From contig JAJPJN010000058.1 of the NCBI GenBank assembly GCA_021324185.1, positions 1 through 64,000 of the forward strand: a stretch of DNA of 64,000 bases. The letters are read 5' to 3'. The DNA comes from Terriglobia bacterium (lineage in GTDB: Bacteria; Acidobacteriota; Terriglobia; Bryobacterales; Bryobacteraceae). This document shows positions 1 to 64,000 of this stretch, in pieces. Below the pieces are notes generated by a model. That model did no database searches, was not told where the DNA came from, and saw only the letters and a list, made by a program, of their open reading frames with translations. Each line of letters begins with the position of its first letter. The stretch's first letter is position 1. Made by a program: the position numbers and the translations under genes.

Positions 1-106
1 GCACCTTCGTGATGGCCGCCGTCAGAGTCGTCTTGCCGTGATCGATATGCCCGATCGTCCCAATGTTTACGTGCGGCTTGCTGCGGTCAAATTTCTCTTT
101 CGCCAT
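1..106 (-). CDS. tuf: Elongation factor Tu, N-terminal fragment
   Basis: The first 35 codons of EF-Tu, the GTPase that delivers aminoacyl-tRNA to the ribosome, read leftward off the window edge. The start ATG is at 106. The translation opens [20 protein letters not shown] and continues into the G1 phosphate-binding loop GHIDHGKT, which is diagnostic of EF-Tu. The rest of the gene lies outside the window, so nothing can be said about its neighbours on that side. The 200 bases before the start hold no recognisable gene. Confidence 0.97.
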
Positions 107-308
107 TGTGTTCTCAAATCCTGGAGTCGTCTTCCCATGCGCACAACGCCTGGCAAACCGGGCTGTGCGCTTCATCCCAAACAGGGAGAAGAAGGTGGGA
201 TGAGCCCGCGCCTGTTGCAGCGAAGACCCAAACCGGAAGGGTCATGACACACGCATCCTGTGGCACACCCTGAGTTGAGAATAACACGGCTTCGCCTTCC
301 GGCCTACA

Positions 309-839
309 ATGGCAATGAAGGATATGGCCACTCAAACGATCTCTCGCCCTCTCGACGCCGGCATCGAGCGCGAGAAATATTTTGAATTTATTGACGGCCA
401 GTATGTGGAGCGCGTTATCGGAACCGAAACTCATTCCGAGCTGCAGTTGAGGCGCACGAATCAGCTTAGGCCCCTTGCCAAAGCCCGCGGGGCAAAGGCA
501 TTGCAAGAATGGACCATAGCTCGAGGCGAAGAGTGGCTTATACCCGATGTGCTCGTCACTTTCCCGAATCGTGCTGAAACTGATAGTCGAGGATATCTCA
601 TATCCCCACCATTCCTTTGTGTCGAAATCATCTCGCTAGGCCAGAGCCTGGCAGAGCTTTTTCGCAAGTGTTACCGCTACAACGAATGGGGTGTGCCCCA
701 TTGCTGGATAATTGATTCGCAGGTACGCGCGTGCTTTGAATACCACGGCGGAAAGGATTTCACTCTCGCGGACGCAGACGGGCTCCTGACGGCTGGTGAT
801 ATCCGGCTTTCCGTCACAGACATTTTCGCCGAGGAATGA
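309..839 (+). CDS. Uma2 family (DUF820) PD-(D/E)XK nuclease-like protein
   Basis: A 176-residue protein of the Uma2/DUF820 family, which has a restriction-endonuclease-like fold and is found in many copies in cyanobacteria, Acidobacteria and other phyla. Its cellular role is mostly unknown. The expected residues are visible in order: IPDV (Asp of the fold), CVEII (second acidic residue), the RKCYRY lysine, then the family-typical GVPHCWIID. All candidate catalytic positions are kept, so the gene looks intact. A second ATG at 324 is also a possible start. It stands alone between tuf (divergent) and the VOC gene. Confidence 0.85.
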   Translation: MAMKDMATQTISRPLDAGIEREKYFEFIDGQYVERVIGTETHSELQLRRTNQLRPLAKARGAKALQEWTIARGEEWLIPDVLVTFPNRAETDSRGYLISPPFLCVEIISLGQSLAELFRKCYRYNEWGVPHCWIIDSQVRACFEYHGGKDFTLADADGLLTAGDIRLSVTDIFAEE

Positions 840-897
840 TCGCGATTTCTGAAACCCCTCTGTAGCCGGCTACCGGAATGGTCTAGGTTGGCATAGA

Positions 898-1302
898 ATG
901 CCACCAGTGCCTTTCCATCTCAGCAAGTGCAACATGGTTGCGTTTGTGCAAATTACCGATCCGGACCGCGCGAGAACTTTTTATCGCAATACGCTCGGAC
1001 TGAAGCTGATTGCCGAGGAACTTCCCTACGCATTGGTGTTCGATGCGAACGGAATTATGCTGCGCCTTGCAATTGCGAAAGAGAAACTGAGCTTTACGGG
1101 GACGGTTTTGGGCTGGCAAGTGCCGGATGCGGCTGCGGCCGTGCAGGCCTTGCAGCTGGCTGGCGTGCAGTTCGAGCGCTACGGATTCATGAAACAGGAT
1201 GAGTTGGGCATTTGGACCACACCAGCAGGCGCCAAGGTAGCGTGGTTCAAAGATCCGGATGGGAATACGCTGAGCATCTCGCAGCACCCGGCACGAGACT
1301 AG
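898..1302 (+). CDS. VOC (glyoxalase/bleomycin-resistance) family protein
   Basis: A single vicinal-oxygen-chelate domain of about 120 residues. The opening VAFVQITDPDRARTFY and closing WFKDPDGNTLSI are the two beta-alpha-beta-beta-beta modules typical of glyoxalase I-like and dioxygenase-like proteins. Substrate cannot be told from sequence. The first possible ATG is at 898, but the conserved domain begins right after a second ATG at 934, which may be the true start. The stop overlaps the stop of the convergent hscA gene by four bases. Confidence 0.85.
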   Translation: MPPVPFHLSKCNMVAFVQITDPDRARTFYRNTLGLKLIAEELPYALVFDANGIMLRLAIAKEKLSFTGTVLGWQVPDAAAAVQALQLAGVQFERYGFMKQDELGIWTTPAGAKVAWFKDPDGNTLSISQHPARD

Positions 1303-3152
1303 TCGATCTTTGTGCCTTTTAGCGCCCCGCGTACCGCCGTATTCATCATGCTTTCCGCCAGATGTTGCGTGGCGCGATTAAGCGCTTCGATTTTCTCATT
1401 CAGTACGTGATGGTCATTGCCGCGATAGACGCTTTCGAGGTCCCGAATCGCTGACTCAATCGCATTGCGTTCCTCCGGCGCGAGCGCGGGGTAGGCATCG
1501 CTCTTTTGGGCTTTTGCTGTCGCAGCCAGAATATTGTCTGCTTCCACGCGAGCTTCGCGCAACTGGCGCTCGCGCATGTCCTCTTCGGCCTTTTCGAACG
1601 ATTCGCGGATCATCGCCTCTACTTGGTCCTCAGTGAGCCCATAGGAGGGTTTCACTTCCACTGATTGCTCTTTGCCGGTCCGGGCATCGCGTGCAGTAAC
1701 ATTGAGAATCCCATTCGCATCAATCAAAAACCGAACCTCAATGCGCGCCATGCCTGCCGGTAACGGGTCGATATCCTTGAGATCAAAACGCGCCAGGCTG
1801 CGGCAATCTTTCACCAGTTCGCGCTCGCCCTGCAGTACATGAATCAAAACGTTGCGCTGCCCATCCACAGCCGTCGTGAATGTCTCCGTAGCGCTGGCGG
1901 GAATGGTAGAGTTCCGATGGATTAATTTCGAAACAACGCCGCCCATCGTCTCAATACCCAGCGAGAGCGGCGTTACATCAAGCAGCAGCTTATTTTCGAC
2001 ATCGCCGGCCAGAATGCCCGCCTGCACGGCAGCCCCAAGCGCGACCACTTCATCCGGATTCAGCTCGGTGTGCGGTTTCGCTTTGAAGAGCCGCTCGACG
2101 GCCGCACGCACCAGCGGGATGCGCGTCGACCCCCCGACCATTACCACTTCGTCAATCTGCTCCGGCGTGAGCTTCGCGTCAGAAAGGCACGACCGGCATG
2201 GTTCAAGGGTACGCTCTACAATCGGCGCGATGAGGCGCTCAAATAACTCACGCTGAATTACCCGCTGATAACGCTTGCCTTTGTAGCTGAGTTCGATAGT
2301 CGTTTCGGGAACGAACGAAAGTTGCTCTTTCGCTTGCACTACCGCGCGGCGCAGGCGCTGAACGCCTTCTGAGTCCAACGACAAATCCTCACGCCACTCG
2401 CTTTGAATATCCTCAAGCGCAATCCGTAGCAGCAGATTATCAATGTCGTCCCCGCCCAAATGGGTATCCCCATTCGTAGCGAGCACTTCGAATATGCCCT
2501 CATGCAAACGAAGAATCGAGATGTCGAAGGTGCCGCCTCCGAAATCGTAGACAGCAACAATACCGTCTTTCCGCTTGTCCAGGCCGTACGCCAGAGATGC
2601 AGCAGTCGGTTCGTTCACCAGTCGAAGCACTTCCAACCCTGCGAGTCGCCCGGCATCTTTGGTGGCCTGACGTTGCGCATCGTTGAAGTAAGCGGGCACC
2701 GTGATCACTGCTTCGCTCACCGGCGTACCCAGCGCAGCTTCAGCATTGTCTTTCAACTGCCGCAGCACCGCCGCCGAGATCTCAGGAGGAGTAAACGTGC
2801 GCTCGCCAAGCCGCAGTTTTATAACCGACTCACTGTGCTCTGCGATGCGGAACGGAAACAGTTTAAGTTCTTCTTGTATGTCCTGAACACCACGCCCCAT
2901 GAGCCGCTTGACCGAATAAACGGTGCGATCGGGACGGGTCAGAAGCAGTTCGCGCGCCTGTTCCCCTGCCACCAGTCTGTTGTCATCAGTCAATGAGACG
3001 ATGCTCGGAACAATTTTTCGGCCTTCGGAATCCTCGATGATCTCGGGGCCGGTCAAACCCATTACGGCAACCAGGCTGTTCGTAGTGCCGAGATCGATTC
3101 CAACAATTTTCGAAGTGCGGCTTTCGCCGAAATCGATTTGAAAAGTACTCAT
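1299..3152 (-). CDS. hscA: Fe-S cluster assembly chaperone HscA (Hsp70 family)
   Basis: A specialised Hsp70 that, with HscB, promotes transfer of iron-sulfur clusters from the IscU scaffold. The 617-residue protein starts MSTFQIDFGESRTSK and runs into the actin-like ATPase signature VGIDLGTTNSLVAV, then VYDFGGGTFDIS and VVMVGGSTRIPLV, followed by the substrate-binding domain. I chose ATG 3152 because it lies seven bases after the hscB stop. A start 24 bases upstream would add an unconserved segment overlapping hscB. Assignment to HscA rather than DnaK rests on the Isc operon context and the absence of the long acidic DnaK tail. It is the last gene of the operon, and no ferredoxin gene follows. 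Confidence 0.95.
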   Translation of the reverse strand: MSTFQIDFGESRTSKIVGIDLGTTNSLVAVMGLTGPEIIEDSEGRKIVPSIVSLTDDNRLVAGEQARELLLTRPDRTVYSVKRLMGRGVQDIQEELKLFPFRIAEHSESVIKLRLGERTFTPPEISAAVLRQLKDNAEAALGTPVSEAVITVPAYFNDAQRQATKDAGRLAGLEVLRLVNEPTAASLAYGLDKRKDGIVAVYDFGGGTFDISILRLHEGIFEVLATNGDTHLGGDDIDNLLLRIALEDIQSEWREDLSLDSEGVQRLRRAVVQAKEQLSFVPETTIELSYKGKRYQRVIQRELFERLIAPIVERTLEPCRSCLSDAKLTPEQIDEVVMVGGSTRIPLVRAAVERLFKAKPHTELNPDEVVALGAAVQAGILAGDVENKLLLDVTPLSLGIETMGGVVSKLIHRNSTIPASATETFTTAVDGQRNVLIHVLQGERELVKDCRSLARFDLKDIDPLPAGMARIEVRFLIDANGILNVTARDARTGKEQSVEVKPSYGLTEDQVEAMIRESFEKAEEDMRERQLREARVEADNILAATAKAQKSDAYPALAPEERNAIESAIRDLESVYRGNDHHVLNEKIEALNRATQHLAESMMNTAVRGALKGTKID

Positions 3153-3159
3153 AATTGCC

Positions 3160-3756
3160 TCAGAGGCGGTCCTCAACCGGTTCGGTCTGCGCGCCTGCCG
3201 GATGAATCGCCCGGTCTACGTCTCGAAGAAGATTCTCTATGTATCGCCGCCGGTTGAGAACACCGCGAATCTCATGCAGCGCCTGTTTAGCGGTCTCGCT
3301 CCGCGGTTCAGACGCATCGTATTTGTTGAACAGCTTTTCAAGCTCGCTGTCGACAGAATCGCGCAAACCGATGAAATTCTGCTGCGCCGCTTCGAGTTGT
3401 GAGCGCGCGGAGTCGTCGCCTTCTTTCAGCTCTTCGAGCATCATGTTCAACTCGAACACCTCTTCGAGTAGTTCCGCCGGAACATCTTTTGACCGTTGCT
3501 CGCCAATAGGAAAGCCTTCTTCTTTGAGCAGATACTCGGCCCGTCGCACCGGATTGCGCAGCGTGCGGTAACCGTCATTCAGAATTGCTGTCGCTTCAAG
3601 CGCCTGCGCCTGTTCCGCGGCGCTCTTCCGGCTGAAGCGATCCGGATGCCACTGCCGGCTGAGCTCATAGAAGCGTTTCTGCAGCTCAGCTTGATCGACA
3701 TTCAGCTTGCGAGCGAGCCCGAAGAACTCGTAATAATCGTTCGAGAGAGTAGGCAT
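3160..3756 (-). CDS. hscB: Fe-S assembly co-chaperone HscB (J-domain protein)
   Basis: The J-protein partner of HscA; it binds IscU and stimulates the HscA ATPase. The 198-residue protein has an N-terminal J domain with the essential HPD tripeptide at residues 37-39 (SRQWHPDRFSRK). A helical C-terminal domain of the HscB type follows from roughly residue 90, with EVFELNMMLEELKEG. It lies between iscA (41 bases upstream) and hscA (7 bases downstream) on the same strand, the classical Isc order. Confidence 0.95.
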   Translation of the reverse strand: MPTLSNDYYEFFGLARKLNVDQAELQKRFYELSRQWHPDRFSRKSAAEQAQALEATAILNDGYRTLRNPVRRAEYLLKEEGFPIGEQRSKDVPAELLEEVFELNMMLEELKEGDDSARSQLEAAQQNFIGLRDSVDSELEKLFNKYDASEPRSETAKQALHEIRGVLNRRRYIENLLRDVDRAIHPAGAQTEPVEDRL

Positions 3757-3797
3757 AGATTACAGGCGCGAGAGCGCGCGATACGGGCCGTCTTGCT

Positions 3798-4190
3798 CTA
3801 GGCGGAGAAGGAAGATCCGCAGCCGCAACTCTTTTGTGCGTGCGGATTATTGAAGACGAAGCCGGACTGCATCAGCGAGTCTTTCCAATCCAACGTCATG
3901 CCGTCCAGAAACAGCATGCTCTTAGGATCTACAAAAATCTTCACGTCTTCGAATTCGAAAATGTGATCGCGCGGGCGGGGCTCGGGCGCGAACTTAAATT
4001 GATAACTCAAACCCGAGCAGCCGCCGCCCAGCACGCCCAGCCGTAAACCACCTTTGACGCCTTCGCGCGCAAATGCTTCGCGGATCTTCTGAACCGCCCT
4101 CGGCGTCACATGAATCTGTTTCGGCGTGTCGTTGGAACCAACCGGGCCTTGCGTCCCCGCCGCGCCGCCGAGCTGGGTCAACTCAGCCAT
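3798..4190 (-). CDS. iscA: A-type Fe-S carrier IscA
   Basis: An A-type carrier that receives iron or Fe-S clusters and passes them to apo-proteins. The 130-residue protein keeps all three ligand cysteines: Cys58 in GGGCSGLSY, and Cys122 and Cys124 in the C-terminal KSCGCGSSF. The N-terminal 22 residues are a variable extension. I set the start at ATG 4190, two bases after the iscU stop. The same frame stays open further upstream, but that part only overlaps iscU in a different frame and is not conserved-looking. ErpA is an alternative name for such proteins, and the operon position favours IscA. Confidence 0.93.
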   Translation of the reverse strand: MAELTQLGGAAGTQGPVGSNDTPKQIHVTPRAVQKIREAFAREGVKGGLRLGVLGGGCSGLSYQFKFAPEPRPRDHIFEFEDVKIFVDPKSMLFLDGMTLDWKDSLMQSGFVFNNPHAQKSCGCGSSFSA

Positions 4191-4192
4191 AT

Positions 4193-4606
4193 TCAACTGA
4201 CGGCGACCGCTTCCGGCTTTCTGGAGGACTGCTTCTTTTTGTAGTCGCTGATAGCCGCCTTGATGGCGTCTTCGGCGAGCACGGAGCAGTGTATTTTGAC
4301 CGGCGGCAGTGAGAGCTCGTTCACGATGTCGGTGTTCTTGATTTCGAGCGCCTGGTCCACTGTTCGGCCTTTGAGCCACTCCGTCGCCAACGAAGAACTG
4401 GCGATCGCGCTTCCACAGCCAAACGTCTTGAATTTGGCGTCTTCGATGACACCCGTTTCCGGGTTCACCTTGACCTGCAACTTCATCACATCGCCACATT
4501 CGGGCGCCCCTACCATGCCGGTCCCCACGTCGGGGCTGTTCTTATCCAGCGAACCCACATTTCGGGGATGCTGATAGTGATCGATGACCTTCTCAGAGTA
4601 AGCCAT
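4193..4606 (-). CDS. iscU: Fe-S cluster scaffold IscU
   Basis: The scaffold on which IscS-derived sulfur and iron are assembled into a [2Fe-2S] cluster. The 137-residue protein shows the three cluster cysteines, Cys37 (PECGD, with conserved Asp39), Cys64 (FGCGSAIASS) and Cys107 (IHCSVLAED). It also has the HscA recognition motif LPPVK at residues 100-104, so the chaperone step encoded two genes downstream should be active. It is typical full length apart from a short lysine-rich tail. It follows iscS by 65 bases and is followed by iscA after two bases. Confidence 0.97.
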   Translation of the reverse strand: MAYSEKVIDHYQHPRNVGSLDKNSPDVGTGMVGAPECGDVMKLQVKVNPETGVIEDAKFKTFGCGSAIASSSLATEWLKGRTVDQALEIKNTDIVNELSLPPVKIHCSVLAEDAIKAAISDYKKKQSSRKPEAVAVS

Positions 4607-4671
4607 TTCTTCTCCTATTTTCTAATAAACCCAACCGCACACTAGGCCTGCCCTTGTGCGCGATCCCATTT

Positions 4672-5886
4672 TTAGTGCGCCGTCCAAACCATCTTAGAGA
4701 GATCCACGCCCTCCTTCGCCATTTCGTACAGCGGCGATAACTCACGCAGCCTGCGAACAACCTCGATGACCTTGTTGCCCACATAATCGACTTCTTCTTC
4801 CGTATTGAAACGGCCAAGTCCGAAACGAATCGAAGAATGCGCCAGATCGTCACCCGCACCCAACGCCTTCAGAACATAGCTCGGTTCGAGTGTCGCCGAA
4901 GTGCATGCCGAACCGCTGGACACCGCAATGTCGTTGATGCCCATCAAGAGGCTCTCTCCTTCTACATAGGCAAAGCTGATATTCAAATTATGCGGCAGCC
5001 TGTGCTCCATCGAGCCGTTGATATAGACTTCGTCCAATTCATTCAGCAGTTTGTCCTTCAACTTATCGCGTAGAAAGCGCAAGCGCTTAGATTCTTCCGG
5101 CATCTCCTGGCGGCAGATCTCGCAGGCCGCGCCTAATCCCACAATGCCTGGCACGTTTAGCGTACCGGAACGCATGCCGCGCTCATGACCACCGCCATCC
5201 ATCTGTGCCGTAATCTGCACGCGCGGGTTGCGGCGCCGGACATAGAGCGCGCCCGCGCCCTTCGGGCCATACAGCTTATGGCCGGTGAGTGACAGAACGT
5301 CAATCCCATCTGCCTGTACATTCACTGGAATCTTTCCGACCGCCTGTACCGCATCGCTATGGAACAGAACACCTTTTTCCTTCGCGATCTTGCCAATCTC
5401 TTTGACCGGCTGAACGACGCCGATTTCGTTGTTGGCGTACATGATCGAGATCAGGATGGTTTTGTCCGTAATGGCGTCACGAAGCTGATCGAGATCGATC
5501 AAGCCGTCCTGTTTCACTGGTAGATACGTCACCCGGACACCTTGCTTCTCCAGGCGCTTGCAGGTGTCGAGTACCGCCTTGTGTTCGGTAACCTGCGTGA
5601 TGATGTGATTGCCGCGCTCGGCATACATCTCGGCTATGCCTTTGAGCGCAAGGTTGTTCGATTCGGTAGCGCCGCTCGTAAAGACAATCTCTTTCGGCGT
5701 AGCGCCGATGAGGTCTGCTATCTGCTTGCGCGCTTTCTCTGTCGCTTCTTCTGCTTCCCAACCGTAGCTGTGATTACGCGACGCTGCATTGCCGTAGATT
5801 TCCATGAAGTACGGCTTCATGGCCTCAAAAACGCGCGGATCCATCCGCGTGGTCGCGTGACTGTCCATGTAGATTGGTAATTTCAT
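4672..5886 (-). CDS. iscS: Cysteine desulfurase IscS
   Basis: A PLP enzyme that takes sulfur from cysteine as a persulfide for Fe-S assembly, tRNA thiolation and other uses. It is 404 residues, the normal IscS length, and opens [19 protein letters not shown]. The PLP lysine is Lys204 in [12 protein letters not shown], the PLP-stacking His is in [10 protein letters not shown], and the persulfide cysteine is Cys328 in [14 protein letters not shown]. The group I loop and length match IscS rather than SufS. It lies nine bases after iscR and leads the structural genes of the operon. Confidence 0.97.
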
Positions 5887-5895
5887 AAAACTCTT

Positions 5896-6387
5896 CTATT
5901 TCCTCAGGTAAGTTGCTGAATTAACCGCGCCTTCAAGACCAATGAGCGGGGCGGGAATCACACTGTCCACTTCATCCCCATCCTGCAGCATATCTTTGAT
6001 ACTCACACTGTTGAGCAGACGCAAAATTCCTTCGTGAATTCGCTTCAGCGGTTTTCGGACCGTGCAGCGGCCCGAATGGCCGCAATAGCTATGCTCAGTG
6101 AAACAATCGGCCAGCACGATCGGGCCATCAATTGCCCGAATCACCTCTAGCGCCGAGATCAATCCCGGATCGCGGGCCAGCCGGTACCCCCCATTCGTTC
6201 CGTATTCCGAAACCAGAAATCCTGCCTTACCCAGTTTTTGCAGCAGCTTAGAGAGCAGCGGCAGCGGTATGCCGCAGGTATCTGCCACCTCTTTGGCGCT
6301 AACGGCCTCCCCTGTCTCGCGTTGCCGCAACGCAAAATGCTTCAGCGCTATCAGACTGTAATCCGCTTTTTTCGTCAGCTTAAGCAT
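5896..6387 (-). CDS. iscR: Rrf2 family Fe-S-responsive regulator (IscR-like)
   Basis: A 163-residue Rrf2 family winged-helix regulator that opens MLKLTKKADYSLIALKHFAL. The DNA-recognition helix region is KEVADTCGIPLPLLSKLLQKL, split here as KEVADTCGIPLP and LLSKLLQKL. Three cysteines, Cys95, Cys102 and Cys108 (C-x6-C-x5-C), are placed like the cluster ligands of IscR and of SUF-type regulators, so it probably senses Fe-S status through its own cluster. As first gene of the operon it very likely controls the whole set by feedback. The C-terminal tail (VDSVIPAPLIGLEGAV) is unlike E. coli IscR, so the exact subfamily is uncertain. Confidence 0.9.
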   Translation of the reverse strand: MLKLTKKADYSLIALKHFALRQRETGEAVSAKEVADTCGIPLPLLSKLLQKLGKAGFLVSEYGTNGGYRLARDPGLISALEVIRAIDGPIVLADCFTEHSYCGHSGRCTVRKPLKRIHEGILRLLNSVSIKDMLQDGDEVDSVIPAPLIGLEGAVNSATYLRK

Positions 6388-6721
6388 TGGACAGGGTTAG
6401 ACTGCGATATGGGACTAAGAAGATCCTATTTCTTTATAACACGTTTCGGGGTGTCCTGAACGCGTTTATCTACAATGCAATGAGGGCCTTGGGAAATCAG
6501 CCGCGCGATTTAGGCCCCTTCGTGCTAGTGTCCTAATGTCGTGTGCCGATAAGAATAGCGAGGCGGGCTCGGAGGCGCTACTCAGCTTATTAACAAACTC
6601 GCGCAAAACCGGCGCGATCACGGGCGTTCCGCCCAGCATTGGGGTGTCTCTCTCCACGATCGAGGGTGTCTCTATTGTCCGGCGGCGCGCATTCGCGGCC
6701 TTTGCGCTCTAAAGCATCTGC
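6388..6721. other. Intergenic region between divergent iscR and sugar transferase genes
   Basis: A 334-base gap holding the promoters of two divergent genes. On the minus strand a possible -10 TATAAA lies about 50 bases before iscR, with a weak -35-like TTCAGG 16 bases earlier. On the plus strand a 58-codon open frame (6536-6712) exists, but it has no clear ribosome-binding site or recognisable product. No RNA gene or hairpin terminator was recognised. Confidence 0.5.
6407..6429 (-). promoter_or_regulatory. Possible Rrf2/IscR-type operator before iscR
   Basis: Read on the minus strand, an imperfect element begins ATAGGATC and ends TAGTCCCATAT. The right half keeps AGTC and the terminal TAT of the type 1 IscR site; the left half matches poorly beyond ATA. 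It lies 20 to 42 bases upstream of the iscR start, just downstream of a TATAAA -10-like hexamer, where a repressor would block initiation. The match is partial, so this is a suggestion only. Confidence 0.3.
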
Positions 6722-8101
6722 GTGATTAGACTTTTTCGGGTTTTCATTCCTGCAAGCGTACTTGCGCTGTTGATTTCAGAATGCGCCTTGCTTCTGATTT
6801 GCTACACCTTGGCCTCCTATGCCGGTGGCGAGGACCCGCAACTGTACTTCATTACAGAGGGGAACTGGTGGAAGGTCCTGGTCGTTGTCGGGGTCATCAT
6901 AACGGGCCTTTATTTCCAGGATCTCTATACGGAGTTGCGAATCCCATCCCGCATGGTCCTGGTGCAGCAGGTTTGCCTCGCAATCGGGTGTGCGCTGCTC
7001 TTCCTGGCCCTTTTGGGATATATCAAGCACGACTACATTCTGGGCCGGTGGATGATGATTACCGGCAGCCTGGCTGCCATTGTCCTCCTCCCCGCCTGGC
7101 GGGTCTTCTTCTGGAGGTACATCATCAGCGCGATGCGTTCGGAGCGCGTTCTGCTGATGGGAAATTCCAGCATTCTGGGCGAAGTGATCGAAAGGCTCAT
7201 GGAGAAGCCGGAGTTCGGTTATTCGCTTTTGGGATATCTCTGTGAGTTCGAGCCCTGCGATTTCCCGATTCGGTGCCTCGGGCAGCTCGCCGATGTTCGC
7301 CGCGTCTGTGCCGAATATCGCCCCACGCGCATTGTCGTCGGGATGGCCGAGCGCCGGAATCGCCTGCCGGTTCAGGATCTGCTCGAGATTCGCTTTTCCG
7401 GCATCATTATTGAAGATGCCGCAGACACCTATGAAATGGCCATGCGCCGCGTCTGTAGCCGTAAGATTCAGCCCTCCCAGCTCATCTTCACGTCCATGCT
7501 GGGCCCTCGGCCCCACGCGATCACAATGCAGAATTTCTATTCTTTTGTGGTCGCATTCGCCGGATTGATCATCACCTCCCCACTGATGCTATTAACGGCA
7601 GTTTTGGTGAAACTGTCTTCGCGCGGGCCCATTCTCTATCGCCAGCAGCGAGTCGGACTGAACGGCGAGCTGTTCACGCTTTACAAGTTCCGCTCCATGT
7701 ATGCCGATGCGGAGGCCCGCACCGGTGCGGTTTGGGCGAAAGTGGACGATCCCCGTATAACTCCCATTGGCCGATGGCTTCGCAGGTTGCGCTTGGACGA
7801 ACTGCCTCAACTTTGGAACGTGGTCCGTGGCCAGATGGCCATCGTCGGGCCGCGGCCGGAGCGGCCGGAGTTCGTCGAAATGTTAACGCAGCAGATCCCC
7901 TATTACCGCCAGCGGCTCGCGGTGAAGCCCGGAATAACGGGCTGGGCACAAATCAACCACAAGTACGGAGACACGGCGTTGGATGCAATGATCAAGCTCG
8001 AATACGACCTCTACTACATCAAACACGTGGCGCCGATGCTCGATTTCTACATCATTTTCCATACCCTCAAAGTGATGCTGCTAACTCGCGGCGCGCAATA
8101 G
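6722..8101 (+). CDS. PEP-CTERM/exosortase-type polyprenyl-phosphate sugar transferase
   Basis: A membrane enzyme that should move a sugar-1-phosphate from a nucleotide sugar to undecaprenyl phosphate, the first step of exopolysaccharide repeat-unit synthesis. The 459-residue protein has four N-terminal membrane segments within about residues 8-130, a nucleotide-binding-like middle (VLLMGNSSILGEVIERLM), a further membrane segment near residue 280, and the C-terminal transferase core. That core contains QQRVGLNGELFTLYKFRSM and LDELPQLWNVVRGQ followed by IVGPRPERPEF. The N-terminus resembles the transferases that accompany PEP-CTERM/XrtA systems. The start is GTG 6722. The nearest exopolysaccharide cluster is 30 kb away and has its own, smaller transferase. 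Confidence 0.88.
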   Translation: MIRLFRVFIPASVLALLISECALLLICYTLASYAGGEDPQLYFITEGNWWKVLVVVGVIITGLYFQDLYTELRIPSRMVLVQQVCLAIGCALLFLALLGYIKHDYILGRWMMITGSLAAIVLLPAWRVFFWRYIISAMRSERVLLMGNSSILGEVIERLMEKPEFGYSLLGYLCEFEPCDFPIRCLGQLADVRRVCAEYRPTRIVVGMAERRNRLPVQDLLEIRFSGIIIEDAADTYEMAMRRVCSRKIQPSQLIFTSMLGPRPHAITMQNFYSFVVAFAGLIITSPLMLLTAVLVKLSSRGPILYRQQRVGLNGELFTLYKFRSMYADAEARTGAVWAKVDDPRITPIGRWLRRLRLDELPQLWNVVRGQMAIVGPRPERPEFVEMLTQQIPYYRQRLAVKPGITGWAQINHKYGDTALDAMIKLEYDLYYIKHVAPMLDFYIIFHTLKVMLLTRGAQ

Positions 8102-8120
8102 TGTCGGAGGTGGTAATCTA

Positions 8121-8945
8121 ATGCCCGTGCAGCGGTTGCTTGATGCCTTACGCAACGAACGCTCGGCGGTGCCGCTGGATGTAGCCGCGTTGGAACTGGC
8201 TAGCATCGAATTCCCCGGTTTGGACATAGATTCCTGTCTGCTCCGGCTCGACAGTTTGGCCGGGCAGATCGGATCTCAAATTAGCGGAAATGCCTCAGGG
8301 CTCGAATATATCCGGGCGGCGAATGAGGTCTTGTTTGAGGTTTTGCAGTTTCGAGGTAATGAAGATCAGTACTACGATCCGCGAAATAGCTGTCTCAATT
8401 CAGTGCTTATGCGCCGGCTCGGTATTCCTATTACGCTCTCCGTGCTGTACATGGAAGTCTCGCGCCGGCTGAGCCGCAGCGTTTACGGCGTTGGCTTGCC
8501 TGGCCATTTCGTAGTGGCTTACGAGGATGCCGATGCGCGCTACTGGATTGACCCATTCCACAATGGCCGCATTCTAACCTTCGCTGATTGCAATGAGCTG
8601 GCGCAGCAGACCGCAGGCGTGAATCTCCGCGCCAATCCGGCCGTTTTAGCGCCCGTCAATAAACGCCAGATTCTGGTACGAATGTTAAGCAATCTCAAAG
8701 CCATTTATCTGCGCGGGGAAGCCTTTGAAAAAGCGCGGCAAGTGCTCGATCTGTTAATACATGCGATGCCGGAATACGCGGAAGAGTACCGGCATAGGGG
8801 CATCATCCATATGAAACAGCAGAATCATCGCGCGGCGCGGCAGGATTTTGAGACCTACCTCCGTCTCGAGCGCGACGCCCCGGAACGCGAGCAGGTGGAA
8901 AAACAATTAGTGCTAATTCAGCGTTGGAGCGCGGCATTGAATTAG
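8121..8945 (+). CDS. SirB1 family protein: transglutaminase-like domain plus TPR tail
   Basis: A 274-residue protein of the SirB1 type. The N-terminal two thirds is a transglutaminase-like domain: Cys in DPRNSCLNSVLMRRLGIPIT, His in GVGLPGHFVVAY and Asp in WIDPF line up as a Cys-His-Asp triad. The C-terminal 90 residues form TPR helices (AIYLRGEAFEKARQVLDLL and the following YAEEYRHRGIIHMKQ). The biochemical role of the family is not established. A strong ribosome-binding site (GGAGG) precedes ATG 8121. It follows the sugar transferase by 19 bases and may be co-transcribed with it. Confidence 0.88.
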   Translation: MPVQRLLDALRNERSAVPLDVAALELASIEFPGLDIDSCLLRLDSLAGQIGSQISGNASGLEYIRAANEVLFEVLQFRGNEDQYYDPRNSCLNSVLMRRLGIPITLSVLYMEVSRRLSRSVYGVGLPGHFVVAYEDADARYWIDPFHNGRILTFADCNELAQQTAGVNLRANPAVLAPVNKRQILVRMLSNLKAIYLRGEAFEKARQVLDLLIHAMPEYAEEYRHRGIIHMKQQNHRAARQDFETYLRLERDAPEREQVEKQLVLIQRWSAALN

Positions 8946-9019
8946 CATCATCGCTGTAAGCTGGCGGCCATCCGAAAGTGTTCGCTCGTCACAGCTTCTG
9001 CCGCTCTCGCAAATAAAAG

Positions 9020-11116
9020 ATGAGAACCGAACCTGCCCAAATACCCTTTGATCTTGTTATGCGAGAGAACAATAAGCTTCGCGCATATGATCAGTCCGCC
9101 CATGATTGGTATCGTTTTGTGCTGTCGTTTCCTCCCCATGTAGTTAGGACATACTTGGAGCGATTCGGCGTATCGAGAGCGCACTGCATTTTAGACCCGT
9201 TTTGCGGCACGGGGACTACGCTTGTCGAATGCAAAAAGCTCGGCATCCAAAGCATAGGGATCGAGGCGAATCCTTTAGCGAGTTTTGCAAGCCGCGTTAA
9301 GTTAAGCTGGGACGTCAATCCCAATGCACTCCTTGAGCATGCCAGCCGTATTGCGCTGGAGGCAGCCGCCGAGATTCAAAAAATAGATGGTCCTCTGCGA
9401 ACCTTGCCAGGAGATTCAATGGAACTTCTACTAACCGACTCGATCAGTCCAGTCCCACTACATAAGACCCTGATTCTGTTGGAGACTATCGAATCACATA
9501 GGGATATGAGGTTCATAGATCATGAACGGTTGGCGCTTGCCAAAGCTCTAGTTTCTGGAATCAGCAATCTTGATTTTGGTCCCGAAGTCGGGCTTGGCAA
9601 AATTCAGAGCGACGCTCCTGTTGTGGACATTTGGCTGGCATGCATCGAAGGCATTTGCGAAGATTTGAAAGATTTGGGGGCACTCGAGGCAACGGCCAGC
9701 CGAATCATTAGCGATGACGCACGATATCCTCTCAACGCGCTGGAACCGAATTCCATTGATGCCGTTATCACCTCCCCGCCGTACCCGAATGAGAAAGATT
9801 ACACCAGGACAACGCGATTGGAATCGGTAATCCTTGGTTTCCTGCGCAACAAACAAGATCTCAGAAGTCTGAAGCAACGGCTAGTTCGCTCAAATACGCG
9901 TAACGTCTACAAAACGGATCAAGATGACCTTCTTGTAACGGAAAACGACGAAATTCAAAAAATCGCGGAGGCGATAGAGGCACGCCGGATAGAACTTGGC
10001 AAGACCTCCGGCTTTGAACGGCTGTACGCGAAAGTCACTAAGCTCTATTTCGGCGGCATGTCCCAGCACTTATCGCAATTACGCGGCGTACTCCGGCCTG
10101 GCGCAAAATTAGCCTTTATTGTTGGAGATCAAGCGTCCTATTTAAGGATAATGATTCGAACCGGCAGGCTCTTAGCGGACATTGCTGAGTCGTTGGGTTA
10201 TGACGTCTTAGGCATCGACCTCTTCCGCACCCGTCTAGCGACCGCCACCAAAGAACAATTACGGGAAGAGGTTGTTTTACTGAAATGGTCCGGGCCAAAG
10301 AATAAGATCAAAGGGAAGAACATGGCTGCAGCTTACTCGCGAATCGTAGAGTCAATTTTCCAGGAGAAGTACACTAAGGGTGCGAAAGAAGTTGAATTTG
10401 ATCGTGATGACATCTCATCCCATGCACAACGCTTAGGTCTAGCAGTACCAAAAAACATTGGTGATGTCGTCTACGCTTTCCGATATCGCCGCGATTTGCC
10501 TGAGGCCATTACGAAGGAGACGGTTCCGGTCGAAACATGGATCATCAGGGGAACGGGTAGAGGCAAATATAAATTTGCTTCTGTGGCGCTCACGCCGATA
10601 GTCCCTAACGAGCAGTTGGCGCTAACTAAAGTTCCAGATGCAACACCCCAGATTATCCTTCGATATGCTCTCAATGACGAACAGGCGTTATTGGCGATTA
10701 TCCGCCACAGCCGATTGATCGACATATTTACTAGAACGACCTGCTATTCTCTGCAAAACCATCTTCGAACCGCGGTCGAGGGTATGGGCCAAACAGAAAC
10801 GGACGAGGTGTATGTCGGCGTAGATCAAAGAGGCGCCCAGTATGTGTTTGCTGTACAAGCAAAGGGTGGCAAGGACAAAATAGGTATCGTTCAGATTGAG
10901 CAGGACATGGCAATGTGCCAAGAAAAATTCCCAAACTTGATCTGTAAACCGATAGCCGCGCAGTTTATGGCCGATGATGTAATTGCGCTATTCTCGTTTG
11001 AGCAAATTGGCGGTGAGTTGCCTAAAGTTCAGGCGGAAAAGCACTATAAGCTTGTGCCTTACGATGACTTTACAGATGCCGAGTTGGAATCCTACCGCTT
11101 GCGGGTTCAAGACTAA
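9020..11116 (+). CDS. Fused DNA methyltransferase and PD-(D/E)XK-like endonuclease
   Basis: A 698-residue protein that seems to combine modification and restriction. The N-terminal part is an amino-type DNA methyltransferase: SAM-binding motif DPFCGTGTT at residues 59-67 and catalytic TSPPY at 251-255. The order is SAM motif first, which is permuted relative to most TSPPY enzymes. The C-terminal part, from about residue 540, has LIDIFTRTTCYSLQNHLRT, then ETDEVYVGVDQRG and QAKGGKDKIGIVQIEQD (residues 593-629). This fits an acidic-x(n)-QxK nuclease core. The two domains are my reading from motifs. No separate specificity or nuclease gene lies beside it. It is flanked by unrelated housekeeping-type genes. 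Confidence 0.8.
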   Translation: MRTEPAQIPFDLVMRENNKLRAYDQSAHDWYRFVLSFPPHVVRTYLERFGVSRAHCILDPFCGTGTTLVECKKLGIQSIGIEANPLASFASRVKLSWDVNPNALLEHASRIALEAAAEIQKIDGPLRTLPGDSMELLLTDSISPVPLHKTLILLETIESHRDMRFIDHERLALAKALVSGISNLDFGPEVGLGKIQSDAPVVDIWLACIEGICEDLKDLGALEATASRIISDDARYPLNALEPNSIDAVITSPPYPNEKDYTRTTRLESVILGFLRNKQDLRSLKQRLVRSNTRNVYKTDQDDLLVTENDEIQKIAEAIEARRIELGKTSGFERLYAKVTKLYFGGMSQHLSQLRGVLRPGAKLAFIVGDQASYLRIMIRTGRLLADIAESLGYDVLGIDLFRTRLATATKEQLREEVVLLKWSGPKNKIKGKNMAAAYSRIVESIFQEKYTKGAKEVEFDRDDISSHAQRLGLAVPKNIGDVVYAFRYRRDLPEAITKETVPVETWIIRGTGRGKYKFASVALTPIVPNEQLALTKVPDATPQIILRYALNDEQALLAIIRHSRLIDIFTRTTCYSLQNHLRTAVEGMGQTETDEVYVGVDQRGAQYVFAVQAKGGKDKIGIVQIEQDMAMCQEKFPNLICKPIAAQFMADDVIALFSFEQIGGELPKVQAEKHYKLVPYDDFTDAELESYRLRVQD

Positions 11117-11177
11117 CTTGCAACTTTGCGGAGCGCGTCAATGCGGTTCAGTGCCGTTACATTTAACACAGAGAAAA

Positions 11178-13039
11178 ATGCTTTGCACCGTCCGCTGGTT
11201 CGCCTCCGTCCTCCTTGTTTTCGCAGTATTCTGCGCCGGGGCTAGCGCCCAGCAGAGCGTCCATTATGAAGTGAGCTTCCCTAATGCCGTGCACCACGAA
11301 GCTCAGGTACAAGCCACTTTTACGGGGGTACACACGCCGGTATTCGAAGTCGTGATGAGCCGGTCCTCCCCAGGCCGCTACGCCCTGCATGAGTTCGCGA
11401 AAAATGTGTACAACTTTCACGCCACGGACGATCACGGAAACGCGCTGGGAATCGTGCGGCCGAACCCCTCCGCTTGGAATGTCGCCACTCGCGGCGGAAC
11501 CGTTGTCATCGACTACACTGTTTTCGGCGATCGCGCCGATGGCACTTACGATGCAATCGATGAAACGCATGCTCATCTCAACATGCCCGCCACTCTCGCC
11601 TGGGCGCATGGTTTCGAGAACGCGCCCATCACGCTTCGCTTCCATATTCCGGCAGAAGCTGATTGGAAAATCGCTACTCAATTGCTGCCGCACGAGGATG
11701 GCACGTGGAGCGCGCCGAACCTTGAATGGTTGATGGACAGTCCGGTCGAGATCAGTAATCATGCATTCCCCGAATGGAAGGTGGAAAATGAGCAATTCCG
11801 GCTCTCGTTGCATCATCATGGCACCGATGCCGAAGCTGTGGCTTACGCCAGGATGTGCGAGGCAGTCGTTCTCGAAGAAGAAGGTGTTTTTGGCGCTCTC
11901 CCCAGATATGATGGCGGCACTTACACGTTTCTAATCGATTACTTGCCTTATGCCTCCGGCGACGGAATGGAGCATCGCGACTCTACAGTTATCACTGGTA
12001 CGGGTAACTTAACGGACTCCGCATCCCGCCTCATCGGAACGGTATCTCATGAGTTCTTTCATTCCTGGAACGTCAAGAGAATCCGCCCAAAATCGCTCGA
12101 GCCCTTCGACTTCGAGCACGCCGATATGTCCGGTGAGCTCTGGTTCGCCGAAGGCTTCACCAATTACTACGGCATACTCGTGCTCAAGCGTACCGGCTTA
12201 TCATCACTCGATCAGTTCGCGAGAAGCATGGGAATGGCGGTGAATAACATCCTGTCAGCGCCCGGCAGAGAAGTTTTCGACGTCATAGATATGAGCCGTA
12301 TGGCGCCGTTTGTGGATGCCGCCACCTCCATCGATCCCAATAACATGGGAATAACTTCATTTCGTATTACACCTACGGCCAGGCACTTGCCTTTGGAATT
12401 GACTTGATGATCCGCGAGCGCTTTCCCGGTAAGTCGCTGGACGATTGGATGCGAACCATGTGGCGCGAACACCCGGACATCGGCAAACCTTATACGTTAG
12501 ACGATCTGCAAAGCACGCTAGCCGAAACGGTAGGTAGCCGCGAATTCGCAAGACAAATTTTCGAGCATCATATCTATGGCAAAGAACCGCTCGATTACGC
12601 AAATGCCGCCGAAGCAGCCGGCCTTGTGCTGAGAAAAGCACATCCGGGACAAGCCTGGATCGGACCGCCGCGCGGCTTGAGTTTCTCCGATAAAGCAGTT
12701 GAGCTGGCTAGTTATTCACAGCGAGGCTCGCCGCTTTACGTTGCCGGTTTGGACAAAAGCGACCGGATTCTAGAATGGGATGGTAAAGCATTGAAATCTG
12801 CCAAAGACCTGGATGATTGGCTTAGCCAACATAAGCCCGGAGACACCGTGACACTAAAGGTGATTCGTCGAGATAGGCCTCACCACGTGCAGCTCGCACT
12901 CGCGGAGAACCCCAATATGGAGTTGGTCACCTTCGAAGAAGCGGGCCGCCCAGTGACGCCGGAAATCAGCGCCTTCCGCCAAAATTGGCTCGGATCGAAG
13001 GCCTTGCACCCGCTGCCCGCCATCGATAAAATTCCCTGA
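11178..13039 (+). pseudogene. M61 family metallopeptidase with PDZ domain, frameshifted
   Basis: An exported M61 (glycyl aminopeptidase-like) peptidase broken by one frameshift. The first part (ATG 11178 to 12407) has a signal peptide ending near GASAQ, an N-terminal beta domain, and the catalytic zinc site [15 protein letters not shown] with HEFFH at residues 291-295, followed by [14 protein letters not shown]. At about 12345-12352 the frame slips. One base appears to be missing in ATGGGAATAAC. Restoring it gives NNFISYYTYGQALAFGIDLM, joining smoothly to the second part that ends at 13039, which includes a PDZ domain (SPLYVAGLDKSDRILEWDG). The catalytic residues lie before the slip, but the truncated product would lose its C-terminal third. 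A sequencing or assembly error is equally possible. Confidence 0.88.
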
Positions 13040-13126
13040 GATTACGTATTTATCTCAGCCGTTGAGTACTAGAACGGAACCCTGGTGTATTCGTTCCAAG
13101 TCTCTGATCTAATTTGAAACAGCGAT

Positions 13127-13510
13127 ATGCCAACCGTCCTGTGCCCGGAGTGCGGAGACTCCATGCGGCGCTCCCGAAGGCGCATCTTCGAAAACCTGCT
13201 ATTTACTTCTGCATATCGCTGCGATGCATGCCGGCTGCGCGTTCGCATCTCGCGTCTCGCCGTACTTAAAAAATTGCGGTATGCTGCCTGCCCGCGCTGC
13301 GGCGGATACTCTCTCTCGGTGCTTGCCAGAAGAGATCACATCGATGCCATGTGGAACACTCCGGTCCGCATCATCGTCAGCAAAATGCATGCGCGCCTTT
13401 ATCACTGCCGGGGCTGCCGCCTGCAATTCTACGATCTGCGCCGCCGCGTGCCAGCGTCAGAACGAAAACTCTTTCCGGAATCGGTAACACGCCACGCACC
13501 CGCGCGTTAA
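13127..13510 (+). CDS. Small zinc-ribbon-like protein of unknown function
   Basis: A 127-residue basic protein not matched to a named family. It has two CxxC pairs at each end: CPECG with CDAC in the N-terminal 40 residues, and CPRCGG with CRGC in the second half. This is consistent with two zinc ribbons. The linker is rich in arginine (RRSRRRIFENLLF), which could suit nucleic-acid binding, but nothing shows that directly. It stands alone on the plus strand between the broken M61 gene and the NIPSNAP gene. Confidence 0.65.
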   Translation: MPTVLCPECGDSMRRSRRRIFENLLFTSAYRCDACRLRVRISRLAVLKKLRYAACPRCGGYSLSVLARRDHIDAMWNTPVRIIVSKMHARLYHCRGCRLQFYDLRRRVPASERKLFPESVTRHAPAR

Positions 13511-13562
13511 CTTTCATGAGCTTGGGCTAAAATCCGGTCTGGAATCAGATCCAGGAGGGTTT

Positions 13563-14345
13563 GTGCGAAGAAGAGGATTTCTTGCGTCTGCAGCCGCTTC
13601 GATTATGGCGCCCGTGTGTTTCAAAGCCGCTGAACCAGCGGCGCGCGAATACTACGAGTTCCGTAAATATAAGCTGCGTTCCGGCCCGCAACAAAAGCTG
13701 ACCGACCGGTATCTCGCTGAAGCGCTCATCCCGGCACTGAACCGCTTGGGAATGAAGCCGGTCGGCGTCTTCACGGTCGACCTCGGGCCGGAAACCCCCA
13801 CCTTGTATGTGTTGATTCCGGGCGCCTCAGCGGATTTGTTGATCAACACGCAAGCGCGCCTTGCGACCGATGATGAGTATCAGAAAGCGGCCGAAACCTT
13901 CCTGAACGCCCCGGCAGCGCAGCCTGCTTTTGAGACAATCGAAAGCTCTTTGATGATTGCATTCGAGGGCTGGCCGAAACTCGTGCTCCCACCTGCCACG
14001 GCCGCAAAGAGCTCGCGAGTATTTCAGCTCCGTACATATGAGAGTCCCAGCATTCGCGATCATCGGCGTAAAGTTGAGATGTTTCACAGCGGAGAGTTCG
14101 AAATTTTTCGCCGCGCCGGTTTCTGGCAGGTGTTTTACGGAGACACGCTGATTGGAGAACGGCTGCCCAATCTGACTTATATGTTGGGCTTTCCCGATTT
14201 AAGCGAGATGAATGCAAAATGGAACGCGTTTCGCGCTGATCCGGAGTGGAAGAGACTGACGGCAACACCCAAGTTCAGCTTCGAATCGATTGTGACGAAT
14301 GTTGAGAACCTCATCCTCAATCCAACTTCTTACTCGCAAGTTTAG
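13563..14345 (+). CDS. NIPSNAP family protein with Tat-like signal
   Basis: A 260-residue exported protein with two NIPSNAP (ferredoxin-like) domains: the first opens YYEFRKYKLRSGPQQKL and the second opens RVFQLRTYESPSIRDHRRKV. The N-terminus MRRRGFLASAAASIMAPVCF has a short twin-arginine-like motif followed by a hydrophobic stretch, so export is likely. The function of the bacterial family is not known. GTG 13563 is chosen because a strong AGGAGG sequence lies about eight bases before it. The esterase gene follows nine bases later, so the two probably form an operon. Confidence 0.85.
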   Translation: MRRRGFLASAAASIMAPVCFKAAEPAAREYYEFRKYKLRSGPQQKLTDRYLAEALIPALNRLGMKPVGVFTVDLGPETPTLYVLIPGASADLLINTQARLATDDEYQKAAETFLNAPAAQPAFETIESSLMIAFEGWPKLVLPPATAAKSSRVFQLRTYESPSIRDHRRKVEMFHSGEFEIFRRAGFWQVFYGDTLIGERLPNLTYMLGFPDLSEMNAKWNAFRADPEWKRLTATPKFSFESIVTNVENLILNPTSYSQV

Positions 14346-14356
14346 AAAGGAACGTG

Positions 14357-15244
14357 ATGTTGAAATACTCGCTGTTGCTCATGATTGCCGCTAGCGGCTT
14401 TTGCGCAAAGGGTGAAAATCCGGTGATCCCGCTCTGGCCCAATGGCGCGCCAAACGCACGGACAGATCTCGGTCCCGAGATCAATACCACCAAACCCAGC
14501 GATGGCCGGCCCGCCGGGCGCGAAGTGACTCGTATCACGAACGTGGTTTCCCCAACTCTAACCGTCTATCGTGCTCCGCAGGAGAAAAACAGCGGCGCAG
14601 CCATAATCGTTTTCCCAGGCGGCGGATATAGAATCCTCGCGATTGATCTCGAAGGCACAGAAGTATGTGAATGGCTGAACAGCATCGGCATTACCGCGCT
14701 GCTTGTGAAATACCGTGTTCCAGAGTCGCCGGGCGTGCCGCGGTATCAGGCGCCTTTACAGGACGCCCAGCGCGCGCTCGGAATTGTGCGCAGTCACGCA
14801 AAAGAATGGAACGTTGATCCCCAACGGATTGGGATTTTGGGCTTTTCCGCGGGCGGGCATCTTTCCGCGACTCTGTTGCAGAATGGCCAACGAACTTATC
14901 CGCGCGTAGATGCCGCCGACGATATAAGTTGCCGTCCGGATTTTGCCATTCTGATTTATCCGGCCTATCTCTCCATCCAGGACAAAGGCGAGCAGATCTC
15001 ACCGGAAGTGCAGCCCCAACCGGGTACGCCGCCGCTTTTCATCGTCCAAGCAGAAGACGACCACACATTTATTCAAGGGACGTTGCTTTACTATCGTGCT
15101 TTGGTTACCGCTAAAATTCCAGCAGAGTTGCACATCTACGAAACAGGTGGACACGGCTATGGTCTGCGCCCCACCAGCGCTCCCGTGACACACTGGCCCC
15201 AACTTGCCGAAGCTTGGTTGAGACTCCATCACTTCTTGCAGTGA
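14357..15244 (+). CDS. Secreted alpha/beta hydrolase, acetyl-esterase/xylanase-like
   Basis: A 295-residue alpha/beta hydrolase of the carbohydrate-esterase-like group often annotated as acetylxylan esterase or endo-1,4-beta-xylanase B-like. It has a signal peptide (MLKYSLLLMIAASGFCAKG), an oxyanion-hole loop FPGGGYRILA, nucleophile Ser164 in GFSAGGHLSA, an acid in AEDDHTF and the catalytic His in GGHGYGL. Substrate is inferred only as an ester-decorated sugar or polysaccharide. ATG 14357 follows AAAGGA at good distance; GTG 14354 directly before it is equally possible. It ends ten bases before a convergent gene. Confidence 0.87.
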   Translation: MLKYSLLLMIAASGFCAKGENPVIPLWPNGAPNARTDLGPEINTTKPSDGRPAGREVTRITNVVSPTLTVYRAPQEKNSGAAIIVFPGGGYRILAIDLEGTEVCEWLNSIGITALLVKYRVPESPGVPRYQAPLQDAQRALGIVRSHAKEWNVDPQRIGILGFSAGGHLSATLLQNGQRTYPRVDAADDISCRPDFAILIYPAYLSIQDKGEQISPEVQPQPGTPPLFIVQAEDDHTFIQGTLLYYRALVTAKIPAELHIYETGGHGYGLRPTSAPVTHWPQLAEAWLRLHHFLQ

Positions 15245-15253
15245 GTGAATAAC

Positions 15254-17065
15254 CTACTGCTGCGAAACTTCTATTCCTAACTTCGTGTAGATTTGCTGTA
15301 AATCGCCTGTAGTAATGAGCGGTAACTGAATCTGCTTTTTATCGTTCTGGTTTAGCTCGACGTCCGTACCTTTAATCTCTAGCTCTTTCAATACATCCGG
15401 ATTCTGCAGTTCGTTAAAGTCCAGGCGCTCGAGCGCATAAGCGCGATAATGCCCGGGAGGCAGATTCTTCATCGTGAAAGCGCCTCCGGCGCCCGAGGTG
15501 CCAAACCGCAAACCGGAGCCATCCTCGTTGAGCTTATCGGGCACAAGCACCACCGGCGCATCAGGTGTTGCATTCGGCTGCCCGTTGGGCCCGGCATCCC
15601 CAGAATCGGTCCCGCTTTGCGGGAATTGCACGACGCCATCCAGTTCCGCTACACCATAGCTCAATATCACGCTGATCGGAGCCGTGCCTTGCGCTAAATC
15701 AAATTCTCTGCCGAGAATATCCTGGTTGCCCAGTCGAACGGATTTCAAGTAAGTGCCCGCTGGTGCGTTTACATTCAAGTAATATTTCCCCGGCGCCAGG
15801 TTGTCCAGCGTGAAGTTTCCATCATCGCCAGGAACACCGTTCATGTTTCCTCCGAACATCATCGCTTCGGCAGGTGCCAGGTAAACGTGGACGTTTTTCA
15901 AACTCACAGGAGATGCTCCCGCCGGCGGATTCCCTTCGAACATGACCTGCCCATGCAGCGTAGTCGGAGGAACGATACTAATTTGCACATCGCTGACGTC
16001 GGCCTGCCCGACCTCCACATCCTGCCGCCCGAAAGCTCGTATCCCTCGCCCGGCAGTGAACACCGTCAAAGTATAGGAGCCAGGCGCAAGGCCGGCAATA
16101 TCAAATGTGCGGTCTTTCGTGACACTCGTGCCGCCTCCAATCGTCCACATCGGGTCCTGTTCATCACGGGCTGCGGCGCTCACGGTAATGCGGTCGCTGG
16201 GATTATCGGGTATCGCGCCCACAATCCGGCCACGTATGTGATAGGTTGCCGTGCTGTGCAGCCGGATGTCCGTTCCTGTCAGCTCTTGTCCCGCTCTCAC
16301 TTGAATGGGCGTTGCGCCGCCAATCGCGGTAGCTTCCGGATAGAACGTTCTCACCGGGCGAATGTCAGGTTTTCCGGGCTCGGCCGGCGGTTCGCCATTG
16401 GGCGAAAATCGCATAATCTGCGCAACCAGATAGTATTTCCCGGGACGTACATTTGCGATTCGATACTCGCCCAGATCATTTGTGTTCGCTCCGTTCTGCA
16501 TAATGTGGCGAAGCTTGCCGCGCTGCCACATTTCGACCACTAACTGCACCATTGCGCCGGCCACGGGATCGCCGTCCTGATCCAGAACTTTGCCCGTAAT
16601 TACGCCTTGTGGCGTCAGGCCAAGACTGATGTTGGTGAGTTGCTGGCCCGGCCGCAAAGTAATGGTCCTCCCACCTTGCCCCACGCCCTTCGAACCGTAT
16701 TCCGTAAGCAAATAGCCGGCGCGGTCACCCGAAAGGTGATAATTGCCCGGCTCGATGTTCTCAATTTTGAAACTGCCGTCGGCTTGAGAGATAGTCGAGT
16801 AACCTTGCGGACCCTGCGACGTGTTGCCGGCATTAGGCGCGACATTCTGCCTCGTAAGCCGGATGTTTGCCTTCCTCACCGGTTCGCCAGTGATCGCATT
16901 GCTCACATGCCCCTGCACCACGCAACGGTCTTCGGGTTTACTCGTGCTCGGCGGCGGCGTAAGAGCTGGACCCCCGCCCGGTGCAAACACAATCTGCCCC
17001 CAGAGAGCTTGCCCGCTGAGGAGGAGAGACAAAACAACAGGATGCGGCCAAGCACGCCTGGACAT
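15254..17065 (-). CDS. Secreted protein with repeated carboxypeptidase-regulatory-like domains
   Basis: A 603-residue exported protein made of several transthyretin-like carboxypeptidase-regulatory domains. The repeat feature is a segment ending in a variant of FxIxxLxPGxYxLxV: FKIENIEPGNYHLSGDRAG, YRIANVRPGKYYLVAQI, FDIAGLAPGSYTLTVF, FTLDNLAPGKYYLNV and FTMKNLPPGHYRAYAL. Such proteins are abundant in Acidobacteria; their role is uncertain, perhaps cell-surface binding. The start at ATG 17065 gives a signal peptide (HPVVLSLLLSGQALWGQ). An earlier in-frame start would overlap the preceding OB-fold gene. It begins four bases after that gene, so it may be the last member of a thiolase operon. 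Confidence 0.82.
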   Translation of the reverse strand: MSRRAWPHPVVLSLLLSGQALWGQIVFAPGGGPALTPPPSTSKPEDRCVVQGHVSNAITGEPVRKANIRLTRQNVAPNAGNTSQGPQGYSTISQADGSFKIENIEPGNYHLSGDRAGYLLTEYGSKGVGQGGRTITLRPGQQLTNISLGLTPQGVITGKVLDQDGDPVAGAMVQLVVEMWQRGKLRHIMQNGANTNDLGEYRIANVRPGKYYLVAQIMRFSPNGEPPAEPGKPDIRPVRTFYPEATAIGGATPIQVRAGQELTGTDIRLHSTATYHIRGRIVGAIPDNPSDRITVSAAARDEQDPMWTIGGGTSVTKDRTFDIAGLAPGSYTLTVFTAGRGIRAFGRQDVEVGQADVSDVQISIVPPTTLHGQVMFEGNPPAGASPVSLKNVHVYLAPAEAMMFGGNMNGVPGDDGNFTLDNLAPGKYYLNVNAPAGTYLKSVRLGNQDILGREFDLAQGTAPISVILSYGVAELDGVVQFPQSGTDSGDAGPNGQPNATPDAPVVLVPDKLNEDGSGLRFGTSGAGGAFTMKNLPPGHYRAYALERLDFNELQNPDVLKELEIKGTDVELNQNDKKQIQLPLITTGDLQQIYTKLGIEVSQQ

Positions 17066-17069
17066 AACG

Positions 17070-17348
17070 TCAAACCAGCGGGCGGGTTTCCGGGGTATTC
17101 GTGGTGGCCGCAGTGTCTGCCTTCCGGTAGTAAGCGACGCCATTGCGCTCTTCAACGAACACCACCTTATCGCCGATTCTAGCGCGTTCGCGCGCTTCAT
17201 TGGCAAGTATGCGGACGGTCAGCCGGCCGCCTCGGTCCAGATCGATAATTGCGAGCTGATACGGCGCTTCCGCCGCGTACTGCTCCGGTGGGGCAAAAAC
17301 GACTGTCTCCGTATATACGATGCCGCTGCTTGATTCGGAGTTGGCCAT
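17070..17348 (-). CDS. DUF35-type OB-fold protein, thiolase partner
   Basis: A 92-residue OB-fold protein of the DUF35 (ChsH2 C-terminal-like) type, with FAPPEQYAAEAPYQLAIIDL and IGDKVVFVEERNGVAYYRK. Such proteins form complexes with thiolase-like or acyl-CoA enzymes and are thought to channel the acyl-CoA. This copy lacks the N-terminal zinc ribbon of longer family members. The start at ATG 17348 follows the thiolase stop by one base, the arrangement expected for a stoichiometric partner. The frame is open further upstream but only across the thiolase gene. Confidence 0.85.
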   Translation of the reverse strand: MANSESSSGIVYTETVVFAPPEQYAAEAPYQLAIIDLDRGGRLTVRILANEARERARIGDKVVFVEERNGVAYYRKADTAATTNTPETRPLV

Positions 17349-17349
17349 G

Positions 17350-18510
17350 TTAAGCAGCCGCCAAAATGGATACCACGCACGTGGCTCCCGATCCGCCCAG
17401 ATTCTCCGTGAGCCCGATTCGATGCCGCGCCACCTGCCGCTCTCCTGCATCTCCGCGAAGCTGCATCACAATGTCACAGATCTGGCCCACCCCGGTCGCG
17501 CCCACCGGATGGCCTTTGGATTTCAAACCGCCGCTCGTGTTGATTGGCAGCCGGCCATTAATCGCGCTACAGCCGGCTTCGGCGAATTTGCCGCCTTCTC
17601 CTTTCACGACGAATCCCAGATCTTCGCTCGCCACGATCTCCGCAATAGTGAAGCAATCGTGCAGTTCCGCAACTTCAATATCATGTGGTCCTACGCCCGC
17701 CATTGCATAGGCTTTCTGGCCGGCTGCTTTGACGGCAGGAAACAACGTAATGTCTTTTTTGCTGTCGAGCGCTACACGATCGGACGTTTGGGCCACAGTC
17801 AACACGCGGGCAAAGCGCGAGTTGTAACGCGCCGCATGTTCCAGCGGAACAATCACCACCGCCGCGGCTCCGTCACTGATCAGAGAGCAATCGTAGACCG
17901 TCAGCGGCTCCGCAATCGGCTTTCCGGCCAGAGCCTGTTCCAACGTAATCACTTTGCGCATATGCGCCAGCGGATTCTTGGCGCCATTCGCATGGTTCTT
18001 TACCGCTACTGCGGCAAGTTGCTCGCGTGTCGTACCGTACTGATACATATGACGCCGCGCAATCATGGCAAAAAGGGCGGGGAATGTGGCGCCCGCGCGG
18101 CCTTCGCCCGACATATCGCCAGCTCCCGCGAGAATCTCCGTTACGCGCGGCGTGCTTTGCGAGGTCATCTTTTCCACACCCGCAACCACTACCACGTCGT
18201 AGATCTCCGCCGCTACGCTCTGCCAGGCATGAAAAAACGCCGATCCGCTCGAAGCGCAGGCATCTTCAAAGCGCGTGCACGGGATGCTCTCAAAGCCCGC
18301 GGCGGTGCCTATATACGGCGCAAGATGATTCTGTCCGACGAATGAAGGACCGGCAAAATTGCCTAGATAAAATGCCTCTACCGAACCGGGTTTAACGTTG
18401 GCATCGCTTAAAGCGTGCTGGATCGCCTCCACTGCCAGCGAACGTAAATCACGGTCCGGAAAGGCTCCAAACGCAGTTTTCCCAATCCCGATGACAGCAA
18501 CGGATCTCAT
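17350..18510 (-). CDS. Thiolase family protein (acetyl-CoA acetyltransferase/lipid-transfer type)
   Basis: A 386-residue thiolase-fold enzyme for making or breaking carbon-carbon bonds between acyl-CoAs. The nucleophile is Cys85 in FEDACASSGSAF, and the C-terminal active site has LHDCFTIAEI and GHPVGATGVGQI. The N-terminal cysteine context and the DUF35 neighbour place it with the SCP-x/archaeal-type thiolases rather than the fatty-acid-degradation FadA type. Substrate cannot be stated. It is first of a likely operon of thiolase, OB-fold protein and a secreted repeat protein. Confidence 0.9.
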   Translation of the reverse strand: MRSVAVIGIGKTAFGAFPDRDLRSLAVEAIQHALSDANVKPGSVEAFYLGNFAGPSFVGQNHLAPYIGTAAGFESIPCTRFEDACASSGSAFFHAWQSVAAEIYDVVVVAGVEKMTSQSTPRVTEILAGAGDMSGEGRAGATFPALFAMIARRHMYQYGTTREQLAAVAVKNHANGAKNPLAHMRKVITLEQALAGKPIAEPLTVYDCSLISDGAAAVVIVPLEHAARYNSRFARVLTVAQTSDRVALDSKKDITLFPAVKAAGQKAYAMAGVGPHDIEVAELHDCFTIAEIVASEDLGFVVKGEGGKFAEAGCSAINGRLPINTSGGLKSKGHPVGATGVGQICDIVMQLRGDAGERQVARHRIGLTENLGGSGATCVVSILAAA

Positions 18511-18587
18511 ATAAGATTAGAGTAGCGTTCGATGGCTGTGGCGGCCTGCACGTTTCCTCGATCTTCGCGTCATCCTCTAGTAGGAGC

Positions 18588-19208
18588 ATGTCAAGCATCA
18601 GCGCCGCATCCTGTTTGGAGCCACTTGGCCCTCACGCCCCATCCTGCGAGCCGGCTATGAGCGAGCGTGTGCCTCCCATCTCGGATTCCCAACTGCACGC
18701 CGGCGTCGACCTGCAGAACCAGTTCGTGCAGCAAAATCTGCGGCGAATCTTCCTGCTGATTTATCGAATTGTCGGAAACGTCGATGACGCCCAGGACCTC
18801 ACGCAGGAAACCTTTATTAAGGCGCTGCAGCGGCAATCCCAGTTGAAGGATCTTGAAAAGGCATCAAACTGGCTTTCGAGAATAGCCTCAAACACCGCAA
18901 TCGACTTCTTACGCCGGAACCGGCGTTTCAGCTTCACTGATGTAAGCGAACTGGCAGAGCACCGGACCTCCGCCCTGGACAGTCCGGAGCAGATTCTGCT
19001 CCGTGGCGAGCGAAAACTCCACCTGGATGGTGGCCTCGCCGAATTGACTGAACGTGAACGCATGGCGCTTTTGCTCCGCGATGTGGAGGATATGCCGCCA
19101 GATCAGGTGGCCGCCCAGATGAAGTGTTCCATGGCCACCGTGCGCTCGCACATCGCGAATGCGCGTACAAAGTTCAAGCGTTACCTCGAAACGAGAAAGC
19201 CATTATGA
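18588..19208 (+). CDS. ECF-type RNA polymerase sigma factor
   Basis: A 206-residue sigma-70 family protein with only regions 2 and 4. Region 2 includes RIVGNVDDAQDLTQETFIKA and NWLSRIASNTAIDFLRRNRR; region 4 includes LTERERMALLLRDVEDMP and a helix-turn-helix ending CSMATVRSHIANARTKFKRYL. A second in-frame ATG at 18657 would remove a 23-residue unconserved lead. The stop overlaps the start of the next gene in ATGA, so sigma and putative anti-sigma are translationally coupled. Confidence 0.93.
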   Translation: MSSISAASCLEPLGPHAPSCEPAMSERVPPISDSQLHAGVDLQNQFVQQNLRRIFLLIYRIVGNVDDAQDLTQETFIKALQRQSQLKDLEKASNWLSRIASNTAIDFLRRNRRFSFTDVSELAEHRTSALDSPEQILLRGERKLHLDGGLAELTERERMALLLRDVEDMPPDQVAAQMKCSMATVRSHIANARTKFKRYLETRKPL

Positions 19209-19831
19209 GCAAGGTGATCAAGCAGGATTTGCATCCCCGAACTCCCGAACTGGCGCTCTTTTCCAGCGGCGATCTGCCTTGGCGGCAAATGTGGCGCTTG
19301 CGCCGCCACGTGAACCGCTGCGAGGACTGCGAAAGACAGGTGGCTGAATTTCGTGCCGCCAAAGCCGAACTGAAGCAGGAGGCGCACTCAGAAACACTTA
19401 CAGCCTTTGAAGCCATTGCCGATTGGTCCGTGCTGGAACGCGAGATGCTTGGCAATATCGCGGTTGGCGTCGCAGCCGCCCGGTGCGTTGACAAAGTCCG
19501 TCGCGGGCGCTCTTTCCTGATCAAAGCGGCTGTGCTCGCTGGCCTCACCACGCTCTTTGTCGCGGGCTGGATTACGCACATTCCAAAAGAAGACACCATG
19601 CACCTGGCCGCATCCATCCGGCAGATTATCGGATTGGATCGTCCGCAGATGACCGGTACACAACTCAAGACCACTCCCGATGGTATTGTGGTGCGCGCCC
19701 AGGGGGCGACATTGACGATCCTGCATCCGCCTTCCGCAGTGGTCTCGCTTTCGGGGCCCTCATCCGTCTCGGCGCGGTATGTGGACCAGGATTCAGGCGA
19801 AGTAACCATCACAAAAGTCTATGCGCAGTAG
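19205..19831 (+). CDS. Putative anti-sigma factor with zinc-binding domain and one membrane segment
   Basis: A 208-residue protein with the zinc anti-sigma signature H-x3-C-x2-C at His35, Cys39 and Cys42 (RRHVNRCEDC), a membrane segment at about residues 104-123, and an exported C-terminal domain of about 85 residues. By analogy the N-terminal domain holds the sigma factor encoded just upstream until a signal on the outer side releases it. The start ATG 19205 overlaps the sigma stop. The last 11 bases overlap the start of the next gene. Confidence 0.87.
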   Translation: MSKVIKQDLHPRTPELALFSSGDLPWRQMWRLRRHVNRCEDCERQVAEFRAAKAELKQEAHSETLTAFEAIADWSVLEREMLGNIAVGVAAARCVDKVRRGRSFLIKAAVLAGLTTLFVAGWITHIPKEDTMHLAASIRQIIGLDRPQMTGTQLKTTPDGIVVRAQGATLTILHPPSAVVSLSGPSSVSARYVDQDSGEVTITKVYAQ

Positions 19832-20969
19832 AAGTAATGCACTCCTTCTGGCCGGCTTGCTGGCTAGTGTGCCGTTACTTCGCGCTCAGACGCGCAACGA
19901 AACGCAGCCCTGGATAGATGTCGAGTTTCCGCGTGACTCCCCGGTGCTGGCAGTTTCGACGAGTTTTGGACCCAGCGCAATCCGGCCGCGTGGCGCAATG
20001 ATGGCGCTCGATCTGCACGCGTCACTGCTGCTGCGCAATACCGGCGCCAAGACGCTTTCCGGACTGACTTTGCGGGTGGAAGCGCAGGACCTGACTCCCT
20101 CCGGTAAGGCCTCTGTCACAGTGCCCAGCCTGGTAGTGCAGCCCGGCGAAGTTTTCCCGGTGCGCATTGATGCCGAACTCGTCAGGCCGTTCGGTGTCAG
20201 CCGCAGTGAAAACGCTTTGGTGCAGGTTTCGCTCGACTGTGCGCTGTTCGGCGATTTAACCGCATATGGGCCCGACAAGTTGAATTCGCGCCGCGCCCTG
20301 ATGGTATACGAATTGGAAGCCCGGCGCGACCGGCGCTATATGGCGAGCTTGCTGGCCCGCCAGGATTGGGCGCAAGTGCGAGAGGAACTCGATTTCGGAT
20401 TGCAGGATCTGGATCCGCAGCAATTAGGCCTCGAGTTGTTGCATGATCCGCGCGTGAATGGCTGGCATGAACAGCCGGTGAACGTGGCTGCCGTCGCTTT
20501 TCGAAACGCTCCGGTGCAGCCCGTCGGCGGCGCCGCGCGTGTCTCCGGTAATGAGGTGCGTGCGCCCGCCATTCAGGTGAAGAATACGTCCCAAAAAACC
20601 GTGCAGAGCATCGATATGGGTTGGATTGTGCGTGATGAGCGAGGCAGGGAATTCGTGGCCGGTTCCATGCCTGCGACGCTTCACTTGGCGCCTGTGCAGA
20701 CGGGCATGATGACCGAACAAGGCACCTTGCGCTTTTCGCATCCCACCGGGCAGCCGATGTTAATCGGCGCGCTGATGGCATTTGTGCATGACGTGGAGTT
20801 CGCGGACGGCAAACTCTGGATTCCGAGCCGCGCCGATATTGTCGAAGCAACCTCGGACCCGCTGCTGCGCCGCGCGTTGGCCACATCGCCTGAACAGCAA
20901 CGTTTAGCCGAGATCTATCGGCGCAAAGGCATCGCCGGCTTGCAGGAAGAACTGAAAAAACTGAACTAG
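19821..20969 (+). CDS. Exported protein of unknown function, third gene of the sigma operon
   Basis: A 382-residue protein I do not recognise. It has a signal peptide (NALLLAGLLASVPLLRAQ), then two stretches that look like immunoglobulin-like beta domains (HASLLLRNTGAKTLSGLTL and APAIQVKNTSQKTVQSIDM), separated by a charged helical part. It ends in a helix-rich tail. It overlaps the anti-sigma gene by 11 bases, so it belongs to the same transcript and may act on the outer face of the sigma/anti-sigma system or be a target of it. The function is unknown. Confidence 0.75.
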   Translation: MRSRSNALLLAGLLASVPLLRAQTRNETQPWIDVEFPRDSPVLAVSTSFGPSAIRPRGAMMALDLHASLLLRNTGAKTLSGLTLRVEAQDLTPSGKASVTVPSLVVQPGEVFPVRIDAELVRPFGVSRSENALVQVSLDCALFGDLTAYGPDKLNSRRALMVYELEARRDRRYMASLLARQDWAQVREELDFGLQDLDPQQLGLELLHDPRVNGWHEQPVNVAAVAFRNAPVQPVGGAARVSGNEVRAPAIQVKNTSQKTVQSIDMGWIVRDERGREFVAGSMPATLHLAPVQTGMMTEQGTLRFSHPTGQPMLIGALMAFVHDVEFADGKLWIPSRADIVEATSDPLLRRALATSPEQQRLAEIYRRKGIAGLQEELKKLN

Positions 20970-21040
20970 CTGCACCACCGGACGGGCTTGTTAGACTGAG
21001 TAAAAGCGCATTGAAACATCCCTGCGCGCAGTGACGATTT

Positions 21041-21118
21041 CGGGGCGTGGCTCAGCCTGGCTAGAGCGCCTGGTTCGGGACCAGGAGGTCGGTGGTTCGA
21101 ATCCACTCGCCCCGACCA
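21041..21118 (+). tRNA. tRNA-Pro (anticodon CGG)
   Basis: A complete cloverleaf. The acceptor stem pairs CGGGGCG with CGCCCCG, the D arm contains GGCTCAGCCTGGCTAGAGC, the anticodon stem CCTGG/CCAGG encloses loop TTCGGGA with anticodon CGG, and the T arm GGTGG-TTCGAAT-CCACT is canonical. The CCA end is encoded (21116-21118). It reads proline codon CCG. The DNA after it holds decayed genes, which fits tRNA 3' ends being common integration sites, but no integrase or attachment repeat was found. Confidence 0.97.
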
Positions 21119-21564
21119 ATCTGCCGAAAATCGTCGGCTCTAGGCTCAAGCACTTAATGGGGACGGCTTGGCCGCTGACTGACGTTAAGAACACATTACC
21201 CTAACGCGCAATCTATCCGCTGATGTTTGCTAATAGTGCGCAACTCCTTGCTACGCTTGCGTCTCATCGTCTGAATATGATGGATCTTGGCCTGCTGCAG
21301 GACTATCGACGACCAGAAACAAATCTGAGTACGAATACGGCTTCCTGCCCAAAGCGCCGGCGAAGCAGGAAGCCCAAAGATTCCTCTCCGGGGTGAAGAG
21401 GATTGTTGGGAGTTGCTGCGGCGAGACGCGGCTCGAAAAGATGCTCGCCAGTTACAAATTTCCCAAGCTTCCGGGCGGAGCGAAGCCGTGAGATTCCCCT
21501 AGGCAGACTGTCGCTCCGTTGAGCTTGGCAGCTTTGGCAGTGCAAGCCCAAAACGCAAGTCAGT
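21119..21564. other. Gene-poor stretch with a possible decayed coding remnant
   Basis: No intact gene is seen in these 446 bases. On the plus strand a frame from 21237 to the TGA at 21491 is open for 84 codons without an ATG, and its second half reads like protein (KSEYEYGFLPKAPAKQEAQ, then RFLSGVKRIVGSCC). A nearby ATG at 21279 in another frame could have been its start if a base were lost near 21315. I cannot name a family. Confidence 0.35.
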
Positions 21565-21935
21565 TCAGCAGAACACGTGCCGGCCCAGCGACGGCAAATA
21601 AATCTGATTCACCCACTCCTCGGGACGAGAGGACGACCAGATAATCAAAAGCGATTCGACTACCTCGCTCACCGAGGCGCTCGGCAACGCCAGCAGCACT
21701 CCAGGACTCCTCGCTCCTGATGCGACCCTCGCGGCGAAATGGACCGGCATCGTCCTCTTGTCGTGTGAAACGAGCACCCTTTCCTCGCGTGCGGCGAGTT
21801 CGAGCACTTCGGGATCAGAAAGCCCTTCAAGGCCAGCGCCGTTTGCAGCCTTGAAATCGATCGACGGTTCACACGGCGGATGCCCTGCACAATGGCGTAG
21901 TTCAAGTCAGCATCCGCAAGGAATCGAACGCTCAC
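21565..21935 (-). pseudogene. DUF5615 PIN-like toxin, frameshifted
   Basis: A gene for a DUF5615 (Mut7-C/PIN-like) protein, the usual partner of DUF433 antitoxins, broken by one frameshift. The N-terminal part starts at GTG 21935 with MSVRFLADADLNYAIVQGIR, including the conserved acidic LADADL. At about 21869-21874 the frame slips, and moving over by one gives EPSIDFKAANGAGLEGLSDP, then EVLELAAREERVLVSHDKRT with the second conserved Asp, ending at 21565. The missing single base is the only lesion seen. If real, the toxin is dead. It overlaps the DUF433 stop in GTGA, as in intact pairs. Confidence 0.82.
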
Positions 21936-22207
21936 TGTCTGGATTTGCTCAATTCTTCGCCTGCCCGCTGCAGCCGGCTCCAGAGTTCAGGATTGGCCTT
22001 ACTCAGCGGAACAGTCGATTCCTGGATTCTGCGCTCCTCGTTTTCCAGGTAGGCGCGAACTTCAGCTTGATGATCCAAATAGAATGCAATTGCGCCGTAG
22101 ATCTGTGGCAATCGCAGCAGCGGGAACTCCTTCTGAATCGCCTCGGGCGAGTTGCCCCGCTCGAACGAGTACACAACCGAATCGAGAGATACGCGGGTGC
22201 CCGCCAC
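21932..22207 (-). CDS. DUF433 antitoxin-like protein, start unclear
   Basis: A 91-residue protein with the DUF433 helix-turn-helix-like domain: GTRVSLDSVVYSFERGNSPE, then FPLLRLPQIYGAIAFYLDH. Homologous frame continues upstream of the GTG at 22207 as EYIEERNGGYYV, the usual N-terminus of the family. That stretch has no ATG, GTG or TTG before an in-frame TGA near 22253. The original start may therefore be lost, or translation may begin at GTG 22207 with a shortened N-terminus. It is coupled to the broken DUF5615 gene. Together they are a decayed toxin-antitoxin-like module. Confidence 0.72.
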   Translation of the reverse strand: MAGTRVSLDSVVYSFERGNSPEAIQKEFPLLRLPQIYGAIAFYLDHQAEVRAYLENEERRIQESTVPLSKANPELWSRLQRAGEELSKSRQ

Positions 22208-22374
22208 ATAATAACCGCCGTTCCGTTCCTCGATGTACTCCTGCTCATGGAAATCTCATCCATCAGTATCGCGCGGGGTGAGGGCAACGGACAATCCGTC
22301 TATGCCCAACACTATGCCCCCCTGTGCATACCCGGATTGTGACCGATTCCAATACGGAAACGCCTACCCCGCCT

Positions 22375-22390
22375 TTTACAACAACTTGAC
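22375..22390 (-). promoter_or_regulatory. Degenerate GTAAA-type 11-bp direct repeat
   Basis: On the plus strand TTTAC (22375-22379) is followed at 11 bases by TTGAC (22386-22390). On the minus strand this is GTCAA-N6-GTAAA, a weaker version of the repeat seen at 23739, 38249, 47620 and 56895. It overlaps a -35-like TTGACA for the ferritin-like gene. One half differs by one base, so the call is weak. Confidence 0.3.
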
Positions 22391-22470
22391 ATTTTGAAGG
22401 CAAGTACAAGAATGAATCCGCTCAACATAGCGAAAGAGAGGCCCTTGCTTGGTAAGCAAAGTGGCCCCGA

Positions 22471-22490
22471 TAAGCAGTGATAAGCAGTGA
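22471..22490 (+). repeat. Tandem 10-bp duplication
   Basis: TAAGCAGTGA occurs twice in direct succession about 25 bases before the ferritin-like gene. It could be a simple replication slip or a pair of half-sites; only two units are present. Confidence 0.8.
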
Positions 22491-22514
22491 CAATCAAAAG
22501 GAAGTAACAATCAC

Positions 22515-23678
22515 ATGAACGATCAATCGAATGAAACAAAAGCTCTAGCTGGCCGACGGTCGTTTCTGAAAAGCAGCTTGGGAACAGCCGGGTCAATAAC
22601 TTTGGGCAGCACGTTGCTTGCGACGAGCGCGCGAGCGTTCGCGGGCGAAACAAGTGACTCTCTCACTCACGGCGATATAGCGATTCTGAGATTTCTGGCG
22701 GCTGCCGAACTCATTGAAAGCGATCTGTGGGTGCAATACAACGAACTAGGCGGAATTCAGGATAACGAGAGGAAGGAACTTGGCGGAGGCGGCAGCCCGA
22801 TCTACACGGCTGCTCTCTCAAATCTCGATCCCGACATGCCTCAATACATACACGACAATACCGACGACGAGCTCAGCCACGCAGACTTCCTCAATGCCTA
22901 TCTGAAAGCAAAAGGCGCAGATACCGTAGACCTGGATTCGTTTCGCACCCTGCCTGGCAGCAAGGCCAGTGGCGCCCTGCAATTGGGGCGGCTCACTAAC
23001 TTGATGCAACTGACTGTGGATACGAGTTGGTGGACGAGATACCGCAGCAGCACCCATAACCCGGACCTGGATCCGGCATTTACATTTGCCCAAGCCGTTC
23101 CGGGTCTGGCCAAAGGGCAGCACCCCGCGATTCCCAGAACCGATGCCGATCTCTTTCCTCAAGATCACATCCAGGCAATCGCCAACACCGCAGGATTCCA
23201 TTTCGCATTTATTGAGCAGGGCGGAACTACGCTATACCCTTCGCTCGCGCAAGGAGTCACAGATCCCGAAGTGTTGCGCATTTTGCTCAGCATAGGGCCC
23301 ACGGAAACAGCGCACTTTCAAACCTGGCACGACAAGGCGGGAAACGCGGTGAACGGCTCAATCCTTCCGTCTCCATTGATAGACCCCAACGATCCCTCGC
23401 TGATCTTTCCAAATCTCAACACCGCCCCCGGAGGAGAAGACTTCCAAACAAATCTAATAATGCCCGAGCCCTGCCCGTTCATCCGGAATCTCCCTCCCTG
23501 TTCAATCGTGCGTCCCACCCAGCCAAGGGGTGCTGCCATGGGAGCTCTCACGGCCCTAACTCGGGATGGCCTGTTCATCGGTCAATCGCGAGAGTTCTTT
23601 GAATTCCTGCAGGATTTAGCCGAGGATGCCGACGAGGCAGTAGCGCGAAAGATAGATTCCCAGAATCGTAGATCATAG
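22515..23678 (+). CDS. Tat-exported ferritin-like domain protein
   Basis: A 387-residue protein with a twin-arginine signal (GRRSFLKSS at residues 13-21, then a hydrophobic stretch ending ATSARAFA). A ferritin-like four-helix domain follows: AAAELIESDLWVQYNE, then DDELSHADFLNAYLKAKG, HFAFIEQGG and IGPTETAHFQTWHDKA supply Glu/His positions typical of a di-metal or degenerate ferritin_2 fold. The family is common in Acidobacteria and desiccation-related proteins; the activity is unknown. The start is supported by AAGGAAG eleven bases before ATG. Confidence 0.85.
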   Translation: MNDQSNETKALAGRRSFLKSSLGTAGSITLGSTLLATSARAFAGETSDSLTHGDIAILRFLAAAELIESDLWVQYNELGGIQDNERKELGGGGSPIYTAALSNLDPDMPQYIHDNTDDELSHADFLNAYLKAKGADTVDLDSFRTLPGSKASGALQLGRLTNLMQLTVDTSWWTRYRSSTHNPDLDPAFTFAQAVPGLAKGQHPAIPRTDADLFPQDHIQAIANTAGFHFAFIEQGGTTLYPSLAQGVTDPEVLRILLSIGPTETAHFQTWHDKAGNAVNGSILPSPLIDPNDPSLIFPNLNTAPGGEDFQTNLIMPEPCPFIRNLPPCSIVRPTQPRGAAMGALTALTRDGLFIGQSREFFEFLQDLAEDADEAVARKIDSQNRRS

Positions 23679-23738
23679 ATACCTCTCCAGGCCGGTATCC
23701 TTCATAGTCACGCGAGCTCCTTGTAATCGCCGGTCGCA

Positions 23739-23757
23739 TTTACAAGAGTTTTACAGC
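23739..23757 (-). promoter_or_regulatory. GTAAA 11-bp direct repeat upstream of yceI
   Basis: On the minus strand the site reads GTAAAACTCTTGTAAA: two GTAAA units whose starts are 11 bases apart. This spacing, one helical turn, is the hallmark of OmpR/PhoB family sites. It lies about 45-60 bases before the yceI start at 23802. The same repeat occurs at three other intergenic regions in the window. Confidence 0.45.
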
Positions 23758-23801
23758 CTTGAGGGACCTATTCGAGTCCCCGGTCACTAAGCTTGAGTTA
23801 C

Positions 23802-24374
23802 ATGAAAGCGGTATTGGCAGTTTACACATTCGCCGTTGCATCAATCATCGGCGCGAACGCTCAACCGGTTCCAATCGATAGCGCGAAATCTACGCTGATC
23901 ATTCGGGTATACAAGGCCGGTCCATTTTCAGTCTTAGGCCACGATCACGAAATCGCCGCCCCCATCGCTAGCGGTTCGGTTGATACCACGGCTCACGAGG
24001 TCGTATTACGAATCGTGGCAAGCGCATTGCAAGTTCGCGATCCCGGAATATCCGAAAAAGAACGTGCCGAAATTCAAAACAAGATGACCGGCCCTGAAGT
24101 TCTTGACGCTCAACCCTATCGGGAAATTGTATTTGAATCCACCGAAGCGGAACAGGCCGGCCCCGATAAGTGGAACGTACGCGGCAATCTAACTCTGCAC
24201 GGAGAGAAGCACCTTATTGGCGTAGAAGTCCGGCAAGTAAATGGATATTACGTCGGGAGCTCGCGCTTTAAGCAAAGCGAGTTCGGCATCAAGCCAATCC
24301 GTATCGCGGGAGGCGCCGTCCGGGTAAAAGATGAAGTCCGGGTCGATTTCCAGATTCGAGTGGGCACTAAATGA
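23802..24374 (+). CDS. YceI family periplasmic lipid-binding protein
   Basis: A 190-residue YceI protein: signal peptide (MKAVLAVYTFAVASIIGANA), then the lipocalin-like barrel with VPIDSAKSTLIIRVYKAG, the conserved LGHDHEI, FESTEAEQAGPDKWNVRG and NLTLHGEKH. Members bind polyisoprenoid or fatty-acid-like ligands in the periplasm. ATG 23802 is preferred over TTG 23793 because the signal peptide starts there. The stop overlaps the next gene in ATGA, so the two are coupled. Confidence 0.9.
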   Translation: MKAVLAVYTFAVASIIGANAQPVPIDSAKSTLIIRVYKAGPFSVLGHDHEIAAPIASGSVDTTAHEVVLRIVASALQVRDPGISEKERAEIQNKMTGPEVLDAQPYREIVFESTEAEQAGPDKWNVRGNLTLHGEKHLIGVEVRQVNGYYVGSSRFKQSEFGIKPIRIAGGAVRVKDEVRVDFQIRVGTK

Positions 24375-25330
24375 TCAGACTTAATTGCAAACAAATCATG
24401 GTAGGATTCCTTCCTATCATCGCCGGTGCGCTGTTACTTACCGTAAATGTCTCAGCTCAGTACGCGGCCACCAGCAGCACCACTGTTTTCAACAACACGT
24501 ATCACATAGGTTTCGACCGGCCTGAGGCATGGGGCCTCAAATACTTCACATCGGCAACCATGTTGAGCGGCTTCGAAACGCCGGAGCCGCTCGCGGGCTA
24601 TCATGCCGGCTCCATTACTGTAGGACTCGAATTCGGGAATTTGCCAACACTCGATGCGGGACAACAGCGAATCGGCTTCAACGGCACCGAGCCGGAAGAT
24701 CTCAATAAGGCGCCTGTATTCGTCCGGCCCGTCGTGAAAATCGGCCTTCCAAAGAAATTTTCAATCATCGCAGGCGCGCCTCCGCCATTTCGATTTTTCG
24801 GTCTCACTGCCCACCTGTTCGCTCTTGGCCTGGAGCGCCCGCTATTCGAAAGAGAGCAGTGGACGCTCGTCTGGCGCGCATCCGGACAGGTTGGGTCCGT
24901 TAAGGGCGCATTCACTTGCCCGCGAAGCGTTTTGGCCTTTGCCCCGGGATCTGCTGGCAATCCAACCGCCTGCGTCGGCGAATCTTCAGACGTCTCCTCC
25001 CTCAGATACGCTGGCGCGGAGTTTCAATTTGCTTACCGGATCCCGAGCATTTCCAAATTAGCGCTCCACGCAGCAGCGGGCGGCAATTTCCTCGACGGGG
25101 TCTTCCAGGTCCACGCGCCCGTATCAGGCGGCTTGGACGAAACCAGGCTTTGGACGCACGGTGGCACACTTTCAACAACCTTTGGCGCCAGTTATTCACT
25201 TACCAGGCGTACCGCGCTCGGCGTCGACGCCTTCTACAGTCCCTTGTGGGTCCGGCGCACTCCCACCTCGCCGCTCGCGAATGACGGGTTATTGAACTTG
25301 CGCTTATTTCTAAGTTACCGCTTCCGCTGA
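24371..25330 (+). CDS. Exported, probably outer-membrane beta-barrel protein
   Basis: A 319-residue protein with a signal peptide (VGFLPIIAGALLLTVNVSAQ) and alternating short strands ending in aromatic residues. The last segment, NLRLFLSYRFR, resembles an outer-membrane barrel closing strand. No named family was recognised. It is translationally coupled to yceI and probably forms a two-gene operon with it. Function unknown. Confidence 0.7.
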   Translation: MIRLNCKQIMVGFLPIIAGALLLTVNVSAQYAATSSTTVFNNTYHIGFDRPEAWGLKYFTSATMLSGFETPEPLAGYHAGSITVGLEFGNLPTLDAGQQRIGFNGTEPEDLNKAPVFVRPVVKIGLPKKFSIIAGAPPPFRFFGLTAHLFALGLERPLFEREQWTLVWRASGQVGSVKGAFTCPRSVLAFAPGSAGNPTACVGESSDVSSLRYAGAEFQFAYRIPSISKLALHAAAGGNFLDGVFQVHAPVSGGLDETRLWTHGGTLSTTFGASYSLTRRTALGVDAFYSPLWVRRTPTSPLANDGLLNLRLFLSYRFR

Positions 25331-25355
25331 CATCGATAACCTCGTCCGGAAGCGG
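25318..25355 (+). terminator. Stem-loop at the end of the yceI operon
   Basis: CCGCTTCCG (25318-25326) is perfectly complementary to CGGAAGCGG (25347-25355), giving a 9-bp GC-rich stem with a 20-base loop that includes the stop codon of the preceding gene. No T-run follows, so it would be a non-canonical terminator or an mRNA-protecting hairpin. Confidence 0.4.
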
Positions 25356-25566
25356 ACAATTGCTGTCCCACATCCGAACAAACATTGCGCCGCAAATTCA
25401 TAATGCGTTCTCGAAAGTTTTACGAACAGACCCGAACCGGCGCTGCTCCTGTTTCGTTAAACAACAATAGAACAGCCCGATGTAACATTCAGCCTTCACC
25501 AGAAACAATGGCCATCAGGATGCTCCGTACCGCATGGGTAGCGTAATTGATCAAAGGAGAGTATTC

Positions 25567-25974
25567 GTGAGCTTTAACAGAAAGCCGGTAGTAAGTAGTG
25601 CCTTACTTGCCGTTGCGTTTTGCTTTGCAGCCTCGCGCGCAGACGCGCAGAAGGGGATATTCGATCTGCCGGTCGAAGTACATTGGGGCTCAACAGTCTT
25701 GGAGCCGGGCGAATATACCGTCGATGTGCCGGTCTCACAACCATGGCCCCATCAGATTTATTTGATACACAACGGCAAACTGCTATCGATCGTTTTGCCC
25801 GAGATAGAGAACTCGGGCTTACAGTTTGACAGTAGCTGGTTGCACCTTGTGTCCGTGCACGGCGCATACTATGTGGAGAAATACGACTCGGCAGCAACGG
25901 GAAAAGAGTTCACGTTTTGGGTGCCTAAAGCAGAGCAGGGTGGCCTAACGATCAAAGTAAAGCATCAGTCCTGA
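25567..25974 (+). CDS. Small exported protein of unknown function
   Basis: A 135-residue protein with a signal peptide (SSALLAVAFCFAASRADAQ) and a compact beta-rich domain (VHWGSTVLEPGEYTVDVP, then GKEFTFWVPKAEQGGLTIKV). Small secreted proteins with this LxPGxYxV layout are frequent in Acidobacteria, without known role. GTG 25567 is chosen because AAAGGAGAG lies just before it. It is alone on its strand, convergent with the radical-SAM operon. Confidence 0.75.
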   Translation: MSFNRKPVVSSALLAVAFCFAASRADAQKGIFDLPVEVHWGSTVLEPGEYTVDVPVSQPWPHQIYLIHNGKLLSIVLPEIENSGLQFDSSWLHLVSVHGAYYVEKYDSAATGKEFTFWVPKAEQGGLTIKVKHQS

Positions 25975-26008
25975 TTTTCGCCCGGCGCTGCATGCCCCTG
26001 TGAGCGCT

Positions 26009-26983
26009 TCATTGCTCTACATACAAAGAGCAGACACATCGCTTGCAAGTGGGATTGCTCTCGACATCCAGGGATGCTCGAAACCGCTGCGCTTCGAACC
26101 CGTTCAATACTTGCAACAAAGTGTGTGTTCGCAACGATCCTATGGGTGCATGGAAGAAGCAAGGCCGCACAGCCCCCGTAGCTTCAATTACTGCCGATTT
26201 CCAAGGCGCATTGCACCTTGGAGCCACCGGCTTACAGATGCCCAACTGAGCTTTAAAATGAGTAACAATTCGCTGCAACTTGTCGCGGTCTTCTAAGACA
26301 AAAGCTGTGGCGGCCCAGGTTTTCTGCAGCCCGTCGAACTCCCGTTCGAGAGTTTCGATCTCTTCCGCCGATAAGGCGATCTGGCTCTGGCGATTTTCAT
26401 CCCAGGGCTCTAATCGATTAAACGCTTCCGATTTCAAATCGGCCGCCAGGTAAGAAATGGAAGTAAGGCCAAGTTCTTTGGCCGCCCAGGCCGTATTCTG
26501 TACATACGAATGATTTCGTTTCTGCAATGTACAACGCGCTGAAATTGGGAGCAGCGGGTTGTAATGCTTCACTTCCCGAATGCCCTGCTGGAGTGTCGAA
26601 AACGCCGCGGGCACTCGTCTGATCGCGTCGTGAACAGCGGCCGGACCATCTAGCGAAACGATAACGTCATCAACTCCAGCCGCCAGCGTCTGCGCATTTT
26701 TCTTCAGTAACAAGCCGGTACTAAGAACCGTCACCCGGATCTGCCTCTCTCTCAACATCCGGGTCAGCCGGAAAAGATCCGAATGCATCAGGGGTTCTCC
26801 TCCTGAAAACACAACCCATTTCACCTGAAGTTGTTCGATTGCGGCGAGATGCGATTCAAGCTCTCGCGCGCTGATCTCGTTTGCCTCGGTATCCTTCCAG
26901 ATATCGCACATTAGACAGCGGCAATTGCAGCGCGAGTGTGCATAAAGAACAAGAATTGGCAAAGACTGAACGTCAGGCGTCAT
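26009..26983 (-). CDS. Radical SAM/SPASM-type protein, last gene of the radical-SAM operon
   Basis: A 324-residue radical SAM enzyme. The [4Fe-4S] motif is C-x3-C-x2-C at Cys19, Cys23 and Cys26 (SRCNCRCLMCDIW), followed by FSGGEPLMH (SAM-contacting GGE) and the TIM barrel. The C-terminal part has CNAPWKSAVIEATGAVRPCF and CKRCVCS, a SPASM-like auxiliary cluster region. Such proteins act on peptides or small molecules. The start ATG 26983 overlaps the upstream amidohydrolase by 11 bases. Substrate unknown. Confidence 0.87.
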   Translation of the reverse strand: MTPDVQSLPILVLYAHSRCNCRCLMCDIWKDTEANEISARELESHLAAIEQLQVKWVVFSGGEPLMHSDLFRLTRMLRERQIRVTVLSTGLLLKKNAQTLAAGVDDVIVSLDGPAAVHDAIRRVPAAFSTLQQGIREVKHYNPLLPISARCTLQKRNHSYVQNTAWAAKELGLTSISYLAADLKSEAFNRLEPWDENRQSQIALSAEEIETLEREFDGLQKTWAATAFVLEDRDKLQRIVTHFKAQLGICKPVAPRCNAPWKSAVIEATGAVRPCFFHAPIGSLRTHTLLQVLNGFEAQRFRASLDVESNPTCKRCVCSLYVEQ

Positions 26984-28148
26984 GATGTAACTGTTTTCCG
27001 GCAAGTCTTGGTTCCCGGCCTGATATATGCCTTGTCTCATCTATCAAAGGCTTTATGGGATTCCGCAGGAAGTAGGTTCCACGGTTCTCAACCTGAAGCG
27101 GAAACGCGTCCTCGAATAGCTCACCAGGATCAGAGAGCGGAAAGTCCGCAGACACAAGCTCGATACGTCCGCGAACAATGACGAGTTGCGGACTAGCGCG
27201 AAGCAGAGTTTCCGCTGGGGTAAGGCCGTCATCGCGCATCACCAGCAAATCGGCCGGACCACCATAGCGAATTTCCCCATACCCCGGCGGTAGCTTTAGA
27301 ATCCGCGCCGCCATGCACGTTACCATGTCGTACAGTCGCTCAGCCGGAACCGCGTTATGCGCAACATGCAGTTCATCGAGTAGATCTCCTTTCGCCGTCA
27401 GAGCTGAATCCGTCCCCAGCGCAATAGGAACTCTGGCATTCAGTATTTCGCGGTCTAGACTGCACCCCAACGTGAAGTGATTGGAAGATGGACACCAAAC
27501 CAGAGAGCACCCGCCGTCTTCCACCCATTTCAATTGCTTTCTGCCAATCCCAACACCGTGGACCAGAACCGTTGAGGGCGTTAGTGCACCGCCACGGTTC
27601 AGAATGTCGATTTCTTTTCTCGCCGCCTCGTCTGTCCCTTCGGCAGCATGAATGAAGAAAGGAAATTTCTCCGGCGTTGCCTGGAATCGCTCGTGCCAAT
27701 CGCGGCAAAAGTGAAGCGAATGAGCCCATCCATAGCGAGTGAGCACTCGAATCGGCAGATTCTCGCGGTTCGCGGCTGAAGGTAAAGCGTTGTGCTGAGC
27801 AACCGTGGTTACACCAGAAAGTAAATTCTTTGTAGCTCCCCACCGGAAACGGGCGCGTTTGGGTACGGCGCGTTGTTCTTCGATCGAAGATTTATATGCG
27901 TAGTGAATATCTTCGGCCCACGCTGTTGCATTGGGATAAATAGCGCGCCCCAACCTTGGGAACAGATTCAATTCAAGATGATCGTGAGCGTTAATCAGAC
28001 CGGGCAAGATCAGAAAACCGCTCAAATCAAGCACGCGCTGCTTCGAATCAGATATTGCCGAAAAGAAAACTCTACCTCGGCTTAGCCATAGATCCACTGC
28101 CTTCGCGTCCCGTGCATTCACGGCAATCCGGGTGCCGGTAATTTTCAC
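26973..28148 (-). CDS. Amidohydrolase family protein (ATZ/TRZ-like)
   Basis: A 391-residue metal-dependent hydrolase, probably a deaminase or amidase acting on a ring or amide C-N bond. Metal ligands are visible: NAHDHLELN (HxH), IHAAEGTDE, LVHGVGI and LGTDSALTAKGD (final Asp). The typical beta-sandwich ends flank the barrel. The GTG at 28148 overlaps the stop of the preceding methyltransferase in GTGA and is my preferred start; TTG 28160 is an alternative. Its presence among radical-SAM and methyltransferase genes suggests it removes an amide or amino group from the pathway intermediate. Confidence 0.85.
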   Translation of the reverse strand: MKITGTRIAVNARDAKAVDLWLSRGRVFFSAISDSKQRVLDLSGFLILPGLINAHDHLELNLFPRLGRAIYPNATAWAEDIHYAYKSSIEEQRAVPKRARFRWGATKNLLSGVTTVAQHNALPSAANRENLPIRVLTRYGWAHSLHFCRDWHERFQATPEKFPFFIHAAEGTDEAARKEIDILNRGGALTPSTVLVHGVGIGRKQLKWVEDGGCSLVWCPSSNHFTLGCSLDREILNARVPIALGTDSALTAKGDLLDELHVAHNAVPAERLYDMVTCMAARILKLPPGYGEIRYGGPADLLVMRDDGLTPAETLLRASPQLVIVRGRIELVSADFPLSDPGELFEDAFPLQVENRGTYFLRNPIKPLIDETRHISGREPRLAGKQLHHDA

Positions 28149-28819
28149 AATTTTTCCCAAAGCGCGATAAATAGCGCGCGCGGCATCGTCGCGGCCCGAA
28201 ACGAGTCAAACTTACCCGCCTCCCTAAAGATCGGCAACTCTGCCTGGCCCAACTGTGGCTCAATCCGCTGCCGCAAAATCAAGCCTGCTTGGAATCCGGA
28301 ATCTGTCACCTGCTGGATCGAATGGCGAAAGTGCTCAATTTCATAAAGGGTGCCGTCGGATTTGAATGATCTTGTCCAGCCGCTTGCAATCGCATCGGGA
28401 TGTAAATCACTGACAACCAGGAATCCGCCGCGCCGGGTTACACGAGCGAACTCTCGAAAAATACTATGTGGATTTTCGAAATAGCCCAGCGACATCGAGC
28501 AAATAATCAGGTCTGCCCAGCTATCTCGAAACGGTAACAAGTGTGCATCTCCTAAGACCAAACGCCCGGATAAGCCTGTGCGACTCCTGGCTTGTTGCAG
28601 CATCGCCTCGCAAGCATCCAAACCGGCTACCCTTGCACCTGTTTCTCGAAAGTGCTCCAGCCATTCGCCTGTTCCACACCCGACGTCGACCACATTCTGG
28701 AAATTCAGTCCTTTTAGTACCGCTGTCACCATTCGTCTTTCCAGAGCGACTAATGGATTGGGCATCGAATCATAGAACGGCGCCCAGATCTTATGCGCCT
28801 CGAGAGCCGGCAGCCGCAT
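28145..28819 (-). CDS. Class I SAM-dependent methyltransferase
   Basis: A 224-residue methyltransferase of the UbiE/type 11 kind. SAM motif I is VVDVGCGTGEWLEHF, the acidic loop is VAGLDACEAML, and motif IV region is DLIICSMSLGYFEN. It resembles small-molecule methyltransferases, not DNA or RNA ones. The start ATG 28819 shares a base with the stop of the upstream radical-SAM gene (TGATG). An open frame further upstream overlaps that gene and is rejected. Confidence 0.88.
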   Translation of the reverse strand: MRLPALEAHKIWAPFYDSMPNPLVALERRMVTAVLKGLNFQNVVDVGCGTGEWLEHFRETGARVAGLDACEAMLQQARSRTGLSGRLVLGDAHLLPFRDSWADLIICSMSLGYFENPHSIFREFARVTRRGGFLVVSDLHPDAIASGWTRSFKSDGTLYEIEHFRHSIQQVTDSGFQAGLILRQRIEPQLGQAELPIFREAGKFDSFRAATMPRALFIALWEKL

Positions 28820-30285
28820 CACAGACTTTCCAATCGCGGTTTTCGCAATGCCAGCAGGCGCTGCGCCCACTGCAGTTCCTTCGGGTAGCCATAGAAGCCA
28901 AGCAGATAACGCCAGCCGCTCAGCCCCTGAAGTATCGCTCGCCCCCACCGCGGCAGATGAATATCCTGGATAGTCGGCCATCGCGAGTTGACCACCATCT
29001 CGAAATTGTCGATGCGATGCTTCAGACGTCGCGGCAGCCAGGCCACATTCGGATCATGTCGTGTCGTGAAGTTATACCATCGTTCTGTCGCCCACTCCTC
29101 CGGTGTTCGAGGAAACTCGATCTTTGTTTCTACCTCGCCGTACATCCCGTCAGGATGCGGCGTCGGAATGTAGTGCTGTACGATAATTTCCGCATCGGGA
29201 TTAATCCGCTTGATGCGGCGAATAAAGCGAATAGTTTCGAACGTATCCCGTTCTGGATCTTTCGGGTTTCCTACAACGAAAGAGAACTCCGGCACAATGC
29301 CGAATTTCCGAATCCGTTCCGCCAGACACAACGTCTGACCCGTATTCACTTTCTTATTCATCTGCTCGAGAACCCAGTCCGAGCCTGATTCGGCGCCAAA
29401 GAAAATCATCGTCGCGCCGGACTTCCTCAACAGCCGCATGGTGTCGTCTGAATATCGAAGCACTGCATCGATGCGGCCTTCACACCACCACTTCAGCCCT
29501 AGCGGTTCGATCGCCGCAGCTAGCTCAGCCGAGTGGCTCTCGTTCAGGAAAAAGTTATTGTCGTAAAACTGTACCGAATCGATGCTGTACTTCTGCTTCA
29601 GATGAGCCAGCACCGCGGCAGTTCGCTTTGGCTCCTCTGTACGTTGACGTCCTTTATATATAGGCACCACGCCGCAAAACGTGCAACGAAACGGACACCC
29701 GATGCTCGCTTGATGAACCACGGTCCGCTTGCCGAGAAAGGTCGGCATGATGTATTTCTCGGCATTTGGAAGACGGCCATACGGCAGCCACGGAAAATCA
29801 TTCGGTGAGCGCAGCGGCCGTTCTGCGTTGTGTACGTGCAGGCCAAAGTCGTCCTTGAATGATAGCCCTTTCACGCCTGCAAACCGTCGCGTCGTTCGCA
29901 GTGCTTCGATCAATTCAAGAAAAGTTTCCTCGCCTTGCCCGCGAACGACGAAATCGACATAGCGGGCATTCAGCGCGGCATCAGGGTAGAGCGAAGGGAA
30001 GTAGCCGCCCCAGACAATCGGTACTCGAGGATATTTCGAGCGAAATTCGCGGCACAATGGAATAGCTGCTACCATCTGCGGCCCCGGCATAACCGAAACC
30101 GCCAGAAGAGTAACATCGGCGCCGCGTGCCAGCTTGTCCAAAGTTACACCCGGCTGAGGATCAGCATTTCCATCCACAATGGCGTACTCGTCCTTTCCTT
30201 CAAGAACGGCTGCCAGAGAAAGAACCGCCAGCGGAAAACGCCGGTTTTTCGGCTTAGTCGATCGAGGATGCAGCAGGATGATCAT
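28819..30285 (-). CDS. B12-binding-domain radical SAM protein (BchE-like)
   Basis: A 488-residue protein with an N-terminal Rossmann-like cobalamin-binding domain (residues about 1-130: RFPLAVLSLAAVLEG, PIVWGGYFPSLYPDAALN, DFVVRGQGEETFLELIEAL) and a radical SAM barrel with C-x3-C-x2-C at Cys197, Cys201 and Cys204 (SIGCPFRCTFCG). A C-terminal DUF4070-like or helical tail follows. The DxHxxG cobalamin motif is absent, as in BchE-type proteins. Members methylate or cyclise unreactive carbons. It overlaps the upstream methyltransferase gene by 32 bases. Confidence 0.88.
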   Translation of the reverse strand: MIILLHPRSTKPKNRRFPLAVLSLAAVLEGKDEYAIVDGNADPQPGVTLDKLARGADVTLLAVSVMPGPQMVAAIPLCREFRSKYPRVPIVWGGYFPSLYPDAALNARYVDFVVRGQGEETFLELIEALRTTRRFAGVKGLSFKDDFGLHVHNAERPLRSPNDFPWLPYGRLPNAEKYIMPTFLGKRTVVHQASIGCPFRCTFCGVVPIYKGRQRTEEPKRTAAVLAHLKQKYSIDSVQFYDNNFFLNESHSAELAAAIEPLGLKWWCEGRIDAVLRYSDDTMRLLRKSGATMIFFGAESGSDWVLEQMNKKVNTGQTLCLAERIRKFGIVPEFSFVVGNPKDPERDTFETIRFIRRIKRINPDAEIIVQHYIPTPHPDGMYGEVETKIEFPRTPEEWATERWYNFTTRHDPNVAWLPRRLKHRIDNFEMVVNSRWPTIQDIHLPRWGRAILQGLSGWRYLLGFYGYPKELQWAQRLLALRKPRLESL

Positions 30286-31081
30286 ACGCTGTGGGCCTTC
30301 CGATCAGAATCCAGAATCTCGATGGAGGTCTGCGCTTGTGAAGCAATGCATTCAGCGGCCGGAGATGCCACCGCCATCCATACCAAGGCTTCAGGATCTG
30401 CCACCTAACGGCTAGATCTTTCGCCAGGTTTTTAAGCATGGTTGGATCAAGAAATTCCATATTCGGCAGCGCGTCTGAAGCAAAGCCGTACTTTTTCAAA
30501 AAATGAGCGCGCTTCTCCTCAACCATACGCATCCCGTGTTCTCGCCTCCGATAGATAGGCGAATCCAGAACGACGATGACCCCTCCTGCACGTAAGCACC
30601 GCCGCGCCTCCGACAAAGTTTGCACATAGTCGACTGAGTAATGAAGTGAAGCATTGAACACGACTATGTCAAACGCCTTCGCGGCAAATGGCAGGTGGTC
30701 GAATTCCGCCTCAACGGCCGGAAATTGCACTGGATAATGTCGTGCTGCCCCCAAACCGTCTCGTCCATCCAAAAAAATGTCCAGGGCTACAGGGCGATGC
30801 TGGCGAAGCGACAGGCGATAACATAACCAACAGTTTCCGGCCCCCAAATCCAACACACGAAGCGGCCGTCCCTCTCGCCTTTCGAGAACTTTCAATATGT
30901 TTTTTTCAAAGTAGCGGTACGTTTGAGCCCGTATAGCCCACATGGCACTGTTTCTGCCGGTACAATCAGAAAACGGCAATGCGCGGTAATAGTTACTATC
31001 CTCCGAACCGCGCCCTTCGGCATGCCGTATGTGTTTGTACTCTTCTAGAAATTGTTGACGCGCCAGTGCCCAGTCATTCAT
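30254..31081 (-). CDS. Class I SAM-dependent methyltransferase
   Basis: A 275-residue methyltransferase with motif I RVLDLGAGNCWLCYRLS, acidic loop VALDIFLDG and FDIVVFNASLHYSVDY. The N-terminal 70 residues form a helical cap. It has a C-terminal extension rich in Arg and Trp (WYGWRWHLRPLNALLHKRR), which could contact a lipid or membrane, as inference only. The start ATG 31081 overlaps the previous stop in ATGA; the 3' end runs 32 bases into the next radical-SAM gene. Confidence 0.87.
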   Translation of the reverse strand: MNDWALARQQFLEEYKHIRHAEGRGSEDSNYYRALPFSDCTGRNSAMWAIRAQTYRYFEKNILKVLERREGRPLRVLDLGAGNCWLCYRLSLRQHRPVALDIFLDGRDGLGAARHYPVQFPAVEAEFDHLPFAAKAFDIVVFNASLHYSVDYVQTLSEARRCLRAGGVIVVLDSPIYRRREHGMRMVEEKRAHFLKKYGFASDALPNMEFLDPTMLKNLAKDLAVRWQILKPWYGWRWHLRPLNALLHKRRPPSRFWILIGRPTAYDHPAASSID

Positions 31082-31809
31082 ATACGTCGCCAGATATAGA
31101 GTTGGTGGTCGGCAATCGAGCGGAAGACCGGCCAGGATGCCAGCTTGCTGTCTAGAGCCGCTAACATGGCAAGCACCGGTTGGCTAAAACTTCTGACATA
31201 AGACGGCGGGACTGTTACGCCAATACCGGATTGCCTACAAAGAATGAATTTATCTTGAAATGCCTTGAGTATGGCTCGTCTGGAGTGGTAGAAAACCTCG
31301 ATCCTGTATGAAGATTGTGCGCGCCCCGAAAGTCTTCGCAGCGCCTTTGTGAAATCTCCTCGCAGAAGATAATATCCGATCTCCCATAAGCAAATCCGGC
31401 CCAGGAAACACAATGCTACAAAGCCGCCGGGTCGAATGAGCCGGCCTAGTTCTCCGGCTATCGGCTGAATCGACTTCACGCAATTCAGCGCTCCGAAATT
31501 CGAAATCGCGCCGTCAAAGCAGCCGCCGAGATCACACAACTGCTCTATGCTGTGGACGTGAGCATCGATCCCCTTGGCGCGCGTGATGCGTACCATTTCC
31601 GCGGAACTGTCAATTCCGTGAACGTGGATGCCGGCTTGTCGCAGGTGAACAGCATCCGCTCCCGTTCCGCATCCGGCGTCAAGCACTACCGCACCCGGTT
31701 GAAAAAGAGGATCTATCAATTTCCACACCGCCTGTCGCTGCAAATCGCCAACGGAAGTTTGCGTCCAAAGCGTGTCGTAAAACGGCGCGATGCTATCAAA
31801 GCCAGTCAT
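31078..31809 (-). CDS. Class I SAM-dependent methyltransferase
   Basis: A 243-residue methyltransferase starting MTGFDSIAPFYDTLW. Motif I is VVLDAGCGTGADAVHLRQAG, with the acidic residue in IDSSAEMVRI and GAISNFGALNCV in the motif IV position. It is a different subfamily from the two other methyltransferases of the operon, so three distinct methyl transfers, or three similar reactions on different intermediates, may occur. It begins 16 bases after the BchE-like gene upstream, the only clear gap in the operon. Confidence 0.87.
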   Translation of the reverse strand: MTGFDSIAPFYDTLWTQTSVGDLQRQAVWKLIDPLFQPGAVVLDAGCGTGADAVHLRQAGIHVHGIDSSAEMVRITRAKGIDAHVHSIEQLCDLGGCFDGAISNFGALNCVKSIQPIAGELGRLIRPGGFVALCFLGRICLWEIGYYLLRGDFTKALRRLSGRAQSSYRIEVFYHSRRAILKAFQDKFILCRQSGIGVTVPPSYVRSFSQPVLAMLAALDSKLASWPVFRSIADHQLYIWRRI

Positions 31810-31825
31810 TCGGAACTTCCCACGC

Positions 31826-33172
31826 TCAGGCTTCCACCTCGTAGCGTGTCTCCTCCAGCCCGCGGCGGGCCGCCGCAGTTATCACCGGATCGGCCGCGGG
31901 ACGCAATTCGTTTTTCAACAGTTCATCGGCATATTGGTAAAAGCGCCTTGAATGTCTGCCCTTAATTCGAATGTCACGGTCAGTGCTTTTGTTCCACTCG
32001 CCCACCCGAACCAATCGGGAAGCTACTCGCTCGTAATATGGCGTTCCCTTGATCGGATAAGAAACCGTGGTGAAACAAACATCCGGCTGGCATTCTTTTG
32101 CATGCTGAATGGTTTTCTCTATATCCTCGATTTCCTCGCCCTCGTATCCCCACATCAGAAACATTCCCGTTTGGATGCCATGCCCTTTGCAAAGCCGCAC
32201 GGCCGAACGCACCTGCTCTATGGTTACTTGCCGTTGCATTGCGTCTAATATCCGTTGCGATCCGCTTTCAGAGCCGATCCACACACGAAAGCACTTCAGT
32301 TCCGCGAGAGTCGCCGCGACACGGCTATTAAGACGATCCGCACGTGTGATGCACTCAAACGGGATTACTAGATTTCTTTTTTGCATCTCGGCCGCGTACT
32401 CGAATAACCAGCCGTGATGAATTGTGAAAACATCATCCGCTAACCACAGCATGTCGGGCTGATAACGTTCTCGAATCCATTCGATTTCATCGACCACCGC
32501 ATGCGGCGACCGGCGGCGGTGCGTCGTGCCGTATACCGAATGGCTGCACCAGTTGCACTTGTAAGGGCAGCCCCGCGCTGTAATAAGCGAAATGGAGCCC
32601 TGTCCATGAAAACTGCGCCATGTAGTGAGATAGCGGTCAATATTGATGCGTTCGCGATCCGGCCAAGGCTGGGCGTCAAGATCCCTAATAAGAGGAGCCG
32701 GAGCTGTACGCTGCACATGACCATCAGGGCCAAAGTAAATCAGCCCCCCAATATCCCCCCAGCGGCTTCGGTCAAAGGAACACCGCAACAGTCGTTCCAG
32801 CGCGAGTTCTGCTTCGCCGGCAATAACAAGATCGGCGCCCGCTTCCAGATATTGCTCGGCATAGTTGGCCGGTTCCGGTCCACCAACGATGACGTTCCAT
32901 CCAGCCGCACGGGCGCAAGCGATGATATCGAGGGCCGTAATCCGGGTCATCAAGTTTGCGTAAATGCCGATCGTGGACGGCGGACTCTGCTGTAACAGGT
33001 CGAAAAGTTCTTTTTTCGATCCGAATGTCGAATCATAAATCTCGACATCGAAGCCTTGCTGGCGCAGATGGGAGGAAAGATAAAGAAGGCCCAATGGGGC
33101 ATAGGGCTTCATGATTTGTTGTTCTTTTGGATCTTCGAACAAAAAGTAGGCATGCGTCAGAAGCAGGTTCAT
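31826..33172 (-). CDS. B12-binding-domain radical SAM protein (BchE-like)
   Basis: A 448-residue protein: cobalamin-type N-terminal domain (APLGLLYLSSHLRQQGFDVE, IVGGPEPANYAEQYLEAGAD) and radical SAM barrel with Cys202, Cys206 and Cys209 (ARGCPYKCNWCS). The barrel ends GSESGSQRILDAMQ, which is also present in the next gene upstream, so the two look like tandem paralogues. ATG 33172 overlaps the upstream stop in ATGA and starts at the conserved MNLLLTHAYF; an upstream in-frame start would add seven unconserved residues. Confidence 0.88.
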   Translation of the reverse strand: MNLLLTHAYFLFEDPKEQQIMKPYAPLGLLYLSSHLRQQGFDVEIYDSTFGSKKELFDLLQQSPPSTIGIYANLMTRITALDIIACARAAGWNVIVGGPEPANYAEQYLEAGADLVIAGEAELALERLLRCSFDRSRWGDIGGLIYFGPDGHVQRTAPAPLIRDLDAQPWPDRERINIDRYLTTWRSFHGQGSISLITARGCPYKCNWCSHSVYGTTHRRRSPHAVVDEIEWIRERYQPDMLWLADDVFTIHHGWLFEYAAEMQKRNLVIPFECITRADRLNSRVAATLAELKCFRVWIGSESGSQRILDAMQRQVTIEQVRSAVRLCKGHGIQTGMFLMWGYEGEEIEDIEKTIQHAKECQPDVCFTTVSYPIKGTPYYERVASRLVRVGEWNKSTDRDIRIKGRHSRRFYQYADELLKNELRPAADPVITAAARRGLEETRYEVEA

Positions 33173-34569
33173 GGAAGGACCGCCTCCTCGCATAGAGACG
33201 CTGCCTTCATTGCATCCACCTGCGCCCAGGCATTCTTAATGTCGCCCGCACTCTCCGGATGACGAACCTCGAGGTGGATGGCGTCCGTGATCGCACGATA
33301 AAACTCTGTAGAGTAAGTGCCGCGAAACATCATCGTGAGGTCGCCGCTATCCGCCCAGTGTTTCTTTTGACCTAACTGCGTGGATACGAGTTGGTGAAGC
33401 TTCGTTCCGGGAAGCGGATAAGTGATCGACACCCCAACCTGGTCCGGTTTGCCCTTTCGCAGCATCTGAATCGTTGACTCGATATCTCGCCAGGTTTCAC
33501 TCGGATATCCCAACTGAAGAAACCATCCCGTACGGATCCCGTTCCGGCGCAGATTGTCTGTGGCCTGTAGGATCTGTTCCACCCGCGTCCCTTTGTCCAT
33601 CGCATCCAGAATGCGCTGCGAGCCGGATTCGGCCCCCATCCACACTTCCTGGCAGCCGGCCCGCTTCAAATCGGCAACCGCCTCGCGGGTCATCAGATCA
33701 CAGCGAGACTGCATCTTGAACGGTGTGTGCGCATTCATCTCTTCCACCGCTTCTGCAAACTCGCGGGTCCAGCGGGCGGAAAGCGCGAAAATATCATCCG
33801 CGAACCATAGATGGTCCGGCGTATAGCACGTCTTGAGATAAAGCATCTCTTCGGCGACCGATCGTGCCGGGCGCGCGCGATAGCTGTTTCCGTAAATCGG
33901 CTTGGCACACCAGTTACACCGGTAAGGGCAACCACGGCTCGATACCACATTCATAGAAAAAAATCCGTGGTAGCTGAGCCACGTCTTTCGATACGGCTCC
34001 ATCTCAATGAGATCCCAGGCCGGCCGCGGCAGATGATCGAGCTGTTTGCGAAGCGGGCGTGGTGCCGTGCGGCGCGTTTCGCCGGCGTGGTCGCGGTAAA
34101 CCAATCCCGCAATTCGATCAGGCTCTACTCCCCTGGCGAGCTCTACCAATGCCTCTTCTACTTCGCCAATAACGACGTAGTCGAAACCTGCATCCATGTA
34201 GGCGCCGCTTTGATCCGTTGCATCCGATCCGTGCACTGCCACCGTGCAGCCGTACGCGCGCGCGACTTTCGCCATCCAAAATGCCAGCTCACGGTTGCGG
34301 GACAAGCACATCTTGGTCACAAAATGAAAATCGTCCTCACAAACCACAACTAACGATGGCGACTCGCGTTTCAATACTTCGATGAATGTCGCTTCGGGAT
34401 CGCTTAACGCGATGTCGCAAACACCAACAGTTACACTCGCTTGCCGCAATGCCGCAGCCGCCAGCAGTGTTTGAAGAGGCGGATAAGGTTCCATCTTCTT
34501 GGACTGCTTCTCGTCATAAAAAATATGATTGCTGTGAGTAAGCAGCACATCAATGTGTCGCCGCAGCAT
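33169..34569 (-). CDS. B12-binding-domain radical SAM protein (BchE-like), tandem paralogue
   Basis: A 466-residue paralogue of the gene that follows it. The N-terminal domain opens HIDVLLTHSNHIFYDEK and has VAVHGSDATDQSGAYMDAGF; the cluster cysteines are Cys214, Cys218 and Cys221 (SRGCPYRCNWCAK). It also contains GAESGSQRILDAMDKG. The start ATG 34569 shares a base with the stop of the small upstream gene (TGATG). Shared openings (LLTH.., then MxPYxPL) support duplication with later divergence, perhaps for successive reactions on the same product. Confidence 0.88.
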   Translation of the reverse strand: MLRRHIDVLLTHSNHIFYDEKQSKKMEPYPPLQTLLAAAALRQASVTVGVCDIALSDPEATFIEVLKRESPSLVVVCEDDFHFVTKMCLSRNRELAFWMAKVARAYGCTVAVHGSDATDQSGAYMDAGFDYVVIGEVEEALVELARGVEPDRIAGLVYRDHAGETRRTAPRPLRKQLDHLPRPAWDLIEMEPYRKTWLSYHGFFSMNVVSSRGCPYRCNWCAKPIYGNSYRARPARSVAEEMLYLKTCYTPDHLWFADDIFALSARWTREFAEAVEEMNAHTPFKMQSRCDLMTREAVADLKRAGCQEVWMGAESGSQRILDAMDKGTRVEQILQATDNLRRNGIRTGWFLQLGYPSETWRDIESTIQMLRKGKPDQVGVSITYPLPGTKLHQLVSTQLGQKKHWADSGDLTMMFRGTYSTEFYRAITDAIHLEVRHPESAGDIKNAWAQVDAMKAASLCEEAVLP

Positions 34570-34769
34570 CAACGTGCCTTCTTCGAGTGCTGCTGCAGCG
34601 GCTGCTTCTCAACCGGCGCAGCTACATCATTGCCATACTGTTGCGTTAGAGCAATATCTTCCTCGCACAACAGAAGAAATAGAGTGGAGTCCAGCAAGTC
34701 ATACGCTCGAAGTTCCGACAATATGGCCGGCGCCCAGATAAAGCTCTTGAATGGCACGCCGGTCAACAC
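34569..34769 (-). CDS. Small 66-residue protein within the radical-SAM operon, unknown
   Basis: I do not recognise this gene. The start (GTG 34769 or TTG 34766) overlaps the stop of the upstream radical-SAM gene by 4-7 bases, and the stop overlaps the next start in TGATG. Such exact coupling on both sides supports a real gene. The product opens MLTGVPFKSFIWAPAILSEL and has an acidic, leucine-rich middle and a Gln/Lys-rich tail. There is no signal peptide and only one Cys. It could be a carrier, an adaptor or a substrate peptide, but nothing in the sequence decides this. Confidence 0.6.
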   Translation of the reverse strand: MLTGVPFKSFIWAPAILSELRAYDLLDSTLFLLLCEEDIALTQQYGNDVAAPVEKQPLQQHSKKAR

Positions 34770-36286
34770 GTCACCACCTCGTTAGATAAAAGCTGGGCAT
34801 CCACTTTCGGCTTGCTCGCCGGAAAAAGTTTGTTGGCCTTGTCTTTAAGCCACAGTTCAACCGGGGTCGAATAGACGTTGTGATCCAATCGCCACCGCGC
34901 CGGAAGGCTAATCGCCCGATGCACGATCCGGTTCACCACGTGTTTTTTTTGCACCCCAATAGGAACGCGATTGAAAGCCACCCGCAGATACTCACGCATC
35001 CGTTGAACGCGCTCGTGCTGGGCTCCTTTCAACCACGGCAGAACCGTATAGCGAGGAAAAAAGCTGGCCCAACCCTCGAATGTTTTTGGCACCTGAATGC
35101 CCAATTCAAACGCCCGCTCCATAATCGGCGCACCCGGATAGGGCGTAAAAATATTTGTCCAAAACTCAGCCGCCGGGTAGCGCCGGCAGATGTTCATGAT
35201 GAGTTGAATGGATTCGCGCCGTTCAACCTCGGTCTCACCCGGGAAGCCAAAAATCATATTGAAGGAGGGCCGAATTCCCGCCTGGCTTAACTTCTCAGCA
35301 GCGTCGTAGATCGTTTCAAGCTTTTGAAAATCCTTGTTCATGAGGTGAAGGATCTTCTTAGAGCCTGAATCAGCTCCTTGGGCTACCTGAGTTAAACCCG
35401 CCCGCCGAAGTAACTTCAGCTCTTCTACGGTAAGTCGCGTAACAAGATTTGTAGAGGCCTGAATGCTCCACTCGAACTGCACGCCGGTACGGATCAGTCC
35501 TTCTGCTATGTTTACCGCCCGATCCCGATCCACCAAAAAATTGTCATCGACAACCCAAAGAAGCCTAAGACGATATCGGCTAACTAAGTCCGATACTTCC
35601 TCGACAACCTGATCCGCCTCCAGGGCATTCCACTTACGGCCGTATAAGCCGTCGTTCGTACAATAAGCGCAGTTAAAGGGACACGCCAGGCTCGACGTAT
35701 ACATGGCCCACCGCCGGCCACATATGCGCTCATATGCGTCGAAATCAGCGAGGTGATATGCCTTTGGCGGCAGTTCTCGTATCGGCTTTAAAGCGCGCGA
35801 AGGATTAAAAACAAGCCTGCCGTTTTCCTTGTACCCCACGCCAGCAATACCCTTCATAGACTCGCCCGCCTCAATATGCTGGACAATTTCGAGTAACGCG
35901 TCTTCGCCTTGACCCTTAACAACTACATCGACATCCGGACATGCTAACGTCTGGTCGGGCAGTAGCGAAGGATGCCAGCCGCCCAGAATTACCGGCTTAT
36001 CTGGATACAGTGCCTTGGCCGCTTTGGCAATCTGTGCCGTTTCACGTATCATCGGCCCTGTAACAAGCGATACGGCAAGACACAGCGATGTCCCCAGTTC
36101 AGCTAACACGCGTTCCTGAAAGTTAGGCGTGATCGTCGAGTCAATGATCTTTACTTCGTATCCCGCTCTAAGGAGCGGTGTTGCAACGGCCAGAATCGCT
36201 AAAGGCGCGGTAGCTTCCTGGCTTGAAAACGCAGGGAAAAAAAACAACACCTTTTTACTTTTCTTCAGCGGTTGGCTTCTTAGCAT
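34763..36286 (-). CDS. B12-binding-domain radical SAM protein, first gene of the operon
   Basis: A 507-residue protein with an N-terminal cobalamin-type domain (APLAILAVATPLLRAGYEVK, VILGGWHPSLLPDQTL, VDVVVKGQGEDALLEI) and radical SAM cysteines Cys202, Cys206 and Cys209 (LACPFNCAYCTND). It continues with a helical C-terminal region. The architecture is that of BchE/HpnJ-like enzymes. ATG 36286 is chosen because the conserved domain starts right there. The frame stays open to 36565, but those 93 residues overlap the Wzi-like gene and look unconserved. It is preceded by 157 bases that may hold the operon promoter. Confidence 0.86.
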   Translation of the reverse strand: MLRSQPLKKSKKVLFFFPAFSSQEATAPLAILAVATPLLRAGYEVKIIDSTITPNFQERVLAELGTSLCLAVSLVTGPMIRETAQIAKAAKALYPDKPVILGGWHPSLLPDQTLACPDVDVVVKGQGEDALLEIVQHIEAGESMKGIAGVGYKENGRLVFNPSRALKPIRELPPKAYHLADFDAYERICGRRWAMYTSSLACPFNCAYCTNDGLYGRKWNALEADQVVEEVSDLVSRYRLRLLWVVDDNFLVDRDRAVNIAEGLIRTGVQFEWSIQASTNLVTRLTVEELKLLRRAGLTQVAQGADSGSKKILHLMNKDFQKLETIYDAAEKLSQAGIRPSFNMIFGFPGETEVERRESIQLIMNICRRYPAAEFWTNIFTPYPGAPIMERAFELGIQVPKTFEGWASFFPRYTVLPWLKGAQHERVQRMREYLRVAFNRVPIGVQKKHVVNRIVHRAISLPARWRLDHNVYSTPVELWLKDKANKLFPASKPKVDAQLLSNEVVTC

Positions 36287-36443
36287 GCCGCGGATTTCCC
36301 CAACAGGCCGTTTCCAGATGAATCCGTGCGGGACATTACGCCCAAGTATGGAAGTGTGCGGCGGGCGGATGTGTTCAGGAAAAGTAAACAAGTCGTAAAC
36401 GTTAGGCCAGATGCGAAATCGAGCAGGTGCAAAATCGAGAGGA

Positions 36444-38114
36444 TCACTTCCGAACCGTCCAGTTTTTTGGATTGAATGTAAATTGCAAACTGGCGGATAC
36501 GTTGGTCTGAGGACCGCCCAGGACAGGAATAAAATACCTTTCAAACTGCACGAACGCCGTCGCATTCAACTGGGGTCCCACTTGCCATTGCCCGCTGAGG
36601 CTCACATCCGTTTGCGTTCCGCCGCCCGGCAAGAAAATGCCCCCCGTTTTGATCTGTCGGGCCGACAATGAGATTTTGTCCTTAGACGTTTTCCAATACG
36701 TCACCGATCCCTGATAAGCACGCGCATCTCGCCCCACCCAGCTACCCATCAGTAACCCGTCATTTGTGTAGGCATCACGGTACTGGTTGTTCCAATAGAA
36801 AAACTTGCCACCTTCGTCGCCTCAATACAACAACGTGGAATACGTTTCAAACCGAAAGTCCATATGCGGTAGACCCGGCAGTTGAGTCAGATATAAGCCC
36901 GGTCCCCAAGCGGACCGCCTCGGCGCATCCAGCGGATTGGGTTCATCGTCTGCAAAAGAATCCGAGTAAATCGTCACGAAGCGGCGCAATCCCGGCACGC
37001 GCCATTTGAAGTCAAATCCACTACGGCGATCGCCCGGATCATTCGCCGATCCAAACGCCGTGTTGCCGGTGCTCGCAACGCTGAAAAAGCTGTTGACAAT
37101 GCTCGAAACGGTTAGTGGATGACCAACGCCGCCGAAAATGCTGCTGCGAGTAAAGCCTAGCTCCAGGTTTTCAGTAAGCTGAAAAGTAATCTTTTGAGCA
37201 TTAATAAACGGTCTTGGTGGAAACTTATGGCCGGATAGTTTACCCACTAAGAACTGGGTTCGAACGTGGCCAAGAAATCGAAACGGTCCCGGTAAAACGA
37301 TCGGTTGTTCTTGATCCACCCTCAACGCGTAAAAGGGCGCCGCGTTGTCGCTAAAGGTAAACGCGCTGTCCTCTCCGGGTCCCCACCAGATGCTCTGCCT
37401 GCCGAAGGTGACATTGAAGTTTCCCAAGGTGGCTCCTACATACATCTCAACTGGGCTGAATTTGCTCACCGACGGCACGATTGCCGGGGCTTGCGGAGGC
37501 AGGCCGTCTAAAGTCCCAATCAATGTGCGCAGACTCTCGTCATACGGGCCCGCGCCGCCCGCCCTCTGATACTCGCCGCGAAAATAACCGGAAAATCGCC
37601 CCAAGGTGCCGAACGCCGAAAATCCGTCAACGGTATTCGCCCCTTCTCCGTAAGGTCGTCCAAAATCATTCGTCAAAGTCTGGCCAAAATGGTAGCTATC
37701 CCGCAACGGTGCCCCCGAAATCTGTTCAACGCGCGTGTAAATAGATGCGACCCTCATCTCAGCTCGGACGGGTTTCAGGTTGAGGAACTCCTGTTTCAAC
37801 GCCGAGAGCAAACGAAGCGCTTCTGCATTTGTGCTCGGCGCGGACACCTGTTCGCTATGTCGCGATGCGATGTCCTCCGCTTCCTCTAAAAAAGCTACAC
37901 ACTGGGCACGTGTCCACGGGGCGGCCAACCCTTCCAAATCCGGTACATACCCCATCGCCGCCAATCGCTTCAGGGCAGAGTAGATCCAACTGTCTATCGA
38001 AACGTACACCGGCCCCGACGCCGCTGGCTTGGCGTCGCTAGCCGCAGCTCGCACGGCCGTTAATAGAAGACACGCTGACAAAATTCCCATCGCGTGCAAT
38101 CTCCTGACCTGCAT
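36444..38114 (-). pseudogene. Wzi-like capsule assembly/outer-membrane protein, interrupted by stop codon
   Basis: A 556-codon gene for an outer-membrane barrel of the capsule assembly (Wzi) family. Signal peptide (MGILSACLLLTAVRAAAS), helical N-terminal region, then barrel strands such as VEMYVGATLGNFNVTFGRQS and SIWWGPG. At 36822-36824 an in-frame TGA follows YSTLLY. Without any frame change the reading continues GDEGGKFFYWNNQYRDAYTN and ends normally at 36444 with SLQFTFNPKNWTVRK. A CGA-to-TGA change would explain it. The truncated product would lose the last 126 residues of the barrel. It may be real decay or a sequence error. The export operon lies divergently upstream. Confidence 0.85.
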
Positions 38115-38248
38115 ACTAACCGTCGATTATGCAGCCTAGATTGTCAAAGGTCGTCGCATAGTTGTGAACAACTTGCGAAAGTTGTCAGGTCGAAAATGGC
38201 CGAAACTCCGTAACGCCCCCGCGTATTGCACACACTATCCATCAAGCC

Positions 38249-38265
38249 GTAAAAGCCTTGTAAAA
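38249..38265 (+). promoter_or_regulatory. GTAAA 11-bp direct repeat before the polysaccharide export operon
   Basis: GTAAAAGCCTTGTAAAA: two GTAAAA units exactly 11 bases apart, 65-80 bases before the Wza-like start, in the 212-base region shared with the divergent Wzi-like gene. A -10-like CATAAC lies about 8 bases after the second unit. This is the usual position for an OmpR/PhoB-type activator replacing the -35 element. The same region also has the palindrome GTTGTGAACAAC at 38161-38172. Confidence 0.5.
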
Positions 38266-38329
38266 ACCGTCCACATAACTTGAAACACTCTGGAATTCCT
38301 CCACTTACGACGGCACAATAGCTCAAGTG

Positions 38330-40954
38330 ATGCAGCGCGCGCGAATGTTTGCAAGTGAGTCCGGCTCTTTCTGCGCGAGTCTTTTTATACCTCTGCTGGC
38401 CGCAGCGGCCGTGATCACAGGGGCCACTCCACTATCTGCACAAGTGCCGGATTTCGTACCCCCAAACCAGTTACGGCAGTCGCAATCTGGAATCATCTCT
38501 GGTCAATCCACGCAGCCTCGAGCGTGTACGCCCGCCGATTATGGCGATCCCACAGCCGAATGCGTTCCTGCACGCGGGCAATCGGCCTACAATCCCTACG
38601 GCAATCTGAATGTCGCGGGCTATGGCGCAGCCTCCCGGCAGGAGCCACATCTGCCTTACGATGACCCGTTTTATCCCGCAACTGACACACCCTTGCTGAG
38701 ACCCGCGAATCCCTCCTCCAATTACTCCATGCCGGCTCAGTCCCCCGTGTACTTCGACAAAGAGGCCCCGACTGAGTTTCAGCGATACGTAGCTGCTTCC
38801 ATCGGCAAAATACTTCCCCTCTTCGGTGCGTCGCTTTTTGAAAAAGTCCCCGCAACGTTTGCTCCATTGGACCGTGTACCCGTAGGAGCGGATTACTTAA
38901 TCGCGCCTGGAGACGAATTACAAATCAGCGTGTGGGGACAACTCAATCTGTCACGCCGCGCATTTGTCGACCGCACAGGTATAGTTACTTTACCTGGTAT
39001 CGGACCCATTACATTGGCGGGACTCACTTATCCACAAGCGGCAGATGCTGTGAAAGTCGGTCTTTCACATCTCTACAAAGGCTTTGAAGTCAGCGTCGCA
39101 TTAGGCCGCCTTCACTCAATCCAGATATTTGTACTTGGCAACGCGCGCAGGCCCGGCAGCTACACGGTCAGTTCACTTAGCACGCTAGTAAATGCGATCT
39201 TCGCATCGGGCGGTCCCTCTGCACGAGGGTCCATGCGTTCCATCCAGCTCAAGCGGGGGAATACGGTTATTCGGGATTTCGATCTATACGACCTGCTGCT
39301 ATCCGGAGACAAATCCAAAGACGCCCAGCTCGCTCCCGGAGACGTCATTTTTATCCCTCCTGCGGGCCCTCGCGTCGCGTTAGCCGGCAGTGTGGAAAAT
39401 CCCGCCATCTATGAAATTAAGCCAGGCACAACACTGCATGAAGTTCTGAATCTCGCCGATGGGCCATCTCCTCTTGCTTCGTTCAAGTCAATTCGTTTAG
39501 AACGAATTGACGCCAATGCAAATCTTCACGCTCTCGACATCTCCCTCAACCAGAACGGGCTCAAGACTCAGTTGCAAAACGGTGACGTCATTCGCGTCAT
39601 GCCGTTGGTCCCCAAATTCGACAATGCCATCACCTTGAAGGGAAATGTCGCAGATGCCGGCCGGTTTCCATGGAAAAAAGGCATGCGGCTCAGCGACTTG
39701 ATTCCCGACAAAGAGTCGCTGCTCACCAGGGACTATTGGAACCAACATAATGCGTTAGTTACTCCGGTAATGGCCAGCTCCGAAAATAACACCAGCGGCC
39801 TCAATAACCAATCGCCGTCGATGTCAACTGACGCGGCTCAACACACTGGACCGAACTTCAAACCAACTACCGCCACCTCCTTTCAGGAGCAACAGAGAAA
39901 TGCGAGAGGAGATTCGTCGCTCGCGGCCGCCACAGAGCTGGACGATACGCCGCCCCTACGCACCTTTAAGCCTGTTAATGACGTTCAACCCATCGCGCCG
40001 GAAATCGACTGGCATTACGCGGTGCTCGAACGCCTCGACAGAAGCACTCTCGAGACCCGCAAGATCCCGTTCAATCTGGGAAAGCTGGTATTGGAGCATG
40101 ATCAGGCGGAAAATCTGCTACTGGAACCAGAAGACGTTATCACCATCTTTTCTAAAGCCGATTTCTCTGTTCCCATATCGCAACAAATGACCGAAGTACG
40201 AATCGAAGGAGAAGTGGCCATGGCCGGCGTTTACTCGGTTCGCCCGGGAGAAAAGTTACGGGAGGTTATTGCGCGCGCCGGTGGCCTCACCACCAACGCG
40301 TATCTCTACGGGGCGCAATTTACTCGCGAGTCCACACGGCGTGAACAGCAGAAACGCTACGAAGAGTTTTTAAATGATTACGAGCGGGAAGCGAACCAGG
40401 CCGCCGCCAACTTATCCAGCCGTGTTACATCGCCCCAGCAAGCGGCAACCGCCCAGGCTTCCATCGCGAGCCAGCGCGAACTGGTAGAAAAGCTTCGTAA
40501 GGTCTCTATGGATGGGCGCATCGTTCTCGATATGAACCCGAACGCCCGCGGCTTAAATGCAATACCGGATCTACCGCTTGAAAATGGCGACCGTTTATAT
40601 ATTCCCAGCCGCCCGGTAACTGTCAACGTGATGGGAAATGTCTTCGAGCAGGCCTCCTTTATTTATCAGGAGGACTTTCGCAGCGCCGATTATCTCAAGA
40701 AAGCTGGCGGGCCTAGCCGGGATGCTGATCGCAGCCATATGTTCGTAATTCGGGCCGACGGCTCTATCGTCAGCAAGACCCTCTCAGCGCCGCTTTTCGC
40801 AAATAGCTTTGAGTCGCTTCATATCTATCCTGGAGACACCATTGTCGTCCCTACACGCCTCAATCACGCTACTTTCTTGCGCACCCTGACGGACTGGTCG
40901 CAAGTCTTTGCCAATTTTGGGTTGGGAGCCGCGGCGATCAACGTCCTGCATTAG
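38330..40954 (+). CDS. Wza-like polysaccharide export protein with SLBB domains
   Basis: An 874-residue outer-membrane exporter. After a signal peptide (LLAAAAVITGATPLSAQ) and a Pro-rich stretch comes a polysaccharide export domain (DYLIAPGDELQISVWGQLNL with GIVTLPGIGPITLAGLTY). Several SLBB domains follow (FVLGNARRPGSYTVSSLSTL, VALAGSVENPAIYEIKPGT, VRIEGEVAMAGVYSVRPGEK, VNVMGNVFEQASFIYQEDF). It is far longer than E. coli Wza (about 380 residues), because of extra SLBB units and a linker of low complexity around residues 480-540. ATG 38330 or 38345 may start it. The Wzz gene begins one base before its end. Confidence 0.9.
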   Translation: MQRARMFASESGSFCASLFIPLLAAAAVITGATPLSAQVPDFVPPNQLRQSQSGIISGQSTQPRACTPADYGDPTAECVPARGQSAYNPYGNLNVAGYGAASRQEPHLPYDDPFYPATDTPLLRPANPSSNYSMPAQSPVYFDKEAPTEFQRYVAASIGKILPLFGASLFEKVPATFAPLDRVPVGADYLIAPGDELQISVWGQLNLSRRAFVDRTGIVTLPGIGPITLAGLTYPQAADAVKVGLSHLYKGFEVSVALGRLHSIQIFVLGNARRPGSYTVSSLSTLVNAIFASGGPSARGSMRSIQLKRGNTVIRDFDLYDLLLSGDKSKDAQLAPGDVIFIPPAGPRVALAGSVENPAIYEIKPGTTLHEVLNLADGPSPLASFKSIRLERIDANANLHALDISLNQNGLKTQLQNGDVIRVMPLVPKFDNAITLKGNVADAGRFPWKKGMRLSDLIPDKESLLTRDYWNQHNALVTPVMASSENNTSGLNNQSPSMSTDAAQHTGPNFKPTTATSFQEQQRNARGDSSLAAATELDDTPPLRTFKPVNDVQPIAPEIDWHYAVLERLDRSTLETRKIPFNLGKLVLEHDQAENLLLEPEDVITIFSKADFSVPISQQMTEVRIEGEVAMAGVYSVRPGEKLREVIARAGGLTTNAYLYGAQFTRESTRREQQKRYEEFLNDYEREANQAAANLSSRVTSPQQAATAQASIASQRELVEKLRKVSMDGRIVLDMNPNARGLNAIPDLPLENGDRLYIPSRPVTVNVMGNVFEQASFIYQEDFRSADYLKKAGGPSRDADRSHMFVIRADGSIVSKTLSAPLFANSFESLHIYPGDTIVVPTRLNHATFLRTLTDWSQVFANFGLGAAAINVLH

Positions 40955-42141
40955 TGAGAGAGACGATCATTTTGCCCGATCAAGCAACATCGCCATTCGA
41001 TATCGGCCAGGAAATCCGGGAAATCTCCTTTGGCAATCTATATTCGATAATCGACCGCAGGAAGAAGCTCCTGTCTTACGTGATAACCATCGCTGCCATC
41101 GCAAGCACAGCAGGAGTCTTTCTTATCCCCGTTAAATATACGGCCGAGTCGGTTATTCTTACTCCGCAGCAGGCGCAGCCCTCACTCTCTGCGCTTATTC
41201 AGCTCGCCGGAGTAGGAACCGGCGCCGGCCTTTCCGGCTTGAGTCTTTTGTCCGGATTCGGCCGGAATCCATCAGATCTCTATGTCGGCATACTGAATAG
41301 CCGCACAATCGCTGACGCACTCATCAACAAGTTTAGTCTAAAACAGGTCTACGGTGTGCCCGATTTTGATCGAGCGCGCAAGCATCTGTCTCGCAATACC
41401 ACCATCAAAGCCGGTAGAGATACTCTTATCCACATCGAAGTCGAAGATGGTAGCCCGCAGCGAGCTGCGGCGTTAGCAAATGCCTACGTAGATGAGCTCT
41501 TCCTTCAAAACGCGCATGTCGCTCTAAGTGAGGCAAGCCAGCGCCGCTTATTTTTTGAGCAGCAGCTTGCAAAAGAAAAGGATTCGCTGGCAGATGCCGA
41601 AATCGCACTCCGAAACACCCAGCAGTTCACAGGCTTAATCGAACCTGGCGGCCAAGCCGAAGTGATCCTTCGTTCCACCTCCCAACTACACGCCGAGATC
41701 CTTGCTGTGCAGGCGCAACTGGCCGGCATGTCCACTTATGTGACGAATACGAACCCGCGCTATCAGATGTTAAAGAACGAACAGGGGGCTCTGCAAGCGG
41801 AGTTGAGCAAGCTGGAAAAAGGCAGTCACGAAGGCGGCGCACCCGAAATTCCAGTCGGTAAACTCCCTCAAGCGGCGCTGGAATATCTCAGAAAATACCG
41901 TGATCTGAAGTATCACGAAGCCTTGTATCAAGCGCTTGCACAGCAGTACGAAGCCGCAAGACTGGACGAAGCGAAGGCCGCGCCATTAATTCAAGTGATC
42001 GACCGGGCTGTCGTGCCGGAACGAAAAAGCTGGCCCCCGCGAGCCGTCCTCATCCTCTTAACTACCACTCTTTCAGCCTTAATTGCCATCCTCTATCTAT
42101 TCGTGAGGAGCAATTCCCCACGAAGTGCAGAACAGCTGTGA
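40954..42141 (+). CDS. Wzz-type chain-length determinant protein
   Basis: A 395-residue inner-membrane co-polymerase that sets polysaccharide chain length and links to the export channel. It has an N-terminal segment (LSYVITIAAIASTAGVFLIP), a large periplasmic coiled part (QQLAKEKDSLADAEIALRNT) and a second membrane helix near the end (LILLTTTLSALIAILYLFV) preceded by the conserved proline-containing ERKSWPPR. No C-terminal tyrosine kinase domain is attached. GTG 40954 overlaps the previous stop by one base. Confidence 0.92.
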   Translation: MRETIILPDQATSPFDIGQEIREISFGNLYSIIDRRKKLLSYVITIAAIASTAGVFLIPVKYTAESVILTPQQAQPSLSALIQLAGVGTGAGLSGLSLLSGFGRNPSDLYVGILNSRTIADALINKFSLKQVYGVPDFDRARKHLSRNTTIKAGRDTLIHIEVEDGSPQRAAALANAYVDELFLQNAHVALSEASQRRLFFEQQLAKEKDSLADAEIALRNTQQFTGLIEPGGQAEVILRSTSQLHAEILAVQAQLAGMSTYVTNTNPRYQMLKNEQGALQAELSKLEKGSHEGGAPEIPVGKLPQAALEYLRKYRDLKYHEALYQALAQQYEAARLDEAKAAPLIQVIDRAVVPERKSWPPRAVLILLTTTLSALIAILYLFVRSNSPRSAEQL

Positions 42142-43496
42142 GCCACGGGCTTCGGAGTGTGCTTTCTTCCTATAGACATCTTCTAAGCGACATAGCAGCT
42201 CTTTCCCTCGTTCAAGCTCTCAACTATGTCAGCCCTCTAATCACCATTCCCTATTTAGTGCGCGTGCTAGGTCCCAGTCAGTTTGGGGTACTTTCATTTG
42301 CACAAGGAATCGTTCTGGTTTTCTCGTTCATAACCGATTTCGGCTTTGATTACACCGCTACCCGCGCCATCACCGCTCGAGCCGGTGAACCGGAGGCCAC
42401 ATCACGTATATATTGGTCTACCCTATGCTCGAAAGCCATCCTGCTATGTTTCAGCGGCATCGTATTACTTCTCATCGTCGCCTATACACCACGGTTGCGC
42501 GAAGCATCGACGCTTTTCGCTGCTGAGTTCCTCTATGTCATCGGAACCGCCATCTTTCCCATCTGGCTATTTCAAGGGTGCGGCAAACTCAGATGGGCGG
42601 CAGCGCTTCTTGGCGTGGCGCGCCTATTAACTGTCCCGGCTCTTCTTCTGTTCGTTCGGAGCCCTGGCGATTACGTCATTGCTGGTGGTATCCAGGCGAG
42701 CGTGGAGGTAACTGCGGCCATTCTGGCGATCCCTCTACTGATTCGAAACCTGCATGTTCATTGGCGCCCTCCATCGTTATCTGATATCGCTACCTCTCTG
42801 AAAGAAGGCTGGCCTATGTTTTTAGCCGGAGCGGCGCTCTACGCATCCACCTCCAACACAACTGTCTTGCTCGGGTTTCTGGCTGGCAAGACCGAGGTCG
42901 GTTACTATAGCGCGGCGGACAAGCTGGTGAAAGCCTGCGTCGCACTTTCGACCCCTATTACTCAAGCGCTCTATCCCCGCATTACCGCCTTACAAGTCCA
43001 TTGCAATGCGTCAGCCAGAAAAATGATTCGCCAGGGCCTTATTGCCGTAGGCGGCATCACTGCAACAGTGTCGCTTTTACTGGCGTTGTTTGCTTTCCGT
43101 ATTTGCCCCATTGTGCTTGGATCGTCATTTAAACCATCGATCATCATCCTCCAGGTGCTTTCACCATTGCCGTTGTTAATGGGATTAGTCACAATGTTAG
43201 GAGCACAAACTATGGCCGTGTTTGGAATGGAGCGGAAGTTGGCAACCATTATGCTTTTCGGCGCCGTCGTCACTGTGCCGCTAGGCCTCATCCTTATTAC
43301 CTTTTTCGGGGCCATGGGCGCCGCAATCACGTCTGACCTTCAGATGGTGATTACAATAGCAGCCATCATCGTTACTCTAAAGATGCGCAATATTCGTGTT
43401 TGGCGGCGCGTGAATAGACCAGAAAGGCCAATGCCGACCAGAACAGTAAGCCCAATGGAAAAGTCAGAAGATAGGCAATTCCAGTCGATCCGATAA
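42138..43496 (+). CDS. Wzx-type oligosaccharide flippase
   Basis: A 452-residue polytopic membrane protein of the polysaccharide-synthase/MOP superfamily that moves lipid-linked repeat units across the inner membrane. It starts with ALNYVSPLITIPYLVRVLGP, the conserved first-helix motif of Wzx proteins, and has about 12-14 hydrophobic segments. GTG 42138 overlaps the Wzz stop in GTGA. The last 41 codons overlap the convergent polymerase gene by 125 bases; those residues are hydrophilic and could be an unconserved tail after loss of an earlier stop. Confidence 0.9.
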   Translation: MSHGLRSVLSSYRHLLSDIAALSLVQALNYVSPLITIPYLVRVLGPSQFGVLSFAQGIVLVFSFITDFGFDYTATRAITARAGEPEATSRIYWSTLCSKAILLCFSGIVLLLIVAYTPRLREASTLFAAEFLYVIGTAIFPIWLFQGCGKLRWAAALLGVARLLTVPALLLFVRSPGDYVIAGGIQASVEVTAAILAIPLLIRNLHVHWRPPSLSDIATSLKEGWPMFLAGAALYASTSNTTVLLGFLAGKTEVGYYSAADKLVKACVALSTPITQALYPRITALQVHCNASARKMIRQGLIAVGGITATVSLLLALFAFRICPIVLGSSFKPSIIILQVLSPLPLLMGLVTMLGAQTMAVFGMERKLATIMLFGAVVTVPLGLILITFFGAMGAAITSDLQMVITIAAIIVTLKMRNIRVWRRVNRPERPMPTRTVSPMEKSEDRQFQSIR

Positions 43497-44628
43497 GTAC
43501 GCCGATGTTCCACGCCGTCAATGTTCGTCGCCAGCGCTCATCAATGTCGCATCCGGCATAGAACCACAATAAAGCTAATCCGGCCATAACGAATAATCCA
43601 ATCACTCCGAAATTGGCAAGAACACGCCAATAGAAGTTTTCAGAAAACCCGCCAGATCCGAAAAGCAGTCCAATAAGCGATGATTCCTGCAGCGTGCTTT
43701 CTGCCGGCGCCAAATCCAACAGGTGTGTCATCGCACTGCTGCCCTTAACCGAATAGATCTGCTCGAAAGCTTCCGTCACCTGCCCGATGCTGTATAGGTA
43801 GGGATAGAGCACAACCGCCCCAATGCAAATGGCGCAAAACACACAACCTGCTGCCAGCCATTTCGCCTTACTGTTTTTGGCCCTGTAAAGCCGAAAAAGA
43901 ACAAGACAGCAGCAGATGGTAAAGCACGTGATATATCCGGTCAGTGAAAACGTACCGGCTACCATCACGCCGTAAGCGGCCGTCCGAAGCATCCATCTAG
44001 CCCTACGAAAACCGAGCGCCAGCGCCGCCAACAGCAAACACAGACAGGCATATCCGTTTGGATCGTCGAGGATTCCGCCAAAGCGAAGCAACACTCCGGG
44101 ATAACTGAGTGCCGGATATCGAATCCCAGCCATTGCCAAAGCTACGGTCATCAGCCAAAACGAAAAAGTAGTCCAGAACGCGATCTGCTCGAACGTGATT
44201 AGCGTGTCTACGACGCTATGGCTTTGCTCAACAATCAACGGTATAAGCAGAACGCCGGCTAGCCATGGCATGAGCTGCATCCCGCAAAGAACGGTATTGT
44301 CGAAATCCCCTGGTGAAACCGCCGCCCGGACCACTAACACCGTTCCTAAAACCAATATGCCGCCTGCCGTAACTTCAACCAGCCTTCGATACCGCGCATT
44401 CAGGTAAAAGGGTCGCCGGATAAAGCGAACCGCTCCATATAAAAAAAACAATAAAAGCAGTTCGTACTTAAGCGCGCTAAGCCAAATAGGAGTCGCCGAG
44501 TAGTAACTTGTCGTGCGCGCATCATTTACCTGAAAAATGTACCGGTACATGTACTGAGCGATCGATAAAATCCATAGCCAGATCAGCGCCCAGCAAGGCC
44601 GCGTAAATGTCCTAACACGAGTATTCAT
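43372..44628 (-). CDS. O-antigen ligase/Wzy polymerase-like membrane protein
   Basis: A 418-residue protein with about ten to twelve hydrophobic segments, and a long periplasmic loop near the C-terminus (VTEAFEQIYSVKGSSAMTHL, followed by LDLAPAESTLQESSL). This layout is that of Wzy polymerases and WaaL ligases. It sits with Wzx, Wzz and glycosyltransferases, so polymerisation of the repeat unit is the likely job. It overlaps the upstream glycosyltransferase by 17 bases and the convergent flippase by 125 bases. Confidence 0.8.
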   Translation of the reverse strand: MNTRVRTFTRPCWALIWLWILSIAQYMYRYIFQVNDARTTSYYSATPIWLSALKYELLLLFFLYGAVRFIRRPFYLNARYRRLVEVTAGGILVLGTVLVVRAAVSPGDFDNTVLCGMQLMPWLAGVLLIPLIVEQSHSVVDTLITFEQIAFWTTFSFWLMTVALAMAGIRYPALSYPGVLLRFGGILDDPNGYACLCLLLAALALGFRRARWMLRTAAYGVMVAGTFSLTGYITCFTICCCLVLFRLYRAKNSKAKWLAAGCVFCAICIGAVVLYPYLYSIGQVTEAFEQIYSVKGSSAMTHLLDLAPAESTLQESSLIGLLFGSGGFSENFYWRVLANFGVIGLFVMAGLALLWFYAGCDIDERWRRTLTAWNIGVLIGSTGIAYLLTFPLGLLFWSALAFLVYSRAAKHEYCASLE

Positions 44629-45784
44629 CTGCTGCCTGGGTGAAAAGATCGATCACCGCCTTGCGATATGCCTCCAGAGTGAAGCGCCTCCTCCATTCGT
44701 CTTTCGCCGCGGCAACAATAGAGTCTATATAGGTCGAGCGCATGCCTAGAACCGCAACGATCCCACCTGCCAGCGCTTCGGCAGTTGGTGCTGTTGTCAG
44801 AAACCCTGTTCGTTCATGCTCTAGAATCTCGGGTATTCCGCCGGACGGAAAAGCAATAACTGGTATCGCGGCGCTAAACGCTTCCAGGATGACCCGGGTT
44901 GTCGCTTCCAGAGCGCCTGAAGGTACAACCAGAAGATCAACGTCGGAATAAATGCTTGCGATGTCGCTTTGCCACCCAAGAAACTCAATATCCACATCTC
45001 GGGCAGCAAGCCTGACTCGCTCGTAGTAATCCAAACCCGAAAACAGTGGCGACCCAATAACAAAAAACCGGCATGCCGGGAACTGGCGTGCAACAATCTT
45101 CGCTGCCTGAACGAACTCTAACTGACCTTTCTCTTTTTCTACCCGTCCAATAACTCCAATCCGCCATTGCGTTTGCGGTATCCGTTTCTTACTCGGCGCG
45201 ATCTGTTGCACCCCGTTGTACAAAATCTTCACTCGCTCTGGCGCAAGATAACGTCTTATCGGAGCTGCCGCATAATGACAGCTAGCGATAACAGAGGCCT
45301 TCGAAACACGAAGAGACTGGCCCGCTAAGGCGATTGCCGAACGCTGGAACAAACGATTATGGCAGTGGAAAACCAGCGGAATACGCCTTTTCCGAGCCGC
45401 CCAGGCCGCAGCCGGAAGGAGCCTTGGCCCGTTCACGTATAGCAACGTAGTGCCTTCTTGAGTAACAATTCGCTGCAAGGCGTCAATCGCTCGCGGCAGA
45501 TCCAACGCATATCTCAATAACTCGGCCGGCGGTTTCTTGGTGCTCGAATAGTGCTTCGCTTCCAGCACGTACGTACGGCAGCCTTGTTTCTGAAGCGCTG
45601 CAGGAAGCGGGCCATTCCCGCAAATGGCAGCACAGATATTCCAGCCATTTTCTGCAAACGCAGGAAGCAGATCGAATAGGCTCCGCTGCCCTCCCCCAAC
45701 GCTGGCATATTGATCAAGGCACAACAGGTTACGCCGGGCGCCGGTCCGAACAGAACCGGCACTAACTTGCGTAGACCGGTGCAT
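44612..45784 (-). CDS. Family 4 glycosyltransferase
   Basis: A 390-residue GT-B glycosyltransferase. N-terminal acceptor domain opens RNLLCLDQYASVGGGQRSLF; donor domain has WRIGVIGRVEKEKGQLEFV, DVDLLVVPSGALEATTRVIL and SAAIPVIAFPSGGIPEIL, the Glu-containing donor-sugar motif of GT4. It should add one sugar to the lipid-linked repeat unit. ATG 45784 gives a 23-base overlap with the previous gene; an upstream in-frame start at 45835 would overlap more. Confidence 0.9.
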   Translation of the reverse strand: MHRSTQVSAGSVRTGARRNLLCLDQYASVGGGQRSLFDLLPAFAENGWNICAAICGNGPLPAALQKQGCRTYVLEAKHYSSTKKPPAELLRYALDLPRAIDALQRIVTQEGTTLLYVNGPRLLPAAAWAARKRRIPLVFHCHNRLFQRSAIALAGQSLRVSKASVIASCHYAAAPIRRYLAPERVKILYNGVQQIAPSKKRIPQTQWRIGVIGRVEKEKGQLEFVQAAKIVARQFPACRFFVIGSPLFSGLDYYERVRLAARDVDIEFLGWQSDIASIYSDVDLLVVPSGALEATTRVILEAFSAAIPVIAFPSGGIPEILEHERTGFLTTAPTAEALAGGIVAVLGMRSTYIDSIVAAAKDEWRRRFTLEAYRKAVIDLFTQAADEYSC

Positions 45785-46877
45785 CAATGCTCTCGCGCTC
45801 GCGATCAAATAGAATCGGCGAGATTCGCCGCGCAAACGCTTCGTTCGAAAACCGGGTCGCGTGCATTCGAAGCGTCGCCGGCGAAATCCTTCGTTCTTCC
45901 CTCTCGAATGCTTCTAACGCGCGTTGCAGATGGCGTTCACCCGGTTCAGAGTAGAAGAACCCCGCGCGCGGATTCATTTCAGGGACAGTTTCGAGAACAC
46001 CACCTCTGCCAAGCGCAATAACAGGCTTACCGCTGGCAAGCGCTTCCACCGGCACGATCCCGAAATCCTCTTCCCCCGGCAGCACCAACGCCCGGCAGCG
46101 GGCATATAAGTCCGCCAGTTCGTCGTCTGACACGCGTCCACAAAATTCAACATTGCTTCCTGCCATGCTTTTTAGCCGCGAATATTCCGGACCGTGCCCT
46201 ACTATCTTCAGCGGCTTTCCTGTCCTGGTGAAATAACGCACCGCATCGGCAATTCGCTTATATGCAACCAATTCTGAAACAATCAGGTAGTAATCTTTAG
46301 ACGGCGCATTATAGAATCGATCAATGGACACCGGCGGGTGAATAAGTCGCGATGGGCGCCGGTAGGCTTTCCAGACCCGGTTCTGAACATTTCGGCTGTT
46401 GGCAATAAACTGATCTACTCGCAACGCCGAAGTGGCGTCCCAAAGCCGTAGATAACTGGCGATCGGCGCCATGAAGCCGCGCTTCACTGTCGAGGACGTC
46501 CATTCGTGGAGATACGCAGGATACAGGTCCCAAAGATAGCGCATCGGTGTATGACAGTAACATACATGCCGCGTATCCGATGAGGTAATAACCCCCTTGG
46601 CCGGACCGGACTCACTGCTAAGTACTAGGTCGTATCCACGTAAGTCAAAATGCTCGAGGGCAACCGGCATCAACGGAAGCAGTGATCGATAATATCTCCG
46701 GAACGGATTGAGAAAGGATGCCTTTACTCGATGAGATCGAATCAATGGGGAAACACGATCCGGATCATAAAATAGCGTAAAGATGTCCGGCTTAGGCAAA
46801 ATGCGGCACAGCTCTTCGACAACTTTCTCTCCTCCCCGCATTCCGAGGAGCCAGTAGTGAACGATAGCGCAACGCAT
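45762..46877 (-). CDS. Family 4 glycosyltransferase
   Basis: A 371-residue GT4 enzyme opening MRCAIVHYWLLGMRGGEKVV, with YLIVSELVAYKRIADAVRYF, the nucleotide-binding region LKIVGHGPEYSRLKSM, and DFGIVPVEALASGKPVIALG, the ExxxxxE-type donor motif. It belongs with the mannosyl- or rhamnosyl-type transferases by appearance only. ATG 46877 or ATG 46895 may be used; the second overlaps the sugar transferase gene by 11 bases. Confidence 0.9.
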   Translation of the reverse strand: MRCAIVHYWLLGMRGGEKVVEELCRILPKPDIFTLFYDPDRVSPLIRSHRVKASFLNPFRRYYRSLLPLMPVALEHFDLRGYDLVLSSESGPAKGVITSSDTRHVCYCHTPMRYLWDLYPAYLHEWTSSTVKRGFMAPIASYLRLWDATSALRVDQFIANSRNVQNRVWKAYRRPSRLIHPPVSIDRFYNAPSKDYYLIVSELVAYKRIADAVRYFTRTGKPLKIVGHGPEYSRLKSMAGSNVEFCGRVSDDELADLYARCRALVLPGEEDFGIVPVEALASGKPVIALGRGGVLETVPEMNPRAGFFYSEPGERHLQRALEAFEREERRISPATLRMHATRFSNEAFARRISPILFDRERESIDAPVYAS

Positions 46878-46884
46878 CAGGCTG

Positions 46885-47574
46885 TTACCACGCATCCTTT
46901 CCCAACAACACCTTAGGAACAGTAGTAACCAGTATTGTCAAGTACAATTTCAACGACCAGTTTTTCACTAAAAACAGGTCCAGCCGGCGGCGCTGGCGAT
47001 ATCCTAAGCGGCTCCGTCCGCGAATTTGCCAAAGCCCCGTAAGCCCTGGCCTTCTCGATAAGACCTTGGCTGCGTCCGGGCCGTAGTATTGGTCTAACTC
47101 ATATTGCGTCAACGGCCTGGGACCGACCAGCGCCATCTCCCCGCGTATGACATGCCAAAATTGTGGTAATTCGTCGAGCGAATAAATCCTGCAGAACACA
47201 GCAAACGCACTCCGTATACGCGGATCGCGGGCGCGTTTCTGGACACATTCACCCGAGTTCGTAAGCGGCAAGCGCTCAATCAGCCCGGCCTTGTGAAATC
47301 GCCCCGGTTTGCCTTCCTGATTCCACATCGTCCGTAGTTTTAGTACCCACAGAGGGCGCCCTTCTTGCGCAACCCGCCGGTGTGCGACAAACGGCGCACG
47401 CTTCGAAAGAACCGTGATCACGACCGCTGCCACCACCAAAACCGGAGAGCTCAGCCCCAGCAAAGCAGCCGCCAGAATCCGCTCCAAAAAATGAACCGCT
47501 CTCCAGGCGCCGCTATCGGCACCTCGAGCGTCCGCAAGTTCGAGCCCGACTGATGGGAGGCTTGTTGACGACAC
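46885..47574 (-). CDS. Initiating polyprenyl-phosphate sugar transferase (short, WcaJ-core type)
   Basis: A 229-residue enzyme that starts repeat-unit synthesis on undecaprenyl phosphate. It has one hydrophobic segment (ALLGLSSPVLVVAAVVITVL) and the catalytic core: VLKLRTMW, SLDELPQFWHVIRGEMALVG, PRPLTQYELDQYYG and RPGLTGLWQIRGRS. It lacks the multi-helix N-terminal region of the transferase at 6722. The start is GTG 47574. It is the first of a four-gene operon with two glycosyltransferases and the polymerase, driven from a region shared with the response regulator. Confidence 0.92.
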   Translation of the reverse strand: MSSTSLPSVGLELADARGADSGAWRAVHFLERILAAALLGLSSPVLVVAAVVITVLSKRAPFVAHRRVAQEGRPLWVLKLRTMWNQEGKPGRFHKAGLIERLPLTNSGECVQKRARDPRIRSAFAVFCRIYSLDELPQFWHVIRGEMALVGPRPLTQYELDQYYGPDAAKVLSRRPGLTGLWQIRGRSRLGYRQRRRLDLFLVKNWSLKLYLTILVTTVPKVLLGKDAW

Positions 47575-47619
47575 ATCCCGAAGTTATTGCAGCCGCACCA
47601 CGAGGCGTGTTCATGACGC

Positions 47620-47645
47620 GTAAAAGTGTTGTAAAGGTTGCAAAA
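47620..47645 (+). promoter_or_regulatory. GTAAA 11-bp direct repeat before the response regulator
   Basis: GTAAAAGTGTTGTAAAG: units at 47620 and 47631, 11 bases apart, with a third similar GCAAAA at 47640. It lies 55-80 bases before the response regulator gene and about 45-70 bases before the divergent sugar transferase operon. The regulator encoded here is of the DNA-binding class that uses such sites, so autoregulation is an obvious possibility. Confidence 0.5.
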
Positions 47646-47700
47646 CGGGCATTCGCCGCCCGGACAGGGCTGGCGAGAAGTGACAAAATACTAGTTGTAA

Positions 47701-48372
47701 ATGCAAACGATTCTTGTCATTGACGACGACGAAAGCTTACGCGATACCATCGGCGTTCTGCTGGAAAAAGAGAATTTCATTCCGCTCTTTGCCTCCGACG
47801 GCAGAAGCGGTTTCGAAAAAGCCGTTACCCTGAAACCACAACTCGTTGTCGTGGACCTCAGATTACCTGAAATGAGCGGCGCCGAGGTCTGCAAACAACT
47901 CCGGGCCGATCGGATTCGCACCCCAATCATCGTGCTCAGCGCGGTCGGTGAAGAAATAGACAAAGTTCTCCTGCTCGAAATGGGTGCCGACGATTACATC
48001 GTCAAGCCCTTTGGAACCCGGGAGTTACTCGCCCGAATTCGCGCCCTGTTGCGCCGGACATCCGCCGAGACCAAAGTCCTTCGCTTTGGAGATGTCGAAG
48101 TCGATGTCGACCGGCGTAGCACCATGCGGCGCGGCACTGAAGTGAAACTTACACCGGCCGAATACAACTTGCTGGTTTACTTCCTTCAAAATCCCGATCG
48201 GGCGCTTACACGCGACGTCATTCTGAATTCCGTCTGGGGCTATGAATCCTATCCGAACAGCCGCACCGTCGACGCGCACGTAGTTAAGCTGCGTCAAAAG
48301 CTCGAGCCTGAGCCTAATGTGCCGAAGCACTTTCTCACCGTACACGGGATCGGATATCGGTTCCTCCCCTGA
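47701..48372 (+). CDS. OmpR/PhoB-type response regulator
   Basis: A 223-residue two-component regulator. Receiver domain with acidic pocket IDDDES, phospho-acceptor Asp52 (VVVDLRLPEMSG) and Lys102 (DYIVKPFGTRELLARIRALL). The winged-helix DNA-binding domain includes LTPAEYNLLVYFLQNPDRAL and TVDAHVVKLRQKLEPEP, ending HGIGYRFLP. All key residues are present. Its cognate kinase is probably the one at 50825, four genes downstream. It lies downstream of a GTAAA direct repeat. Confidence 0.95.
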   Translation: MQTILVIDDDESLRDTIGVLLEKENFIPLFASDGRSGFEKAVTLKPQLVVVDLRLPEMSGAEVCKQLRADRIRTPIIVLSAVGEEIDKVLLLEMGADDYIVKPFGTRELLARIRALLRRTSAETKVLRFGDVEVDVDRRSTMRRGTEVKLTPAEYNLLVYFLQNPDRALTRDVILNSVWGYESYPNSRTVDAHVVKLRQKLEPEPNVPKHFLTVHGIGYRFLP

Positions 48373-48387
48373 CCGGACGCCTCCTGT

Positions 48388-48762
48388 ATGCCCTTTATCT
48401 TAGTCGTGGAAGATAACGATGATGTAGCACCGCTCGAGATCGCGCTGGCTCTTCTCGATCACTTACAGGTCAAAGTAGTTACCAATGGTCGCGACGCATT
48501 AGATATCATTCAGCACAATGGGGGTGAAATGGCCGCTGTCATTACGGACCTCAATGTGCCCCTTATTGACGGATTCGAGTTGATTCGCGCCGTCCGTTTC
48601 CACTCAATGAATCCTAAGTTGCCCGTCATTGTCGTCAGCGGCTATAACGATCCCGAGACTCAAACGCGCGTACGCGACCTGGGCGCAAGTGCTTTTTTCC
48701 CCAAGCCTTACTCTCCGGCTGCAGTATGCCAAACGCTGGAAGGTTTGCTTCATGCCCCGTAG
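48388..48762 (+). CDS. Stand-alone receiver-domain response regulator
   Basis: A 124-residue CheY-like receiver with VVEDNDDVAPLE (acidic pocket), Asp54 (VITDLNVPLIDGFELI) and a Lys-Pro near residue 108 (AFFPKPYSPAAVC). No output domain. It may be a phosphate sink or relay for the kinase of this cassette, or interact with a protein partner. It starts 15 bases after the OmpR-type regulator and overlaps the next gene by 11 bases. Confidence 0.9.
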   Translation: MPFILVVEDNDDVAPLEIALALLDHLQVKVVTNGRDALDIIQHNGGEMAAVITDLNVPLIDGFELIRAVRFHSMNPKLPVIVVSGYNDPETQTRVRDLGASAFFPKPYSPAAVCQTLEGLLHAP

Positions 48763-50125
48763 ATTGCTGTTTGTCCTCTTGATTTTGATCATCCCTGCTT
48801 ATGCCCAGGAAAAGGAGGATTCGTCAGTTCTTCTGCAGCGAGTCCTCGAAAGATTAGATCATCTCGAACAACAGAATCGTCAGTTGGTTCAGGAGGTAAC
48901 GTTATTACGGCAGCAAGTGGCTGCGGCAGCCGGTGTCGCACAGGCACAGGCGCCGGAGCCCGCCGGCGACAATCAGAAAGCACCTCCTCTGGAGCAGCGG
49001 GTAGCGGTTACTGAAGCGCGAACCGCAGAGCAGGCTCAAACCAAAGTGGAGGCCGCTCATAAGTACCCGATCCAACTTACGGGAATGGTTTTGTTCAATG
49101 CCTTCAGTAATACTGAAAGCCGTAACTCCTATGTAGTGAACGAGCTTGGGTTGTTACCCAATTCCTATGCCTCAGGCGCCACCATGCGCCAGACGCTGCT
49201 CGGGTTTGATTTTCAAGGACCGCGATTACCCGGTAATGGCCATGTAAATGGATCTTTGATAATGGATTTTTGGAGCGGCCCCTCTGCTCCCGGCTCAAAT
49301 TGGCTTCGCTTGCGGCACGCCGATATCTCCTTGGATTGGACACATCGAAGCTTTACCATCGGTCAGGATAAGCCGCTCATTTCCCCCTACGCTCCGGACT
49401 CGCTTGCCGAAGTGGGCGTCCCTCCGTTATCGGGCGCCGGAAACTTGTGGTATTGGCTGCCGCAGGCGCGTTATGAAGAACGCGTCGCTCTCGGCTCGAA
49501 CTCGGGAATCAGAGGCCAGCTCGCCGTCTTGCAATCAGGAGGCACCGCCTATGAGACCGCGGAAAGCCAAAAATATACTTACAGCGAACCGGTAAAACCT
49601 GCTCTGGAAGGCAGAGTCGCTTTTTGGCATCGGATCGATGATAAGCGAAGATTCGAAGTTGCTCCGGGGTTCCATGTCAGTTCAATTCGCAGCGCAGGAG
49701 CTTCCGTCGGCTCGCGAATCGCTTCTTTGGATTGGCTCATCACGCCATCTGCTCGCCTCAGCATCACCGGCGCATTCTTCACCGGACAAAATGTCGCCGG
49801 CCTCGGTTCACTCGGCAATGGAATCACGCGCTCCCCGGACGGCACTCTGCGCGCTGTCCACGCCAGCGGTGGCTGGACTCAACTCGCGTTCCCCCTTACG
49901 GCGCGGCTGACACTGAACATCTTCAGCGGCTTAGAGCATGATAAAAGTATCGATCTTCGAGCCGCGAATATCGTCCATAACTGGAGCTACGCTTCCAATC
50001 TTATGTACCATCTCAACTCTAATCTCGTCATCGGGCTCGAGGGTCTGCAGATGCGGACCCGTTCCGCTTCAGGTTTACAGGGAGTTCAAAATCGATATGA
50101 CCTGGCGTTCGGTTATTTATTCTAA
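48752..50125 (+). CDS. Outer-membrane porin-like protein with N-terminal coiled coil
   Basis: A 457-residue protein: signal peptide (RRLLFVLLILIIPAYA), a predicted coiled coil at about residues 22-52 (VLERLDHLEQQNRQLVQEV), a Gln/Ala-rich linker, then a barrel beginning YPIQLTGMVLFNAFSNTESR and closing with NRYDLAFGYLF, a terminal Phe typical of outer-membrane barrels. The DcaP/OprP-like layout (coiled coil then porin) suggests a trimeric channel; solute unknown. The start at ATG 48752 lies inside the end of the receiver gene, so it is part of the signalling operon. Confidence 0.8.
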   Translation: MPRRLLFVLLILIIPAYAQEKEDSSVLLQRVLERLDHLEQQNRQLVQEVTLLRQQVAAAAGVAQAQAPEPAGDNQKAPPLEQRVAVTEARTAEQAQTKVEAAHKYPIQLTGMVLFNAFSNTESRNSYVVNELGLLPNSYASGATMRQTLLGFDFQGPRLPGNGHVNGSLIMDFWSGPSAPGSNWLRLRHADISLDWTHRSFTIGQDKPLISPYAPDSLAEVGVPPLSGAGNLWYWLPQARYEERVALGSNSGIRGQLAVLQSGGTAYETAESQKYTYSEPVKPALEGRVAFWHRIDDKRRFEVAPGFHVSSIRSAGASVGSRIASLDWLITPSARLSITGAFFTGQNVAGLGSLGNGITRSPDGTLRAVHASGGWTQLAFPLTARLTLNIFSGLEHDKSIDLRAANIVHNWSYASNLMYHLNSNLVIGLEGLQMRTRSASGLQGVQNRYDLAFGYLF

Positions 50126-50828
50126 AGCAACGCTTGCGCTGCTGCTTTTATTCAACTCAGCCCAACTATGGGCTGGCGCAGTAATCGGCCGCATTCAGCT
50201 ATCCGGTTCGCGCAACGCAATAGTCAACAAAAGGAAGGACTTTTCAGGCGTGGTCGTCTGGCTTACGTCAAGCGAAAACTCAACTCCCCATTTTGCGCGC
50301 AAGCATGTCCAGATGATTCAAAAGGACAAGAGCTTCACGCCGCACATTCTTCCCATTCAGATCGGCACAACAGTAGATTTTCCTAACTTCGATCCCATCT
50401 TCCATAACGCATTCTCCAACTTCGATGGGCAGATCTTCGACATCGGTCTCTATCCTCCCGGCTCATCCAGATCCATTCGCTTCACCACGCCGGGAATCGT
50501 GCAGGTGTTTTGCAACATTCATCCCTCCATGTCAGCCATTATTGTTGTCGTGGACTCCAGTTACTTCACCACTACTGATCAACTCGGTAATTACTCGTTT
50601 GCAGACGTAGCGCCGGGCGCCTACCAGGTCCACTTTTTTCACGAACGCGCCACTGCACAGACACTCGCACAATTGACCCAAAGAATCGTGGTGAATGACG
50701 AGCCCCGCGAACTGGCGGCCATAACCATTTCTGAAGCAGGCTATCTGCCGGTCGCGCACAAAAACAAGTATGGCCGTGACTATCCCGCCGGCAGCGATGC
50801 GGACGGCTATTCGGTACCCATTCGGTGA
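50097..50828 (+). CDS. Exported cupredoxin-like protein with carboxypeptidase-regulatory-like tail
   Basis: A 243-residue protein with a signal peptide (ATLALLLLFNSAQLWAG), then a blue-copper-like domain. Candidate copper ligands are His103 (IFHNAFSN), Cys139, His142 and Met145 (FCNIHPSMSA), in the C-x2-H-x2-M spacing of plastocyanin relatives. A regulatory-like beta domain follows (LGNYSFADVAPGAYQVHFF). Proteins of this type are often labelled methylamine utilisation or plastocyanin-like. A role as periplasmic electron or copper carrier is inference. It overlaps the porin gene by 29 bases and the kinase gene by four. Confidence 0.82.
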   Translation: MTWRSVIYSKATLALLLLFNSAQLWAGAVIGRIQLSGSRNAIVNKRKDFSGVVVWLTSSENSTPHFARKHVQMIQKDKSFTPHILPIQIGTTVDFPNFDPIFHNAFSNFDGQIFDIGLYPPGSSRSIRFTTPGIVQVFCNIHPSMSAIIVVVDSSYFTTTDQLGNYSFADVAPGAYQVHFFHERATAQTLAQLTQRIVVNDEPRELAAITISEAGYLPVAHKNKYGRDYPAGSDADGYSVPIR

Positions 50829-52612
50829 AACGCTTCCGGTTCCAAACTCATTCGCTGCTCTGGCGGATTCTCCTGTCCACCTTCGTCGCCCTCACTGCGG
50901 CCTTTGCGTTGACCGGGTGGCTGCTGCAGAAGCATGCAACCACAATAAGCCAGACAAGCCTCGAAGAAGAGGTGCGCACCAGCCTCCAGGCATATGAATC
51001 GTTTTGGAAGCTGCGCGTCGCCAACATGGCGGAGGCGAGCCGCATCATGAGCTCCATGTCGGACGTGCGTGCGGCCTTCATGACACGCGATCAGGCAACC
51101 ATCCGCGATACGGCGGGCCAATTATGGACACATATCTCTAAACAATACGCAAGTTTTTTGGTCTTAGACCCGGCTGGTGAAATGATAGCCTCTCTCGGAG
51201 GCCGCCCTGAATTCACCGGTAATCCTGCGCTCGTGCAGAAAGCGTTCAGCCGGTTTCCTGATCAGGTCTCTGGATACGTCGCACAGCGATCGCGATTGTA
51301 CTATGTTGTACTTACACCGGTGTATGTTCAGGCCCAGCACGGGCAGGAATTACTTAACGTTCTCCTGATTGCCTTTGACATCAACGACAGCCTTGCTCTC
51401 GAATTGAAGAAATCTACCAACGGTAGCGATTTCGTCTTTGTCAGTTCCAGCGGTGTCATGGCGAGCAGTTTACCGGGCCTTAAACTCGCAGATATTCGTT
51501 TCAGCAAAGATCTTTCAGGTAGCCTGAAACGCGTGAAGATACGGGGCAAAGATTATCTGCTCCTGACAACTGACTTGCGCGACACCAGCGGCCATTTGAT
51601 TGGCGAGTTATATGTAATTCGTTGTTTAGCCGCTTTGCAGGCTAGCGTCTCCGATCTCAGGCGCTCCATTGCTCTGTTCTGGATCGGCGCAGTAATGATC
51701 GCCTTCGCCCTTACATATGTTCTTTTCCGGCGTGCGCTCAGCCCGGTAAAGGCGCTGGATCGTGCTGCGGCTGAAGTAACCCAGCGTAACTATGATTACC
51801 GCGTACCGGTCGAAACTGGCGACGAGTTGGGTCGCTTAGCCATCACATTCAATCAAATGTGTGACTCCATCCGCGCCGCGCGCCAGGATCTCATCCGCCA
51901 GGAGCAGATCGCTACCATTGGCCGCCTCTCGAGCTCCATCGTGCACGACCTGCGCAATCCTCTCGCCGCCATTTATGGAGGAGCAGAGATGCTGGTGGAC
52001 GCTGACTTATCGGATGAGCAGCGGCATCGCTTGGCAATGAGCATTTATAGCTCATCGCGCCGTATTCAGGAACTGCTGCAGGATCTGCTCGACGTCTCAC
52101 GCGGCAAGGGAAAAGCATTGGAACGATGCGCCCTGGCCGATATCGTGCGTGCAGCGCAGGAGCAATTGTCATCGCGTGCGGTTTTGCACTCCGTCGAAAT
52201 CAATATAGACATTCCCCAGGATATCGAAGTCATCGTTTCGAGAGACCGCCTGGAAAGGGTTTTTATTAACCTCATCGATAATGCCATCGATGCCATGCCC
52301 TCCGGCGGATCGGTGCGGATAAGCGAGCGCGAGGAATCGGGCCAGGTTGTCGTGTTAGTCGAAGATACCGGTCCGGGCCTCTCCGACGAAGCGTGGCAGA
52401 ACTTATTCCATCCTTTTGCCAGCTACGGAAAAAAGAATGGCCTGGGTCTGGGGCTTGCGCTTTCACGGCAGGTACTCTTGGATCACGGTGGTGATCTGTG
52501 GGTCGAAAAGAAAGTAGACGCCGGCGCTCGCTTTCTCATGCGGCTATCATTGGCGCCCAGGTCCACACCGCTTTCGCAATCGAGCGGCGCCTCCCTTCCG
52601 GCCACGGCGTAA
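50825..52612 (+). CDS. Membrane sensor histidine kinase
   Basis: A 595-residue kinase: membrane segment at about 13-35, periplasmic sensor of roughly 245 residues (probably a cache-like fold), second membrane segment near 281-302, HAMP (VKALDRAAAEVTQRNYDYRV), dimerisation/phospho-acceptor domain with His374 (SSIVHDLRNPLAAIYGG), and ATPase domain with the N box FINLIDNAIDAMPSGG, DTGPGLSD, and GLGLGLALSRQVL. It is intact. GTG 50825 overlaps the cupredoxin-like gene in GTGA. As the only kinase in the cassette it most likely phosphorylates the two receivers at 47701 and 48388. Confidence 0.93.
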   Translation: MKRFRFQTHSLLWRILLSTFVALTAAFALTGWLLQKHATTISQTSLEEEVRTSLQAYESFWKLRVANMAEASRIMSSMSDVRAAFMTRDQATIRDTAGQLWTHISKQYASFLVLDPAGEMIASLGGRPEFTGNPALVQKAFSRFPDQVSGYVAQRSRLYYVVLTPVYVQAQHGQELLNVLLIAFDINDSLALELKKSTNGSDFVFVSSSGVMASSLPGLKLADIRFSKDLSGSLKRVKIRGKDYLLLTTDLRDTSGHLIGELYVIRCLAALQASVSDLRRSIALFWIGAVMIAFALTYVLFRRALSPVKALDRAAAEVTQRNYDYRVPVETGDELGRLAITFNQMCDSIRAARQDLIRQEQIATIGRLSSSIVHDLRNPLAAIYGGAEMLVDADLSDEQRHRLAMSIYSSSRRIQELLQDLLDVSRGKGKALERCALADIVRAAQEQLSSRAVLHSVEINIDIPQDIEVIVSRDRLERVFINLIDNAIDAMPSGGSVRISEREESGQVVVLVEDTGPGLSDEAWQNLFHPFASYGKKNGLGLGLALSRQVLLDHGGDLWVEKKVDAGARFLMRLSLAPRSTPLSQSSGASLPATA

Positions 52613-52622
52613 AGCAGCCTTC

Positions 52623-53246
52623 ATGCAGGATTTACTGCTGATCCGTCACGCCACCACCCATCTGGCTGGAACCCTATGCGGCCAACTCGATCCGCCGCTC
52701 AACGAAGAAGGTACAAAACAAGCGCAGAATCTAGCTCTTCTGCTGCAAGGCGCTCCCATCCGCCGGCTTTACGCGAGCGATCTGCAGCGTTCAATCCAGA
52801 CGGCCCTCTATCTTGGCAAGGTATGGCGAATTCCCACTCACTCACGTCCTGACCTCCGGGAGATTTCTTTCGGAGATTGGGAGGGCCGGCGCTGGTCCGA
52901 CGTTCGCGCCGCCAATGCAGAACTCAGCGCCATGGAGTCTTCGCCCGAATTCAGCGCTCCCGGCGGAGAAGCATTTTCCGCCTTCCGTAGCCGCGTACTC
53001 CGCGCTTTTCAGGAGATCCTGACCGATTCCGGCGGCCAGGATACTGCCATCGTTGCGCATCTCGGCGTCATTCGAGTAATTATGAGCGAGCTATTTCCCG
53101 CCCACCCACTCTGGAATCCGCAGCAGCGTATGGATTACTGCACCGTATTCCATATCCGCCGTGGTCCCGGCTGCCTGGATTTGCTTACAGCCGGCGCACC
53201 AGCCAATACCACCGCATTCCTTCAAACAGAGTCGGCACAAAAGTAA
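52623..53246 (+). CDS. Histidine phosphatase family protein (CobC/phosphoglycerate-mutase-like)
   Basis: A 207-residue phosphatase with the RHG-like motif LLIRHATTHL (catalytic His), YASDLQRSIQTAL (second Arg), and a distal His in IVAHLGVIRVIM. The REISFGDWEGRRW segment resembles alpha-ribazole phosphatase (CobC), which would fit the many B12-type proteins in the window, but other phosphatases share it. It starts 10 bases after the kinase. Its end overlaps the convergent nucleotidyltransferase gene by 62 bases. Confidence 0.82.
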   Translation: MQDLLLIRHATTHLAGTLCGQLDPPLNEEGTKQAQNLALLLQGAPIRRLYASDLQRSIQTALYLGKVWRIPTHSRPDLREISFGDWEGRRWSDVRAANAELSAMESSPEFSAPGGEAFSAFRSRVLRAFQEILTDSGGQDTAIVAHLGVIRVIMSELFPAHPLWNPQQRMDYCTVFHIRRGPGCLDLLTAGAPANTTAFLQTESAQK

Positions 53247-54441
53247 CCAGGTGCCGGACCAGGCGGGCCGCCAAAAGCGGAAAATTTCGCAATAGCCCAG
53301 CCCATCGTAATATCGTGAATTGCTGCGATTGTGCTCGATCGTTAAAACCCGGCAAGCGCAAAGGAATCAGCCGCCGCACCAAAACCCGGCCCTTGTCTCG
53401 ATAACTCTCAACAAGCGCCAAATGCAGCCAGATTTCCGACTTATTCACAGCCCAGTCCCGAACGACAGGCGCTAGCCCGTATTTATGTAGCCAAAGCTTC
53501 ACACCTGCCGGCAGCAGGTCAAACTCGGCCTCTAATTGTGAGTTAACGCCACATCCGAACCAGCAGCTAACTAACCTGAACATTGCGATCTCCAACCGCC
53601 GGAGTTGCGGAGGATGCACCGCGTGCCACGATTGCCAGAACGCGTCATCCTGCGCATGTGTATCCAGAAAGCGAGCGATCTCCCACGCCCGTTGCAACGG
53701 TAGATCTCCATGCAGCAGGTGAAGTAAAAAATGCAGAGCAGCAAAGCCGAGCAGATCCTCATCGCGCAAAACGGGTATGGAATGGCTGTCGAATTCGCGC
53801 TGTACCTTCCGCTCCCAGAACTGCTCCAGCCCAGGAACTACAATGCATTCCGCGGTGTCACTCCATAACTCATAGTGCAGTTCCACCGAAATCGGCATCT
53901 CCGGGTCGAATAGGTCACCACGCCAGCGCCAGTTACTGGGCCGCGCCATCGGCGCCAGATGCCTTGACTTCGAATCAAGCACCGCCACATATCCGAGTTC
54001 CGTCAAAATATCGCGCGCCTTGTAGACCGCCTCTCCCGGTAACCAGAAATCGATATCGCCTTGTGCCCTCAGCCGGGCATCTGGAGTAAATGCCGGCGCG
54101 TGACTCAATCCCTTTAACATCACGAATTCCAGCTTCGCTGCTTCAAAGGCCTGCACAATCTGAAACAGCTCTGCTTTCAAGCGTTCAAATCGCTGTTGAT
54201 ATCGTGCCGATCTCCGCTGCACGCCTTCGAGCAGCCAGTCCGGCAATCTGGCATTGCATGTCGAAGGCAACATCAGGCTTAGTTGCCTTGCATCACACCA
54301 TGCGAAAAATCGCCGCTGCTCGATTTCGCTGAGGTTTTCTAGTAACTCGCTACCGGCATGTGGAAATTGCAGTGCTTCGAATGCCGCCATAAATGTGCCG
54401 TGGTCCCCCGAGAGATGCGAGTTCCCGCAGCAACGCCTCAT
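53185..54441 (-). CDS. Nucleotidyltransferase-fold family protein (PF14907-like)
   Basis: A 418-residue protein of the uncharacterised nucleotidyltransferase family often found next to HPr-kinase-like genes in polysaccharide and peptide-modification clusters. The visible polymerase-beta-like site is LKGLSHAPAF followed by RLRAQGDIDFWLPGEAVYKA, where the D-x-D (DID) would hold metal, and ISVELHYELW as the third acidic strand. Substrate unknown. The start overlaps the upstream kinase-like gene in ATGA. Its 3' end runs 62 bases into the convergent phosphatase gene. Confidence 0.8.
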   Translation of the reverse strand: MRRCCGNSHLSGDHGTFMAAFEALQFPHAGSELLENLSEIEQRRFFAWCDARQLSLMLPSTCNARLPDWLLEGVQRRSARYQQRFERLKAELFQIVQAFEAAKLEFVMLKGLSHAPAFTPDARLRAQGDIDFWLPGEAVYKARDILTELGYVAVLDSKSRHLAPMARPSNWRWRGDLFDPEMPISVELHYELWSDTAECIVVPGLEQFWERKVQREFDSHSIPVLRDEDLLGFAALHFLLHLLHGDLPLQRAWEIARFLDTHAQDDAFWQSWHAVHPPQLRRLEIAMFRLVSCWFGCGVNSQLEAEFDLLPAGVKLWLHKYGLAPVVRDWAVNKSEIWLHLALVESYRDKGRVLVRRLIPLRLPGFNDRAQSQQFTILRWAGLLRNFPLLAARLVRHLVTFVPTLFEGMRWYWLVRRL

Positions 54442-55442
54442 TCGAGGTCATTCTCCACCAGATTCTCCAGCAAGTCGATTGCGGGATCTAACTCTGAGTA
54501 GCGCATTTCGAAAATCGGAAGGGCCACTAACCGTTCCAACGCCGCCAGTCGCTCCTCAAAGGCAGGCATCTGAACAGCCCAAACCGAAGCGCTAAGCCGC
54601 TCCCAGGCTTCCTCTATCGAGAGCTTTATCAGCACGGGGGGACCTGATTCGTAAGCCGGCCGGTTTAAAAATACAATGGCGTTTACCGGCCCCTGTTCCG
54701 CCGTGGTGAAGTTTTCCATAGTTCGCGTGCTTACCTCAATCGTGCTTTTTCCCCAGGCTCGTAAGTTACCCTTTAAACCTTTGAACTCTGGAAAAAGCTT
54801 TCCAGCCGGTTCTCGAAACCGGCACTTATGTGGATGGCCGATCACTTGAATGTCAGGCGCATTTCTCACGAACGCACTTGCGTCGTCGGATACGAACGTC
54901 CACCCTCGACGCCCACACGCATACGATAGTGAAGACTTACCTGCTCCGGGATTCCCGGCCAGCAAAACCCCACGGCCGCGATGAATGACACAAGCTGCAT
55001 GCAGCGTAATCAAGTGACCGATTTCAAGCAGCGGAAAAATCATCACATCCAACAGGCATTGCCGAAAATATTCCTGATTCCTGGCGGTCGCCTCCGTCGC
55101 CCATCCGAACGCAAGGCGCGTATTCAAATCCAATACGGCGAAGTTTTCGCGATCGCCGACAATGCTCAGCAAATGACCTTGCGACCGGAAGTTCGGTGGC
55201 TCGGTACACGCCGGTTTATCACTTACTGACACAAATAGCCGGATATCGAGCGGAATCTGGTCATATCGCTGCCGGTATGTACTCCAGCTTCTATGTGCCG
55301 CTTCCAAAGTAATCGCCGAATTGGAACGGATCCGGGCCGGAAATCCGTACGGATAATAAACCGCCTCATAGTCCAACGGCACTCGCGTAAGTAGCGGATC
55401 ATTCACAAAAGTGTCCCGGCTAATCAAGGTATTCATCGGCAC
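54438..55442 (-). CDS. HPr kinase-related protein (HprK-like)
   Basis: A 334-residue protein whose C-terminal half has a Walker A loop GNPGAGKS at residues 163-170 (LLAGNPGAGKSSLSYACGRR), an acidic segment FVSDDASAF, and LHAACVIHRGRG before the loop, as in HPr kinase/phosphorylase. The N-terminal half is unlike true HprK. Related proteins occur beside nucleotidyltransferases in lasso-peptide and exopolysaccharide clusters, where some phosphorylate a product. The start is GTG 55442 or ATG 55436, 9-15 bases after ribB. No HPr or lasso-peptide gene is seen nearby. Confidence 0.82.
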   Translation of the reverse strand: MPMNTLISRDTFVNDPLLTRVPLDYEAVYYPYGFPARIRSNSAITLEAAHRSWSTYRQRYDQIPLDIRLFVSVSDKPACTEPPNFRSQGHLLSIVGDRENFAVLDLNTRLAFGWATEATARNQEYFRQCLLDVMIFPLLEIGHLITLHAACVIHRGRGVLLAGNPGAGKSSLSYACGRRGWTFVSDDASAFVRNAPDIQVIGHPHKCRFREPAGKLFPEFKGLKGNLRAWGKSTIEVSTRTMENFTTAEQGPVNAIVFLNRPAYESGPPVLIKLSIEEAWERLSASVWAVQMPAFEERLAALERLVALPIFEMRYSELDPAIDLLENLVENDLE

Positions 55443-55451
55443 ATTCCGAAG

Positions 55452-56162
55452 TTAGACCGCCCGCATCGAGCGCTTTGAGTTATACGCGCGCTCTTCATAA
55501 GCAATCCGGTAGCGAATCAGTTCCGCGATAGTCAGCATTTTTAGCCCGTAACGCGTTGCGAACTCTTTCAGGTCAGGCATGCGCGCCATGGTACCGTCGG
55601 GATTCATAATCTCGCAGATCACGCCGGCAGGCGCCAATCCCGCCATCCGGGCAAGGTCAACGGATGCCTCCGTGTGACCCGGACGAACCAGCACGCCGCC
55701 TTTGCGCGCCTGAAGTGGAAAAACATGGCCGGGACGAGCTAAATCCGCAGGCCGCGTCAGCGGGTCCAGCGCGGCCAGGATGGTCTGAGCCCGATCATAT
55801 GCCGACGTCCCCGTCGTCGTTCCGCGTCCTATGACATCGATGGACTGCATGAATGCCGTGGCGAACAGCGAGGTGTTGTTGCTGGTCATAGGAGCCAGCC
55901 GGAGATATTCCGCCCGCTCAGGCGTCATGCTGAGACAGATGAGCCCGCGCCCATATTGCGCCATGAAGTTGATCGCCTCGGGCGTCGCCTTCTCGGCGGC
56001 CATCATCAAGTCCCCTTCGTTTTCGCGGTCTTCATCGTCAACCACCACAACCATGCGGCCGGCGCGAATATCCGCCAGGACCCTTCGAACATTGGTGAAG
56101 CCGTTGTCATTCGCACTGCAAGACGCCGCCCTCCCGATCCTCTGCAGCCGCCGGCGACCCAA
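55452..56162 (-). CDS. ribB: 3,4-dihydroxy-2-butanone 4-phosphate synthase
   Basis: Converts ribulose 5-phosphate to the four-carbon unit of riboflavin. The 236-residue protein has the signature [20 protein letters not shown], then [13 protein letters not shown] and [20 protein letters not shown] with HTEASVDL. All known catalytic residues in these stretches are present. The only start in this frame before the domain is TTG 56162, two bases after the ribA stop, so low-level coupled translation is likely. In many bacteria this domain is fused to GTP cyclohydrolase II; here the two are separate neighbours in reversed order. Confidence 0.93.
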
Positions 56163-56164
56163 AT

Positions 56165-56818
56165 CTACCGTGAGGCTGTTTGTGGGCCCCCCTCTCGTGC
56201 AAGCAGATGCCCGAGCTTATCTCGCTTGGTCCGCAGATACAGGTCTGCATGTGGCCCGGCATCAATCTCACACGGGACGCGCATAGCGACTTCGATTCCG
56301 CCAGACACCAGAGCGGCCGTCTTGTCCGGATTATTCGAAAGCAGGCGTACCCGGCTGATCCCTAGGTTCTTCAAAATCCCCACAGCAAAAGAAAAGTCAC
56401 GATAGTCGTTCTTGAGTCCAAGTCTCTCGTTGGCTTCTACAGTATCGGCGCCGGTATCCTGCTGTTCATACGCCAGTAATTTGGATATCAGGCCAATGCC
56501 GCGGCCTTCCTGCTCTTCATAAATAAGGATGCCGTCGCCCGCCTTGCCAATCGTCGCCAATGCCATCTCGAGCTGCTTTCCACAGTCACACCGCAGTGAT
56601 CCGAAGACGTCGCCAGTAAGACATTGCGAGTGAATACGTAAGAGCGGCGGCTCGCCTCTTACGTCTCCCATGATCAGTGCGATCGCGCTCTGCCGCTTCC
56701 GCCATCCCGCCTCGTCCACATCGCGCTCAAAACCTAATATGCGGAAGTTTCCCCACCGGGTCGGCAATTTAGCGGATGCTACCTGCCGGACAGTTTCGAT
56801 CTGGTATCTATCGCACAT
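56165..56818 (-). CDS. ribA: GTP cyclohydrolase II
   Basis: First committed step of riboflavin synthesis, opening GTP to the pyrimidine intermediate. The 217-residue enzyme has the zinc site [15 protein letters not shown] and [19 protein letters not shown], then [10 protein letters not shown]. It is typical length for a single-domain RibA. The start ATG 56818 lies 191 bases from the divergent TonB receptor gene. No FMN riboswitch could be recognised in that gap. It heads an apparent operon ribA-ribB-hprK-like-nucleotidyltransferase. Confidence 0.95.
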
Positions 56819-56894
56819 CTGTGGAATTCAGCCCCGCATCGGACTTCAACAGTTGATGTTAGTATCGGAACTCCCGCATACGTATGTGCTTCCG

Positions 56895-56911
56895 GTAAAA
56901 GCCCTGTAAAT
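56895..56911 (+). promoter_or_regulatory. GTAAA 11-bp direct repeat between ribA and the TonB receptor
   Basis: GTAAAAGCCCTGTAAAT: two GTAAA units 11 bases apart, differing in only one spacer base from the site at 38249. It lies about 100 bases before the TonB receptor gene, 30 bases upstream of a candidate -35, and about 75-95 bases before ribA on the other strand. Either gene could be the target. Confidence 0.45.
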
Positions 56912-56941
56912 ATTGGCGGCGCTCCCGGCTTCTTTTCCTGC

Positions 56942-56970
56942 TTGACAATCGAGCAGGCCCGGCCGTAAAT
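56942..56970 (+). promoter_or_regulatory. Sigma-70-like promoter of the TonB receptor gene
   Basis: A perfect -35 TTGACA (56942-56947), a 17-base spacer and a -10-like GTAAAT (56965-56970) lie 40-70 bases before ATG 57010. The -10 is imperfect, but spacing and position are ideal. Confidence 0.5.
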
Positions 56971-57009
56971 TAAACCAAACCATCGCAAGCCGCACGCGTA
57001 CGTCTCGTT

Positions 57010-60000
57010 ATGAATACTTCCAAACTGCTAGTTCGCATCGCGCTTCTCGTCCTCTGCGTTCCCGCCGCATGGCCGCAGACGGCGGCTACCGGCAGCATTC
57101 TCGGCACCGTCACAGATCCGTCTGGCGCAGCCGTCGCCAATTGCACGGTTGACATCACGAACACCGCCACCGGCGTCAAGAGCAGCACCGTCACCGGCAG
57201 CCATGGCGAATACGCTTTTCCTTCTGTCACGCCCGGAACATACATCGTCACCGCCAGCGCGCAAGGCTTTCAGAAGACCCAAATCACCGGCGTCAACGTG
57301 CAGGTGAACACGTCCGCTTCGGTCAACTTCAAGCTGCAACTCGGCCAGCTCTCTTCCACCGTTCAAGTCACCGCCGAAGCCGCGCAAGTTGAACTGCAAA
57401 CCAACGACGCCACCTTAGGCGATGTCATCGGAGCACAGCCGCTCTTGCGCCTCCCAACGCGCTTGCGCCAGGCGCAGGAGCTTCTTCTACTGCAGCCCGG
57501 CACCACGCCGCAAACCGGCGGTGATAACGGCGCCTCTATCGCCGGGGCTTTGAATGACCAGACAACCTTCACCTTCGACGGCATCGATATCACCGATAAC
57601 TCCACCAACTCCACCATCAACACCGACTCCGGCTCGCGGCCCGTGCTCATGGTCTCGGTTGAAGCGACTGATGAATTCCGCGTCGCCGTCTCAAACTCCA
57701 ACTCCACCTTCACGCGCGGCTCCGGCGGCCAGGTTACGCTCATCCAGCGCACCGGCACCAACCAGTTTCACGGCGCTCTCCTCTGGTACGCACAGAACAG
57801 CATCCTCAACGCCAATACCTGGGACAACAATCGCCTCGGCTTGCGCAAGCCGCATGTTGAGGACAATCGCTATGGCGCGCGCTTCGGCGGTCCCATCATT
57901 CACGACAAGACATTCTTTTTCGCCGAATACGAAGCCCGCCGCTATCCGGAAACTTTTCAGATCACTTCCACCGTCCCTACAAACACTCTCAAACAGGGTA
58001 TTCTTCGCTTCAAAGACGCCGCCGGCAATATCGATTCCTACAATCTCGCCACCTCAACCCTGTGCGGCCCCGCCCGCAATCAGCCCTGCGATCCCCGCGC
58101 TATCGGTGCCAGCCCAACCATGTCCGCCATGATGGCCCTCGAGCCCGCTCCAAACAATTCCTCCGTTGGCGATGGCCTCAATACCGCCGGCTTCACCGCC
58201 AACGTGCACTCGCCGCTTACACAGGATTTCGGAACATTCCGTGTCGATCACAACCTCACGGACAAATGGCACTTCAACGGCAGCTTCAGCTACTCGCGCG
58301 ATCTCGAATACAATCCCTCCCCGCTCGTCATCGACATCCGCAACCCGAATAACGTGCTCAATGAAGACCTGACCCCCTCCTGGACCAGCGCCTACATCGC
58401 CGGTCTAACCGGCCAGCTCAGTAACAACCTCGTCAATACGTTCCGCTTCGGCTATGTCGAAAATCGTAACGGCGGCTTGCGCCCCCAGCTTTCTTCCATC
58501 GCCTCTACGCTCGCCCTCCCCGGCACGAATGACGGCGCCTACGGCTATGTTGCGGTTTCGCCAAACGTTTTCACCGCGCCCATAACTATGAGTAACTCCG
58601 TGCGCACGCAATATAACCGCAATATCAACTTACAATTCGTCGACGATCTGAGCTGGACGAAAAACTCGCACGTCCTTCAAGTAGGCGCTAACTTCCAGCG
58701 CCTCCCGCAGTTCCACATTCACACCGGCAAGCTGGGCGGCGCGGTCAATTCTCTGAACGCCACCACCACCGCCGATTCCTCGTTCCTCGTTATCCCCACC
58801 GCCGACCGGCCTCCCACCTGCTCTTCAACCTTTACCAGTAACTGCCTGCCTTCTTCCGTTACTTCAACCTGGGATTCGCTCTACGCCACCACCCTCGGCC
58901 TGATGAATGACGACAACACTTTTCTCGTGCGCAACGCGAACCTCCAGGCCCAGCCCTTCGGCACGCCCATTTATATGGATGCGCTCGCTTACTTCTATTC
59001 CTTTTATGGCCAGGACACGTGGCGCGTCAAACCGTCCTTCACCGTCACATACGGCCTGAACTATAGCTGGCAAACTCCCTTCACGTTCGCCAATCAGGAA
59101 GAAGCAATGTTGATCGATGCGAGTTCCGGCGCCTATCTCTCGCCGCTCGCATACATTCAGACCAAAGCCGCTGATGCTGCGCAAGGCGTCATATACAATC
59201 CCACTCTCGGCTTCGTCCCCATCGCCAAAACCAATCGCTCCGCCGTGTACGATACCGATTACGGCGATCTGGCCCCGCGCATCTCCGCCGCCTGGAATCC
59301 CTCCTACGATCACGGAATTGCAGGTGCCCTGCTCGGTCAAAAGAAAACCGTTATCCGCGGCGGCTTCGGCATCTTTTATAGCCGGCTTTCAAGCGAAGAA
59401 GCCGTCGTTTCTCCCGGCTTAGTAGCAGGCCCGAATTCGACCATCACCACCGGCCTCGCCACCTGCGCCGCCTCTGGAACTCCCGGCGCTGGCTGCCTTC
59501 CGTCCGCCGCTTCCAACCCGGCCCAAAGCGTCTTCCGACTCGGCGTCGATGGCAACATCCCCATCCCCACCTTTGCCCCAACCATCGCCAGCCCTTACAT
59601 TCCCGCCGGCAATTACAGCGAACTCATCTCCTTCGGCATCGATCCCCGGATCAGAATGCCCCGCATCTATACCGGCGACTTCACCATCCAACGCGACCTC
59701 GGTAAAGGCAACGTGCTCGAAGCCGGCTGGAACGGCCGCTACGGCCGCCGCCTGTTCTCGAATATCCAACTCAGCGCCAGCCCTTACTTTTTTAAGGACC
59801 CAACTTCCGGTCAGACATTCGCGCAAGCCTTCGATACAGTTTCGAACCAGCTTCGTGCCGGCCAGCCCGTTACCGTCCAGCCTTTCTTCGAAAACCAGTT
59901 ACCTAATGCAGGTAAGAACGCCGGCTTCGCTTCCACTACCGCTTATCTTGCTACCCGCGACGCGTCTTTCTTTACCAACGGGCAGGTCTCGAATATGTTC

Positions 60001-60927
60001 GATAGCCTTAGCGGCAGTACTCCTGGCTTAAACTTACTTCGCACCCAGCTCGGCTTGCAGCCTTACGATGAAACGCAAATCAATGAACCGAGTTACGGCG
60101 TCAATCTAGGCTGGTCCAATTACAACGCCCTGATAGTCACTCTGCGGCATGCCGGAACCAGTTTCACTTACGATGTCAATTACACTTTTTCTAAGTCGCT
60201 CGATACCAATCAAGGCGTTCAAAACGATTCGGCTAATTTAGCCAACCCCTTGTACCCCGCGGCCGATTACGGGCCTTCCCGCTTCGACCATACCCATATC
60301 CTCAACGCCATGTTTGTCTACAACACCCCGCGTACTTATTCCCTCTTTCCTAAACTCGTCAATGAAGCGATCGGGGGCTGGTATGTCTCGGGCATCGTAA
60401 GTGCTCTGAGTGGCGCGCCTGTCTATGTGATCGAAAACTCCCAGGTTTTTGGCGGCGGCCAGCGCGCCGAATTCAGCACCCCCGCCGTCCCCACCGTTCC
60501 GGTCTCTTCCATCAATACCGGAGTGCATTACAACGTTGCCGGTTCAGGTGGCATTGGCGCCACCGGAAATCCCGCCACAGGCGGAACCGGCCTGAACATC
60601 TTCTCGAATCCGCAAGCCGTCTATAACGACTTCACCTTTGTCCAGCTCAGCACCAATCTCGACGGCACCGGCCATCCTTTGCGCGGCCTGCCCTTCTGGA
60701 ATGTCGATATGTCCGCCGGCAAAAAGTGGCCCATTACCGAGCGCGTCAATCTCAATACTTCATTTGATTTCTACAATCTCTTCAACCATCCGAATTTCTC
60801 GAATCCAGGTCTTAACCTGACCGGCAGCACCATCGCCAGCTTCGGCGTCATCACCAGCACCGTCGTTCCAGCCAATCGCCAGGCGAGCAGCCGCTGGATC
60901 ATGTTTGGCGCGCGTCTCGAATTCTGA
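57010..60927 (+). CDS. TonB-dependent receptor with carboxypeptidase-regulatory domain (Oar-like)
   Basis: A 1305-residue outer-membrane receptor. Signal peptide (VRIALLVLCVPAAWPQ), N-terminal regulatory-like domain (GSILGTVTDPSGAAVANCTV and YAFPSVTPGTYIVTASAQGF), plug-like region (VQVTAEAAQVELQTNDATLG, FTFDGIDITDNSTNSTINTD) and a large barrel ending MFGARLEF. This is the Oar-like TonB architecture that is strongly expanded in Acidobacteria, usually taking up complex carbon sources. The ligand is unknown. The amidohydrolase gene follows after three bases, so uptake and hydrolysis may be linked. Confidence 0.93.
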   Translation: MNTSKLLVRIALLVLCVPAAWPQTAATGSILGTVTDPSGAAVANCTVDITNTATGVKSSTVTGSHGEYAFPSVTPGTYIVTASAQGFQKTQITGVNVQVNTSASVNFKLQLGQLSSTVQVTAEAAQVELQTNDATLGDVIGAQPLLRLPTRLRQAQELLLLQPGTTPQTGGDNGASIAGALNDQTTFTFDGIDITDNSTNSTINTDSGSRPVLMVSVEATDEFRVAVSNSNSTFTRGSGGQVTLIQRTGTNQFHGALLWYAQNSILNANTWDNNRLGLRKPHVEDNRYGARFGGPIIHDKTFFFAEYEARRYPETFQITSTVPTNTLKQGILRFKDAAGNIDSYNLATSTLCGPARNQPCDPRAIGASPTMSAMMALEPAPNNSSVGDGLNTAGFTANVHSPLTQDFGTFRVDHNLTDKWHFNGSFSYSRDLEYNPSPLVIDIRNPNNVLNEDLTPSWTSAYIAGLTGQLSNNLVNTFRFGYVENRNGGLRPQLSSIASTLALPGTNDGAYGYVAVSPNVFTAPITMSNSVRTQYNRNINLQFVDDLSWTKNSHVLQVGANFQRLPQFHIHTGKLGGAVNSLNATTTADSSFLVIPTADRPPTCSSTFTSNCLPSSVTSTWDSLYATTLGLMNDDNTFLVRNANLQAQPFGTPIYMDALAYFYSFYGQDTWRVKPSFTVTYGLNYSWQTPFTFANQEEAMLIDASSGAYLSPLAYIQTKAADAAQGVIYNPTLGFVPIAKTNRSAVYDTDYGDLAPRISAAWNPSYDHGIAGALLGQKKTVIRGGFGIFYSRLSSEEAVVSPGLVAGPNSTITTGLATCAASGTPGAGCLPSAASNPAQSVFRLGVDGNIPIPTFAPTIASPYIPAGNYSELISFGIDPRIRMPRIYTGDFTIQRDLGKGNVLEAGWNGRYGRRLFSNIQLSASPYFFKDPTSGQTFAQAFDTVSNQLRAGQPVTVQPFFENQLPNAGKNAGFASTTAYLATRDASFFTNGQVSNMFDSLSGSTPGLNLLRTQLGLQPYDETQINEPSYGVNLGWSNYNALIVTLRHAGTSFTYDVNYTFSKSLDTNQGVQNDSANLANPLYPAADYGPSRFDHTHILNAMFVYNTPRTYSLFPKLVNEAIGGWYVSGIVSALSGAPVYVIENSQVFGGGQRAEFSTPAVPTVPVSSINTGVHYNVAGSGGIGATGNPATGGTGLNIFSNPQAVYNDFTFVQLSTNLDGTGHPLRGLPFWNVDMSAGKKWPITERVNLNTSFDFYNLFNHPNFSNPGLNLTGSTIASFGVITSTVVPANRQASSRWIMFGARLEF

Positions 60928-60930
60928 TCT

Positions 60931-62178
60931 ATGTCAAAAACCTGTCTTGTTGTTACGCTCTTCTGTGCTGCGGCCCTTGCCGCTTTCGCGCAAGAGAAAC
61001 CAATTGTCATCGCCGCCTCGACAATGCTCGACGGCACGGGCAAAATCGTCCACAACACCCGCATCGTCGTCCAAAACGGCAAAATCGTTCGTCTGGATCC
61101 GAAGGCTCAGCCCGTCACTTATGATCTCCGCGGGCTGACCGTCCTTCCCGGCTGGATCGATTGCCACGTCCACATCACCTATCACTTCGGTCCCAACGGC
61201 AAGTACGGCGACCGCAACGAAACGCCCCAGCAAGCCGAGCTCGCCATCGCCTCAAACGCCTGGGTCACGCTGATGGCCGGCTTCACAACCGTTCAGAGCG
61301 TAGGTTCGCCCGGCGATGTTCCTTTGCGTGATGCCATCGCAGCCGGAACCATCCCCGGCCCGCGCATCTTGACCGCCGTGCGCCCGCTCATGGGAAGAGG
61401 CCCGCAGACCGGCACCCCCGATCAGATTCGCGAATTCATCCGCCAGGTGAAATCGCAGGGCGCGGACCTCATCAAGATCTTCGCCTCCCAAAGCATTCGC
61501 GACGGCGGCGCGCCTACGCTCTCCCAGGAGCAGCTCAACGCCGCTTGCGGCGAAGCAAACCAGCTCGGCCTGCGCACCCTGGTGCATGCTTATAAAGACG
61601 CAGTTCGTATGGCCACGCTGGCCGGCTGCACGGAGGTCGAACACGGCACTCTCGCCACACCCGCCGATCTCGCCCTCATGGCCGAACACGGAACTTACTT
61701 CGATCCCCAAGCCGGTCTCGTGCTCGAAAACTATCTGCATTTCAAAGACCGCTTCCTCGGCACCGGCAACTTCACCGAAGAGGGCTTCAAGAACATGCAG
61801 GATGTCATCGGCGCCGACCATGAAATCGTGAAAGAAGCTCTCGCAACCAAAGGGCTGAAGGTCGTCTTCGGCACCGACGCCGTCGCCGGCGCGCACGGCC
61901 GCAATGCCGAAGAATTCATTGACCGTGTCCGCGATTGCGGCGAAGATCCGATGCGCGCCATGGTGTCGGCGAACTCGCTCGCCGCCGAATCCATGCGGCT
62001 CCAGGACAAAATCGGCTCCATCGCTCCCGGCCTCCAGGCCGACATTATCGCGCTCGCCGGCAACCCGCTCGAAGACATCACCGCCGTGCGCCGTGTCGCC
62101 TTCGTCATGAAAAGCGGCATCGTCTATAAGAACGTCGCGCCCGCCAGCATTCCCGAATACGCCGGTGTCCAACCATAA
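60931..62178 (+). CDS. Secreted amidohydrolase (imidazolonepropionase/prolidase-like)
   Basis: A 415-residue exported metal-dependent hydrolase. Signal peptide (LVVTLFCAAALAAFAQ), then the amidohydrolase fold: GWIDCHVHITYHF (HxH metal site), GADLIKIFASQSIRDGG (candidate carbamylated Lys), TLVHAYKDAV, VEHGTLA and FGTDAVAGAHG (metal Asp). Related enzymes cleave dipeptides or similar amides. It starts three bases after the TonB receptor and overlaps the next gene by 14 bases, forming a three-gene operon. Confidence 0.9.
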   Translation: MSKTCLVVTLFCAAALAAFAQEKPIVIAASTMLDGTGKIVHNTRIVVQNGKIVRLDPKAQPVTYDLRGLTVLPGWIDCHVHITYHFGPNGKYGDRNETPQQAELAIASNAWVTLMAGFTTVQSVGSPGDVPLRDAIAAGTIPGPRILTAVRPLMGRGPQTGTPDQIREFIRQVKSQGADLIKIFASQSIRDGGAPTLSQEQLNAACGEANQLGLRTLVHAYKDAVRMATLAGCTEVEHGTLATPADLALMAEHGTYFDPQAGLVLENYLHFKDRFLGTGNFTEEGFKNMQDVIGADHEIVKEALATKGLKVVFGTDAVAGAHGRNAEEFIDRVRDCGEDPMRAMVSANSLAAESMRLQDKIGSIAPGLQADIIALAGNPLEDITAVRRVAFVMKSGIVYKNVAPASIPEYAGVQP

Positions 62179-62569
62179 CGATCCGCGCGAGGTCCTTCGC
62201 CGCATCAACCGCGCCTGGCTCGACGGCAAGGTGGAAGACCTCGCGCCCTTGCTGCATCCGGAGATTGTAATGGCCTTCCCCGGTTTCAGCGGCAGCGTGG
62301 CCGGGCGTGATCAATTCCTCGCCGGCTTCAAAGATTTCTGCGAACACGCGAAAATTCAAGATTTCCGCGAGCACGATCATCAATGCGATGTCGCCGGCCG
62401 CACCGCTGTTCTTACATTCCGATACGAAATGGTGTATGAACGTTCGGGTGAACGATACCGCGCAACCGGCCGCGATTTCTGGATTTTTGAAAATCACGGC
62501 GATCACTGGCTCGCCGTCTGGCGAACGATGCTCGATATCGAAGAGCACACCTGCAGCGCCGCTTCTTAG
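62165..62569 (+). CDS. SnoaL/NTF2-like domain protein
   Basis: A 134-residue protein with the cone-shaped SnoaL/DUF4440 fold: VLRRINRAWLDGKVEDLAPL, HPEIVMAFPGFSGSVAGRDQ, then TFRYEMVYERSGERYRATGR and WLAVWRTMLDIEE. Such proteins are usually cytoplasmic small-molecule binders or isomerases; function is undefined here. The start GTG 62165 lies inside the end of the amidohydrolase gene. Confidence 0.82.
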   Translation: MSNHNDPREVLRRINRAWLDGKVEDLAPLLHPEIVMAFPGFSGSVAGRDQFLAGFKDFCEHAKIQDFREHDHQCDVAGRTAVLTFRYEMVYERSGERYRATGRDFWIFENHGDHWLAVWRTMLDIEEHTCSAAS

Positions 62570-62584
62570 CCCGCTATGCCGGCG

Positions 62585-63160
62585 CTAGCTTCCCGGCGCC
62601 GCAACCGTTATCTTCAGCTCGTTGCTCTTCACCGGCTTTTCGTCTTCGCTGTCTTGATGTACATACTGCACGCTATAAACGCCGGGCGTTTTCATATCGA
62701 AGAAGTCCCGCAGATTATAAGCGATATACGCGTCATCAATGGCGCCAGGCTGCAGAACGACGGGAACGTTCTTTTCCCAGTTCCCTCTCTGCGGGAACGT
62801 TTTGCTCCGAGCGCTTGCGTTCCCGATGAAGTGCGCTGGTTTTCCGTCCTCGGTCCTCACGTCAATGCGATTATTGGCCTCAAACCCCCTGTGCCACACC
62901 GTTCTCGCCTGATTCCCCACATTTTGAATTGCGTAATGGACAGTAATCGGCTCTTCAGGATTGAAACGCTCTTTATCGGTCCAGATGCGGCTCCGCAAAC
63001 CGTCAACTGCCTCACCCCACACGATCGCAGCGTTCATATCTGCCGCACCAGATGGCTTGAGCAGGCCTCTTTGATGTGAGTCCATCGCGTTGCAACCGCA
63101 AAATAAAATCGCCAGCACGGGCAGATAACGCGAATGCACGGCCACCTCACCTCTCTGCAT
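62585..63160 (-). CDS. Putative lipoprotein of unknown function
   Basis: A 191-residue protein from ATG 63160. Its N-terminus has a lipobox-like LAILFCGCNAM, suggesting a lipoprotein. The body is one beta-sandwich-like domain (EPITVHYAIQNVGNQARTVW and VYSVQYVHQDSEDEKPVKSN), similar to bacterial intracellular-proteinase-inhibitor-like folds in outline only. It follows the PEP-CTERM gene by 19 bases on the same strand. An in-frame start at 63202 would overlap that gene. Confidence 0.68.
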   Translation of the reverse strand: MQRGEVAVHSRYLPVLAILFCGCNAMDSHQRGLLKPSGAADMNAAIVWGEAVDGLRSRIWTDKERFNPEEPITVHYAIQNVGNQARTVWHRGFEANNRIDVRTEDGKPAHFIGNASARSKTFPQRGNWEKNVPVVLQPGAIDDAYIAYNLRDFFDMKTPGVYSVQYVHQDSEDEKPVKSNELKITVAAPGS

Positions 63161-63179
63161 TGTGAAATCTGCGGTTCGC

Positions 63180-63986
63180 CTAACACCGTCTGGCGCGGGC
63201 ACGTATAGCGAAGCCGGCCAACCCCACCAACGTTAGTCCCAGCAAACCTGGCTCGGGAATTGTGGTGCACGGACACGCGCCGCCAACGAACTGGTAACCC
63301 ACCGGTTTGCCACCGCCCTTCGGATTCAAAGTTCCATCCCAGGCCGTGGTCGGTCCCGTCAAATTGTCCGTCGGTGTGTTCAGCCACGCGAACGGGTCGA
63401 GCGTGGAAGTCATATCGGCGTTGACGGTGTATCCCCAGGTAAATCCTTTTAAATAATGGATGTTCAACCCGTCCACACTGACCAGGGCAGTCTCGAACTT
63501 GATAAAGTTGCCGGAATTTGCGTTACTCTGGCTGGGCGTATCGGAGAACCGGCTGCCCGGCCCGTTGCCATCGTTAACGCCAACACCGGCGGTCATATTT
63601 TCCGGATCGGTCCAGTACCACGGAAGGTTGTCCTCTCGCTGCCCGCCGGGCCCAAGGTCGTATGGATCAAGATACGGCGGGTTTGTGCCGTTCGCCTGGC
63701 CTATTGTCCCTTTGCCGTCCGTAATCGCCTGGATCCACTTTAAGTTGTAATCCATCGTCGGATCTGTCTTGGTAAACAATGCCTCTATCGTCGCGCCCAC
63801 GCTGCCGCCGTTCGCATACGTAGCGTAATTGGTGATGTTTAGCGTGCCAATCTTAACCCCATTACAAAGGATGTCCATGGGGTTAGGAGCTGGAATGCTG
63901 GCCGCTTCCGCGACCTGGAAATGGACGCCTGCCGCCAGAGCGAGGAACAGCAGAAGGCGCAAAAATAACGAGCGCAGAAGGTTCAT
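63180..63986 (-). CDS. PEP-CTERM sorting-domain protein
   Basis: A 268-residue secreted protein. N-terminal signal (SLFLRLLLFLALAAGVHF), a beta-rich body with no recognised domain (ILCNGVKIGTLNITNYATYA), and a C-terminal sorting tail: IPEPGLLGLTLVGLAGFAIR followed by ARARRC. This is the PEP motif, hydrophobic segment and basic end that exosortase recognises. No exosortase gene lies in the window, so the processing enzyme must be elsewhere. A cysteine ends the chain. Function unknown; such proteins often go to the cell surface with exopolysaccharide. Confidence 0.88.
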   Translation of the reverse strand: MNLLRSLFLRLLLFLALAAGVHFQVAEAASIPAPNPMDILCNGVKIGTLNITNYATYANGGSVGATIEALFTKTDPTMDYNLKWIQAITDGKGTIGQANGTNPPYLDPYDLGPGGQREDNLPWYWTDPENMTAGVGVNDGNGPGSRFSDTPSQSNANSGNFIKFETALVSVDGLNIHYLKGFTWGYTVNADMTSTLDPFAWLNTPTDNLTGPTTAWDGTLNPKGGGKPVGYQFVGGACPCTTIPEPGLLGLTLVGLAGFAIRARARRC

Positions 63987-64000
63987 TGCAAGAACCCTCC

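Follow-up and report, generated by a model that had tools for sequence, protein, structure and literature searches.

A conserved Acidobacteriota operon of cobalamin-type radical-SAM enzymes, methyltransferases and a deaminase-like protein, with a possible link to the cell surface

Nine enzyme genes, four of which encode cobalamin-type radical enzymes, are held together in many Acidobacteria, and are found in full within the 64 000 nt stretch of DNA analysed here (the window). The reading that we favour, at a probability of around 55 %, is that this operon represents one Acidobacteriota pathway to a radical-modified, methylated, glycosylated and surface-linked molecule. No account of the operon turned up in a full-text search. 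Acidobacteriota rank with the most common bacteria of soils, yet to our knowledge few of their molecules have been described. The rules of cluster-finding programs are not known to cover a pathway of this kind, which has as many as five B12-type radical enzymes but lacks a recognised scaffold-making one, so it may have been overlooked.

Gene content and conservation of the operon

The operon is real, and the original prediction is confirmed in part. Of the ten consecutive minus-strand genes that it described, nine stand: A (34763–36286, ATG at 36286; a B12-binding radical-SAM enzyme of 507 aa), C (33169–34572; a B12 radical-SAM enzyme of 467 aa with a divergent N-terminal domain), D (31826–33172; B12-binding radical-SAM), the class I methyltransferases E (31078–31809) and F (30254–31081), G (28819–30285; B12-binding radical-SAM, 488 aa), the class I methyltransferase H (28145–28819; 224 aa), the amidohydrolase I (26973–28160) and the radical-SAM/SPASM enzyme J (26009–26983). 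For D, H and J we placed the start by comparison with relatives and by the overlaps. Profile searches, which had been proposed as a check, found Pfam domains in all nine proteins, including the three expected methyltransferases (E, F and H), the amidohydrolase domain of I and, for the anticipated SPASM-like protein J, a Radical_SAM domain (56.3 bits) with a C-terminal SPASM domain (43.2 bits). Overlaps of 1–32 bases join most neighbours as described, but D and E are separated by a 16-base gap, and A and C by an interval of 190 bases within which ORF B lies.

This 66-residue ORF (34569–34769, minus strand), formerly counted as the tenth gene, is probably not a gene. Searches of Pfam and NCBIfam gave no match for it, and tblastn against 216 loci (E-value ≤ 1) found no relatives. 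In many relatives its place is occupied by X, a B12-binding radical-SAM gene of approximately 500 residues that was found in 26 of 43 well-flanked loci. This missing fifth enzyme and the status of B are additions to the original prediction; so are the additional copy of GTP cyclohydrolase II and the two partner genes, HprK-like and NTP_transf_5, described below.

With regard to conservation, the strict order A-(X)-C-D-E-F-G-H-I-J is seen in 26 of the 43 well-flanked loci, and H and I are fused as one gene in 21 of 57. Among the 297 genomes surveyed in the phylum, G occurs in 24, I in 19 and both in 16, against about 1.5 expected (Fisher p = 6 × 10−18, uncorrected for kinship), and A is 84–87 % identical to its counterparts in five loci (L018, L055–L058). 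A scattering of homologues without conserved order had been named as the observation that would count against a single pathway; comparison of gene neighbourhoods revealed the opposite, and the one-pathway reading survives because the homologues are ordered and co-occurring. G and its neighbours occur in named isolates (Edaphobacter, Granulicella, Terriglobus, Silvibacterium and KBS 96), so the operon is open to experiment.

Predicted functions of the operon enzymes

Pfam B12-binding and Radical_SAM domains are present in A, C, D and G (59 and 81.7 bits, respectively, for A), with the B12-binding domain above its cut-off in A, D and G and weak in C (27.4 against 32.1 bits). The CxxxCxxC motif is unbroken in these four proteins and in J, and C197, C201 and C204 of G are invariant in alignments of 16 and of 44 sequences. 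From these features A, C, D and G belong to the cobalamin-type radical-SAM superfamily, the assignment being weak for the B12 domain of C. The AlphaFold model of G (pLDDT 91.6) is predicted to span a full-length B12 radical-SAM fold, alignable end to end with cobalamin-bound OxsB. Placement in separate clades, also proposed as a check, was largely borne out: G, C and D form one clade each, with that of D sister to that of C, and A and X form sister clades, excepting three distant rows. The BchE-like layout attributed to A, C, D and G holds at the level of the superfamily, but not at that of curated families. BchE or HpnJ are the best-scoring curated models for these four, yet the NCBIfam equivalog cut-offs are far from reached for BchE (106.8–134.2 bits against 481.35), for HpnJ (98.5–131.9 against 577.6) and for AprD4 (at most 94.9 against 500). 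Among the models listed, no operon protein reached an NCBIfam cut-off.

In the pathway that we infer, A, C, D and G, with X where present, would act on a single small molecule by C-methylation, deoxygenation or rearrangement at unactivated positions, J would perform an additional radical step on it, E, F and H would methylate it, and I would remove an amino group, either from a pathway intermediate or from the SAM by-products released by operon enzymes. It could also be that A, C, D and G catalyse unrelated reactions, which counts against this reading.

The operon might instead modify membrane lipids by radical C-methylation or ring formation, yielding hopanoid-, ladderane- or branched-lipid-type products. 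Unusual membrane lipids are a known trait of Acidobacteria. For A, C and D, HpnJ and rSAM_ladder_B12 rank with the better NCBIfam models, and the best solved relative of H is a phosphatidylethanolamine N-methyltransferase (50 bits). All of the lipid-family models are nonetheless far under their cut-offs, the scanned neighbours included no recognised gene of lipid synthesis, although a PhyH-domain gene is found near the reduced clusters L200 and L201, and the distribution is patchy even within genus g1, where a P0007 query (E-value ≤ 1 × 10−40) gave any match in 8 of 17 genomes, its own included, and at least 78 % identity in 6. We consider a lipid product unlikely.

The amidohydrolase I can be placed more closely. 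H59, H61, H171, E174, H201 and D251 are invariant in 50 sequences; we take the HxH, the two further histidines and the aspartate to be metal ligands, and the HxxE presumably carries the glutamate of the deaminase branch, to which the sequence of I assigns it. The model (pLDDT 94.1) has as its seven best neighbours by Z (34.4–35.7) entries titled adenosine deaminase or homologue, or TM0936 (1p1m), presumably a methylthioadenosine (MTA)/S-adenosylhomocysteine (SAH) deaminase, and a profile search placed 4dyk, 4gbd, 3lnp and 4f0r first. The match to NCBIfam PRK07228, at 36 bits, is far below the cut-off of 522. These predicted affinities, along with the fusion to methyltransferase H, are consistent with I clearing a by-product (SAH, MTA or 5′-deoxyadenosine) rather than performing a pathway step, and such by-products are described as inhibitors of SAM enzymes (PMC10986504). 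Set against this, Foldseek ranks a triazine hydrolase first for the model by E-value, the Z scores of isocytosine deaminase and triazine hydrolases are just 2–4 below those of the best neighbours, SahH and PNP_UDP_1-family enzymes are already encoded in the genome, and I is undetected in some loci where radical enzymes remain (e.g. L119, L122 and L143). A by-product deaminase is thus possible, if somewhat doubtful. The shared neighbourhood predicts that methyltransferase H and the deaminase-like I are functionally linked.

Neighbouring genes and the fate of the product

Polysaccharide genes extend from 36444 to 47574, encoding Wzi, Poly_export, Wzz, Wzx-type, two GT4 and bacterial sugar transferase proteins. 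The nearest capsule-gene part to A, the C-terminal part of Wzi (36444–36749), begins 158 bases away, in agreement with the distance of under 160 bases first reported. The suspected envelope link is strengthened by the flanks of 80 loci, which contain 33 polysaccharide-type genes in 588 kb versus none in 796 kb of control sequence, and by L119 and L122, in which a Wzx-type flippase and an NTP_transf_5 gene sit between H and A. In distant families the operon genes lie among or beside epimerase, GT4, FkbM methyltransferase, PIG-L, Wzx or Wzy genes. Against this reading, among the 44 loci whose flanks reach at least 8 kb, 28 lack any homologue of the six polysaccharide queries taken from the window. 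No polyketide or peptide-synthetase genes were found among A–J and the window neighbours scanned with Pfam, and, as originally stated, no standard biosynthetic class was recognised.

A second set of partners comprises an NTP_transf_5 nucleotidyltransferase (53185–54441, minus strand; Pfam, 111 bits) and an HprK-related kinase-like protein (54438–55442, minus strand), the latter a weak assignment (Hpr_kinase_C, 28.7 bits against a cut-off of 33.3; no NCBIfam match at E-value ≤ 1 × 10−15). Homologues adjoin the operon in 19 and 23 of 80 loci, respectively, and the two kinds together number 46 in the 588 kb of flank versus none in the 796 kb of control. KBS 96 has J, the kinase and then the NTP_transf_5 homologue, and in all eight of the family-f8 genomes that carry I together with a single NTP_transf_5 copy, this copy lies within 25 kb of I. 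Several observations run counter to this association: neither homologue is present in 20 of those 44 well-covered loci, NTP_transf_5 also occurs in 11 of 18 family-f8 genomes without G, I and the nearest NTP_transf_5 copy are separated by 272 kb in G300 and lie on different contigs in five genomes (G001, G340, G262, G175 and G149), and a protein kinase gene directly follows J in L107. Since they occur without G, beside cupredoxin and cytochrome c genes (NTP_transf_5 in G095, G206 and G254, with HprK-like genes in two), these proteins have another life. For the favoured pathway, the HprK-like kinase, NTP_transf_5 and glycosyltransferases would activate the product and attach it to a lipid-linked or surface glycan, which a Wzx-type transporter would flip outward. 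The shared neighbours thereby predict an envelope or exported destination.

For some lineages they further point to GTP as a possible source of the precursor. Within the window, the two partner genes form a single tight cluster with a RibB-like DHBP synthase (55452–56162) and a RibA-like GTP cyclohydrolase II (56165–56818; both minus strand), the third such copy in the genome. Of the 16 genomes carrying G or I, 7 have a third or fourth copy, with an extra one near the operon each time, compared with exactly two copies in all eight genomes examined without either (Fisher p = 0.03; a small count from related genomes). In the reduced clusters L200 and L201 the extra copy lies between E and C. The pathway might start from a pyrimidine- or flavin-type precursor that a dedicated GTP cyclohydrolase II, in some cases together with DHBP synthase, makes from GTP. 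I would deaminate the pyrimidine, and decoration by the radical enzymes and methyltransferases would yield a nucleoside-, pteridine- or flavin-like product, methylated and glycosylated, for secretion or for attachment to the envelope. The proximity of the I model to nucleoside deaminases by Z is in keeping with this, as are a flavin-reductase-domain gene next to, and convergent with, RibA in L118 and the best solved relative of J, cytosylglucuronate decarboxylase (BlsE; 68 bits), which we take to act on a cytosine nucleoside. However, 9 of the 16 genomes, KBS 96 among them, have no extra copy, RibA lies in the flanks of just 3 of 80 loci (L075, L118 and L127; 0 of 40 controls), that of the window is 20 kb from the operon, and no RibD-, RibH- or RibE-like genes were recognised among the scanned neighbours. 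In the tree the operon-linked copies fall into two clades, yet the topology test does not reject a single origin (p-AU 0.24), and so repeated recruitment is not established. A GTP origin, which refines the main explanation and does not exclude it, is accordingly tentative and rather improbable. More speculative again is a full scheme in which the dedicated GTP cyclohydrolase II feeds a radical-methylated molecule of pyrimidine, pteridine or flavin type. The HprK-like protein would phosphorylate this molecule, NTP_transf_5 and glycosyltransferases would couple it, and Wzx would flip it for display on the envelope, where it might serve as a redox-active group next to the cupredoxin and cytochrome c proteins that some loci encode. 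Were such a GTP-fed, envelope-displayed molecule to exist, it would constitute a new class of surface glycoconjugate or extracellular cofactor.

Comparison with known systems

SPASM and B12 radical-SAM enzymes are common maturases of ribosomal peptides, and the operon might act upon such a substrate. The lasso peptide pseudomycoidin offers a precedent, in that a kinase and a nucleotidyltransferase cooperate on it by phosphorylation and then glycosylation (PMC8498205); the operon neighbourhood likewise has both, the likeness being one of pairing. Unlike for pseudomycoidin, no lasso precursor, protease or cyclase was recognised at the operon. Furthermore, a search of 80 loci and the window, from which ORFs overlapping larger ones were dropped, gave no short-ORF family extending beyond five close relatives, B has no homologue, and the ApyD and rSAM_ocin models are far under cut-off. 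A peptide product is therefore very improbable.

The MTA/SAH deaminases of the adenosine type (4gbd, TM0936 and 4f0r) share a like fold and metal-site pattern with I, at 17–21 % identity. For the radical enzymes, the BchE, HpnJ and ladderane families (TIGR02026, TIGR03471 and TIGR04072) are distant, with BchE and HpnJ at 98–134 bits versus 481 and 578, and no bacteriochlorophyll or hopanoid genes were recognised among the scanned neighbours. AprD4, the radical-SAM diol dehydratase of apramycin biosynthesis (6fd2), aligns with the G model over its whole length (Z 28.3, rmsd 3.1, 412 residues) at 19 % identity only, OxsB being just 1.2 lower at Z 27.1. AprD4 is also the best solved relative of C by sequence (82 bits) and of the G profile (71.7 bits), and follows MgmA for D (54.6 and 56.5 bits, respectively). 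It differs in that Foldseek places MgmA first for G by E-value, that the AprD4 model of NCBIfam, far under its cut-off, is not the best curated match, and that no AprD3-type reductase is seen in the operon. More broadly, the B12 radical-SAM methylases and ring-modifying enzymes OxsB, MgmA, TsrM, CysS and TokK resemble the operon enzymes in domain layout and fold, at 16–19 % identity to the G model.

Gene content and conserved order of the operon

Gene order, co-occurrence, gene fusion, structural models, neighbouring genes and a linkage to GTP cyclohydrolase II (RibA) together support a reading in which genes A to J form a single pathway whose product is bound for the envelope or for export. 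The operon (26009–36286, minus strand) comprises nine solid minus-strand genes, whilst the tenth member of the original prediction, the 66-residue ORF B in the interval between A and C, is doubtful and has no homologue. With gene starts corrected from relatives beforehand, the anticipated overlaps of 1–32 bases between neighbours were recovered, except where D and E are separated by 16 bases and in the A–C interval holding B. By Pfam, A, C, D and G have B12-binding and radical-SAM domains (that for B12 in C being sub-threshold), and J has radical-SAM and SPASM domains. E, F and H each contain a methyltransferase domain, I contains an amidohydrolase domain, and ORF B matches no family. Among the NCBIfam matches listed (the best 25 for five ORFs), a cut-off was reached for none of the ten operon ORFs, and curated cut-offs from the same collection rule out membership of the bacteriochlorophyll, hopanoid and ladderane groups. 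A scan of 25500–37000 returned 5 promoter-like and 14 terminator-like sites, against shuffle means of 7.6 and 12.7. The genome of the window carries a B12-dependent methionine synthase domain and no BtuR-type adenosyltransferase that could be found, an absence that is uninformative because other adenosyltransferase types exist.

With regard to conservation, a profile of G run over GTDB species genomes identified 523 stretches encoding a relative, the best 80 of which (L075–L154) all bear titles of Acidobacteriota lineages and are biased towards close relatives. Order could be counted in the 43 of these 80 loci with sufficient flank, and the strict arrangement A-(X)-C-D-E-F-G-H-I-J, where X is a fifth B12-binding radical-SAM gene, occurs in 26 of them, such that the neighbourhood comparison across Acidobacteria, proposed as a test of the single pathway, came out in its favour. 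By gene, the same 43 loci contain A in 40, X in 26, C in 39, D and E in 40 each, F in 34, H in 42, I in 35 and J in 37, with G in 43 by construction. Loci from more distant families (L064, L070–L074 and L202–L208) hold a partial gene set in changed order. A match to G at E ≤ 1e-40 was present in 13 of 60 genomes, the window's own included, with G003 and G014 matched only to A. In a phylum sample of 297 genomes, G occurs in 24 (E ≤ 1e-90), I in 19 (E ≤ 1e-40) and both in 16, leaving I without G in three (G108, G125 and G189) and G without I in eight, although no more than 5 or 6 candidates were scored in each genome and some absences may be misses. The co-occurrence gives a Fisher p of 6e-18, uncorrected for relatedness.

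Gene X lies between A and C in many relatives; the window lacks it, and ORF B sits in its position. X also escaped detection at 17 of the 43 loci with sufficient flank, and with G as the query no X-like match was found elsewhere in the window's genome. The A–C gap DNA was aligned to X from four relatives; the alignment to L055 scored highest, at 43 against a shuffle maximum of 39, and the shuffle maximum was never exceeded with the other three. ORF B may thus be a decayed remnant of X; it is probably not a gene in its own right, having no homologue. Across 67 proteins placed in a tree, each of G, C and D forms one clade and A and X form sister clades, outside which fall three distant rows (A of L071, A of L073 and X of L074). 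The four B12-binding radical-SAM proteins therefore separate into distinct clades as predicted, but they are BchE-like only at superfamily level, as they score below the BchE cut-off.

A further connection concerns H and I. When H was shortened to begin at its probable start, the two were seen to share a single reading frame in 21 loci, one of which is truncated at the edge of its contig; I is a separate gene in 36 other loci. The fusion links the methyltransferase H to the deaminase-like I.

Envelope-related neighbours

Window proteins were used as queries against the flanks of the same best 80 of 523 stretches (588 kb), with 40 evenly spaced stretches (796 kb) as controls, drawn from only two genomes, both operon-bearing. 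Polysaccharide-type genes number 33 in the flanks (19 of 80 loci) versus 0 in the control, genes for HprK-like kinases or NTP_transf_5 nucleotidyltransferases 46 (32 of 80 loci) versus 0, and those for response regulators or histidine kinases 21 versus 7. By blastp, homologues of the HprK-like kinase lie beside the operon in 23 of 80 loci and those of NTP_transf_5 in 19 of 80; in the isolate KBS 96 (L076), J and these two genes form one overlapping run. Between H and A, both L119 and L122 contain an NTP_transf_5-cluster gene as well as one for a Wzx-type flippase, and in L072, from a distant family, operon genes are mixed with epimerase, GT4, FkbM methyltransferase, PIG-L and GNAT genes. All eight genomes of family f8 that carry I and a single-copy NTP_transf_5 have that copy less than 25 kb from I. 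The distance to G is 4 kb in G004 and G024, and in G000 (the window's own genome), G012 and G308 the gene shares a contig with the operon at a distance of up to about 25 kb; the nearest copy is 272 kb from I in G300, and is on other contigs in G001, G340, G262, G175 and G149.

Other counts speak against such a link. Polysaccharide-query homologues are absent from 28 of the 44 loci whose flanks span 8 kb or more, NTP_transf_5 is present in 11 of 18 f8 genomes without G, and it adjoins cupredoxin and cytochrome c genes in G095, G206 and G254, all of which lack both G and I. The HprK-like and NTP_transf_5 partners are thus members of a wider envelope module, and NTP_transf_5 as a strict operon marker is ruled out. 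In the f8 marker check, the profile A1 gave no match at E ≤ 1e-60, yet it matches 24 of the 297 phylum genomes.

Several further genes were observed in these surroundings. The cupredoxin/cytochrome c/NTP_transf_5 module recurs in the f8 stretches L157 (G095), L158 (G206) and L159 (G254), together with a large outer-membrane protein, with an HprK-like gene in two of the three and, in one, additional genes for a response regulator, a histidine kinase and a porin-like protein. In KBS 96, one gene just upstream of A (L076, 1056–2462) combines a cytochrome c domain with a DUF5777 beta-barrel, and the gene cluster containing it and another DUF5777 protein (L108) is found in 9 of 80 loci. Members of a gene cluster with a P450-like representative in L151 are found near the operon at 7 of 80 loci (L077, L084, L086, L089, L126, L139 and L151). 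In the window, the wzi capsule-assembly gene adjoining the operon (36444–38114, minus strand) is divided by an in-frame TGA into 36822–38114 and 36444–36749, which reflects a nonsense mutation or else a mistake in the assembly. At 57010–60927 lies a gene for a large outer-membrane barrel protein that includes a CarboxypepD_reg domain, and a second amidohydrolase gene (60931–62178, plus strand) comes after it.

Extra copies of GTP cyclohydrolase II

At 53185–56818, the window contains a tight four-gene cluster of NTP_transf_5, HprK-like, RibB (DHBP synthase) and RibA genes. Amongst 24 genomes, all eight without G or I have exactly two GTP cyclohydrolase II copies; of the 16 with G or I, seven have three or four and the other nine have two, an association with a Fisher p of only 0.03 amongst related genomes. 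In each of the seven, an extra RibA is near the operon: at 20 kb in G000, about 3 kb from J in G012, 11.1 kb from I in G153, G214 and G222 (2.4 kb upstream of A in the last, L127), and, in G108 and G189, inside a reduced operon, where it separates E from C. One further copy each is present in G108 and G012, and the copy in G189 contains a single stop. RibA appears in the flanks at only three of the best 80 of 523 stretches.

The linked copies fall into two clades of the RibA tree, one of which also holds the unlinked G012 copy. An AU test did not reject one origin for the linked copies plus this unlinked one (p 0.24), so the inference of two independent recruitments was dropped. The RibA–operon link is repeated, whether its origins were one or two. 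A pathway starting from a GTP-derived precursor made by a dedicated GTP cyclohydrolase II would account for such linkage, but this is unlikely, and both it and its surface-cofactor extension were rated lower given that a single origin is not rejected. Separately, L200 and L201 harbour a reduced cluster, NTP_transf_5-E-RibA-C-F-I, without G at the threshold used, followed in L200 by UDPGT-type and GT87 glycosyltransferase genes.

Proposed chemistry and comparison with known systems

Within this single pathway, family membership suggests that A, X, C, D and G would perform radical carbon modification, J a SPASM radical step, E, F and H methyl transfer, and I a deamination. Leads for the building block are a sugar (from AprD4 and BlsE kinship and the polysaccharide genes), a lipid, or a GTP-derived pyrimidine (from RibA and the deaminase). 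As regards a ribosomal peptide (RiPP) as the product, no recognisable precursor-peptide gene had been noted, and a search of the 80 loci and the window for conserved short ORFs, covering those that do not overlap larger ones, found no family in more than five close relatives. Among the open-licence PMC papers listed by full-text searches, none is on this operon, judging by title and the opening of the abstract.

The model of G (pLDDT 91.6) aligns over its whole length, by Z, with AprD4 (28.3), OxsB (27.1), MgmA (25.9), TsrM (24.9) and CysS (24.6), and MgmA is its top Foldseek match by E-value. AprD4-like sugar deoxygenation is only a lead, because few members of the superfamily have solved structures and AprD4 is one of them, OxsB scores just 1.2 Z lower and Foldseek places MgmA first. 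For I (pLDDT 94.1), the nearest structures by Z are 4gbd (35.7), TM0936 (35.6), 4dyk (35.0), 4f0s (34.9) and 4dzh (34.4), then 3hpa and 3lnp, then isocytosine deaminase (33.0) and triazine hydrolase (32.3); a triazine hydrolase is also Foldseek's top match. Residues H59, H61, H171, E174, H201 and D251 do not vary across 50 sequences. The best solved relative of J is the cytosylglucuronate decarboxylase BlsE at 68 bits, with MoaA second at 26. For H, a phosphatidylethanolamine N-methyltransferase ranks first among solved relatives (50 bits) and a D-glucose O-methyltransferase third (40.5 bits). For pseudomycoidin, phosphorylation by a kinase and addition of hexoses by a nucleotidyltransferase have been described (PMC8498205), and by analogy the HprK-like kinase and NTP_transf_5 could act in the same manner.
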